From positions 1-39,971 of the forward strand of contig JAQGIF010000278.1 in assembly GCA_028291345.1 (NCBI GenBank): DNA of 39,971 bases. The letters are read 5' to 3'. The stretch is from Rhodospirillales bacterium. Its GTDB lineage: Bacteria > Pseudomonadota > Alphaproteobacteria > BOG-932 > Roseiterribacteraceae. The notes under the pieces are model-generated. The model worked only from the letters and a program-made list of their open reading frames with translations, made no database searches and had not been told where the DNA came from. Shown piece after piece: positions 1-39,971 of this stretch. Both the position numbers and the translations under genes were made by a program. The stretch's first letter is position 1. Each line of letters opens with the position of its first letter.

Positions 1-2
1 TA

Positions 3-29
3 CACAATTTATTGTGCGCTGCGGCACAA
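3..29. promoter_or_regulatory. Overlapping palindromes upstream of the TonB receptor
   Basis: Two perfect inverted repeats share an arm. CACAAT-TT-ATTGTG lies at 3-16, and TTGTGC-GCTGCG-GCACAA lies at 12-29. A weaker CACAAG-ATTGTC follows at 25-36. The cluster sits about 75 bases before the receptor start, where an operator or a pair of alternative RNA hairpins could act. No regulator can be named from the sequence, and the element may extend beyond the window edge. Confidence 0.4.
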
Positions 30-102
30 GATTGTCGAAATTCATATCGGCATAGTGAGATCAATAAACAATCTAACTTTAACCTTATGCAAGGGACCGA
101 CC

Positions 103-2421
103 ATGTCTGAGTTCTCGAGGTTTTTTAAGCGCACCACTTTTATTACCCCTTGTGTGTTCATGAGTTTGGCATGGACGGTTGCGCCGGCTCACGCTCAAAC
201 GGCTGACGCGCCGGCGGCCTCTGGCGGTGCGCCCGGCCAGGGCCTGGAAGAAATCGTGGTCACGGCGGAACGGCGGACCACCAACATCCAGAAGACGGCG
301 CTGGCGCTCACCGCGATCTCCGCCGACGCGCTGGTAAAGTCGAACGTCACCCAGCTGGTCGATATCAACGGCCGGGTTCCGAGCCTGGAGATCACCAAGA
401 GCTCAGGCTACGAGACGGTCGTCACCATTCGCGGCGTCGGCCTTGAGACACCGGAAAACGCCCTGACCACCAGTCCCGGCATTTCGCTGTTCATCGACGG
501 CGTCTATGTCGCCAACACCATTTCGCTCGATCAGACGCTGTTCGACATCGATCATATCGAGATCTTGCGCGGCCCGCAGGGCGCGTTGTATGGGCAGAGT
601 TCGACCGGCGGCGCGATCAGCATCGTCACCAAGCAACCCAAGCTCGGGGAATTGAGCGGAACCGCCGACGTCACCTTCGGCGACTACGCTCTTCACCGTG
701 AACGCGCCGAGATCAACGTGCCGCTGGGCGACAGCTTCGCGCTGCGCGCCTCGGTGCAGGAATATGCCCATGACGGCTTTACCAAGGACAATTTTTTCAA
801 GAACTATTATCTCGACGATGCCGGCGACACGAGCGGCAAGATCGCGCTGCTGTGGAAGCCGACGGACGATTTCTCCGCCACGCTGACGACGCAGTTCTAC
901 AGTTCCGACTTCAATGGTTCGGCGCAGAAGGACCTGCGGGATCCTAATCCGGACCCCTATGTCGTGACCCAGGACTATCCGGCCCGCTTCGCGCTCAACA
1001 CCAACATCACCCACCTCAATCTCGAGTGGGACCTGCCGTGGTTTACGGTCAAGTCGGTCAGCGCCTATCAATATCTCGACCACCACCAACAGGAAGACGG
1101 TTCGCGCAGCGCTTTCAGCCTGATCGGCGCCTATGACAATGTCGCTGCCTGGAACACCAAGCTGCAGAACTACAACGAAGAGTTCGACATCCTCTCCAAC
1201 GGCGACACCAACTTCGACTGGGTCACCGGCGTATTCGTGCTCAGCCAGAAGACCCGGCAGTTTGTCGCGGAGTTCGGCGGCAGCAACGCAAATGCCAGCT
1301 TCCTGGTGACCCCCGACATTGAAACCCACGCGCCGTCGAACCTGACCTTCGGCCAAAACCTTCTGGTCAATCACGCGTCCTATGCCTGGTTCGCCCAAGG
1401 CACCTACCACATCACCGACGCATTGCGCCTGACGGCGGGCGTCCGCGTCAACTACGACTCCTATTCAGCGCTCGCCGCGAATTTCTCGGGTCGCAACGCG
1501 GTAAACCCTGTTCAGTCGACGAGCAACTATACCGACACGGTGCCGACTTGGCGCGGCGAACTGGATTACGACCTGACCCCCGACAATATGCTCTATGGCA
1601 GCGTGTCGCGCGGCTACAAGCCGGGTGGCGTCAACACGCCCGGCTTTAGTTTTTTCCACGTTCCGACATTCAGCCCGGAAACCAACACCGCCTTCGAAGT
1701 CGGATCGAAGAATCAGTTCCTCGACAAGCATCTGCGGGCCAACTTCGCGGCATTCTATTACGTCTATAAGAACATGCAGTTCATCTATACCGATCCGATC
1801 CCCTTCGGCGGGGCGATCACGAACATTCCATCCACCCATATCTGGGGGGGAGAAGCCGAGCTGTCCTATACCGGCGGTCCGCAGGACCGGCTCCATGTCG
1901 ACAGCACGCTGTCGCTCGAGGATGGCGAGGTTCAGGGGTCCTACAAGTCCATCAATTCGACCATCCAGGCAAATATCATCGCCACCGCCCCCGGCTGCCA
2001 ATTCGGCGGTCAGTTCTATAATCCGGCCTGCTGGAACGCCGAACTCGCCGCGGCACGCGATATCGGCGGCAACCAGCCGGCGAAAATGCCCAGCGTGCTC
2101 GCCTCCCTCGCCCTATCCTACGACTTCCCGGTCTATGCCGGCACGCTCACGCCGCGGGTCGAGTACGTCTATCGGGGAAGCTTCTGGCAGCGCATCTTCA
2201 ACCAACCCGGGATCGACAAGGTCCCTGGCTACAGCCTGGTCAACCTGAATTTCGAATACGTCCCCGACGACAGCCCGGTCAAAGTCCAGTTCTCCGTCTC
2301 TAACCTCTTTGACGAAGCCGGCGTCAATTCACGCTACACAGATCCCTACGGCACCTTCACAACGTCGCAGCAGTTCATCCCGCCACGCCAAGTCATGGGG
2401 ACAGTCTCCTACTCATTCTGA
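103..2421 (+). CDS. TonB-dependent outer-membrane receptor
   Basis: Predicted outer-membrane beta-barrel importer of 772 residues, energised by TonB-ExbBD. A signal peptide ends near AHA/QT at residue 31. A TonB box (EEIVVTAERR, about residues 49-58) comes next. The plug domain follows, with the recognisable stretches TIRGVG and EILRGPQGALYGQSSTGGAI. The barrel ends in a C-terminal strand finishing in SYSF, with the terminal Phe typical of BAM substrates. I chose the ATG at 103 over an upstream in-frame start at 55 because it directly precedes the signal peptide and has an AAGGGA ribosome-binding site. The length is normal for sphingomonad receptors of the FecA/CirA type. The neighbouring catabolic genes suggest it imports their substrate, but the ligand cannot be read from the sequence. 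Confidence 0.95.
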   Translation: MSEFSRFFKRTTFITPCVFMSLAWTVAPAHAQTADAPAASGGAPGQGLEEIVVTAERRTTNIQKTALALTAISADALVKSNVTQLVDINGRVPSLEITKSSGYETVVTIRGVGLETPENALTTSPGISLFIDGVYVANTISLDQTLFDIDHIEILRGPQGALYGQSSTGGAISIVTKQPKLGELSGTADVTFGDYALHRERAEINVPLGDSFALRASVQEYAHDGFTKDNFFKNYYLDDAGDTSGKIALLWKPTDDFSATLTTQFYSSDFNGSAQKDLRDPNPDPYVVTQDYPARFALNTNITHLNLEWDLPWFTVKSVSAYQYLDHHQQEDGSRSAFSLIGAYDNVAAWNTKLQNYNEEFDILSNGDTNFDWVTGVFVLSQKTRQFVAEFGGSNANASFLVTPDIETHAPSNLTFGQNLLVNHASYAWFAQGTYHITDALRLTAGVRVNYDSYSALAANFSGRNAVNPVQSTSNYTDTVPTWRGELDYDLTPDNMLYGSVSRGYKPGGVNTPGFSFFHVPTFSPETNTAFEVGSKNQFLDKHLRANFAAFYYVYKNMQFIYTDPIPFGGAITNIPSTHIWGGEAELSYTGGPQDRLHVDSTLSLEDGEVQGSYKSINSTIQANIIATAPGCQFGGQFYNPACWNAELAAARDIGGNQPAKMPSVLASLALSYDFPVYAGTLTPRVEYVYRGSFWQRIFNQPGIDKVPGYSLVNLNFEYVPDDSPVKVQFSVSNLFDEAGVNSRYTDPYGTFTTSQQFIPPRQVMGTVSYSF

Positions 2422-2445
2422 TCGTCCCAGGCCTGAACTTTCCCG

Positions 2446-2487
2446 AGAAGGGGCTTGCGGCGCCGCAAAAGGCCACAAGCCCCTTCT
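2446..2487 (+). terminator. Stem-loop after the TonB receptor
   Basis: A 12-base-pair perfect stem (arms 2446-2457 and 2476-2487, core AAGGGGCTTG/CAAGCCCCTT) begins 24 bases after the receptor stop. The 18-base loop contains its own GCGGCGCCGC palindrome. The run of T after the stem is weak, so it may be an attenuating or RNA-stabilising hairpin rather than a strong intrinsic terminator. Confidence 0.6.
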
Positions 2488-2500
2488 TCATGAGGTCATC

Positions 2501-2903
2501 GTGATTGTCGTTTCCAGCATCAATATCTTCGCCCGTGAGCTTGACCGCTTGATCGCCCTTCTATGTCGACCTGTTCGGGTTCGGCGAAAACTTGGAGCAG
2601 CGCGGGCCGATCTATCGCGCTCTCGATGGCGGCGGCGTAGCGATCGGCTTCAACGCCGCGGAGACTTATCGGTTGCTGAATATCGATGAATTTCCACCAC
2701 CGGCCGGCGTCAGATCCTTATTGACCTTCGAGGCGGCGGATCATGACGCTGTCGCACGACTGACCGTCCAGGGCAAAACCTTAGGCGCCACGATCATCAA
2801 GGCGCCTTACGGAACGTTCTACGGCTCGCGCCAATCGGTCCTGCGCGATCCCGAAGGCCAAGTGCTCCGGATCAACGCCTTTCAATCAGTGGCTGCGTCG
2901 TGA
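2501..2903 (+). pseudogene. VOC-family protein with a +1 frameshift
   Basis: The region encodes a single-domain vicinal-oxygen-chelate (glyoxalase/bleomycin-resistance/dioxygenase superfamily) protein of about 134 residues, split between two frames. The first part starts at a GTG (2501) after a GAGG site and reads VIVVSSINIFARELDRLIA. At the CCC of 2556-2558 one extra base throws the frame. Skipping it continues as FYVDLFGFGENLEQRGPIYR and runs to 2903, which restores the usual VOC beta-alpha-beta start. An ATG at 2592 would give only a truncated 103-residue product. The cause may be a real mutation, a sequencing error in a homopolymer, or, less likely, programmed slippage. The stop overlaps the next gene by four bases (GTGA), so the two were translated together. 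Confidence 0.75.
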
Positions 2904-3880
2904 GTGTATATGAACCGAGTCAGGCAGCCGAACATATCCCGATTGTAGATTTCTCTGGCGCCTTCTCTTCCGATCCCGCGATACGCCACGCGGTGGCGCG
3001 GGAAATCCACAGGGCCGGTTGCGAGACCGGATTCTTTTACCTGAAGGGCCACGGAGTGCCGGCGGAGATCATGGCGCGGCAACTCATTTTTTCGCGGCTT
3101 TTCTTCGAACAGCCCCTCGAAAAGAAGCTCGAAATCCGCATGGCCAATTCCCCGCACATGCGCGGCTACGATCCGATCGGCGGCCAGGCACTGGATGTAG
3201 ATTCGCCACCCGATCTCAAGGAAAGCCTGGTGCTGGGGCGCGACCTCGGGCCGGACCATCCGCTTGTCCAGCGTGGAATTCCGTTCGAAGGAGCGAATCA
3301 ATGGCCTACCGGTATCGCTAGGTTTCGGCCGCAGATGGAAGCCTATGCCGCTGAGATGATCCGCCTTGGCCGGCGCCTGGGTGCGATGCTCGCCTTGTCG
3401 CTCGACCTGCCCGAGGATTATCTGGAAGAAGGCTTGGCCGAGCCCAACTGTGCCGTTCGGCTGCTGCGCTATCCTCCGCACCCCTCGGATGCCGCCCTTA
3501 ACCAGCTGGGCGCCGGTGCCCACACGGACTGGGGTCTCCTGACAATCCTGCTACAGGATGGCCGGGGTGGGCTGGAGGTTCGCAGCACCGACGGCGTTTG
3601 GCTTCGCACCGACCCGCTTCCCGGCGCCTTCGTCATCAATTTGGGCGACATGGTCCCGCGCATGACAAATGGGCTGTATCATTCCAACTATCACCGCGTA
3701 CTCAACAATATTGGCGGCACCGATCGTTACTCCGTCGCAACCTTCTTCAATCCGCCTTACGACTATGTGTTTGCATGCGTGCCAACTTGTCTGCGGCCCG
3801 GAGTGGAAGCGCCGCCACCCTGCAGCTTCGGCGAGCACATTCAGGACATGATGAACCGAACCCGAGCAACGCCACCCTGA
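2900..3880 (+). CDS. Isopenicillin N synthase-like 2OG-Fe(II) oxygenase
   Basis: Soluble non-haem iron oxygenase of 326 residues, expected to use Fe(II) and usually 2-oxoglutarate to hydroxylate, desaturate or cyclise a small substrate. The N-terminal DIOX_N region starts at IPIVDFSGAF (about 13-22) and includes GFFYLKGHGV. The double-stranded beta-helix core carries the iron triad H208-x-D210 (AHTDWG) and H265 (SNYHRV). R277-x-S279 (RYS) would bind the 2-oxoglutarate carboxylate. It starts at GTG 2900, overlapping the frameshifted VOC gene by four bases, so expression is probably coupled. It converges on the extradiol dioxygenase with a 36-base gap. The substrate is unknown; the catabolic neighbours suggest a degradation step rather than antibiotic synthesis. 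Confidence 0.9.
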   Translation: MSVYEPSQAAEHIPIVDFSGAFSSDPAIRHAVAREIHRAGCETGFFYLKGHGVPAEIMARQLIFSRLFFEQPLEKKLEIRMANSPHMRGYDPIGGQALDVDSPPDLKESLVLGRDLGPDHPLVQRGIPFEGANQWPTGIARFRPQMEAYAAEMIRLGRRLGAMLALSLDLPEDYLEEGLAEPNCAVRLLRYPPHPSDAALNQLGAGAHTDWGLLTILLQDGRGGLEVRSTDGVWLRTDPLPGAFVINLGDMVPRMTNGLYHSNYHRVLNNIGGTDRYSVATFFNPPYDYVFACVPTCLRPGVEAPPPCSFGEHIQDMMNRTRATPP

Positions 3881-3916
3881 GAAGTCGTTGCGCGTGCAGG
3901 TTGAAGGCGGGGCCGA

Positions 3917-4720
3917 CTAGCCGAAATGAAAGGCAGAGACAGGCTTACCCCAGATGGTTCCGCTGAAAGCGTGATGTCCGGCCTCTCCCGTCCCGGCACC
4001 GGCGGCGACCATTAGCGGCAGAAGATGCTCCTCGCGCGGATGGCAGACGCGTGCGCCGGGCGCCGCGCTCCATTGCGCGAGTCCGGCCTCGCGCTCCGCG
4101 ATCGGGCCATCGCACAGCGTATCCGTCAGCCAACGATCAAATGCTTCGGCCGGCACGCAGGCACGCGGATCGCCCAGCGCCGGCAAATTATGAAAGCTAA
4201 GTCCGCTGCCGATGATCAGGATATTTTGCGTGCGCAGCGGCGCCAGCGCCTTGCCGATGGCGATATGCTGTGCGGGGTCAAGACCGGCCTGCAACGAAAG
4301 CTGCAGGATCGGGATGTCGGCCTGGGGAAAGGCGACTTTCAACGGGATGAAGATGCCGTGGTCGTAACCGCGTTTCAACTCTTCATCGCTCTCGATTCCG
4401 GCTTCGGCCAGGAGGCCGCGAACCTTACGGGCGAGATCGGGCGCCCCCGGCGCGGGATAGGTCAGCTGATAGGTGTGGGGTGGGAAATTATAATAATCGA
4501 ACAGCAGTCCGGGCCTCGCCGCCGCCAGAACCGTGGGCTTCTTCATCTCCCAATGACCGGAAATGACCAGCAGGGCATCCGGACGGGCCGGGAGCATCGA
4601 GGGCAGATTACGCAGATAGTCGCCCATCGCCACCCAGCGCGCCGGCTCGTCGGCCGGCGGATCCATGAAGAAGCAGGGGCCGCCTCCGTGCGGAAGGTAG
4701 ATCGAAGGTTGCATCATCAC
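3917..4720 (-). CDS. DODA-type class III extradiol ring-cleavage dioxygenase
   Basis: Probable cytoplasmic LigB-superfamily dioxygenase of the 4,5-DOPA dioxygenase (YgiD-like) branch, which opens catecholic rings with a single-domain Zn/Fe site. Candidate metal ligands and active-site residues are H11 (LPHGGGP), H56 (SGHWE), H177 (LSFHN) and H232 (EEHLLPL), with H121 in YDHG as a likely acid/base. The length (265-267 residues) is normal for the branch. The start is ambiguous: GTG 4720, ATG 4717 and ATG 4714 are consecutive, and none has a strong ribosome-binding site. It lies 120 bases after the aldolase on the same strand, so the two probably form an operon in which ring cleavage and aldol cleavage act in one pathway. 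The ring substrate is not known. Confidence 0.9.
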   Translation of the reverse strand: MMMQPSIYLPHGGGPCFFMDPPADEPARWVAMGDYLRNLPSMLPARPDALLVISGHWEMKKPTVLAAARPGLLFDYYNFPPHTYQLTYPAPGAPDLARKVRGLLAEAGIESDEELKRGYDHGIFIPLKVAFPQADIPILQLSLQAGLDPAQHIAIGKALAPLRTQNILIIGSGLSFHNLPALGDPRACVPAEAFDRWLTDTLCDGPIAEREAGLAQWSAAPGARVCHPREEHLLPLMVAAGAGTGEAGHHAFSGTIWGKPVSAFHFG

Positions 4721-4840
4721 AGCTTACCGATTTCGTATTGCAAGAGCGGTATATGGTCTCGGCGCCACCGCCACGAAAGCCCGTTTATGATCCAGGCCGA
4801 AGCAGGCGTCTTGATCTTCGCCGCATGGATGTTTGTGGAT

Positions 4841-5629
4841 TCAGACGCTCCCGGCGTTCGACTTGGCATCGTCAAGAGCAGCCGACAGATCTTTCCGAAT
4901 ACGGCGGCTCTCAGCGAGCATGAAGCTCTGATCCGAGCCGCAGACGAAAACGGTGATACCGAGCCCCAAAAGATCGGGGATCTCCCCGGTGTCGCCGATG
5001 AAGATACCTACCGTTCGGCCATGGCGGCGCCCGGCTTCGGCTGTTGCGGCAACGGCTGCGACGACTTTCGGGTCGCGCTGACTGTCGACTCCGAGAGACA
5101 AGGCAAGGTCGGCGCGACCCAGGAACATACAGTCCAGCTGATCGATTGCGGCGATTGCGTTAAGGTGAGAGAGGGCCGCCTCGTCTTCGATCTGGCACCA
5201 GACAGAACTCTCGTGATCCGCTGTCTGGCGATAGGTGACCGGATCGATGGTTCCATAACCGCCAGCGCGGGTTGATGGAGAAAAGCCGCGCCGGCCACCC
5301 GCATATTTCGTGGCGCCGAGCGCCCGCGTTGCGGCCTCGGTGCTGGCAATATGCGGAACGACGACACCGGCCGCGCCGAGATCGAGCACTTGGCCGATCG
5401 AGGCCGGAGTCAGTTCAGGAACGCGAACAAGGCACGGGAGGGAGGCACCTCGCCCGGCCATTACCATCCGATCCAACGTTGGCAGATCGAAGGGGGCATG
5501 CTCGGCATCGATAATTGCAAAATCGAGCCCGGCCGCTCCGATGATTTCCGGAATTTGGTGTGAGGCGGTCTTGATGAACGTGCCGAGCAGCACCGAGCCA
5601 CCCCGGACGCAGTCTCGAAATCTTCGCAT
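4841..5629 (-). CDS. HpcH/HpaI-family class II pyruvate aldolase
   Basis: Predicted metal-dependent aldolase that splits a 2-oxo acid to pyruvate plus an aldehyde, like HpaI (4-hydroxy-2-oxoheptanedioate) and GarL (dehydro-deoxyglucarate). Counting from the upstream ATG at 5650, the sequence has DAEH at 48-51 with the catalytic His, R76 in VRVP, GVVVPH at 95-100, E155 in QIEDEAA, and D181 in LGRADLA. The Glu and Asp are the expected metal ligands. I prefer the ATG at 5629 to the one at 5650. It has an AAGGA site 11 bases upstream, it gives the usual short N-terminus before LLGTF, and a promoter-like TTGACA lies too close to 5650. It is divergent from iclR across a palindromic operator and upstream of the extradiol dioxygenase. 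Confidence 0.9.
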   Translation of the reverse strand: MRRFRDCVRGGSVLLGTFIKTASHQIPEIIGAAGLDFAIIDAEHAPFDLPTLDRMVMAGRGASLPCLVRVPELTPASIGQVLDLGAAGVVVPHIASTEAATRALGATKYAGGRRGFSPSTRAGGYGTIDPVTYRQTADHESSVWCQIEDEAALSHLNAIAAIDQLDCMFLGRADLALSLGVDSQRDPKVVAAVAATAEAGRRHGRTVGIFIGDTGEIPDLLGLGITVFVCGSDQSFMLAESRRIRKDLSAALDDAKSNAGSV

Positions 5630-5660
5630 GAACGCGTCGTTCCTTCGCATGAGAGGCAGG

Positions 5661-5690
5661 AGCGTAGGAGCCAGGTCAGGGAACTGTCAA
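5661..5690 (-). promoter_or_regulatory. Probable promoter of the aldolase operon
   Basis: On the minus strand a perfect TTGACA (5690-5685) is followed after 18 bases by TACGCT (5666-5661), which matches TATAAT at three positions. Transcription would begin near 5654 and give a leader of about 25 bases before the preferred start at 5629. The likely IclR operator lies about 85 bases upstream. Confidence 0.45.
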
Positions 5691-5773
5691 CGTTGGCGGC
5701 ATTGGCCACCGACAAGTTTTGCTGCTTGACAGCCCAAACTCCGCGTGACAGGTTTTTTCGATAGCGAAACACT

Positions 5774-5790
5774 GTTCCGCTAGGCGGAAC
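5774..5790. promoter_or_regulatory. Candidate IclR operator palindrome
   Basis: GTTCCGC-TAG-GCGGAAC is a perfect inverted repeat with 7-base arms, placed between the divergent aldolase and iclR genes. IclR-family regulators commonly bind short palindromes with TTCC/GGAA half-sites near their own genes, so autoregulation and control of both operons is the natural reading. Direct binding is inferred. Confidence 0.65.
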
Positions 5791-5864
5791 GCTCGGAGCG
5801 GCCTCTGACACTCGTTGAAAAACTTCCCGCAGCTGACGATGCTGGCCTGGCTTCTGTCGATCTC

Positions 5865-6602
5865 GTGCTGAACTTGATCGAGTCGCTAGCGCGATCCGGG
5901 CGACCACGGGCGATGTCCGAAATTGCGCGAGACATGGGCATCTCAAAGACGCGCGTCCACCGGCACCTTAGGGCGCTGGTGCAGCACGGATATGTCCTTC
6001 AGGATCCCGAAACCGAGCGCTACGAGATCGGCATCAAGCTTTTGGTCCTCGGCGAGGCGGTGCGCGATCGCTTCGACGTCCTGACGGCGACACGGCCGGA
6101 AATGGGGCGGCTGCGCGATGAGACCGGCCAGACTGTCACGGTGTCGGCGCTAGTTGAGAATGCGATCGTCGTGCTCGACCTGCTGCAGGGTAAGACGCTG
6201 GTCGAGTTCGGTATCCGGCCGGGCGCAACCCTCGACTTCCACGCCTCCGCGCACGGCCTAATCGCCCTCGCCTATGGACCGTCGTATCTGCTCGAACAGG
6301 TGCTCGAATGCCCTCTGAAAGCGTGGACACCGGCGACGCTGGTCGATCCGGCGAAACTGAAAGTGGAAGTTGAGAAGGTCCGTGGCCGGCGCTGGGCTAC
6401 GGCGGCTGATCAATTGTTAATCGGCGTTAATGCGCTGGCATCGCCGGTCTTCGACTATCGCAACGAATGGCGCGGCTCGATCGCCATTGTCGGATCGACC
6501 CAATTCATCGAGGCGAAACCTTCGGCGCGGCAGCTTGCGTTGGTGGTAGAGGCTGCGTCGGAAGCATCCCGCCGGCTGGGATGGAAAGTGAACCCACAAT
6601 GA
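5865..6602 (+). CDS. IclR-family transcriptional regulator
   Basis: Effector-binding repressor or activator of 245 residues. The N-terminal winged helix-turn-helix covers about residues 1-60 (SEIARDMGISKTRVHRHLRAL is the helix-turn-helix core). The rest is a GAF-like IclR effector domain with typical elements such as SALVENAIVVLDLLQG and ASAHGLIALAYG. The GTG at 5865 is the only standard start that keeps the DNA-binding domain whole; the frame is open back to 5784 without an ATG, GTG or TTG. No clear ribosome-binding site is seen. The stop overlaps the hyuA start (ATGA), so the regulator is the first gene of the operon it probably controls. The effector is likely the pathway substrate or an intermediate. 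Confidence 0.92.
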   Translation: MLNLIESLARSGRPRAMSEIARDMGISKTRVHRHLRALVQHGYVLQDPETERYEIGIKLLVLGEAVRDRFDVLTATRPEMGRLRDETGQTVTVSALVENAIVVLDLLQGKTLVEFGIRPGATLDFHASAHGLIALAYGPSYLLEQVLECPLKAWTPATLVDPAKLKVEVEKVRGRRWATAADQLLIGVNALASPVFDYRNEWRGSIAIVGSTQFIEAKPSARQLALVVEAASEASRRLGWKVNPQ

Positions 6603-8665
6603 CATATTCACTGGCCGTCGATATCGGCGGCACTTTCACGGATGTGGTCTTGCGCGGCGGCGACGGCGCTCTGACGACGGATAAAACCCTGACGACCCAT
6701 CACGACCTGCTGGAGGGCTTCTTCCGCGGTGTCGACCAGGTATTGAGCAAAGCTGGAATCTCGTCCATGGACGTCGACGGCGTCGTCGTCCATGCGACGA
6801 CGATTGTGACGAACGCACTCATCGAGCGCAAGGGATCACCTACCGCGCTGATCGCCACCAAGGGCTTCGGCGATGTCCTCTCAATCCGACACGAGCATCG
6901 CTACGAGATGTACGATCCGCAGATCGAATTCGCGGATCCGCTGATTTCGCACGATCTGACCTTCGAACTCGACGAGCGGATATTGGCGGACGGTGCGGTT
7001 CTGCGCGGCGTCGATACGACGGAAGTCGAAGCCTTGGCCAAAGCGATGCAGGCGAAAGGCGTCGTGTCGGTCGCAATTTGCCTGATCAACGGATTTCGCA
7101 ACCCAGTCAACGAGCAGGCCGTAGCGGCGATCTTGAGGCGCGTGGCTCCGGACCTCTACCTGTCATTGTCCTCCAGCGTCGCGCCGCAAATTCGTGAATA
7201 TCCGCGTACATCCACCACGGCGATCAACGCCTACACGGCGCCGATCACGGAACCCTATCTGCACGGCCTGACGCTCCGGCTTGCCGAGCGGCTCGTTCCC
7301 AACAAGCCGCTGATCATGCTGAGTTCGGGAGGCATCATCGGGGCCGAGATCGCCGGGCGCAATCCGGTCCGCATGATCGAAAGCGGCCCGGCCGCCGGAG
7401 CGTTGGCCGCTTCCTATTATGCCGAGCAGCTAGGTCTCGACCGCCTATTGTCATTCGACATGGGGGGGACCACCGCCAAGGCATGCCTGATCGAGAATCG
7501 CAAACCGCTGATCGCCAGCAGCTTCGAGGTCGATCGGATCTATCGTTTCCGCGAAGGGAGCGGGATGCCGCTCACGATCCCTTCGATCGACATGATCGAG
7601 ATCGGTGCCGGTGGCGGCAGCATCGCCAGCGTCGATGCCCTGGGCTTGTTGAAAGTCGGTCCGCGCAGCGCCGGCTCCGCGCCCGGACCGGCTTGTTATG
7701 GGCAAGGCGGAAAGGAGCCGACGGTTACCGACGCCGACTTGGCGTTGGGGTTGCTTGATGGTGACAATTTCCTGGGCGGCGATATGCGGCTCGACCAGCA
7801 AGCGGCGGAGACGGCGCTTTGGCGTCTAGGTGAAAGGCTTGGGACCGATATTGCGCAGACCGCGTCGGGAATATACCGGGTGGTGGCCGAAACCATGGCC
7901 GCTGCCGCCCGCACCCACGCAACCGACCGCGGTGTCGATTATCGAGGCCTGCCGCTTCTTGCCTTCGGCGGCGCTGGACCGGTGCATGCCTGCGCCGTCG
8001 GGGCCTTGCTGGAGAGTACGTCGGTCATCTTCCCGCCAAACGCGAGTGTCCTTTCGGCATTCGGGACATTGGTGACGTCGGTGCGTTTCGATCTGGTACG
8101 GAGCGCACCGGGCAAGCTCGATGTCTTGGACTGGGACGATGTCGACCGCCTGTTGAGCGAAATGGCCGGGGAGGGACTGGCGGCCTTGGCCGACGCCGGC
8201 TGCCCGCCGGACACGGTCAGCCTCATATTCGGAGCGGACCTGCGCTATTTGGGTCAACAAAACGAAGTCCCCATCACTTTCGAGCACGACCCGCGGGCGG
8301 GGAATGACGTGGAGATGATCCGGCGCATCTTCGAGGCGGCGTATCTGGCGCAATATGGCGTTAACCCTTCCCACGTGCCGATCGAGATCGTCAGTTGGCG
8401 GTTGACCGTTCGTGGTCCGGATATCGCGGTCAACAGCCCCACGACTCCGACTGGCGGATGGGGACAGCCAAAGGCGATGCGTACAATTCTGTTATGGCGC
8501 GAATTGGGCCCGACTGCGGTCTATGACCGAGGCAGCTTGGCGGCCGGACAGACCATGGCGGGGCCCGCGATTATCGAGGAGCGGGAAACGACGATCGTCG
8601 TGCCGCCGGGATGGGATGCCACTATCGACCCTCTCGGCTGCGTCATCGCCAAGCGGAGGGCATAA
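6599..8665 (+). CDS. hyuA: Hydantoinase/oxoprolinase-type ATP-dependent enzyme, subunit A
   Basis: ATPase subunit (688 residues) of the family that includes N-methylhydantoinase, 5-oxoprolinase, caprolactamase and acetone/acetophenone carboxylases. These enzymes use ATP to activate a lactam, hydantoin or ketone by phosphorylation. Visible hallmarks are the N-terminal phosphate-binding DIGGTFTD (8-15), ATTIVTNALIERKG (66-79), the second ASKHA-type motif FDMGGTTAK (286-294), IEIGAGGGSIA (about 333-343), and AFGGAGPVHA (455-464). The ATG at 6599 overlaps the iclR stop by four bases. The partner subunit follows after one base. The substrate cannot be told apart within the family from sequence alone, and the symbol is used in the family sense only. 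Confidence 0.92.
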   Translation: MTYSLAVDIGGTFTDVVLRGGDGALTTDKTLTTHHDLLEGFFRGVDQVLSKAGISSMDVDGVVVHATTIVTNALIERKGSPTALIATKGFGDVLSIRHEHRYEMYDPQIEFADPLISHDLTFELDERILADGAVLRGVDTTEVEALAKAMQAKGVVSVAICLINGFRNPVNEQAVAAILRRVAPDLYLSLSSSVAPQIREYPRTSTTAINAYTAPITEPYLHGLTLRLAERLVPNKPLIMLSSGGIIGAEIAGRNPVRMIESGPAAGALAASYYAEQLGLDRLLSFDMGGTTAKACLIENRKPLIASSFEVDRIYRFREGSGMPLTIPSIDMIEIGAGGGSIASVDALGLLKVGPRSAGSAPGPACYGQGGKEPTVTDADLALGLLDGDNFLGGDMRLDQQAAETALWRLGERLGTDIAQTASGIYRVVAETMAAAARTHATDRGVDYRGLPLLAFGGAGPVHACAVGALLESTSVIFPPNASVLSAFGTLVTSVRFDLVRSAPGKLDVLDWDDVDRLLSEMAGEGLAALADAGCPPDTVSLIFGADLRYLGQQNEVPITFEHDPRAGNDVEMIRRIFEAAYLAQYGVNPSHVPIEIVSWRLTVRGPDIAVNSPTTPTGGWGQPKAMRTILLWRELGPTAVYDRGSLAAGQTMAGPAIIEERETTIVVPPGWDATIDPLGCVIAKRRA

Positions 8666-8666
8666 G

Positions 8667-10211
8667 ATGGACGGCATCACACTCGAAATTCTCTGGTCCA
8701 ACCTGATCAGTATCGTCAGCGAGCAGGCCAAGGCTTTGCAGCGGATTGCCTTCAGCCCGATCGTGCGCGAAGCTGGCGACCTGGCAAGTGGATTGTTCGA
8801 CGCGCGGGGCCGCATGGTCGCGCAGGCTAATACCGGCACGCCCGGACATATCAATTCGCTGGCCTCCGCGGGCCTGGCCTTGGCCAAGCTTTTTGAGGGC
8901 AGGCTGGTTCCCGGCGACATTGTCATCACCAATGACCCCTGGATGTCCGCCGGTCACTTCTTTGACATCACCGTATTCTGCCCGATCTTCCGGGACGCGA
9001 CATTGATCGGCTATGTCGGCTCAACGATCCATCATACCGACATCGGCGGTTACGGCATCGGTGCCGGCGCGCGCGATATTCATGAGGAAGGTCTCTGGAT
9101 ACCGCCTTCGAAGCTCTATGAGGCCGGAGAGCCCAACGCTTTGCTGCACGATTTTATCCGGCACAACGTCCGCACGCCGGACCATGTATTCGGCGACCTG
9201 GCCGCTCAGGTGTCGAGCGGGCGCGCCGGCGGCGAACGCCTGATCGCGCTTTGTGCGCGCGAGGGCCTTCAGGATATCGAGACGCTGTCCGAGGAAATCA
9301 TTGCGCGTTCGGAACATGCGACCCGTCAAGCGATCCGGGCGCTGCCAGCCGGCACATGGCATGGGGAAAGTCGCTTCGACGTTCCGGGCGGTACGATTAT
9401 CGCGCTTAAGGCTGCGGTCACGATCGACAATGTAGCTGGCGATATCACAATCGATTTCACCGGCAGTTCCGGGGCTAGCCCCATCGGCATCAATGTGGTG
9501 ATGAACTACACCCACGCCTACTCGACTTTCGCTATTAGGAGCTGCCTCAATCCTGAGCTCCCGAACAATCATGGCTCGCTGGCGCCGATCAAGGTCACGG
9601 CGCCGCAAGGTTCGATCGTCAATGCCGCTTACCCTTCACCGCTCAATGCCCGCCATGTCGTAGGCATGTTCGTGCCGATGCCAATTTTGAAGGCGCTGCA
9701 TCAGGTTATTCCGGACCGCGTGCTGGCGGAGGGCTCGGGTGCGGTCTGGACGGTGCAGATCCAGGGCAAGCGGGCGACCGGCGACGCGTTCACCTCCTCG
9801 ATGTTCAACTATTCCGGCGGCATGGGCGCCCGCCTGACCAAGCCGGGCCCCAGCGCCACCTGCTACCCAACCGGTGTGGCGGCGGTTCCGGTCGAGATAT
9901 TGGAGGCGGCGATGCCGATCGTATTCGACAAGCGCGCACTCAGGCGCGGCTCTGGAGGTAAGGGGCGCTCGCCCGGCGGCGACGGACAGGTGATCGAATT
10001 CCATATGAATACCGATCAGCCCTGGCTGCTGAACGCAGTGCCGAGCCGGCTCGATCGCGGTCCCGACGGACTGGATGGTGGCGATCCGGGTGCCAGTGGG
10101 CACTTCCTCGTCAATGGCACGCCGGTCTCGGAGGCACGCAAGATCACGATGCAGCCGAACGATGTGGTTCGGCTGGAAACCCCCGGCGGCGGCGGCTACG
10201 GCGCGGCCTGA
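8667..10211 (+). CDS. hyuB: Hydantoinase/oxoprolinase-type enzyme, subunit B
   Basis: Partner of the upstream ATPase subunit; in the family the two subunits form one complex that completes ring opening or carboxylation. It has 514 residues, somewhat short for HyuB-type proteins. The start at ATG 8667 has a strong GGAGGG site six bases upstream. Family landmarks include an early DGITLEILWSNL, REAGDLASGLFDARGRMVAQ, NDPWMSAGHFFDITVF with the conserved acidic/His residues, GSTIHHTDIGG, and the C-terminal LETPGGGGYG that ends most members. It is cotranscribed with hyuA (one-base gap) and followed by the cupin after 18 bases. I see nothing broken. Confidence 0.92.
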   Translation: MDGITLEILWSNLISIVSEQAKALQRIAFSPIVREAGDLASGLFDARGRMVAQANTGTPGHINSLASAGLALAKLFEGRLVPGDIVITNDPWMSAGHFFDITVFCPIFRDATLIGYVGSTIHHTDIGGYGIGAGARDIHEEGLWIPPSKLYEAGEPNALLHDFIRHNVRTPDHVFGDLAAQVSSGRAGGERLIALCAREGLQDIETLSEEIIARSEHATRQAIRALPAGTWHGESRFDVPGGTIIALKAAVTIDNVAGDITIDFTGSSGASPIGINVVMNYTHAYSTFAIRSCLNPELPNNHGSLAPIKVTAPQGSIVNAAYPSPLNARHVVGMFVPMPILKALHQVIPDRVLAEGSGAVWTVQIQGKRATGDAFTSSMFNYSGGMGARLTKPGPSATCYPTGVAAVPVEILEAAMPIVFDKRALRRGSGGKGRSPGGDGQVIEFHMNTDQPWLLNAVPSRLDRGPDGLDGGDPGASGHFLVNGTPVSEARKITMQPNDVVRLETPGGGGYGAA

Positions 10212-10229
10212 GGCAAAGGAAGAGCCGGG

Positions 10230-10565
10230 ATGGATATCCACAGCATCGATTGGAACGACATTCCCTGGGAGCGGGTACGCGAGGGGGTCGAGCGCAAGGC
10301 CTTCTCGGGCGAAGGGGCCACCGTTTCTCTCAACCGCCTGATGCCGGGCCACGAGCCCCGTCCGCATAATCACCCTCACGAGCAGATCGCCTATGTGCTC
10401 AGCGGCCGGATCGCCTTCCACATTGAAGACACGGTGGTCACGTTGAGCGCCGGTGGTCTGCTCGTCATACCGCCGAACGCACAACATTGGGGCGTCGTGG
10501 TTGGTGACGAGCCGGTGCTGAATCTCGATATTTTTACCCCCAGGCGAGCCGAATACGCTACCTGA
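10230..10565 (+). CDS. Small single-domain cupin
   Basis: A 111-residue cupin beta-barrel with a probable metal site. Motif 1 is HNHPHEQIAYVLSG (H46, H48, E51, G59) and motif 2 is PPNAQHWG with H86. Such small cupins act as isomerases or dioxygenases, or simply bind small ligands; sequence alone does not decide. The start has an AGGAAGAG site nine bases upstream. It is the third structural gene of the hyuAB operon, so it probably handles a pathway intermediate. Confidence 0.85.
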   Translation: MDIHSIDWNDIPWERVREGVERKAFSGEGATVSLNRLMPGHEPRPHNHPHEQIAYVLSGRIAFHIEDTVVTLSAGGLLVIPPNAQHWGVVVGDEPVLNLDIFTPRRAEYAT

Positions 10566-10611
10566 GCCGGTCTCGGCCAACGATCCTGCAACCTTAGAAC
10601 GAGGAAATGCC

Positions 10612-11103
10612 ATGACACAGCCCAATACTTTGATCTTCGTCGATCTGGCCTCCGACGATCCGGCCGCTTGCGCGACATTCTATGAAGAGGTGTTCGGCTG
10701 GCGGAACGACCACCGCCCAAGCGGGGTCTATCACCGCATGGTTCCAGGCGGGAACTTTCCCAATCCCGACGGCAGCGACAGCCAGATCGGCAATCTGCAT
10801 ATCGGCATCTTCAATGCCGCCAACACGCGGCCGCATCCCAACCCCGAAGGTGTCACACCGCGCAATTTGAGCCACAACGGCCGCAAGGCCCGCGTCTGGA
10901 TTATGGTCGGCGATGGCCAGTCATATGAGGACATTCTCGGCCGCGCTGTTGAGCGAGGCGCCGAGATCCTATGGCGGGACCATTATTGGAAGGAATTCAA
11001 CGGCTTCAATCATGCATTCCAGGACCCTTGGGGCAACGAAATCATTCTTTGGGGCAAGGCTGGCCCGGAACCAAAAATTCCAGAGAACTACACCAAGGAG
11101 TAG
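10612..11103 (+). CDS. VOC-family protein
   Basis: A 163-residue vicinal-oxygen-chelate protein related to glyoxalases and extradiol dioxygenases. It opens with FVDLASDDPAACATFYEEVFGW and closes with the paired element FQDPWGNEIILWG, the usual VOC pattern. A GAGGAA site lies six bases before the ATG. It is the last recognisable gene of the iclR-hyuA-hyuB-cupin operon. It is a different gene from the frameshifted VOC near the receptor. Its reaction cannot be assigned; isomerase, lyase or ligand-binding roles are all possible. Confidence 0.87.
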   Translation: MTQPNTLIFVDLASDDPAACATFYEEVFGWRNDHRPSGVYHRMVPGGNFPNPDGSDSQIGNLHIGIFNAANTRPHPNPEGVTPRNLSHNGRKARVWIMVGDGQSYEDILGRAVERGAEILWRDHYWKEFNGFNHAFQDPWGNEIILWGKAGPEPKIPENYTKE

Positions 11104-11700
11104 TTACGCCGGGCGCGTCCATCGAAAAGGCTGAGCGTCCATCGATCTGGTGGTGGACGTAACGAGTGGACGCTGCTGGCTTTTGCGAGCCGGCTCTCCC
11201 GGGCGCGAGCGTCGGTTTCGGTAGTCGGGGCTCCAGCAACAATCTGGACAGAACCCCCAGGCGCCACAGAAGGTTAAGTTCGTCGCTGCTCCAGCGCTTC
11301 AGTCACGGCGAACCGCTATTTGAAGTTGCATATGCGGAGAACGCTTCGCGCAGACTTACCGATTCCTTCAGCCAGTCACGCATTTGTCACCATCACTTGG
11401 GTTGCGGCGCAGCATCCCGCGTGTTTGTCATCTGGTATGTTCAAAGCCGATGCAGAACGTGCCGATCGCGGTGCCTACGGTTCGTCCCGCTTGGGCAATA
11501 TGCCCGCCGGGATTTGGCCGGGCGAATCCGCTCCTTTGTTTGTCGGAGCGGCGCTCCGAGTCCTGTGGCAGGAAACCCGTTCGGTCCGACAAAGCGCCAC
11601 TCCGGCACAGCGGAAGGTCTCACTGTTCTCCGAATTGGGTGGACGCCGAGCATCCGGCATGTCCTGGCATTAGTCGTGAAGGTCTTAGAAGGAGCAAGCC
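11104..11700. other. 597-base gap without a recognisable gene
   Basis: Several short overlapping reading frames exist here, but none resembles a known protein and none has a convincing start. The stretch does contain structure. There is an 11-base direct repeat GCGTCCATCGA at 11115 and 11135. The nested hairpin CGGAGC-GGC-GCTCCG lies at 11544-11558, and an outer repeat TTTGTCGGA/TCCGACAAA lies at 11539-11547 and 11585-11593. A weak diverged repeat, TTGGGT..AGCATCC.GC.TGT, appears near 11397 and 11635. It may be the 5' leader of the phosphoribosyltransferase operon or the remains of a repeat element. The last bases carry the GAAGGAG ribosome-binding site of that operon. Confidence 0.5.
11134..11174 (+). 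terminator. Possible terminator hairpin after the hyu operon
   Basis: AGCGTCCA (11134-11141) pairs perfectly with TGGACGCT (11167-11174). An inner copy, TGGACGT (11154-11160), could pair instead. The structure starts 30 bases after the VOC stop and is followed by GCTGGCTTTT. The short T run makes termination possible but not certain. Confidence 0.4.
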
Positions 11701-12321
11701 ATGTCGAACCTTGCGGTTTCCGAACGGCACGCCGTCCTGGATCTGAACAGGACGGCCTTCGATGAGGCTTGCGCAGAACTCATGGATCTGGCGAGCGCCG
11801 ATCACCGCCCGGATGCGTTGATCGCCATACCGACGGGTGGGTTGGTCGTTGGCCAATCCATGGCCAAGGCCACCGGTGGCGATATGCCGGTATTGCCGCT
11901 AACCTGCCGCCGTCCATCGTCAAAGCTCAAATCCAGAGGATCGGTCGTTCGCAAGATAGTTGGCGGGTTGCCCCGACCGATCGTCGATCGGCTCCGCCTC
12001 GCCGAGCACGCCTTGCTGACACGACGTTCTGCCGCGCCGCCGGCTGCTCCCTACCGATTTGCCGTCGAGGAACTCAATACCCTCGTCCAGTGGATGGCGA
12101 CCACGGCCACGCCCCCATCGCTGCTCATAGTCGACGACGCGGTAGACAGTGGCGCTACGTTGTCACAAGTGATGGATGCCGTTCGACGCCATGCGCCGTC
12201 CGGCTCGCGGGTTCGGTCCGCCGTAATCACCGTGACGACTGATTGGCCACTCATCCGGCCGGATTTCACCTTGTTCAACAGGCAGCTTTGCCGCTTCCCA
12301 TGGTCGATGGATGCACGCTGA
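11701..12321 (+). CDS. Type I phosphoribosyltransferase, possibly glycan-directed
   Basis: A 206-residue PRTase. The PRPP-binding loop is LLIVDDAVDSGATL (about 141-154), with the two acidic residues and the following SGAT phosphate loop clear. An upstream IAIPTGGLVVG probably forms the pyrophosphate loop. The ATG has a GAAGGAG site at good spacing. The gene overlaps a HAD phosphatase by 11 bases and stands with a polysaccharide pyruvyl transferase in an exopolysaccharide locus. Known soluble PRTases of nucleotide salvage have this fold. I recall that some enterobacterial glycans obtain ribofuranose from PRPP by a PRTase plus phosphatase pair, and the context here fits that role better than salvage. 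This role is inference. Confidence 0.85.
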   Translation: MSNLAVSERHAVLDLNRTAFDEACAELMDLASADHRPDALIAIPTGGLVVGQSMAKATGGDMPVLPLTCRRPSSKLKSRGSVVRKIVGGLPRPIVDRLRLAEHALLTRRSAAPPAAPYRFAVEELNTLVQWMATTATPPSLLIVDDAVDSGATLSQVMDAVRRHAPSGSRVRSAVITVTTDWPLIRPDFTLFNRQLCRFPWSMDAR

Positions 12322-13009
12322 CAGCCAAGCGGTCTACATCCTCGATTTGGATGGAACGATCCTCTCGATCAATAGCTTCCCCCATTGGGTCCTGTATCTG
12401 GCGCGCGCGCCCTTTCCAAGGATCGGTATAGCGCACCGGCTTTGGATTTCCGGCTTGGCGCTGACGATGCTGCTTCAACGCAAGCTCCGGCTGACGGAGC
12501 ATGAGCGCTTCAAATGGCGACTGCAAAAACTATGGCAGGTAGCGACCGCCGGTGATGGCGGCGCTGGTGCACAGGCGTTCGCTGACCGTATGGTCGGCTA
12601 TGTGCGTCCTGAGTTGTCGCCGGTTCTGGCAGCGGTTGCCGAGGGTCGTATCGATGCACTCATAGCCACGGCCGCGCCTGCCGACTATGCGGACCGGCTG
12701 GGGCTATCAGTCGGTTTCGCCCATGTTCTTGCCACGTCGTCGGCGCGAGCGGCGAACGAACCCAGCAATGTCGGCGAACGAAAATGTCAGGCGGTCTTGC
12801 GTTTTCTGGCCAGTCGCGGGTGGCAGCACCGGCGTCGCATATTGTTTACGGATCACGAGGACGATCTGCCGCTGATTGGCGTCTGTGATGACGTGCATTG
12901 GTTCGGCTCGAACGAGGGCCGCAGGTTGATCGCGCACGCACTTCCCAACGTCGTCATCCGGTCAGGATTTGCAAAAGAAGCCGGTCCATCGCCCTACGCG
13001 GGAGTTTAA
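12311..13009 (+). CDS. HAD-superfamily phosphatase
   Basis: A 232-residue haloacid-dehalogenase hydrolase. Motif I is DLDGTI with the nucleophile D12 and acid/base D14. Motif II is at IATAAP. The motif III lysine is probably in GERKCQAVL. Motif IV is LFTDHEDDLPL with the magnesium-binding aspartates. An alpha-helical cap, rich in hydrophobic and basic residues, follows motif I. The start overlaps the PRTase by 11 bases, so the two are coupled. In the ribofuranose hypothesis this enzyme would remove the 5-phosphate left by the PRTase. Without that context it could only be called a phosphatase of unknown substrate. Confidence 0.88.
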   Translation: MHADSQAVYILDLDGTILSINSFPHWVLYLARAPFPRIGIAHRLWISGLALTMLLQRKLRLTEHERFKWRLQKLWQVATAGDGGAGAQAFADRMVGYVRPELSPVLAAVAEGRIDALIATAAPADYADRLGLSVGFAHVLATSSARAANEPSNVGERKCQAVLRFLASRGWQHRRRILFTDHEDDLPLIGVCDDVHWFGSNEGRRLIAHALPNVVIRSGFAKEAGPSPYAGV

Positions 13010-13013
13010 TGCT

Positions 13014-13991
13014 TTGTCTCTGCTGCTTAACGTCTTCGACACCGCGATCAACAGCGACAATCTGGGCGATCACATCATTATGGACTCGGTCTGGAAAGTG
13101 CTAAAGCCGCTGTTCCAGGACAGTGAGTTCATACGAACGCCCACCCATCGGCGTGCAACCCTGTCTGAAATTCGTGCAGGCAGACGGGCGCCGATGTCGA
13201 TCGTCGGCGGCACCAATATTCTGAAATCGCATATGCTGATCCGCGGCAATTGGCGGATTACGCCGCTCGACTATTTGTCCTGGCGCAACGTCATTCTGCT
13301 GGGCGTCGGCTGGCAGCAATATGGCGGTGAATCCGATGCCGTGACCCGGTTGTTTTTCCGCACCGTGCTTTCGCATACCCAACTTCATTCCGTACGCGAC
13401 ATGCACACTTATGAAAGGCTTCGCGGGCATATTCCCGGGGTCATCTACACCGGCTGCCCCACAATGTGGGAGTTCGATGAACAAAAATGCCAATCTCTGC
13501 CGCGTCGCAAAGCTCGGGACGCCGTTTTCGCCGTGACTTACTACCGGCCGGCGCCTGCCGAAGATCGGCAGGTTTTTGAAATTCTGAAACGTCGCTACGA
13601 GCGGGTTTATTTCTGGCCACAGCAGGATGGCGATATTCCCTATCTGCGCGAGATTGGCGTAGAAGGTTACACGCCGATTGCACCGGACGTAGCGGAGTAC
13701 GACCGCATATTGGTGGAACAAGATGTGGATTTTATTGGAGCACGGCTGCATGGCGGCATCCGGGCGCTCCAGAACGGGCGGCGCGCGCTGGTTATTCCCG
13801 TGGATAATCGCGCGACCGAGATCGGCAAATCGACAGCTTTGCCCGTGATATCGAGAGAGGATCCGGCTGCGATAGAGCGCTGGATCGACAATCCAAGGCC
13901 GACTCGCATTGTCATGCCCTGGGGCGCGATCGCGCGCTGGCGGGAGCAGTTCGGGGTTCAGGCGGCCGAACCGCGCATCGCTCGCCGATAG
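13014..13991 (+). CDS. Polysaccharide pyruvyl transferase family protein
   Basis: Predicted to move pyruvate from phosphoenolpyruvate to a sugar of the polysaccharide, forming an acidic ketal (CsaB/WcaK/ExoV-type fold). The N-terminal nucleotide-fold signature is NSDNLGDHIIMDSVW, and the late hallmark is IGARLHGGIRALQNG followed by PVDNRATE. The TTG at 13014 is preferred: GGGAG lies nine bases upstream and the product then begins MSLLLNV, as in relatives. A TTG at 12969 would add 15 residues inside the HAD gene. It is the third gene of the PRTase-HAD unit. Its last 34 bases overlap the 3' end of the convergent acyltransferase-glycosyltransferase gene. Confidence 0.87.
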   Translation: MSLLLNVFDTAINSDNLGDHIIMDSVWKVLKPLFQDSEFIRTPTHRRATLSEIRAGRRAPMSIVGGTNILKSHMLIRGNWRITPLDYLSWRNVILLGVGWQQYGGESDAVTRLFFRTVLSHTQLHSVRDMHTYERLRGHIPGVIYTGCPTMWEFDEQKCQSLPRRKARDAVFAVTYYRPAPAEDRQVFEILKRRYERVYFWPQQDGDIPYLREIGVEGYTPIAPDVAEYDRILVEQDVDFIGARLHGGIRALQNGRRALVIPVDNRATEIGKSTALPVISREDPAAIERWIDNPRPTRIVMPWGAIARWREQFGVQAAEPRIARR

Positions 13992-16249
13992 ATCGTCACC
14001 AGATTGCCGGCATGAGTATCTCGGGTTTCGGCGTTCGCCCAAAACGCTCTGTAGGCGGCTTTGCCGGCGTCACCCACTAGAACGTCATCTTCGATCAGTC
14101 GCAGGCAACGCGCCAGATCGGCCCCGTCGCCGTTGCGGAACTGCCAACCTGTGACACCGTCCTCGATCCGCTCGGCGGCGGCTGAGATGTCGCTGACGAT
14201 CGCTGGAATGCCCCGCGCAGCCGCTTCACTGACAACGAGGCCATAGGTTTCATACCAAAGGCTGGGAAAAACAAGGCAGCGTGCCGCACTCAGGTAAAGC
14301 TGCACGCGATCGCTGGAAATCCAGCCGGTCACTATCGCGCCTGGAATCTTTTCGATCTCGGTGCGCAGCGGGCCGTCTCCCACGAAGATGATCGGAAGGC
14401 GAAGCTGGCGGGCTTGCTCCGCGATCAGCAAAACGCCCTTTTCCTGGTCAAGTCGCCCGATGCACAAGATGTTCTGATTCCGTCCCGCTTCGACCGGCGG
14501 ATCGGAAACGACATCGACGACATTCTGCAAAGGATACAGCCGTGCTTCGCGGGGGAGATATGGTGCGAGCACCTTCGCCGAGCGTTGGGATAGTGAAATA
14601 TAGTCGTTAACGGCAGTGGGGAACTGCCCTCGATATCGCTGTACCGTGCCACGCACGACGCGGAACAGCTTATGTCCATAATTGCGCTTGTCACATTGCC
14701 GAACGAGGCAGGACGCCGACAAAGCGCGGCGCTCGCAGGGCTTTCCGCTGGTATAATCAAAAAAAGCGCCATTGGGGCAGGCAGCGAAGAAATCGTGGAG
14801 CGTGCAAACGACTTTGAAGCCGAGGCGCCGGGCGATCCTGACAGGGCTGGTCGTCAGTGCTTTCGTGTATCCGTGCAGATGTACGATGGTCCGGTCACGC
14901 GGCAAGGGTTCGAGGATCGTCCGTGCGGCTCGGGCCGCTTTCAGATTCCATATTCCCTGAAGGGCGACCGCCGGGTGACGGGCGACGCTCAGCAGTTCAT
15001 GCTGATTCAGGCATTCGACGGTCAGGGGCGCTTGCAGGAGGTCGGCGCAGGCAGGTCCAACGGCACCGATGAAGATCACGTTTGCGCCGGCCTTGGAGAG
15101 GCTGATCGCCTCATCGATGGCCACCTTACTGGCTCCGCCCTGAACGTAGCAGAAGTCGTTCAGGATCACGATGGTCAGGTTAGCCAGCTCGATATCGGGC
15201 GGACCCGCCGTCGGCTGGGGAGACGTCACAGGCATATACCCCTGTGGTTTTCCCCGCCTTGACAAGTGGCGGCCCAGTGCGATGCCCGGCCGTTCGACCA
15301 AGCGCTCGACAATCAGGGACAACACAACAACGATCGCCATAATCGCAAGAGCGCCGATCCAGCCTGGGCGATAGAGGCCAAATAGCAGCGCCAGCTGAAT
15401 GGTGGGCGCATGAAGCAGGTAGACACCATACGAAATATCAGTTTCCATTCGCAGGCGTGGCGCGTGCAGCGTCGCAACTATGACCAAAGCGGCAACTGCG
15501 AGCGGAAAAATAACCGGCGGGTGTTCGCTTTGCAGGGCGGTTACTGCCGCGGCGAGGGCGATGGTCAGGATAAGGCCACTGGTGCGGTTAAGCTTTATCC
15601 GATCGCGATACTTATATGCGGCCACCCCCAAGACAAAATATTGCAACTGTCCCGGCAGTTGTTTGGCGAAATCGTATTTTCCAGTATACCAGAGAGCATT
15701 GTAATAGACGGCCGACAGTATAAAGATACCGACCAGTAGCGTGACGCCGAAACGCTCCACCAGCCGCCATAGAAATGGCAGGATCAGATAAAATCCGAAC
15801 TCAATTTTTAGCGTCCAAAGGCTGGCGTTGAGACTAGGATCGACGAGTGCCGTCATCACTCCGCCGCCGATATCGTGCTGAACGAAGTTCGCAAAAACTG
15901 CGTTGAAGAAAAGATAGCTCAGCATGGATGGCACATTGGCAACAAAGCCGGCCCGCTCGATGCTCGCCAAGATGAGCGCTTGTGCAACGATGACCGCGAG
16001 ATAAAGCGGGTAGATGCGAAAGAACCGCCGGACGTAGAATCGGTAGAGATTGGGATCGCGGTCGAAGCTTGTCGAGACAAGGTAACCGCTCACGACGAAA
16101 AAGCAGTCGACGGCGGTGGCGGCATAATTGAATGGCCAGTCCGGTGATGTTGTACCGACGAAGGCCTTGAAGTGGCCCAGCACGACCAGCAACGCCAGAA
16201 GAAGGCGGAATGGCGTGAAATTATTATCGGTATGGTTCGCGACCTTCAT
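13958..16249 (-). CDS. Membrane acyltransferase fused to a GT4 glycosyltransferase
   Basis: A 763-residue two-domain protein. Residues 1-330 are an acyltransferase-3 (OafA/ExoZ-type) membrane domain of about ten helices, with H26 in VVLGHF, RRFFRIYPLYL at 74-84, and WTLKIEFGFYLILP around 145-158; such enzymes acetylate or otherwise acylate sugars. A linker (about 335-356) leads to a GT-B glycosyltransferase of family 4. Its features are GGASKVA, LHDFFAACP, GRLDQEKG and the E-x7-E motif YETYGLVVSEAAARG. It follows the GT2 gene by two bases and ends convergently inside the pyruvyl transferase gene. The two activities could modify and extend the same lipid-linked repeat unit. There is no stop or frameshift between the domains, so the fusion appears real. 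Confidence 0.9.
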   Translation of the reverse strand: MKVANHTDNNFTPFRLLLALLVVLGHFKAFVGTTSPDWPFNYAATAVDCFFVVSGYLVSTSFDRDPNLYRFYVRRFFRIYPLYLAVIVAQALILASIERAGFVANVPSMLSYLFFNAVFANFVQHDIGGGVMTALVDPSLNASLWTLKIEFGFYLILPFLWRLVERFGVTLLVGIFILSAVYYNALWYTGKYDFAKQLPGQLQYFVLGVAAYKYRDRIKLNRTSGLILTIALAAAVTALQSEHPPVIFPLAVAALVIVATLHAPRLRMETDISYGVYLLHAPTIQLALLFGLYRPGWIGALAIMAIVVVLSLIVERLVERPGIALGRHLSRRGKPQGYMPVTSPQPTAGPPDIELANLTIVILNDFCYVQGGASKVAIDEAISLSKAGANVIFIGAVGPACADLLQAPLTVECLNQHELLSVARHPAVALQGIWNLKAARAARTILEPLPRDRTIVHLHGYTKALTTSPVRIARRLGFKVVCTLHDFFAACPNGAFFDYTSGKPCERRALSASCLVRQCDKRNYGHKLFRVVRGTVQRYRGQFPTAVNDYISLSQRSAKVLAPYLPREARLYPLQNVVDVVSDPPVEAGRNQNILCIGRLDQEKGVLLIAEQARQLRLPIIFVGDGPLRTEIEKIPGAIVTGWISSDRVQLYLSAARCLVFPSLWYETYGLVVSEAAARGIPAIVSDISAAAERIEDGVTGWQFRNGDGADLARCLRLIEDDVLVGDAGKAAYRAFWANAETRDTHAGNLVTIYRRAMRGSAA

Positions 16250-16251
16250 GT

Positions 16252-17343
16252 CTATACCACCATACTCGTTATTGCAGGCCGGGTTGCCTGTCGGGAACGC
16301 GCCGCTACCCGTTCGATGGAACGGGCGTCGCTACGTTTGAAAAAGATGCGACGGAGACGCCATGCGGCATAGGTCAACATGGTGGGTTCCCGGGCGAAGC
16401 GCCGGAGGGCACCGAAGATGTCGCGGTTCGCGATACAGTGCTTCGCTTGATAGTAATATTCGAGCGATTTTAGCTGATTATTGCGCTCTGTCAGACGTGT
16501 GGCTTGACTTAGTGTCAACTTGTTCTGAGCTTCAGCTATGTGACGCTGGTTGTTCAGATAGGCCGTTTGAAAATCGTAGCGCTTGCGCGCTGTATGCGAC
16601 CAGGTGCGCGATATCGCACCGAACGGCTGTGTATAATGATAGTACGGTTTGTCGGTGATAACGGCCTTGCCGCCGGCGAGATAAAATTGCAGCAGGTGGA
16701 AGAAATCCTGCCCGTGACGCGCCTGTTCGTCATAACCAAGCGAGGCGCTGTGAATGAAATCTGTCCTGATGATCGGTTTCAGCATGCCGAGATTGAAGGT
16801 GGCATAGGCAGTCGACCCTTCCAGGAAGCCATCGAAGGTCAACACCCATTCGGCCTTTGTCGGTTTCCAGGCCGTGCCGACGATCCGGTTCGCCACAGCA
16901 TCAAAGAAATATTGATTATCGGCGACCATGTCGGCTTGCCAACGCTCGCCGATGGCGATCAGGGCCGATAATCTCTCCGGATGGTACCAGTCATCCGCAT
17001 CCAGGATCGCGAGCCAGCGCCCGCGTGCGAGGGCGATCGCACGATTCATTCCAACTGGTTTGCCGCAATTTTCCTTGTTGCGCACGCCGCGAAGACGGGG
17101 ATCTTCCAGCGCAAGCGTCTGAATCAAAGTCCATGATCCGTCGGTCGATGCGTCATCGACGACGATGATCTCGATTTCCCGCATCGTTTGGCCGAGGACG
17201 CTGCGCAGGGCCCGTTCCAACGTGGCTTCTGCGGAAAAAGTCGGAACCACGATCGTCACCTGGATCGGCACATTGGGCATCGCATAAGGCGTTAGCCAGA
17301 ATTCCGGCTGTTCTTCCAGTTTATGTATCGTCATGCTGCTCAT
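16252..17343 (-). CDS. GT2-family glycosyltransferase
   Basis: A 363-residue GT-A-fold transferase, probably cytoplasmic and adding a sugar to the lipid-linked exopolysaccharide repeat. VTIVVPTFSAEATLERALRS opens the nucleotide-binding half, VVDDASTDGS (61-70) binds the nucleotide, and ILDADDW with D115-x-D117 is the metal-binding DXD. A basic C-terminal tail (RRIFFKR and similar) may contact the membrane. The ATG at 17343 has a GGAGG site. It lies 25 bases after the DCC gene and two bases before the acyltransferase-GT4 gene, so it is the middle of that operon. Donor and acceptor cannot be predicted. Confidence 0.9.
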   Translation of the reverse strand: MSSMTIHKLEEQPEFWLTPYAMPNVPIQVTIVVPTFSAEATLERALRSVLGQTMREIEIIVVDDASTDGSWTLIQTLALEDPRLRGVRNKENCGKPVGMNRAIALARGRWLAILDADDWYHPERLSALIAIGERWQADMVADNQYFFDAVANRIVGTAWKPTKAEWVLTFDGFLEGSTAYATFNLGMLKPIIRTDFIHSASLGYDEQARHGQDFFHLLQFYLAGGKAVITDKPYYHYTQPFGAISRTWSHTARKRYDFQTAYLNNQRHIAEAQNKLTLSQATRLTERNNQLKSLEYYYQAKHCIANRDIFGALRRFAREPTMLTYAAWRLRRIFFKRSDARSIERVAARSRQATRPAITSMVV

Positions 17344-17368
17344 AGAACCTCCATCGCGACGTGCCGAC

Positions 17369-17791
17369 TTATCGGCCGCTGCCGATCAGGCGCCTGCCGA
17401 GCAGGCGCAACACGATCCAGCGGCCGCGGACAAGTATTGGGTAGAGAAAGCGGGCAAGATGGGGGTGGCGGAACAGGGCCCTGTTCAGGCGGTTGAACAG
17501 GGTCCCGCTACTTCCGAGGATGGCGAGGATATTCATCGCGGCGGCGCCGTAGTAGAAGCGTCCATTGAATTTGACGGCCATGCCTTCATCCAGATCGAGC
17601 CCCTCGCGGCGAACCTCATTCAGGATCGGATGTGCCGATCTGGCATCGATCAAATGGACCTGCGCGGCCAGCTCGCGAATGCGATAAAGCAGAACATAGG
17701 AACTGCAGAACGGGCATTCTCCGTCATACACGACCCAGATATCGTCCCCCGTCCCGATATCACCCTTGGTATCGGGCTCAGTGGCTGACAT
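17369..17791 (-). CDS. DCC-family (DUF393) thiol-disulfide protein
   Basis: Short thioredoxin-like protein with the family signature VYDGECPFCSSYV: D23, C26 and C29 from the start used here, giving the D-x2-C-x2-C motif. Downstream it has the usual basic helical segment with HPHLARFLYPILVRGRW. I chose the ATG at 17791 because it just precedes the conserved core and overlaps the HTTM stop by 14 bases; ATGs at 17800 and 17821 are also possible. DCC proteins often occur beside or fused to HTTM membrane proteins, exactly as here. The pair probably does a redox step at the membrane, but no reaction is established for it. Confidence 0.82.
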   Translation of the reverse strand: MSATEPDTKGDIGTGDDIWVVYDGECPFCSSYVLLYRIRELAAQVHLIDARSAHPILNEVRREGLDLDEGMAVKFNGRFYYGAAAMNILAILGSSGTLFNRLNRALFRHPHLARFLYPILVRGRWIVLRLLGRRLIGSGR

Positions 17792-19400
17792 CGATTTCAT
17801 AATCGGTTCGTTTGCGGACATCGCGGACCAGCCGACCAGCCCGCAGACTGAGGCAAACGGATTCGACGCTATAACGGTAACCAACGATGTCGTTCATCGA
17901 GAGGCGATTGAACGCGCCGAACATCAGCGGGTTCGCAACCATGTGATGCGGGTAGAAGTAGAAAAGATTCGCGTCCTTCACGAGCGGTGTGCGCCGCATC
18001 GCGGCATCGCCTTCGCGGACCATGCTTTCGACCGTGTCGAGTGACACGCCGGTTTCCTGCTTGTGCAGAGTGTCCGGTCCGCACGACTGAGCGTCCTGCC
18101 AATCCTTGCGGTTATAGGTATTCCCGCCCAGCCGCATCGGGAAGTGATCGTCGGGTATAAACATCGCTGTCTGGCCGATCGAATAGGACATGATCCCGAA
18201 ATAGACTGGCGGAATCGGGACGATCCGTCCGTCACCCGTTTCCGCATAAAAACTCGGGCTTGCAAGCTTAGCGCCGTCCAGCCATCCAAGATGGCTGGTG
18301 TAGAAGAGGAAATGGGCGCCTAGTAACGCGATGAGACCGGTCGCCTTGACAAGCGGGGTCATCGCCTTGTCGTCGATCGCTCTCGCGGAGATGTAGATCA
18401 GCACATTGACGGCAATCCAGAAAAAGAAGAACGCCCCGAGCGTGCCCACGACCGCCACGTGGAATAGGTCGAATATCAATGTGAAGACCATCAACACGCG
18501 CCGATGCAGCAGGGCGAGGGGCGCGCAGATCTGGACGCCAAGTACGAACAGGTTCAGAGCGATACCTGCCGTGGTGATGGCGTCCCAACTGAACTGAACC
18601 AGCGAAGGCCAGGCAGCCAGCGGGTTGTTGCCCCGTTCGAGGCCAATCAGAATGGATGTCTGAGTCGGGTTGTGCAGGAGCCAGAAGAGTGGCTCCGACC
18701 CGCCGGCCTGGATCTTAGTCCAGCCGGAAATGAAGTAATTGCCAAAGTGGGCGCCGACCGCCCAGATCCAGATGAGCGTTGCCGTGGTTTTCTTCAGGTC
18801 CTCGAGATCAACCCATGAAGGTAGGAGATGACGCGCGCGACGGCCCGTCAGAATGACCGTGAACAACGCGCCGATCGCGACGAATTCGCCGATGTCCAGC
18901 ATGCTGAGATAGTCGGTCTCGGAGATGGGGACGCCGCTGACCCGGTTCAGCTGATGCCGAAATGCGACATAGTGGAAGAGAAGCGGGAGGGTAAAACTCG
19001 GCCGCCCCATGGCCACAAGGCCGGCGGCGATCGCGATGACGGTTCCTGCGCAGAAGAAAGCACCGTTCGCGCCGGCCACCATCGGTGTCGGGGCGTAAAG
19101 CAGCGTCGATCCGTCAAAGGCGACCTGGACCAGGACCACACCAGCTATGCCTCGCATCAGAGGCCGTAGCAAAGACGGAATGTCGCTGTATCTCAGGTCG
19201 GAGAGAGTCCAGGCGCCGACGATGGCGACGACATCCAGCGCCAGACAGTTTTCCGGCGAACTGGTGGCAATAGCCAGCAGAGCGGTGCGCAATCCGGCAT
19301 AGATGGCGAGCGCCCCGAGGAGCACCAATATCGGAACGGCGTGGCTGGATAGCCGCGGTGCTGGCGCGACGGATGGCAGGATTGTGATGCCGGTTGTCAT
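17778..19400 (-). CDS. HTTM-type multipass membrane protein
   Basis: A 540-residue polytopic membrane protein with about ten hydrophobic segments, resembling the HTTM domain shared with vitamin K-dependent gamma-carboxylase. Typical stretches are HFGNYFISGWTKI, WLLHNPTQTSIL, FDLFHVAVVGTLGAFFFFW and a C-terminal soluble part with NTYNRKDW. The frame is open upstream to 19772, but the ATG at 19400 is preferred: it gives a short N-terminus directly before the first membrane helix, and the upstream 124 codons look non-coding. It heads the HTTM-DCC-GT2-acyltransferase operon and is divergent from the flippase. A role in modifying the polysaccharide or its carrier lipid is guesswork from location. 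Confidence 0.8.
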   Translation of the reverse strand: MTTGITILPSVAPAPRLSSHAVPILVLLGALAIYAGLRTALLAIATSSPENCLALDVVAIVGAWTLSDLRYSDIPSLLRPLMRGIAGVVLVQVAFDGSTLLYAPTPMVAGANGAFFCAGTVIAIAAGLVAMGRPSFTLPLLFHYVAFRHQLNRVSGVPISETDYLSMLDIGEFVAIGALFTVILTGRRARHLLPSWVDLEDLKKTTATLIWIWAVGAHFGNYFISGWTKIQAGGSEPLFWLLHNPTQTSILIGLERGNNPLAAWPSLVQFSWDAITTAGIALNLFVLGVQICAPLALLHRRVLMVFTLIFDLFHVAVVGTLGAFFFFWIAVNVLIYISARAIDDKAMTPLVKATGLIALLGAHFLFYTSHLGWLDGAKLASPSFYAETGDGRIVPIPPVYFGIMSYSIGQTAMFIPDDHFPMRLGGNTYNRKDWQDAQSCGPDTLHKQETGVSLDTVESMVREGDAAMRRTPLVKDANLFYFYPHHMVANPLMFGAFNRLSMNDIVGYRYSVESVCLSLRAGRLVRDVRKRTDYEIDVSH

Positions 19401-19745
19401 TTGCGAAGGTCGTCTTTGCGAAATCTTACCGAGCTCTCGGCTTGTCCATTCAGAAACCGCATGAAGACCGTGGGCTGAATCAAAGAATTTTCTTGAAAGT
19501 AGAGAAAATCGATAGCGTGAGCGCCTCGCATTTTTAGGCACCGTTTGACTGGATGAATTCTGGTGCGCGGCTTTCCCGGCTGTCGGCAAAGCTTCGTGCA
19601 TGACACTATTTAGGGCGGTTTTTGTTTCTGCCGGTGTGATATTGCTGTGACGTGTGGTCCCGCGCGATATCTGCCGTTGCAAGGGCTTAGGGCGCGCGGC
19701 TAGCTGTATGGATAGGCATTCCAGCCGCTGATCGAGAGACTCCGC
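19401..19745. other. Divergent promoter region between HTTM operon and flippase
   Basis: This 345-base stretch has no gene. It holds the TGTGAT-N5-TGTGAC tandem box at 19635-19651 and a TTTGCGAA direct repeat at 19400-19407 and 19415-19422, right at the HTTM start. Clear -35/-10 pairs were not identified with confidence. An open frame covers most of it on the minus strand but lacks coding character. Confidence 0.5.
19635..19651 (+). promoter_or_regulatory. Tandem TGTGAY box, copy 2
   Basis: TGTGAT-ATTGC-TGTGAC is two direct half-sites with an 11-base period. It matches the copy at 28855-28871 at 13 of 17 positions. The layout resembles binding sites of OmpR/PhoB-type regulators, which dock head-to-tail on one face of DNA. 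It lies 95 bases before the flippase start used here and about 235 before the HTTM start. Confidence 0.55.
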
Positions 19746-21140
19746 TTGAAGCCAACGGCACCGCATTCCCAAGCTTCCGTTTTAAGGGCGGACGCGACCG
19801 CTTCGCCTGCGCAAATGATCGGTTTAGGCCCGTTCTCGAAGTTCCGTGCGCGGCTGGCTGGGCGGCCCTTCCTGCAGAACGTTTCGATCATGCTGAGCGG
19901 CGCGGTCGCCGGCCAGATGGTAAGCCTTTTGTTGTCTCCCGTGCTGACACGGCTCTATTCACCGCAGCAATTCGGTGTTCTCAGCGTCTATACGGCGCTT
20001 CTGACGATTCTGGTTGTCATCGCTTCGCTGCGTTACGAGCTTACGATTCCGATGGCCACAACCGAAGAGGACGCTGTCAATCTGGTCGCACTGTGCGCCT
20101 GCGTCCTTTTCGGAACGACGATATTGATCGGGGTCGCCGCCTATTCATTTCCAGAAGAGACGCTTGAGGCGCTTTGGCCCACACCGATCAATTCCACCTA
20201 TGTCACCTCATATCGCGGACTATTCATACTTGGTTTCCTCTGCCTCGGCGGATACTACATCGCGCTTTACCTCGGAACGCGCCAATCGGCTTTTAGTGCG
20301 ATTGCCCGAACACGTTTTTATCAGGGTGTCGTCGGACCGACTTCGCAGATCGGTCTCGCATTGCTTGGTGCAGGGTCACCCGGCTTACTGATCGGGTCGA
20401 TCCTCGGCCAATCGGCCGGTACATTCGGTTTGTTCCATCGGCTATTGCGGTCTCCCGGAGCTTTGAGAGGAAGGGTCTCTTGGCAAAAAATGATCGTTCT
20501 GGCCAAGCGTTTTCGCCGCTTTCCGCTGATCGCGAGTTGGGCCGCGTTAATCGATTCGGTGGGGGGGAGTCAACTTCTCTATCTGCTCGTTTCCGTCGCC
20601 TATTCTGCCAAGATCGCCGGCTTCATTTTCCTGGCTGAGCGGGTAGTTGCGCGGCCACTATCCCTGGTCGGAACCTCGATCCTACAGGTCTTCATGGGGG
20701 AGGCCGGGAAGACTGTCGCCGCCGATCCGAAAAGGCTAAGGACGCGGTTCTATCAGGTGGTCAGCAGGCAGTTTTGTCTCGCGCTAGGCTGGATCCTTGT
20801 CAGCAATGTTATCGCGGCGCTGGTCTTTCCGAAGGTGTTCGGCCCGCAGTGGAGCGATGCCGTTACTTATCTGCAGGCCATGAGCATCGGCTATCTCGCC
20901 CAGGCGATCGTGCTGCCGGTGTTTCACACGCTTCAAATTCTTGAAAAGCAGACCCTGGCTGCAACCTGGCAGGTGGGACGGCTGTTATGTGTTGTGACGA
21001 CCTTCACCTTGGCGTCGCGTTTCGACATCGATGCACCAATGACGATTTTCTGCTACAGCGCCGTCCAGGCGGTTAGTTGCCTGGTTCTCCTGGCTCTTAT
21101 GGCGAAATCGATCGAGAAACTGCAGGAGGTAACCGCATGA
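19746..21140 (+). CDS. Wzx-like polysaccharide flippase
   Basis: A 464-residue membrane protein of the MOP/polysaccharide-synthase family that moves lipid-linked repeat units across the inner membrane. There are about twelve hydrophobic helices. The opening element LQNVSIMLSGAVAGQMVSLLLSPVLTRLYSPQQFGVLSVY is typical in layout (helix, then the conserved TRLYSPQQFG). The start is uncertain: TTG 19746 has a GAGAG site seven bases upstream, while ATG 19815 would shorten the cytoplasmic tail by 23 residues and has no clear site. The stop overlaps the small cysteine-rich gene (ATGA). It is the only flippase in the locus, so it probably exports the glycan built by the neighbouring transferases. Confidence 0.88.
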   Translation: MKPTAPHSQASVLRADATASPAQMIGLGPFSKFRARLAGRPFLQNVSIMLSGAVAGQMVSLLLSPVLTRLYSPQQFGVLSVYTALLTILVVIASLRYELTIPMATTEEDAVNLVALCACVLFGTTILIGVAAYSFPEETLEALWPTPINSTYVTSYRGLFILGFLCLGGYYIALYLGTRQSAFSAIARTRFYQGVVGPTSQIGLALLGAGSPGLLIGSILGQSAGTFGLFHRLLRSPGALRGRVSWQKMIVLAKRFRRFPLIASWAALIDSVGGSQLLYLLVSVAYSAKIAGFIFLAERVVARPLSLVGTSILQVFMGEAGKTVAADPKRLRTRFYQVVSRQFCLALGWILVSNVIAALVFPKVFGPQWSDAVTYLQAMSIGYLAQAIVLPVFHTLQILEKQTLAATWQVGRLLCVVTTFTLASRFDIDAPMTIFCYSAVQAVSCLVLLALMAKSIEKLQEVTA

Positions 21141-21505
21141 ATTACGGGCGCTTCGTTCTCCCGAGCTTGCTCATGGCCATGGTGGCCGGACAGGCCCTGG
21201 CTTCACCGTTTTGCGTTGAATTGACGGGCATTCCCTTGCAATGCCTCTATGCCGATCCGGCCATGTGTCAGCATGAAGCCGACCGACTCGGCGGGATTTG
21301 CTCCGCCAACCCTGCTGAATTCACGACGCCCGCGGGCGGCTCTCAATTCTGCGTAGTCGAATCCGGCAATGTCGCCACCTGTGCCTATGCCGACCGGGGC
21401 AGCTGTTCGCGCGATGGTCGTCAAAAGGCCGGCGCCTGCATCGCGGCCACTCCAGCCGCGCCGCCCAAGGCGACCGATCCTTACGAGGTCAAGCGGCCCT
21501 ATTGA
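21137..21505 (+). CDS. Small secreted protein with duplicated four-cysteine motif
   Basis: A 122-residue protein of unknown function. A signal peptide (about 1-22, cleavage near ALA/SP) indicates export. The mature part carries two copies of one pattern, FCV-x-x-x-x-G?-x-x-x-C-x-YAD-x-x-x-C-x10-C. The cysteines are at 26, 36, 44, 55 and again at 72, 82, 90, 101, so spacing is identical and the period is 46 residues. Two disulfides per repeat are likely in the periplasm. The tail is Pro/Ala-rich and ends KRPY. Translation is coupled to the flippase (ATGA overlap, GGAGG site at 21125-21129). Its 3' end overlaps the convergent beta-helix gene by seven bases. Confidence 0.82.
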   Translation: MNYGRFVLPSLLMAMVAGQALASPFCVELTGIPLQCLYADPAMCQHEADRLGGICSANPAEFTTPAGGSQFCVVESGNVATCAYADRGSCSRDGRQKAGACIAATPAAPPKATDPYEVKRPY

Positions 21506-23427
21506 GTTGGCGGCGCTTTCGGTTCGGCTATGAGCTGGGGCACGAAATGGCCCAATCCTCGCTCGGGAAAGCCGGACGCTTGAAGCGAAACCGGCGCTTC
21601 AGCGGCATCATGCTCAAGGTAAACGCGATATTGGTTGCCGGTCTGTAGCACTTCCTCGGCGAAGGTTGCGGATAGAAAGCTGCCGGCATTGTGGAACGCC
21701 GGGCCGGCTTCTCCCTTCGGGTCGCGTACCATGTAAACCAGTCCGCCGAAGATATCGGTCCGGCCTCCATCCAAATTATCGACGATCGTCGATACACCCT
21801 CTGTCTTGAGCCCTAGAATCGACAGGGGACTCCCCTTATTCAGTATCCTGATACCTCCGCCCTCGGTATCGAATTGCTCGGCGGAAACCAGGTGCGGGCC
21901 GGCAATCTGCATTCGTCCGCAGCAGACATCTTCTAGAAAGACACGCCCGCCGCCCTCCTTCCGGTCGAGCAGCGTGACGCCGGCCGAAACGATGTCGCGA
22001 AGTACGACATCCCGACTGCCCGAGACCTGGACGGCCAATTGGGCTCCCTGATCGGTATTGTCGAAGGCGAGTCCTTCGATGGAAACCGGTTCGCCGCCCG
22101 AGGCAATTCTCAGCATTCCGCCGGTGCGCGAAAAGCCAGGCAGGCGATTTGCCGCCACCCGGATTGTCGAGCTCATGCCGACAATCCGGTGCACGCTCGC
22201 AGGAATGTCGATCGCGTCATCGATCGCATAGGTTCCATGCGGCAGATAGATTGTTGCCGCTCCGGATGCGAAGGCATGGCGAAGCCCCTCGGTGACGGCT
22301 TGCGTGGTATCCGGGCCGGCGCCGTAATGCGCGGCATTGACCCAATGCTCCAGAGGCGTTGCCGCAGAGGCAGGGCTTTCCGCCGGCTTCGGAAGCCAAG
22401 ATGGTAGCGCAAAGGGTTTTCTCGGTTTCCCCGCTTGGAAAATTCCGTTGGGGGCGTCGGATCCCGCGCCTTTCGTGGCGTGTTCGTCCGACTGAAGGTT
22501 GCGAACGACGATCAGCCCGGCGTTATCGAAGGCCGCCGCGACGTCGGTTCGGTCTTTCGGCAAATGGAATTCGCCACCATCGATGGCGACGAGCCCTTCG
22601 CGTCCGGCGTTAATGATGGCTGGGGCTGATCCTTGAATGTTGAGGTCGCGGACCGACAAGACGTTCTGGTCGTTGCGGATGGAGGCAGTACGCTGATCCG
22701 ATAAACGGATGTGAGTGAGTGTCAGGCCATATTCGGTTTGTGCAGTGGCGATGCCAAGGTCGAACCCAAGAACTGTCAGATTCTGGATGAGAGCTGGGCC
22801 GGGCCATTTTCGCGACATGGACAGGCCGACCGCACCGCTATCCGATGGAGCGCGCAATGTCACATTGCGGATTGCGCCGATATTGTTGGCGAGATAATCG
22901 ATGCCGATCGCGCCGGGATTGCCGTGGCCGACATCGATGGTCAGGTCCTGGACAAAATTCATATAAGCGTCGTTGCCTTCGCCTAGGCGGGGATAATCCT
23001 TGCCGCCGCTGGTCGGCGTGCCGTCGATCTGTTTGGAGGTTGTGAAGACTACAGCCCGAGGCTGGTGTGGGTCGCCGAAACCGGGTGCATGGTCCGACAG
23101 ACGAATGATGGTATGAGCCTGTGACTGTCCGACCAGATAGAGGCCGGAGCCGAACCGTCCGTCCGCGTATCGCTTCAGCAACGTGCCCGACACAATATAG
23201 TTTCCATCGGGCAGATAAACTGGACGATCTTGCCAAAAAACTTTGCCGGTATCGCCTCCGCTGGCGGCGATAGCCTTTAGAAGTGCTTCAGTATCATCAT
23301 GCTGGCCATCACCTCGAGCGCCATAATCTCGAACGTCGATCTGGCCTGCATCGGCTGGAAGGCCTCCGGCTCTGCTGGCCGGGGCAACCAGGACCGACAG
23401 CGCGATGACGCAACAAGCGAGGCGCAT
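21499..23427 (-). CDS. Secreted parallel beta-helix protein (pectate-lyase-3 type)
   Basis: A 642-residue exported protein with a signal peptide (cleavage near SRA/GG, residue 20). Two right-handed beta-helix domains are visible. The first opens with IDVRDYGARGDGQHDDTEALL and the second with HYGAGPDTTQAVTEGLRHA followed by TIYLPHGTYAIDD, each the hallmark of the pectate-lyase-3/GH55-like superfamily. Such proteins lyse, hydrolyse, epimerise or bind polysaccharides. It is the last gene of the six-gene export operon, 10 bases after the GT4 gene. Cleavage or tailoring of the exported glycan, as other exopolysaccharide loci do with their own lyases, is the likely role. Catalytic residues cannot be assigned from sequence alone. 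Confidence 0.85.
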   Translation of the reverse strand: MRLACCVIALSVLVAPASRAGGLPADAGQIDVRDYGARGDGQHDDTEALLKAIAASGGDTGKVFWQDRPVYLPDGNYIVSGTLLKRYADGRFGSGLYLVGQSQAHTIIRLSDHAPGFGDPHQPRAVVFTTSKQIDGTPTSGGKDYPRLGEGNDAYMNFVQDLTIDVGHGNPGAIGIDYLANNIGAIRNVTLRAPSDSGAVGLSMSRKWPGPALIQNLTVLGFDLGIATAQTEYGLTLTHIRLSDQRTASIRNDQNVLSVRDLNIQGSAPAIINAGREGLVAIDGGEFHLPKDRTDVAAAFDNAGLIVVRNLQSDEHATKGAGSDAPNGIFQAGKPRKPFALPSWLPKPAESPASAATPLEHWVNAAHYGAGPDTTQAVTEGLRHAFASGAATIYLPHGTYAIDDAIDIPASVHRIVGMSSTIRVAANRLPGFSRTGGMLRIASGGEPVSIEGLAFDNTDQGAQLAVQVSGSRDVVLRDIVSAGVTLLDRKEGGGRVFLEDVCCGRMQIAGPHLVSAEQFDTEGGGIRILNKGSPLSILGLKTEGVSTIVDNLDGGRTDIFGGLVYMVRDPKGEAGPAFHNAGSFLSATFAEEVLQTGNQYRVYLEHDAAEAPVSLQASGFPERGLGHFVPQLIAEPKAPPTQ

Positions 23428-23437
23428 GGTCGAAGCG

Positions 23438-24673
23438 TCACACCGCTATCGCAAGGATGGGTTGCGGCATCGTAAGATCGCGATAGTGCATTTCATATTG
23501 GTCGGCCATCCGCTTTACCGTGTAGCGCTCGGATAGCGCTTTTGTGTGCGCCTCCATCTCGGGAAGCCCGTGTTTCGGTTGCGCAAGGCGGGTCATCATC
23601 AGCGCCAACGCCTCCGAGTCGCCGGGCGGAAAAAGCGCGCCGGTTCGGCTGGATTCGATGAATTCCGGGATCGCGCCGATATCGCTACCGACCACGCCCA
23701 GTCCGTAGGCAGCGGCTTCGACGATCGCGACGGGCGCATTCTCGTACCAGAGCGACGGCAGCAGAAGCCAACCGGAATCGGCCAGTGCGCGGAGCTTTTC
23801 ATCGCCGGATATGTATCCCAGATAGGTTATACGCTGATCGTTCGAGGACGCTGACCGGACCCGTTCCTCCAGCGGTCCCTTTCCGGCGATAGTCACCCGG
23901 ATCGGCGAATCGTCTGGCAAATGTGCTACTGCCTGGATGACAACATCAACCCCCTTCTCGACTGTCAGGCGGCTCAGCATAAGAAATCTGTGGCGGCTGT
24001 CGGGGTGCCGCATCCTGCGGATGCGTTCGATATCGTCGGGTTGTGGAATTCCGTTGGCAACGACCGCCGAGCGCGCTGCGAGCAGGCCGGCATCGATATG
24101 TTTGCTCAGTAAGAATTGCGACGGGCTGGTGAATAGGTCGACATAGCGTGTCGTCGCCAAATGCCAATTTCGATAAATGCGGCATTTTGCCGACGGTCGG
24201 ACGCACAATTTCCAATCTCCCGTCAGCATGAAGGCGCGGGGGCATAACAGATGGTAGTCATGGGCTGTGTGGATCACCGGAATGCCCTGGCATCTGGCTC
24301 GACGCCAGATGGATGCCGATATGCCGTCAATCACATGGGTATGCATTACGTCGGGGCGGGCAGTGTTGAGGATCGCTTTCAGCCGGCTGCCAGCTTTGCG
24401 ATTCCAGGCATCGCGTGCATGCCACAACCATTTCTTGATGCCCGGCTCGCGGTCTCGATCGAATGACCAGTACAGGTTGGGTGGAAAGAACCGGATCACT
24501 TCGACGCCATTTCGCATCTCGGTCGGATAGGGCTCCATATCCGGTCCGCATGTCGATACGACCGTGACGCGATGACCGCGCCTGACCAACTCCTCGCATA
24601 GGTAAGAAACGATAAGTTCGGCGCCTCCCACGGCAATCGGGGGATAGATATTGTTCGCGACAAGGATATGCAT
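23438..24673 (-). CDS. GT4-family glycosyltransferase
   Basis: A 411-residue GT-B retaining transferase, probably adding a sugar to the repeat unit on its lipid carrier. The N-terminal half has NNIYPPIAVGGAELIVSYL and THVIDGIS. A Cys-containing AHDYHLLCPRAF resembles the LHDFFAACP of the fusion protein elsewhere in the locus. The C-terminal half has SRLTVEKGVDVVIQA, AGKGPLEERV and the E-x7-E motif YENAPVAIVEAAAYG, which binds the sugar-nucleotide donor. It lies 18 bases after the BY-kinase-like gene. Donor and linkage are unknown. Confidence 0.9.
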   Translation of the reverse strand: MHILVANNIYPPIAVGGAELIVSYLCEELVRRGHRVTVVSTCGPDMEPYPTEMRNGVEVIRFFPPNLYWSFDRDREPGIKKWLWHARDAWNRKAGSRLKAILNTARPDVMHTHVIDGISASIWRRARCQGIPVIHTAHDYHLLCPRAFMLTGDWKLCVRPSAKCRIYRNWHLATTRYVDLFTSPSQFLLSKHIDAGLLAARSAVVANGIPQPDDIERIRRMRHPDSRHRFLMLSRLTVEKGVDVVIQAVAHLPDDSPIRVTIAGKGPLEERVRSASSNDQRITYLGYISGDEKLRALADSGWLLLPSLWYENAPVAIVEAAAYGLGVVGSDIGAIPEFIESSRTGALFPPGDSEALALMMTRLAQPKHGLPEMEAHTKALSERYTVKRMADQYEMHYRDLTMPQPILAIAV

Positions 24674-24691
24674 GGAGTATTCGTCCGCTGG

Positions 24692-25405
24692 CTAAAGGAG
24701 GCGCGCTAGCCAGCGCGGCAGGTAATTGCGGCGGCCGCCCAGTACTGCGCCGATGATGGGCTGGCCTGACCGAGACAGGATCTCGCGCAAACGGATCGCC
24801 GAGAATCGGCGCGTTTGCTCGGCCTCGATTACGATAATATGCCCATCGACATGCCGCGCCAGCACCGTTCCAAGAGGGTCGCAATCGAACGCTGGCGGCG
24901 CGATCATGATCATGTCGAAATACAGGGACAATTCGTTTAGATGCCGGTCGATCTCGGCGGCGGATATCACCGTTCCGGCTTGGTTGCGCCAGCTATGCAG
25001 ATTTCCCAGATAGGCTTCATGTCCTTCTATTTTCACGAACTCCTGGTTCCAGTCCGTGAAGTTGAAGTTTCCGTTTTTGCCCGATCGACCTTCGTTGGCG
25101 TCCGAAACGGCGTACGATGGCATGAAGGAAGTCAGCAGGAGGATACGCCTCCCCAAAACGCTGGCGCCGACCCAGGCCAAATCGCGGGCAATCTGCTCGC
25201 TGCCGTCGCTATGTGTCATACTGGCGAAGAGGATCGCCAAGCGGCGGCGGTGGCCAAGCGTGGCTTCGATATTAACGTACATCTCCACAAGGTCGGCGGT
25301 CGGAAGGTCATTCGACGGGGTAAACTCAACTTCCCGAACCGGACGTCCCGGTGAAATGGAGCTTTGGTCGGCAATCTCGCCAACCGCGAAACTCTGGTTT
25401 CTCAT
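24692..25405 (-). CDS. Degenerate BY-kinase-like (CpsD/CapB family) protein
   Basis: A 237-residue protein with the fold and position of bacterial tyrosine kinases that pair with Wzz proteins, but without their catalytic motifs. The Walker A slot (about 61-72) reads ASMTHSDGSEQI and lacks the GKS/T lysine. The Walker A-prime slot (about 87-99) reads RRILLLTSFMPSY without its aspartate. The Walker B slot (about 162-171) reads YFDMIMIAPP, with Ala replacing the key Asp. There is no C-terminal tyrosine cluster. It probably acts as a structural or regulatory partner of the Wzz protein rather than a kinase. It overlaps the wzz gene by four bases (ATGA) and has a GGAGG site, so the two are coupled. 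Confidence 0.8.
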   Translation of the reverse strand: MRNQSFAVGEIADQSSISPGRPVREVEFTPSNDLPTADLVEMYVNIEATLGHRRRLAILFASMTHSDGSEQIARDLAWVGASVLGRRILLLTSFMPSYAVSDANEGRSGKNGNFNFTDWNQEFVKIEGHEAYLGNLHSWRNQAGTVISAAEIDRHLNELSLYFDMIMIAPPAFDCDPLGTVLARHVDGHIIVIEAEQTRRFSAIRLREILSRSGQPIIGAVLGGRRNYLPRWLARLL

Positions 25406-26883
25406 TGGGGTCCTCCGTAGGTTAGCAGGCCCCGCGTCGTGGGCTGCTGATAGCGTTCGAAGCTGGCGAGGACTGGAACGTCCAGCAAGAATGCCACCTG
25501 CTCCGCTGTTGTAAACCGGTCGTTCCTCCCCTCCAGAGCAAGAGCGGTGCCGATCGCCAGGATGGCGCCGCCAAAAACGCAGGCCAGCATGGTGATAAGC
25601 TTGCGCGGACGTGCGGTTTTGTAGGGGAAGGTCGGTTGGCTGATCAAAGTCGCAGGCGAGATGCGCTGCCGGTTCAGACTGTCTTTGACGCGTGCGTCCT
25701 CATATTGGGTCGACAAGGACCTATATGTGTCTTCCGCGATCTGCTGTTCACGGACGAGATCGTTATAGTTTCCGCGATTCCGCCGCAAATCGCTCAGCCG
25801 GTGATCGATCGTGTTCAGCTGTTCAGTTAGGATACGGACCGGTTCCGTGTTGCTTTGCGCGTCCGCCGACGTTCGCAGGTAATCGGTCTGTAAAGTCTGG
25901 TAAACCGAGTTCGCGTTGCTTGCAGACCGGCTGTTCAACTCGGCGCGTCGCTTCTTGAGGTCGGCCTCGGCGGTTCCGATCGCGGCATTGAGGGAGGCCA
26001 TGGCCGGGCTGCTTGGCGAGTAAGTGGCCAGCATCTGGCTCTGTTTGGCATGAAGATCGGCGAGGCGTGACTCGGCGTCATCGACCGAGCGATATTTTTC
26101 GCCGCCGGCCGATTCCGGCAATGTCGCCGGAACGTTTTTGATCAGGCGGTCAATATCGTTCTGCCGGTGCTGCGCCTGCTGAAGGTTCGCATCGGCATTT
26201 CGCAGGCTCGTGTCGACGTCGCCGCGCTGTTTCAGGAGGTCGGCGGTTTCCTCATCGAAATCCGTGATCTGCCACTGGTCCTTGAACTGCTCGAGGGCCG
26301 CCTGGGCGCGCGCCAGACGACTGCCCGCATCCTTGACCTCGGAACCGATGAAGCCGCTTTGCGGATTCTGATAGACCAGCGTTTGCTGTGCGACATACAG
26401 GTCGATCAGCTTCTGAACGATGTCATGAGCCAGCTTCTTGTCGGGGTGCAGGAACGAAACCGTGATGATGTTGTCCTGCGCGCCGACATCAACGGACAGC
26501 TTGCCGAGGAACCTATTCACGGCTTCGTCCACCTCCGTCCATCGCGTCGGCGGATTGGCGGCAATGTCGGGATAGACAGCGGTCAGGCCGAATGCCTCGA
26601 TCGTCGCCTGGGCAAGATCGTGACTGCTCAATATTGCGGCATGCGACAAAACGATTTCACGCCGGTCGGAGGGTGTCATCTCCGAAGTCGGCGTCCGTGC
26701 CACCTCAGGCACGGACCGGTCGCCGAACCGGACGATCAGTTCGGCGACGGACTCATATTTGGGCGTCGCGATCAACAGGTAGGCCAGTCCGCACAGCACA
26801 ACGCCGAAGAATATGCCGAGCACCGCCTTCTTGTGCTTGAACAATGTCGTCAGCAGTCCGTAAGGCATCAATTCTCCATTCAT
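25402..26883 (-). CDS. Wzz/GumC-type polysaccharide co-polymerase
   Basis: A 493-residue inner-membrane chain-length or export co-factor. An N-terminal helix (about 18-38, KKAVLGIFFGVVLCGLAYLL) is followed by the Wzz domain, a long periplasmic coiled coil (about 190-390), a GNVR-like stretch ending FPYKTARPRK, and a C-terminal helix (about 435-455). A short cytoplasmic tail contains the TAEQVAFLLDVPVLASF element often fused to a kinase domain, here supplied by the next gene. GGAG sites precede both ATG 26883 and ATG 26868. It lies 36 bases after the OPX gene. It probably joins the inner-membrane machinery to the outer-membrane OPX channel. Confidence 0.9.
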   Translation of the reverse strand: MNGELMPYGLLTTLFKHKKAVLGIFFGVVLCGLAYLLIATPKYESVAELIVRFGDRSVPEVARTPTSEMTPSDRREIVLSHAAILSSHDLAQATIEAFGLTAVYPDIAANPPTRWTEVDEAVNRFLGKLSVDVGAQDNIITVSFLHPDKKLAHDIVQKLIDLYVAQQTLVYQNPQSGFIGSEVKDAGSRLARAQAALEQFKDQWQITDFDEETADLLKQRGDVDTSLRNADANLQQAQHRQNDIDRLIKNVPATLPESAGGEKYRSVDDAESRLADLHAKQSQMLATYSPSSPAMASLNAAIGTAEADLKKRRAELNSRSASNANSVYQTLQTDYLRTSADAQSNTEPVRILTEQLNTIDHRLSDLRRNRGNYNDLVREQQIAEDTYRSLSTQYEDARVKDSLNRQRISPATLISQPTFPYKTARPRKLITMLACVFGGAILAIGTALALEGRNDRFTTAEQVAFLLDVPVLASFERYQQPTTRGLLTYGGPQ

Positions 26884-26919
26884 ATCGGTGCTCCGCCTGG
26901 AACCACGCCGATGCCTCGG

Positions 26920-27669
26920 CTAAGGGGTCGTGGGGCTAGTAACCACGGGGTTGACGTTGTAGGAGAAGCCCCAGCTGACCGGCACGAATTGCTGGACGAA
27001 CTGATTCCAATACACGTAGGCGTCATAAATGCCCGTCCGCGGTACATAGACGACGTCATATTGCGCCAGCCTGGCGTCCGCTTCCGGATTACGCCCCGAG
27101 ATGATCGACATGTAGTCGACCGAAAATGCCTGCGGGACATCGCCCGGGCCGCGGCGCAGCACGAAGACGCGACTACGATCCGCGCTGAGCCTGACACCTC
27201 CAGCGCGGGCCACGGCCTGACTGATGGTCAAATTCGGACCCACCGTTATGAACTCACCCGGGGTCGCCACCTCGCCGCTGACATAGACACGATTCGGGGC
27301 AAAACTGTGAACCACCACCGATATCTGGGGATTGTTGAGGTTAGACCGGTATTGCCTTCTCAGTTCGGCGGATATTTCCGTCGGAGTTAGGTTGTAGGCA
27401 GCGATATCTTCCGCCACGGCCGTCGAAATCATCCCGTCCGGCCGGACGGTCACCTCATCGTTCAACTCGGGATTTTGGAAGAGCTTGATATCCAGCACAT
27501 CCCCGACTTGCACTTTGTACGGGGTTAGGGTTGCGGGAACGCCGCTCATCGGTGGTGGGATCGCGGGAAGTGGCGGCATGTTGCTCGCGGTCGTGCCGCA
27601 TGCGCTCAACGATAGGCCGATAAATACCGCGCCGATAGAAGCCGGCCGAAAGTTTGCGATGTGTGTCAT
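26920..27669 (-). CDS. OPX outer-membrane polysaccharide export lipoprotein
   Basis: A 249-residue Wza/GumB-type export protein. The signal sequence ends in a lipobox LSAC with lipidated C24. The poly-export domain runs from YKVQVGDVLDI to VVVHSF, with VTVRPDGMIS, and one SLBB domain follows (VYVSGEVATPGEF). It is shorter than E. coli Wza and nearer GumB in size. The ATG at 27669 is chosen because GGGGAG lies seven bases upstream and the product begins right before the lipoprotein signal. An earlier frame start at 27762 is poorer. It lies 47 bases after the sugar transferase gene and 36 before the Wzz gene. Confidence 0.92.
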   Translation of the reverse strand: MTHIANFRPASIGAVFIGLSLSACGTTASNMPPLPAIPPPMSGVPATLTPYKVQVGDVLDIKLFQNPELNDEVTVRPDGMISTAVAEDIAAYNLTPTEISAELRRQYRSNLNNPQISVVVHSFAPNRVYVSGEVATPGEFITVGPNLTISQAVARAGGVRLSADRSRVFVLRRGPGDVPQAFSVDYMSIISGRNPEADARLAQYDVVYVPRTGIYDAYVYWNQFVQQFVPVSWGFSYNVNPVVTSPTTP

Positions 27670-27716
27670 CGCTGCACTCCCCATTTTATTGTTGGACTGG
27701 AAGGAGAGGAGGACGC

Positions 27717-28484
27717 TCAATATGCGCCTCTTCGTTGGATCACGACAAATGCGGTTCTCCATAACAGTTTAACGTCGGTCGCGAGCGAGCAGCTTTTGGC
27801 ATAATGCTGGTCAAGGCGGACGCGCCCCCTGTAATCCACATCGCTGCGGCCGCTGACCTGCCACAATCCGGTGATGCCGGGGCGGCAACGCATGTAATCG
27901 CGGAACGCCGCGCCGTAACGCCGAACTTCGTCGGCGACAATCGGGCGGGGGCCGACCAAGCTCATTTCGCCCTTGATGACATTGAACAGTTGCGGCAGTT
28001 CATCCAGGCTGGTCGTCCGAAGGAACTGGCCGATTTTGGTGATGCGGGGGTCGCGCTTTAGCTTGAAGGTGGCTTCCCATTCGGCTTTTGCCTCGGGATC
28101 GGTGGTCAGCACCTGTTTCAGCACGCTATCGGCGTTCATCACCATTGTCCGGAATTTCCAGCAGACAAAGGTCCGACCGTCCTGGCCGATCCTGCGGTGA
28201 CCAAACAGAACGGGGCCGCCGTCGCGTTGCGCTAAGAAGGCTATCAGGAGCAATATTGGCGAAAGGCCTACGATAAGAAGCATCCCGAACATGAAATCGA
28301 ACATGCGCTTGCTAAGCTGCTGCGCCGGCGCGATATCGATATTGCCCGCGCGTTCGACGAAGCAACGATCTACGGCGGCGGCATGAAGCCTCGACCAGTT
28401 GTAACTATCGGCCGGCATATGTCGGGTAGCAGTTCGGGCTGTAAAATTCGGCCCTTGAAAGTTCGCATATGTGGGAGACTGCAT
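27717..28484 (-). CDS. Priming sugar-phosphate transferase (ExoY/WcaJ C-terminal type)
   Basis: A 255-residue polyprenyl-phosphate sugar-1-phosphate transferase that starts the repeat unit on undecaprenyl phosphate. A re-entrant or single membrane helix is at about 65-85 (FGMLLIVGLSPILLLIAFL). The catalytic core has HRRIGQDGRTFVCWKFRTM, the Asp-Glu pair D161-E162 in SLDELPQLFNV, VGPRPIV around 177-183, and RPGITGLWQVSGR. It lacks the extra N-terminal helices of full WcaJ. The ATG at 28484 is preferred over a longer frame from 28733, whose added residues look non-conserved and low in hydrophobicity. It heads the six-gene operon and is divergent from the two-component unit. Confidence 0.9.
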   Translation of the reverse strand: MQSPTYANFQGPNFTARTATRHMPADSYNWSRLHAAAVDRCFVERAGNIDIAPAQQLSKRMFDFMFGMLLIVGLSPILLLIAFLAQRDGGPVLFGHRRIGQDGRTFVCWKFRTMVMNADSVLKQVLTTDPEAKAEWEATFKLKRDPRITKIGQFLRTTSLDELPQLFNVIKGEMSLVGPRPIVADEVRRYGAAFRDYMRCRPGITGLWQVSGRSDVDYRGRVRLDQHYAKSCSLATDVKLLWRTAFVVIQRRGAY

Positions 28485-29118
28485 CGGCGTTTTCTTCCAG
28501 ATGGGAGAGGTGACGCTTTGGAACCGGACCGCTGCTTTCCGTCTTGGAAGAACAACAAGCCGCTTCCATCGCGATGCAAGGTTAACAAGCACCGCGGCCT
28601 CCGGTGTGTGTCCGTTCTGTGGCTTTGTGTCCGGTGTAGAAATGCAGGGTCGCGCGAGTAATTGGGTTACTCCGGAAAATACTGGAATTTCGTGGCGTAA
28701 ATCGCCCTCTCGTTCCGTTAATAAGGTTGGCATCTGTTAGATAAATAGAGATCATATAAGCGCTGCGCGAACCAACGGGGAGGTTGGGGAAAATTTTATT
28801 AATAAAGTAATAAAGTGCAGGGTTTTTCGTTCCTGAAGAAATGCTAACTTGTGATGTGACAAAACTGTGACCAGAGGGTATCAAGCATCGCCAAAATGCC
28901 GCAACGCACAAGAATCTTTAGGATTTTAGAGGCAAACCGGGTACCCTCAGCGAAGGTTAGGTTATTTGATGCTTCGATTTCTGGAACCTTAGGGCGAGAG
29001 CGAGTGTGTTGTCGTTATCGCGATGTCGTTGTCTTCGTCTCGTGAGATCGTCCGGGCGACTTTTACGACCTCGGGCGATCGGGGGTAATACGGGGAAAGG
29101 GAAAGGTGTGGTTAGGCA
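28485..29118. other. Divergent promoter region upstream of sugar transferase and signalling operon
   Basis: About 630 bases without a credible gene. The middle is AT-rich compared with its surroundings and includes a tandem TAATAAAG-TAATAAAG at 28800-28815. The TGTGAC tandem box lies at 28855-28871. The minus-strand frame from 28733 crosses part of it but looks non-coding. The long leader on either side could hold transcription-start control for the exopolysaccharide operon. Confidence 0.55.
28855..28871 (+). promoter_or_regulatory. Tandem TGTGAC box, copy 1
   Basis: TGTGAC-AAAAC-TGTGAC is two identical direct half-sites 11 bases apart; a third TGTGA precedes at 28850. The spacing and the A-rich linker recall the Pho box, although each half has TGTGAC where the classical box has TGTCAT. 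It lies between the sugar transferase and the operon that encodes an OmpR/PhoB-type regulator, so the local regulator or PhoB is the best candidate to bind it. Confidence 0.6.
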
Positions 29119-29607
29119 GTGCGGATTGTTCGCTTTCGTTTTTCGGGGCTGTTGCTAGCGGGCATGGTGTCCGCCTGCACGCATGTGAGCAAGACCAATC
29201 CAAACGATGCATCACTTACAAGGACGTCCCCTGCTCGGGCGGAGACATCCGGCTCATCCGATGTCGCGACCCCGGCGCATGTAAAGCGCCCGCGCATCGC
29301 GGCACCGAGTGCTTCCGTCGCGACCGTTTCTCGCTCGCAGATCGACGAGTTGATAGGCCTGGATGAAACGGGGATCAGGTCGGCGTTCGGGGTTCCAACG
29401 TCTGAAGAGGATCAGGCTCCGACCAAGCGATGGGTCTATCGCGTACGGCAGTGCACAATGAATGTAACCTTTTATCCCGAAGTCGAGACCAGACAATTTC
29501 ACGCTCTAAACTACGAGGTAAATAGCGATGACGGTTCAGCAAAACGACAGCAGACTTGTGTCGCCGAATTCTCTTCCAGACTTCCCGCGAAATCTGTCGC
29601 AAAATAG
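29119..29607 (+). CDS. Small lipoprotein upstream of a two-component system
   Basis: A 162-residue exported lipoprotein. The signal segment FSGLLLAGMVSAC ends in a V-S-A-C lipobox with C20. A low-complexity Ser/Thr/Ala region follows, and then a compact domain with IDELIGLDETGIRSAFGVP and WVYRVRQCTMNVTFYPE, an arrangement reminiscent of SmpA/BamE-like folds. The GTG at 29119 gives the proper signal; no strong ribosome-binding site is seen. Its last 80 bases overlap the response-regulator gene. It may sense or relay an envelope signal to the kinase, but this is inferred from the operon. Confidence 0.75.
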   Translation: MRIVRFRFSGLLLAGMVSACTHVSKTNPNDASLTRTSPARAETSGSSDVATPAHVKRPRIAAPSASVATVSRSQIDELIGLDETGIRSAFGVPTSEEDQAPTKRWVYRVRQCTMNVTFYPEVETRQFHALNYEVNSDDGSAKRQQTCVAEFSSRLPAKSVAK

Positions 29608-30379
29608 TTTTCTTGCGCAGAATGGTAGTTCGCCTGATACCATCAGAGCAATACTTGTCGATGATGACGATTTCTATCGAGAAGCCATCGCGACGGAACT
29701 CGGTTATCTTGGCTTTTCTGTAACCTCGTTCTCCTCGGGCGAACCGATGCTGGCGCATTTTGCGCAGAACGCCGATGCGGAGGTTATCGTTCTCGACTGG
29801 CGGCTCCAGAACGGGCTGGGCATCGATCTTCTCCCGCTCCTGCATGAGCGCGGAATCCACATGCCGGTTGTTTTTTTAACGGGAATGCCGGCGGTCGCCG
29901 CCGAATATACCGCGCTCGACCTTGGTGCAGTGGATTTCGTCGATAAGGCTCGTGGCACCGCAATCCTGGCCAAACGCCTTCGGCTGATCGTTCAGTCGTC
30001 TCGCGGCCAGCCGCAAAACGATGCAGCTTCATCGACGTCCACCGAACCAGCCCAATGCGGAAAACTAAAGCTGCACCCCGACATCGCACGCGCTTATTGG
30101 AACGGGATCGATGTCGAACTGACGCTTACCGAGTTCAAGATCGTGTACCTGCTGGTATCCCGTGCCGGTGAATACGTGACATATCGCTCTGTCTATGACT
30201 GCGTTCGTTACACGGGTTTCGTGGCTGGTAATGGCGAAGACGGATTCCGAACCAATGTACGTTCATCGATCAAGCGTATCCGCAATAAATTCCGACAACT
30301 TGATGACGGATTCTCCGACATCGAAAACTATCCTGCCTTTGGGTATAGATGGCGCGGAGCGCCGTCTGGCGCCGCGTAG
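29528..30379 (+). CDS. OmpR/PhoB-type response regulator
   Basis: A 283-residue DNA-binding regulator. A 38-residue leader precedes the receiver domain, which has an acidic cluster D45-D48, phospho-acceptor D90 (VLDWRL), T118 (FLTG) and K140 (FVDKARG). A Ser/Thr linker leads to a C-terminal winged helix containing LTLTEFKIVYLLVSRAGEYVTYR and SSIKRIRNKFRQ, with a final FGYRWRG. The ATG at 29528 has a GAGG site and overlaps the lipoprotein gene by 80 bases. The kinase gene begins inside its 3' end. It is the natural candidate for the two tandem TGTGAY boxes in the exopolysaccharide promoters. Confidence 0.9.
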   Translation: MTVQQNDSRLVSPNSLPDFPRNLSQNSFLAQNGSSPDTIRAILVDDDDFYREAIATELGYLGFSVTSFSSGEPMLAHFAQNADAEVIVLDWRLQNGLGIDLLPLLHERGIHMPVVFLTGMPAVAAEYTALDLGAVDFVDKARGTAILAKRLRLIVQSSRGQPQNDAASSTSTEPAQCGKLKLHPDIARAYWNGIDVELTLTEFKIVYLLVSRAGEYVTYRSVYDCVRYTGFVAGNGEDGFRTNVRSSIKRIRNKFRQLDDGFSDIENYPAFGYRWRGAPSGAA

Positions 30380-31892
30380 GCTATTTCGCGCTCTTCGGCG
30401 ATTCGCCTCATCGCTGACGGTAAAGTTCATCGTCCTTGTCGCGATTTTTTTCGTGCTGCCTTTTCTGGTCTACAACCAGTTCGACAAAGCAGATACGAAT
30501 CTCCGCAGTTTCGTAACGCGGAGCATCCAGCATAAAAGCTGGCTGATAGCCCAGGCGCTTCGGCCGACATTAGACCGTCCGGATCGATTGCCGGACGGTG
30601 AACTTGCCGCGCAACTTGCGAAGTTCGACGGCGATGGCACCAGGCTCCAACTCATGTTGAAGCCTGCCAAGGGTGCCGTCGGCCATTTCTATTATGTTGC
30701 GTCCTCGCCGCCGGTCCAGTCCGACCAGATCGACGCCGAGCTCAGTAGCCTGGAAGGTCACGGCATATTGGATCGGCTGTCGCGAAGCTGCAGCGACGAC
30801 ACGCCGATCGATGTGCAATATCAGAGGCCGGGCGGCCAAGACCAGATTCTGACATCCCTCGTCCCGATCCAGACTCGGTGGGGATGTTGGATACTTGTCT
30901 CGTCGCACACCACATCGGAGTTTTTGTATACAGCAGTCGCGCGCCCGCTATGGACTACGCCCGAAAGCAGGTTGGCTGCGCTGTTTTACCTTGCGGGAGC
31001 CTTGCTGGCGATGCTCGTCGTGATCGGCGTATCGCGTAGCCTGCGCCATTTTCGCAAGGTTGCTGCGGAAATTCGTCAAGGCCGGACGCGTCACTCCTCA
31101 TTCGCATCACAGGAGGTCGCTCCCGAACTCAGCAGTGTGGCGGCAGACTTCGATGCGTTTGCGATGGATCTGCAAAATGTCGCGCGCGACATCAGGCAGG
31201 CTGCGGAGGACAATGCCCATTCATTCAAGGCGCCCGTCGCGACGGTCGAAGCATCCCTTGAGACCGTTCGGCGCAGCCTTCCACCAACCGATAATACGGC
31301 CCATCGCGCGTTCGAATTAATCGGCTACTCGGTGGACCGCCTGAAGGCTCTGATCTCTGCCTCACAGCAACTCGATAACGTTACCGCCGACCTTATCGAG
31401 GCACCTCGGCACCGAGTTAATCTGGCGAGCGTCGTATCCGAAGTTCTTGGGCGCTTTCACGACATTCTGGCCGAGCGCGAAATTACGATCTTACAAAAGC
31501 TGGACGAGAAGCTGTTCGTGACCGGCAGCAAGCAGGTGCTCGATGTGACGATCGAGAATATCTTCGACAACGCAATCAGCTTCTCGCCGCAGAAGAGCGT
31601 CATCACCGTCTCGCTCGACAAAGCGGCCCAGATCGCCGATCTGCGAATCGACGATCAAGGTCCCGGGATCGACCCGAAGAAGATCGATCGTATTTTCGAC
31701 CGCTACTTCTCGCTCCGCCCCGTCAGGCTATCGGACGAGGCGGGCGACGAAACGCTCCCCCATGCGGGTCTCGGCTTGTGGATCGTCCGACGAAACGTCG
31801 AGGCGCTGCATGGAACAGTGACCGCGACCAATCTAGATCGTGCGGGCCTGAGAATCCGAGTCATGCTGCCGATCAGCCGAAAATGGCATTGA
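30303..31892 (+). CDS. Membrane sensor histidine kinase
   Basis: A 529-residue kinase partner of the upstream regulator. TM1 is about 41-58 and TM2 about 224-243, enclosing a periplasmic sensor of about 165 residues with a Cys pair (C163, C195). The dimerisation region has H306 in AEDNAHSFKAPVATVEASL, an AHSxKxP form of the H-box. The ATP-binding domain shows the N box ENIFDNAISFSP, DQGPGID and HAGLGLWIVRRNVE. The ATG at 30303 overlaps the regulator by 77 bases; TTG 30339 is an alternative. The periplasmic signal is unknown. Overlaps suggest the lipoprotein, regulator and kinase are made from one transcript. Confidence 0.88.
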   Translation: MTDSPTSKTILPLGIDGAERRLAPRRLFRALRRFASSLTVKFIVLVAIFFVLPFLVYNQFDKADTNLRSFVTRSIQHKSWLIAQALRPTLDRPDRLPDGELAAQLAKFDGDGTRLQLMLKPAKGAVGHFYYVASSPPVQSDQIDAELSSLEGHGILDRLSRSCSDDTPIDVQYQRPGGQDQILTSLVPIQTRWGCWILVSSHTTSEFLYTAVARPLWTTPESRLAALFYLAGALLAMLVVIGVSRSLRHFRKVAAEIRQGRTRHSSFASQEVAPELSSVAADFDAFAMDLQNVARDIRQAAEDNAHSFKAPVATVEASLETVRRSLPPTDNTAHRAFELIGYSVDRLKALISASQQLDNVTADLIEAPRHRVNLASVVSEVLGRFHDILAEREITILQKLDEKLFVTGSKQVLDVTIENIFDNAISFSPQKSVITVSLDKAAQIADLRIDDQGPGIDPKKIDRIFDRYFSLRPVRLSDEAGDETLPHAGLGLWIVRRNVEALHGTVTATNLDRAGLRIRVMLPISRKWH

Positions 31893-31955
31893 CTTCAGTG
31901 CTTCGCGACCGCGGCTACGGCCGGCTAAGTTCGAACCACACCCAGGAGGACCAAG

Positions 31956-32378
31956 ATGATCCGTAAGGCTCAGGCTGTTTGGCGCGGAACCGGCAGGGAC
32001 GGAACCGGCGATTTGACCACCGCGTCCGGCGTGCTGTCACACACGCCCTATTCCTTCAAGACCCGATTCGAAAGCGAACCGGGGACCAACCCTGAGGAGC
32101 TGATTGCGGCCGCTCATGCCGGCTGCTTCACGATGGCGCTGGCCTTCCAGCTTCAGTCAGCGGGTTTTAACCCGACAGAGTTGTCCACCGAGGCCGCTGT
32201 GTCGTTGGATCAGGATGATACCGGTTTCACGATCACTAAATCCGCCCTGACCTTGAGGGCCCAGGTGCCGGGTCTCGACAAGGCGAAGTTCGACGAACTG
32301 GCGGCGAACGCCGAGAAGGGCTGCCCTGTTTCCAAGCTGCTCAAGGCGGAGATTACATTGGACGCCGCCTTGATCTAG
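31956..32378 (+). CDS. osmC: OsmC-family peroxide-reducing protein
   Basis: A 140-residue thiol peroxidase of the OsmC branch that detoxifies organic hydroperoxides in the cytoplasm. The two redox cysteines are C57 (AAAHAGCFTM) and C123 (EKGCPVSKLL). FESEPGTNPEELIAAA precedes the first, as in the family. The length is normal. The ATG is preceded by an AGGAGG-type site. The gene stands alone between the sensor kinase and the DoxX-like gene; nothing ties it to the exopolysaccharide system. Confidence 0.92.
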   Translation: MIRKAQAVWRGTGRDGTGDLTTASGVLSHTPYSFKTRFESEPGTNPEELIAAAHAGCFTMALAFQLQSAGFNPTELSTEAAVSLDQDDTGFTITKSALTLRAQVPGLDKAKFDELAANAEKGCPVSKLLKAEITLDAALI

Positions 32379-32429
32379 GATGACAGCAGGAGGGTTGGCG
32401 CACTGCGCTTCCCCTTCCTGAAAGCGTAT

Positions 32430-32460
32430 CTCCCGCCGGTCAGCGGGCGATCGGCGGGAG
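32430..32460 (+). promoter_or_regulatory. Hairpin that can hide a ribosome-binding site
   Basis: CTCCCGCCG (32430-32438) is perfectly complementary to CGGCGGGAG (32452-32460), with a 13-base loop. The GGAGG site of the DoxX-like gene (32457-32461) lies in the 3' arm, nine bases before its ATG at 32471. Folding would block initiation, so translational control or a read-through-limiting structure after osmC is plausible. Confidence 0.5.
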
Positions 32461-32470
32461 GAAACGGACA

Positions 32471-32908
32471 ATGTCGGATCGTCGTCCGGTGCGCTCGATG
32501 ATGCGCTGGATACTCGCGCTGATCTATGCGGTCGCGGCCTATTTCCATCTGTCGATGCCGACGGCGTTCATACCAATCATGCCGGATTGGGTTCCGCTAC
32601 CCTATCACGTGATCCAGTTTACTGGCGATTGTGAACTGGCTGGCGCCATCGGCTTGATAATCCACCGAACGCGCCGGTCGGCCGGGGTCGGCCTCGCAGC
32701 CTATGCCATCTGCGTCTTCCCGGCGAACATCAAGCACGCGATATACGGCCCGGCCATTCCCGGGCTCATAAACGTGTGGCTCTATCACGGGCCGCGGCTG
32801 CTGCTGCAACCGGTGCTCGTCTGGTGGGCGCTGTTTGCCGGAGGCATCACGGACTGGCCGTTTCGGCGAAGGAAAGATGCCAATCGTCTTCAGCCATTGC
32901 GACCTTGA
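32471..32908 (+). CDS. DoxX-like small membrane protein
   Basis: A 145-residue protein with four hydrophobic segments, similar in pattern to the DoxX/DoxD-like family. It carries the family stretch MPDWVPLPYHVIQFTGDCELAGAIGLI and then GVGLAAYAICVFPANIKHA. Such proteins are inner-membrane and of unclear function; some support redox or stress responses. The GGAGG site lies inside a hairpin arm. The basic C-terminus RRRKDANRLQPLRP faces the cytoplasm by the positive-inside rule. Whether it is cotranscribed with osmC (92-base gap) is uncertain. Confidence 0.8.
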   Translation: MSDRRPVRSMMRWILALIYAVAAYFHLSMPTAFIPIMPDWVPLPYHVIQFTGDCELAGAIGLIIHRTRRSAGVGLAAYAICVFPANIKHAIYGPAIPGLINVWLYHGPRLLLQPVLVWWALFAGGITDWPFRRRKDANRLQPLRP

Positions 32909-32990
32909 AGCGACCCGCAAAGCAAACCGTACTCTGGCGCGCATGCCGCCGCACTGGATTTTCGAGCGCTTAAGGGCCACAACCCCGGAT

Positions 32991-34016
32991 ATGACGCATG
33001 CGATCCCAATCGGCGACGTGATGGTCCGCGGCGCTGTCCTGCTGGCGCCGATGACCGGTGTAACCGACCTGCCGTTCCGCCGCATGGCCTCGCGGCTCGG
33101 CGCGGCTTATGTCGCAACCGAGATGGTGGCCTGTGCCGAGCTGGCGCGCGGCCGGCCGGATGTCGTACGGCGCGCGGCGGTCGGTGAGGGATTGCCGCTG
33201 ATGGTGGTGCAGCTTGTCGGGCATGACGCGCGCTGGATCGCCCAGGGCGCGAAGATAGCCGAGGCGGCGGGCGCCGATATCATCGATCTCAATATGGGTT
33301 GCCCGGCCAAGGAAGTGACGGGTTGCGCCTCCGGCTCCGCTTTGATGCGCAATCTGGATCACGCCGAGTCCTTGCTAAAGGCAGCAGTCGATGCGACCAG
33401 CCGGCCGGTCACGCTCAAGATGCGGCTGGGCTGGGACGATGCCTCGAAGAACGCGCCCGAACTGGCTTGGCGGGCCGAGCGGGCAGGGGTCCAGGCTGTG
33501 ACGATCCATGGCCGGACGCGCCAGCAATTCTATACCGGCCAAGCCGACTGGTTGGCGGTCGCGGCAGTCAAGGCAGCGACCAGCCTGCCGGTGATCGTCA
33601 ATGGCGACATCGTCGACGCCGCTTCCGCGCAAGAGGCGATGCGGCTGTCGGGAGCCGATGCTGTGATGATCGGGCGCGGGGCGTACGGACAGCCCTGGAT
33701 CGCGGCTGCCCTCCAGGCTACGCTCGAGGACAGGCAGCCGATGGATGAACCTGGGCCGGTCGAGCGTCTCGATATCGTGATGGACCATTTCCGCGACAGC
33801 CTCAGCTTCTACGGTGACGTGCTGGGCCTCAAGGTCTTCCGCAAGCATCTCGGCTGGTATGTCGAGCGTGCGCCGTGGCCCGCATCGCCGGACGCGCGGC
33901 GGGCGGCGAAGGCGATGCTGTGCCGGCTGGAACGCCCGGCCGATATCGAGGCGGCGCTCTCGAACCTCTGGCTGGCCGACCCGTACGTGGAACCCTCGAC
34001 TTTGCTTGCGGCATGA
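32991..34016 (+). CDS. dusB: tRNA-dihydrouridine synthase (DusB-like)
   Basis: A 341-residue FMN enzyme that reduces uridine to dihydrouridine in tRNA with NAD(P)H. The TIM-barrel signatures are LLAPMTGVTDLPFRRMA (17-33), QLVGHDA, the catalytic cysteine C104 in NMGCPAKEVTG, KMRLGWD, IHGRTRQQFYTG, VIVNGDI and the FMN phosphate loop MIGRGAYGQPW. The ATG at 32991 gives the typical short N-terminus; earlier in-frame starts back to 32835 would overlap the DoxX-like gene. The stop overlaps the gspG start (ATGA). In many alphaproteobacteria dusB precedes ntrBC; here its partner is a pseudopilin gene. Confidence 0.92.
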   Translation: MTHAIPIGDVMVRGAVLLAPMTGVTDLPFRRMASRLGAAYVATEMVACAELARGRPDVVRRAAVGEGLPLMVVQLVGHDARWIAQGAKIAEAAGADIIDLNMGCPAKEVTGCASGSALMRNLDHAESLLKAAVDATSRPVTLKMRLGWDDASKNAPELAWRAERAGVQAVTIHGRTRQQFYTGQADWLAVAAVKAATSLPVIVNGDIVDAASAQEAMRLSGADAVMIGRGAYGQPWIAAALQATLEDRQPMDEPGPVERLDIVMDHFRDSLSFYGDVLGLKVFRKHLGWYVERAPWPASPDARRAAKAMLCRLERPADIEAALSNLWLADPYVEPSTLLAA

Positions 34017-34471
34017 CTATGATCCCGGCCATGAACCCGTCGAAGTTACACCGCCGGCCTCGTGCGCGCGGCTTTACCTTGCTAGAACTGCTGGTCGTCA
34101 TCGCGATCCTGGGAATGCTGGTCTATATGGTCGCCCCGGCGGCGCTGCGGCAGCTCGGCTCGTCGAAGCAGAAGATCGCGCAGCAGTCGGTGGAGCGGCT
34201 TGCCGGCATACTCGACATCTATAAGCTCGATGTCGGCAGCTATCCCACGAGCGATCAGGGGCTGCAGGCGCTGGTAACCCGACCGACCGAGGCGACGGCC
34301 TGGGCTGGTCCCTATGTCAAGTCAGGCACGCTTCCGCTGGACCCCTGGAACCATCCCTATCTTTATCGTAGCCCATCAGTCCGCGCCGATCATGATTTCG
34401 ATCTCTGCTCGCCGGGACCGAATGTTCAGACCAGCGGCACGGGTGATGCCGGCCAGATCTGCAATCAGTAA
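34013..34471 (+). CDS. gspG: Type II secretion major pseudopilin GspG
   Basis: A 152-residue pseudopilin that forms the shaft of the type II secretion piston. The prepilin cleavage site is ARG/FTLLELLVVIA, with G20 before the cut and the E5-position Glu at residue 25. The hydrophobic N-helix continues to MLVYMVAP. The globular part has LDIYKLDVGSYPTSDQGLQALV and DPWNHPYLYRSPS, standard GspG elements, and an unusual C-terminus with a pair of cysteines (DLCSPGPN and QICNQ). The start at ATG 34013 overlaps the dus stop by four bases; ATGs at 34019 and 34031 are also in frame. It converges on gspK with a 17-base gap and is separated from the rest of the gsp genes. Confidence 0.9.
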   Translation: MTMIPAMNPSKLHRRPRARGFTLLELLVVIAILGMLVYMVAPAALRQLGSSKQKIAQQSVERLAGILDIYKLDVGSYPTSDQGLQALVTRPTEATAWAGPYVKSGTLPLDPWNHPYLYRSPSVRADHDFDLCSPGPNVQTSGTGDAGQICNQ

Positions 34472-34488
34472 CCTGTTGCCAATGGGGC

Positions 34489-35292
34489 CTACTCGGTCTC
34501 CGCGTCGGTATCCCAGGCGAGGATCGCATAATTCTGCGTCACCGGCGGCTCCAGCCTCACCACGGCATGGCGCAGGAAATGGCCACCGCTTTCGGTTGTC
34601 ACCTGGGCGGTGATCGACACGGTTCTGGCAAGCAGACCATCGGTGTTTCGTGCCGAGGGTTTAGTGGGAAGCGATTTCAGCGCCGCGGTGACGATCGGGT
34701 CGGCAATGCGCGGGTCTGGGTCGCCCTGCTGATAGAGCGACAGATGCGGCTTCAGCCGCCTGAATAGGTCCGGTGTCATGCCGATGACCCGCCGGATCTC
34801 GTCCAGGCTTTCGAACTGCGCGTTGGGCGGCGCGTAGTTCAGCCCCGCCGCCCGATATTGCGGCAGCTTCGCGCCACCCATGCGTGGCCGGTCGCCGGGT
34901 TCGCGCCAGTCCAGTATCGCCGCCGCCAGCGGGCCCGCCTGGGTCTGCTCAGCGCCGCAGGCGACGAGCAGCGCCGCCATCAGCTCGAACGGCGCGGCGT
35001 TGGGATTGACCTTGCCGCTTTCCGCCCTGATCGTCACCGTCGCGGTGGCCCGCTGCAGCCTCAGCATATGCGGCCCGTCCTCCACGTTCCAATGCCCATC
35101 CGACCCATCGATCAGGCGAAACACCGTCTCGGTGACCGCGCCCTCGGCCTGGGCTTCGGCTTCGGCATTGGCGACAAGATTGGCGGCGATCCGAGTCTCG
35201 GTACGCCCGGTGGTCACCATATGCGTTATCAGGAACGACAGCAGCACGAGGGTCCACAGGACAATGACCAGTGCGAAGCCGCGCGACCTCAT
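34489..35292 (-). CDS. gspK: Type II secretion minor pseudopilin GspK
   Basis: A 267-residue tip pseudopilin. The N-terminal prepilin-like helix is RG/FALVIVLWTLVLLSFLI, without Glu at position five, as is usual for GspK. The large globular part includes the helix-hairpin-like ESGKVNPNAAPFELMAALL and FESLDEIRRVIGMTPDLFRRLKPHLSLY, diagnostic for the family. The ATG overlaps the gspD stop by four bases (ATGA). It is the last gene of the L-M-C-D-K operon and ends 17 bases from the convergent gspG. With GspI and GspJ it would cap the pseudopilus; neither is in the window. Confidence 0.9.
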   Translation of the reverse strand: MRSRGFALVIVLWTLVLLSFLITHMVTTGRTETRIAANLVANAEAEAQAEGAVTETVFRLIDGSDGHWNVEDGPHMLRLQRATATVTIRAESGKVNPNAAPFELMAALLVACGAEQTQAGPLAAAILDWREPGDRPRMGGAKLPQYRAAGLNYAPPNAQFESLDEIRRVIGMTPDLFRRLKPHLSLYQQGDPDPRIADPIVTAALKSLPTKPSARNTDGLLARTVSITAQVTTESGGHFLRHAVVRLEPPVTQNYAILAWDTDAETE

Positions 35293-37589
35293 CTTCGTTT
35301 TCGGCTGACAACCGCATTCGGGTTGTCGCTGCCCCCGACTGGAAGGGACCCGAGTTCCTGCGGCACCAGCCCGGCATTGTTGAGCTTCTCACGCATGTCC
35401 TGGGTCAGAGCGCGTGCGTCCTGCTGGTCCTGCAGCACATGCGGCGTGATCAGTATCAGCAGCTCGGTCCGCTGCCGCTTATTGGTCTGCGTTCCGAACA
35501 GCGCGCCAAGGACCGGAATGTCCTTGAGATAGGGAATGCCGGAATTGTCGCGGCTGACATTGTCGCGGATCAGGCCCGCCAGTCCCACGGTCTGCCCATC
35601 CTGGACCACGACATGCGAGCGCACCTTGCGTTCGGAAAAGGTGGGGGAATCGATGTTCGAGGTGCTCGTCGTCGCCACGTCGCTGACCTCCTGCGAGATA
35701 TCGAGCGTGACCAGCCCGCCGCTATTCACCTTGGGCACGACTTGCAGGATGACGCCGGTTTCCTGATAGCTGACCGAACTGACGAGGGCGGCCGTGGGGG
35801 TCAGCGTGCTTTGGGCGGTCTGGGTCAGATAGGGAACGTTGTCGCCCACCTGCAGCCGGGCCATCTCATTGTCCAACACCAGCAATTGCGGCGAGGACAG
35901 GACGCGCACATTGGTCACCGCCTGCAGCGCCGAGATGGTGGCATGGACCGCGCTGGTGCCTTTCGACAGCACGAAGCCGGGAAGATCGCCTGCCGGCGTC
36001 TTCGACACGACGGTGCCTTCCGACAGAAGGCCGTTGATCCCGCCGCTCTGGAAATAGAACTGGGTCCCGTATTTCAGATTGTCGTTCAGCGTCACCTCGG
36101 CGATCGTTGCATCGATGCGAACCTGCAGCGGCACGATGTCGATCTTGTGCAGCATGCCCTCGATCGTGCTCGCCTCGTCCGCGGTCGCGTAATAGAGGAT
36201 CGCGTTGTTCTTGCGGTTGGCAATGATGCGAATGGCGTTCGCATTGTTGCTCTCATCCTGCTGTGTCGACAGTGAATCCGATTCCGCCAGCGGCATCGGC
36301 AGATCTTCGCTGCTTCCCGCGCCGCCAACTTGCCGCCCGCCAGGGCCGGAAGGCCCGCCTGCGCCGCCGGAAGACGAACCGCCGGGGCCCATCCCTATGC
36401 CCGATCCGATACCTCCGATGCCTTGCGGTCCACCCTGGCCGCCTGGTCCTTGGCCTCCGCTATTGAAGCCATTGTTCTCCTGGGCCTGAGGGCCGTAGCC
36501 GCTGATCCGCGACTGTTCCTGTCCTGGGGCGGTCGAACCGCCGGTCGTGCCGGTTTCCGCCGCAGCGGCCTTTGGATTAAATGCGCGCTGCAGCAGGTTC
36601 GCCAGATCGCCGCTCTGTCCGTTCTGGACATAATAGACATGCCACGACCGGGCGGTGACGCGGCGCGCGCGATCGACGAGCTGGAACAGGCGGCGGGCGT
36701 CGTCGATATATTTGCGCTGGGCCGATACCACCAGGACGGCATTCACCCGCTCCATCGGGATGACCCGAACCAGACCGGCGAGCGCCCCATCGCCATCCGT
36801 CTGGAAGACTTTCTGCAGCTCGGACGCCATCTTGCCGGGATCGCCGGACGTCACCGGGAACAGGGCGTATGATTGATTGGCCATGATGTCGATGTCGAAG
36901 GCATGGACCATGCTGAGGATCGTTGCCCGCGCCCCAGGCTCGCCGCTGATCAGCAAGGCATTGCGGTTTGAGTCGGCGGCAATGCGCGCGCCGGTGCCGA
37001 CGAAGGGCTGTAGCACGCGGACCAGGTCGCGAGCCGAGGTATAATGCAACTCCTCCACCTCGCTGCCGAACGTGACATCGCCCGCCATGGTCGGTTCTGA
37101 GAGCGCGACTGCGCTGGGGACTATGCGATAGAGAGGGCCGTTCTGGATGAGCGTTGCGCCGTTCTGGCTCAGCAGCGTTTGCAAGGTCGTCAGCAATTCC
37201 GCTTTGGGGACGGGTTGCCGCGTTTCGATCGTCGCGGTGCCGCGCACGGCGGGATCGATCGCGTAATTGACCTGCAGGATATCGCCCAGGATCTGGCGAA
37301 CGACTTCGCGTATGTCGGTGTCGGCGAAATTCAGCATCACGTCGCCCGATTGCGTCTGCTGCAACGGTCGGGTCGGTTTGGCCGACACGCCGCGTCCCTC
37401 GGCGATTTGGGGCCCCGGCGTCACGCCGCGATCGGAGGCGACGATGCCGTTGACGCGCGGGCTGGCGACGCCGGCGATATTGGCCGCGGTTTGCGGCAGC
37501 GGCTCGAGCGTTTGATCGTGCTTGGCGCAACCGGCGATGGCCAGGAACGTGCCCAGGAAGGCAACGAAAACCAAAAGGGCGCGAAGCAT
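35289..37589 (-). CDS. gspD: Type II secretion secretin GspD
   Basis: A 766-residue outer-membrane secretin. The N-terminus has a lipobox, LAIAGC, so the protein may be lipid-anchored. N0 starts at VMLNFADTDIREVVRQIL, and N1-N3 follow. A long Gly/Ser/Pro-rich insertion (about residues 350-430, with GGQGPGGQGG-like runs) interrupts the N3 region. The C-terminal secretin domain includes VRVLSSPQLLVLDN, VSYQETGVILQVVPKV, VVQDGQTVGLAGLI and IPYLKDIPVLGALFG. The ATG at 37589 overlaps the gspC stop by one base; a TTG at 37592 is also possible. It provides the exit channel for folded proteins. Confidence 0.93.
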   Translation of the reverse strand: MLRALLVFVAFLGTFLAIAGCAKHDQTLEPLPQTAANIAGVASPRVNGIVASDRGVTPGPQIAEGRGVSAKPTRPLQQTQSGDVMLNFADTDIREVVRQILGDILQVNYAIDPAVRGTATIETRQPVPKAELLTTLQTLLSQNGATLIQNGPLYRIVPSAVALSEPTMAGDVTFGSEVEELHYTSARDLVRVLQPFVGTGARIAADSNRNALLISGEPGARATILSMVHAFDIDIMANQSYALFPVTSGDPGKMASELQKVFQTDGDGALAGLVRVIPMERVNAVLVVSAQRKYIDDARRLFQLVDRARRVTARSWHVYYVQNGQSGDLANLLQRAFNPKAAAAETGTTGGSTAPGQEQSRISGYGPQAQENNGFNSGGQGPGGQGGPQGIGGIGSGIGMGPGGSSSGGAGGPSGPGGRQVGGAGSSEDLPMPLAESDSLSTQQDESNNANAIRIIANRKNNAILYYATADEASTIEGMLHKIDIVPLQVRIDATIAEVTLNDNLKYGTQFYFQSGGINGLLSEGTVVSKTPAGDLPGFVLSKGTSAVHATISALQAVTNVRVLSSPQLLVLDNEMARLQVGDNVPYLTQTAQSTLTPTAALVSSVSYQETGVILQVVPKVNSGGLVTLDISQEVSDVATTSTSNIDSPTFSERKVRSHVVVQDGQTVGLAGLIRDNVSRDNSGIPYLKDIPVLGALFGTQTNKRQRTELLILITPHVLQDQQDARALTQDMREKLNNAGLVPQELGSLPVGGSDNPNAVVSRKRR

Positions 37590-38200
37590 CAATGTTTCCC
37601 CTGCGGCCGGTCCATGCCGCTATTCTGTTGTGCGCCGACGCCGCCGAATAGCGGGCCGTTCGTTCCAGCTCCACCTGCGCCGGACCCACTAGTCCCGGGC
37701 ATTGGCGGCGGTTGCTGAAACGGCGCATTCGAGCTTCCGCCCGCTGCGAATTTCGGTTCGAGACGCCGGGTACCGCCCGGCCCGGCCAGGGTGACCGCGT
37801 CGGCCGCGATCTCCTGCACGTGCCAGTTTCCCACAGTTTCCCCTACGACGACAACGATGGCCCGATCCTTCCCCGCCGGCTGAAAAATTGCCTTGCGTCC
37901 GTCAGACGACAGCAAGATTCCGGCCAGGCGCGGCATATCCGTCGGCTGGCCGGAGGCTGTTCCATTGGCCTCAGCCGGGGCGGGTCGACGGTCGCCCCGG
38001 AAAAGCGGCCGGGCGAGAATCGCGGCCACGGTCTCCGCCGCCCCGCCGGCCTGATCGCGTGTAATTCCGGAATCGGGCTGCGCCGAGGCCGGACCCGGCG
38101 TGGCGTCCGGGTTCGCGCCGGGCGGAACGCTCAGTTCCAGCAGGATCAGCCCGGCCAATACGGCCGCGAGCAAAGCCAGCATCGTCGCTGTTCGGCTCAT
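37589..38200 (-). CDS. gspC: Type II secretion GspC-like protein
   Basis: A 203-residue inner-membrane link protein. A signal-anchor helix (about 6-25) is followed by a Pro/Ala-rich periplasmic stretch. Then comes the homology-region domain with ILARPLFRGDRRP, RLAGILLSSDGRKAIFQP and VGNWHVQEIAADAVTL, which binds the N0 domain of GspD. The C-terminus is low-complexity (Gly/Pro/Gln). It lacks a PDZ or coiled-coil extension, so it is a short GspC or a GspN/PilP-like variant. It is coupled to gspM by a four-base overlap. Confidence 0.8.
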   Translation of the reverse strand: MSRTATMLALLAAVLAGLILLELSVPPGANPDATPGPASAQPDSGITRDQAGGAAETVAAILARPLFRGDRRPAPAEANGTASGQPTDMPRLAGILLSSDGRKAIFQPAGKDRAIVVVVGETVGNWHVQEIAADAVTLAGPGGTRRLEPKFAAGGSSNAPFQQPPPMPGTSGSGAGGAGTNGPLFGGVGAQQNSGMDRPQGKH

Positions 38201-38832
38201 TTGGCCGTGCCAGGGGCTTCGCCTGTGGGGGGGACGCCTTGGGCGGCGCTGGCCTGATCCGAGCCGGCGGGGGCATAGACGCTGAATCCGGCATCCAGAA
38301 TCTGCTGGTTCGCCTGGGCCAGCAGCGGTGCGCCCCGCACCTGCAGATCGTCCACCACCATCGGCGTGCCGGATTGCTCCAGCGCTTGGAGGAAGTGGAC
38401 CAGGACCGGCCAGGATGCTGACAGCGCCAGCTTCACACCGACGCGCCGGGAACTTCCCTTGGTGTCACCGGGCAGGCTTTCGACGCTGGTCAGGCTCGCG
38501 CCGGCGCCGCTCGCGATATTCTGGACCAGCCCTTGCAATGCAGCGGTAGCGACAGGGATACTGCCGGACAGGCCGCTCAGCGCCGGGGCTTGCGTCCCCA
38601 GCACGGCAGCTTGCGCCTCCAGGGCCGGGCGGGTGGCTGCGAGCTGCTCCATATGTCGTAACAGTATCTGGCGCTGGGTCAGTGTTTCGGCCCGATCGGC
38701 GTAGAGGCCCGTCAGCGGCGCGGCGATGCCAAGCCACAGGGCCAAAGCCACGGCCAGGGTAATGCCCAGCGCCAGCATGCGCCCGCGCTGTCCGGTCGGC
38801 AGCGACGGCTGTATCACTGGCTGTGGTGTCAC
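38197..38832 (-). CDS. gspM: Type II secretion GspM-like protein
   Basis: A 211-residue bitopic protein of the inner-membrane platform. One helix (about 18-40, GRMLALGITLAVALALWLGIA) precedes a coiled segment and a small ferredoxin-like domain with LALSASWPVLVHFLQALEQSGTPMVVDDLQV, the pattern of T2SSM type b proteins. It pairs with GspL. The start overlaps the gspL stop by four bases (ATGA), and its own stop overlaps gspC in the same way. The tail is Pro/Ala-rich. Confidence 0.82.
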   Translation of the reverse strand: MTPQPVIQPSLPTGQRGRMLALGITLAVALALWLGIAAPLTGLYADRAETLTQRQILLRHMEQLAATRPALEAQAAVLGTQAPALSGLSGSIPVATAALQGLVQNIASGAGASLTSVESLPGDTKGSSRRVGVKLALSASWPVLVHFLQALEQSGTPMVVDDLQVRGAPLLAQANQQILDAGFSVYAPAGSDQASAAQGVPPTGEAPGTAK

Positions 38833-39899
38833 TGGCGCACCTCGGCATTGATCGCGAAGGCGTCGAGCTTCGATCCCTGTACCCGCGTGACGGCGGCGGC
38901 AAAGGCGGGGTCCTTGAAGAATGGGTCGCCGGCCAGCAGGCCGATCAGCTTTGCCGCGTCCGCCGATTGGCCGCTGAGCGCCAGCTTGCGGCGATGCAGA
39001 CTGAAATCAGTCAGATGCGTGCCGTCGGGCAATATTCGTGTGGTTTCGGCCAGCGCCTTCAGAACGTCGACGCTTCCGGCCTGCTCCATGGCGGCGGAGG
39101 CGCCGGCGCCGGCAATATTGTCCAGCCGGCGGCGAAGCTGCTGCACCGCGTCAACTCGCGGCTTCAGTTCGGCGATCCGGGCATCCGCGCGGGCCAATGC
39201 CAGCGATTGGCGGGCGAAGGGCAGGATCACCGCGATCAGCGCCAGCGCCGCGCAGGCGATAGCCAACGGCTTGATCCATTCCGATCGGGCCTGTCCGGCA
39301 TCCGGCTCGGCCGTGAGCGGGATCCGATGAAAATGACCGGCCGCGGTCTGTGCGCCGATCGCCGTCGGATTTAGGCCGCCTTGCCGCAGAGAGGCGACGA
39401 CGTCCTGGCCAGCCGATTTGGGTACCAGGAACAGGGTTAGGCGCAGCTGGCCGCGCTGCCGGTCGCGATGATCGATTCGCCAGTTCCACCAGACCTCATC
39501 GGCGGTGAACGGGGTTTCGCGGTCCATCTCATAAGTCAGCGCGCGGCGAAGCTCGCGTTCGGCGGCCACCGGAAATGTTAGCTGCTTTGCCAGCAGATCG
39601 GCTGGCGGGAGGCGCAGCCAGACCGGTATCGAACGACCGCCAAAACCGCCGGCGTCGCGCAGCGCCGCGATGCCCGCCCGATCCAGCGCGAAGCGGCCCA
39701 GCGGAGTCAGCCGCCCATCCCGCTGCATCGCCGCTGACAGTGTCGCGCCGCCCCCCTCGGGCTCCACGATCATCGCATCCCGTGCGCTGCCATCCGCCGC
39801 GCCGAATCGCGTCGGCAGCAATTCGCGCATGTGCCCCGCCCACCAGGCGAAGTAATCGCGAACGATCTGTGATGGCCGGTTCGAAATGATGGCGCGCAT
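38829..39899 (-). CDS. gspL: Type II secretion GspL-like protein
   Basis: A 356-residue protein spanning cytoplasm and periplasm that would connect the secretion ATPase GspE to GspM. The N-terminal cytoplasmic part has WLRLPPADLLAKQLTFPVAAERELRRALTYEMDRETPF-type elements seen in GspL and PilM. A membrane helix (about 211-228, KPLAIACAALALIAVILPF) and a PilN-like periplasmic domain ending in NAEVRQ follow. It is the first visible gene of the operon. The ATG at 39899 has no clear ribosome-binding site, and M24 is a possible alternative. The remaining 72 bases to the window end show nothing recognisable. Confidence 0.83.
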   Translation of the reverse strand: MRAIISNRPSQIVRDYFAWWAGHMRELLPTRFGAADGSARDAMIVEPEGGGATLSAAMQRDGRLTPLGRFALDRAGIAALRDAGGFGGRSIPVWLRLPPADLLAKQLTFPVAAERELRRALTYEMDRETPFTADEVWWNWRIDHRDRQRGQLRLTLFLVPKSAGQDVVASLRQGGLNPTAIGAQTAAGHFHRIPLTAEPDAGQARSEWIKPLAIACAALALIAVILPFARQSLALARADARIAELKPRVDAVQQLRRRLDNIAGAGASAAMEQAGSVDVLKALAETTRILPDGTHLTDFSLHRRKLALSGQSADAAKLIGLLAGDPFFKDPAFAAAVTRVQGSKLDAFAINAEVRQ

Positions 39900-39971
39900 G
39901 GCGTTGAGCTTGTACCCGCTGTAGCAAAATCGCGAAAGGGCAATGGATATCGGGTGTAAGGGCGCCCAGCG

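Follow-up and report, generated by a model that had tools for sequence, protein, structure and literature searches.

Results

Tandem boxes as candidate sites of a two-component regulator

Promoters of exopolysaccharide (EPS) genes in a Rhodospirillales bacterium carry a tandem direct repeat, a real and conserved element that is enriched in the promoters of EPS genes and of one particular two-component regulator, and associated with genomes bearing that regulator. Because the conserved boxes recur in distant bacteria beside this same regulator, they are its candidate binding sites. Judging from sequence comparison, it is likely that the boxes, with the consensus TGTGAY-MANNC-TGTGRC, are recognised by the OmpR/PhoB-type regulator encoded at 29528-30379 of the window (the whole stretch of DNA analysed, 39,971 nucleotides), which would control EPS genes and probably its own operon too. 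The identity of the binder, its binding as a tandem dimer and the choice between activation and repression are what we infer from these data.

Three boxes were located in the window:

19635-19651, plus strand: tandem box TGTGATATTGCTGTGAC, read from the sequence, in the divergent region between a 664-aa unit (minus strand) and the flippase gene (plus strand)
28855-28871, plus strand: tandem box TGTGACAAAACTGTGAC, which probably serves the lipoprotein-regulator-kinase operon, with similar sites before many orthologous operons
28607-28623, plus strand: third box TGTGTCCGTTCTGTGGC, a variant with a matrix score of 13.2, in the sugar-transferase promoter, overlooked in the initial annotation

The two boxes already described, TGTGAC-AAAAC-TGTGAC (28855-28871) and TGTGAT-ATTGC-TGTGAC (19635-19651), were exact on re-reading, and their agreement at 13 of 17 positions and their 11-base period were found again. 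The layout had been likened to a Pho box with another half-site; the 11-base tandem is common to both, and G replaces the Pho C in 24/24 cases. Pairing the two boxes as the elements of two divergent regions was right as to sequence and incomplete as to anatomy, since the sugar transferase has a box of its own at 28607. The window by itself provides modest evidence: a scan allowing up to two mismatches gave 6 matches where 3.3 were expected, which is near chance.

The lipoprotein-regulator-kinase operon

The proposed binder is the second gene of a three-gene unit:

29119-29607, plus strand: lipo162, opening gene of the operon, small protein whose start resembles a lipobox, without Pfam or NCBIfam match
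29528-30379, plus strand: response regulator, proposed box binder, Pfam Response_reg and Trans_reg_C
30195-31892, plus strand: partner sensor histidine kinase, Pfam HATPase_c, listed ORF start probably too early

The regulator has the OmpR/PhoB-type arrangement, a receiver domain (Response_reg, 59.7 bits, cut-off 30.2) followed by a winged-helix DNA-binding domain (Trans_reg_C, 28.3 bits, cut-off 26.2), and the adjacent gene encodes its partner kinase with a HATPase_c domain; a HisKA match was absent from this kinase in the Pfam search. The gene order lipoprotein-regulator-kinase (29119-31892) is kept in many genomes, relatives of lipo162 likewise preceding the regulator. Regulator orthologues were detected in 60 of 385 Alphaproteobacteria, and in 72 of the 82 genomes from the family of G177, Azospirillum among them; a scan for the regulator protein in the named genomes returned one weak relative only. 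The recognition helix is near-invariant across 59 orthologues, as expected if the orthologues read one common site.

The priming sugar transferase promoter

The features of this promoter are as follows:

27717-28733, minus strand: priming sugar transferase, likely target, Pfam Bac_transf, true start probably near 28484
28582-28588, minus strand: TTGTTAA, conserved, possible -10 element, 18 nt past box 28607 towards the sugar transferase, five promoters aligned

Box 28607, which was picked out with a matrix built from the collected sites, is overlapped by the longest sugar-transferase ORF; alignment of start regions places the true start probably near 28484. Six sugar-transferase clusters were compared, those of the window, of contig C155 of the same genome and of the genomes UR115, G177, G452 and G455, and all six carry an opposite-strand box 205-245 nt upstream of the conserved W-x-R-L-H-A codons, box 28607 being the orthologue of the promoter box in the five other clusters. 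In five aligned promoters, TTGTTAA or TTGTTAT follows 18-19 nt past the box on its gene-ward side. Because the box and the AT-rich element keep their place and orientation across the aligned clusters, 28607 can be taken as the sugar-transferase box. Box 28855 is more plausibly the site of the lipoprotein-regulator-kinase operon than of the sugar transferase; similar sites are found at orthologues of this operon, the same orientation being the commoner one. Five control sugar-transferase clusters that are unlinked to the regulator had no intergenic box.

The flippase promoter and other EPS promoters

The other box of the window lies between two divergent genes:

19746-21140, plus strand: flippase, likely target, Pfam Polysacc_synt_3, box 68-95 nt upstream in orthologues
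17778-19772, minus strand: 664-aa ORF, likely minus-strand target, without Pfam match, start probably near 19400
19605-19613, minus strand: CTAAATAGT, conserved in an alignment with UR115 and G177, possible -10 element on the side of box 19635 that faces the minus-strand unit

The EPS cluster is present in UR115 (plasmid CP131057.1), G177 and G452, the latter two Azospirillaceae, and partially in G455. Exact boxes stand before the flippase gene in UR115, G177 and G452 and also on C155, and in the three other genomes the box was kept while the flanking DNA diverged; an exact box was not found before the G455 flippase gene, which sits on a separate contig. Conservation in orthologous promoters, a check proposed with the initial annotation, was thus borne out in other families at both the flippase and the sugar-transferase promoters. 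Among 17 genomes tested, flippase orthologues were confined to those bearing the regulator.

Boxes also occur in further EPS promoters. Another one in G177 carries TGTGATCAGTCTGTGGC, and in four genomes (G188, G205, G444 and G442) boxes near the regulator lie in a glycosyltransferase divergent region, often as two that face in opposite directions. Of the nine EPS segments linked to the regulator, eight hold a box in intergenic DNA (up to one mismatch), and that of the ninth, L091, falls inside an over-extended ORF. Genes in foreign loci were called by a simple longest-ORF rule.

Genome-wide occurrence and association with the regulator

Pattern searches of the whole 5.63-Mb genome, with the reversed pattern as control, make a strong case for the exact box: TGTGAY-N5-TGTGAC matched 5 times and its reversal 0 times. 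At up to one mismatch the signal was weaker (14 matches versus 7 for the control). The window and contig C155 hold two exact sites each, and contig C263 holds one. A second EPS cluster is found on C155, with paralogues of the priming transferase (66% identical), the chain-length protein (73%) and the flippase (70%), and C263 encodes a related glycosyltransferase, so that all five exact sites fall in EPS loci. They are not independent events, because there is partial paralogy among the sites on C155 and C263. With three exact sites in EPS loci on other contigs, the proposed regulon extends beyond the window locus, and its earlier description as local was too narrow.

The 1.1 kb upstream of each of 35 non-redundant regulator orthologues were searched with TGTGAC-N5-TGTGRC, a pattern adjusted after sites had been seen, which gave 2 exact matches, 7 at up to one mismatch and 18 at up to two; 500 permuted patterns on the same regions averaged 0.006, 0.26 and 4.3 and never reached the observed counts. 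Half-site spacings other than N5 gave far fewer matches. The unaltered pattern of the initial annotation was applied to 52 regulator-linked loci and found 9 intergenic sites at up to one mismatch versus 0.4 for permuted patterns, a count that none of 400 permutations reached. Intergenic DNA made up 9% of this sequence, and the ten-times-larger coding part held 7 sites. The boxes therefore concentrate in intergenic DNA, which answers the earlier question of their frequency in coding sequence.

Among 385 Alphaproteobacteria, the consensus TGTGAYMWNNCTGTGRC was found in 13 of 60 regulator-bearing genomes and in 11 of 325 others (p = 6e-6), per megabase the box was 4.3-fold commoner in regulator-bearing genomes with our own genome left out (p = 2e-4), and the association gave p = 0.007 in genomes of at least 3.2 Mb only, all of these p values being optimistic because the genomes are related. 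Reversed-pattern controls of the association gave 0 and 6. About half of the regulator orthologues are without a clear upstream box, and the promoters of Azospirillum have weak matches. When motifs upstream of the regulator were sought by unsupervised EM, lipoprotein coding DNA dominated the outcome and the box did not come out first. In G001, a member of the same genus, a box adjoins a glycosyltransferase gene and the regulator was not detected.

Other regulators as readers of the boxes

The proposal that the local regulator is the prime candidate stands in so far as it is still the best candidate by association; its weaker part is that CenR and ChvI share the shape of the motif. CenR, an envelope regulator conserved in Alphaproteobacteria, might read the boxes, in which case EPS genes and local operon alike would belong to general envelope control. 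In Rhodobacter sphaeroides it recognises the direct repeat TGA-N8-TGA, for example TGACGCAGCTGTGAA (PMC9275681), in an 11-base register identical to that of the boxes, and the CenK-CenR system has envelope genes as targets. A matrix of CenR sites gives box 28855 a score of 14.7, and many boxes score within the CenR range, but several EPS boxes score low and the base preferences differ: at one position the boxes have G in 24/24 and CenR sites C or G, at another T in 14/24 against C in 28/31 CenR sites, the first CenR half-site being T[CG][AG]C as opposed to TGTGAY. Moreover, CenR sites lie mostly along transcription whereas the sugar-transferase boxes lie against it, and nearly all tolQ-type promoters examined, a weak test meant as a CenR calibration, are without such a site. 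A near-universal regulator such as CenR would also not predict the association between box and local regulator, and we regard CenR as an unlikely reader. Only slightly less likely is canonical ChvI, which has its operon on contig C28 and, of all paralogues in the genome, is closest to the local regulator (30% identity). ChvG-ChvI (ExoS-ChvI, BvrS-BvrR) pairs an OmpR/PhoB-type regulator with a partner kinase, as the local system does, and systems of this family control EPS in rhizobia. According to a quotation in PMC9731502, Sinorhizobium meliloti ChvI recognises GCC-N8-GCC, which as quoted there has the 11-base spacing of the boxes and resembles their opposite strand. Against this, the intergenic DNA of the chvI contig has no box at up to two mismatches, and ChvI is widely conserved, yet the boxes track the local regulator. 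Nor does the local regulator look like a ChvI: the order chvI-chvG-hprK-HPr is found on C28 with another regulator, the local system opens with a lipoprotein-like gene instead, and its kinase has no HisKA match. The two recognition helices, RTNVRSSIKRIRNKF in the local regulator and RTIDSHVKRVRRKF in ChvI, differ at several residues, and the local helix is near-invariant within its own family.

Phosphate control through PhoB, which would tie EPS to phosphate starvation, is very improbable. The Pho box has tandem half-sites with the same 11-base period, but its half-site CTGTCAT, unlike TGTGAY, has C at the fourth base where the boxes have G in 24/24. The canonical Pho box at one mismatch has two sites in the genome, none of them on the window, C155 or C263, and the local regulator fits the PhoB model TIGR02154 poorly (53 bits, cut-off 296) and is not PhoB. 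PhoB was rejected as main candidate on these grounds, the half-site base, the few Pho boxes and the misfit to TIGR02154. We give least credence to the view that the similarity lacks a regulatory role and reflects chance or only the common ancestry of duplicated EPS loci. Three of the five sites in the genome do lie in loci paralogous to one another or to the window, and the number of loose matches in the window is close to that expected by chance; however, the boxes persist while their flanks diverged, other families have conserved the sites, and permutation, reversal and spacing controls fall far below the observed counts.

Relation to known systems

The kind of system is known. A small exported protein, a kinase and a regulator make up EmmABC of Sinorhizobium meliloti, which the local system may resemble as an EPS-linked gene set. 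A title cited in PMC10659215 presents EmmABC as associated with EPS production. The local member appears undescribed in the open-licence papers searched, none of which joined TGTGAC, a response regulator and exopolysaccharide. We lean towards the broader view that an uncharacterised and widespread lipoprotein-regulator-kinase system, separate from those of ChvI, CenR and PhoB, reads its own code, TGTGRY-N5-TGTGRC, passes from one alphaproteobacterial family to another together with EPS clusters and, within a genome, coordinates several loci for EPS. The boxes would then mark an unstudied slime-production regulon, which is probably multi-locus. For a two-component system present in 60 of the 385 alphaproteobacterial genomes searched, the analysis names a DNA site together with a candidate regulator and candidate targets, and it makes EPS control directly testable in soil and root bacteria of the Azospirillum family. 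If it is correct, related regulators of one class share a common 11-base layout with differing base preferences.

A model for the control of EPS assembly

Tandem direct-repeat sites are conserved at the regulator operon and at the likely targets. The two half-sites lie one helical turn apart, and a dimer of the phosphorylated local regulator would occupy them head-to-tail and thereby control EPS assembly through the priming sugar transferase, the flippase and the unit divergent from the flippase; further EPS loci elsewhere in the genome may be under the same control, and the regulator may also act on its own lipoprotein-regulator-kinase operon. In two sets of promoters, those of the sugar transferase and of the flippase-divergent unit, a conserved AT-rich element follows the box by 18-20 nt, an arrangement that would suit an overlap of the box with the -35 region and activation by binding there, although a sigma-70 consensus scan gave no promoter match at these conserved -10-like elements. 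Box 19635 could serve either direction. The box at the regulator operon has the opposite orientation to that of the other promoter sets, and autoregulation could therefore be positive or negative.

Paired half-sites in the window and in other genomes

Ahead of the TGTGAY-N5-TGTGAC-type box at 28855, and overlapping it, lies an additional TGTGA (28850-28860, TGTGATGTGAC), a third, partial half-site with a 5-base offset. An exact match to the box pattern, TGTGATCGTGTTGTGAC, was found in a genome of the same genus (G001, contig C174, locus L195, 7393-7409), adjoining a glycosyltransferase gene whose product is 55% identical to the window's glycosyltransferase; neither the OmpR/PhoB-type regulator nor the flippase was detected in this genome. 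The regulator was likewise not detected in genome G011; boxes are present there (contig C600, locus L197), one at 2424-2440, 5' of PqqD/transglutaminase-like and glutamine-amidotransferase genes, and a weaker one at 5996.

A possible regulator subfamily and neighbouring genes

Orthologues of the regulator (29528-30379) share a near-invariant helix, R-x-N-V-R-x-x-I-K-R-I-R-x-K-F, and an F-G-Y-R-W ending; the two together could define a subfamily. Pfam and NCBIfam gave no family match for the 664-aa ORF at 17778-19772 (minus strand), which is oriented divergently to the flippase gene.

One further ORF was noted on contig C263 (locus L016), its translation judged by eye:

877-2091, minus strand, transposase-like ORF

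This contig and C155 (locus L015) both end within near-identical glycosyltransferase copies, and duplication of exopolysaccharide genes is therefore the probable cause of the assembly fragmentation.
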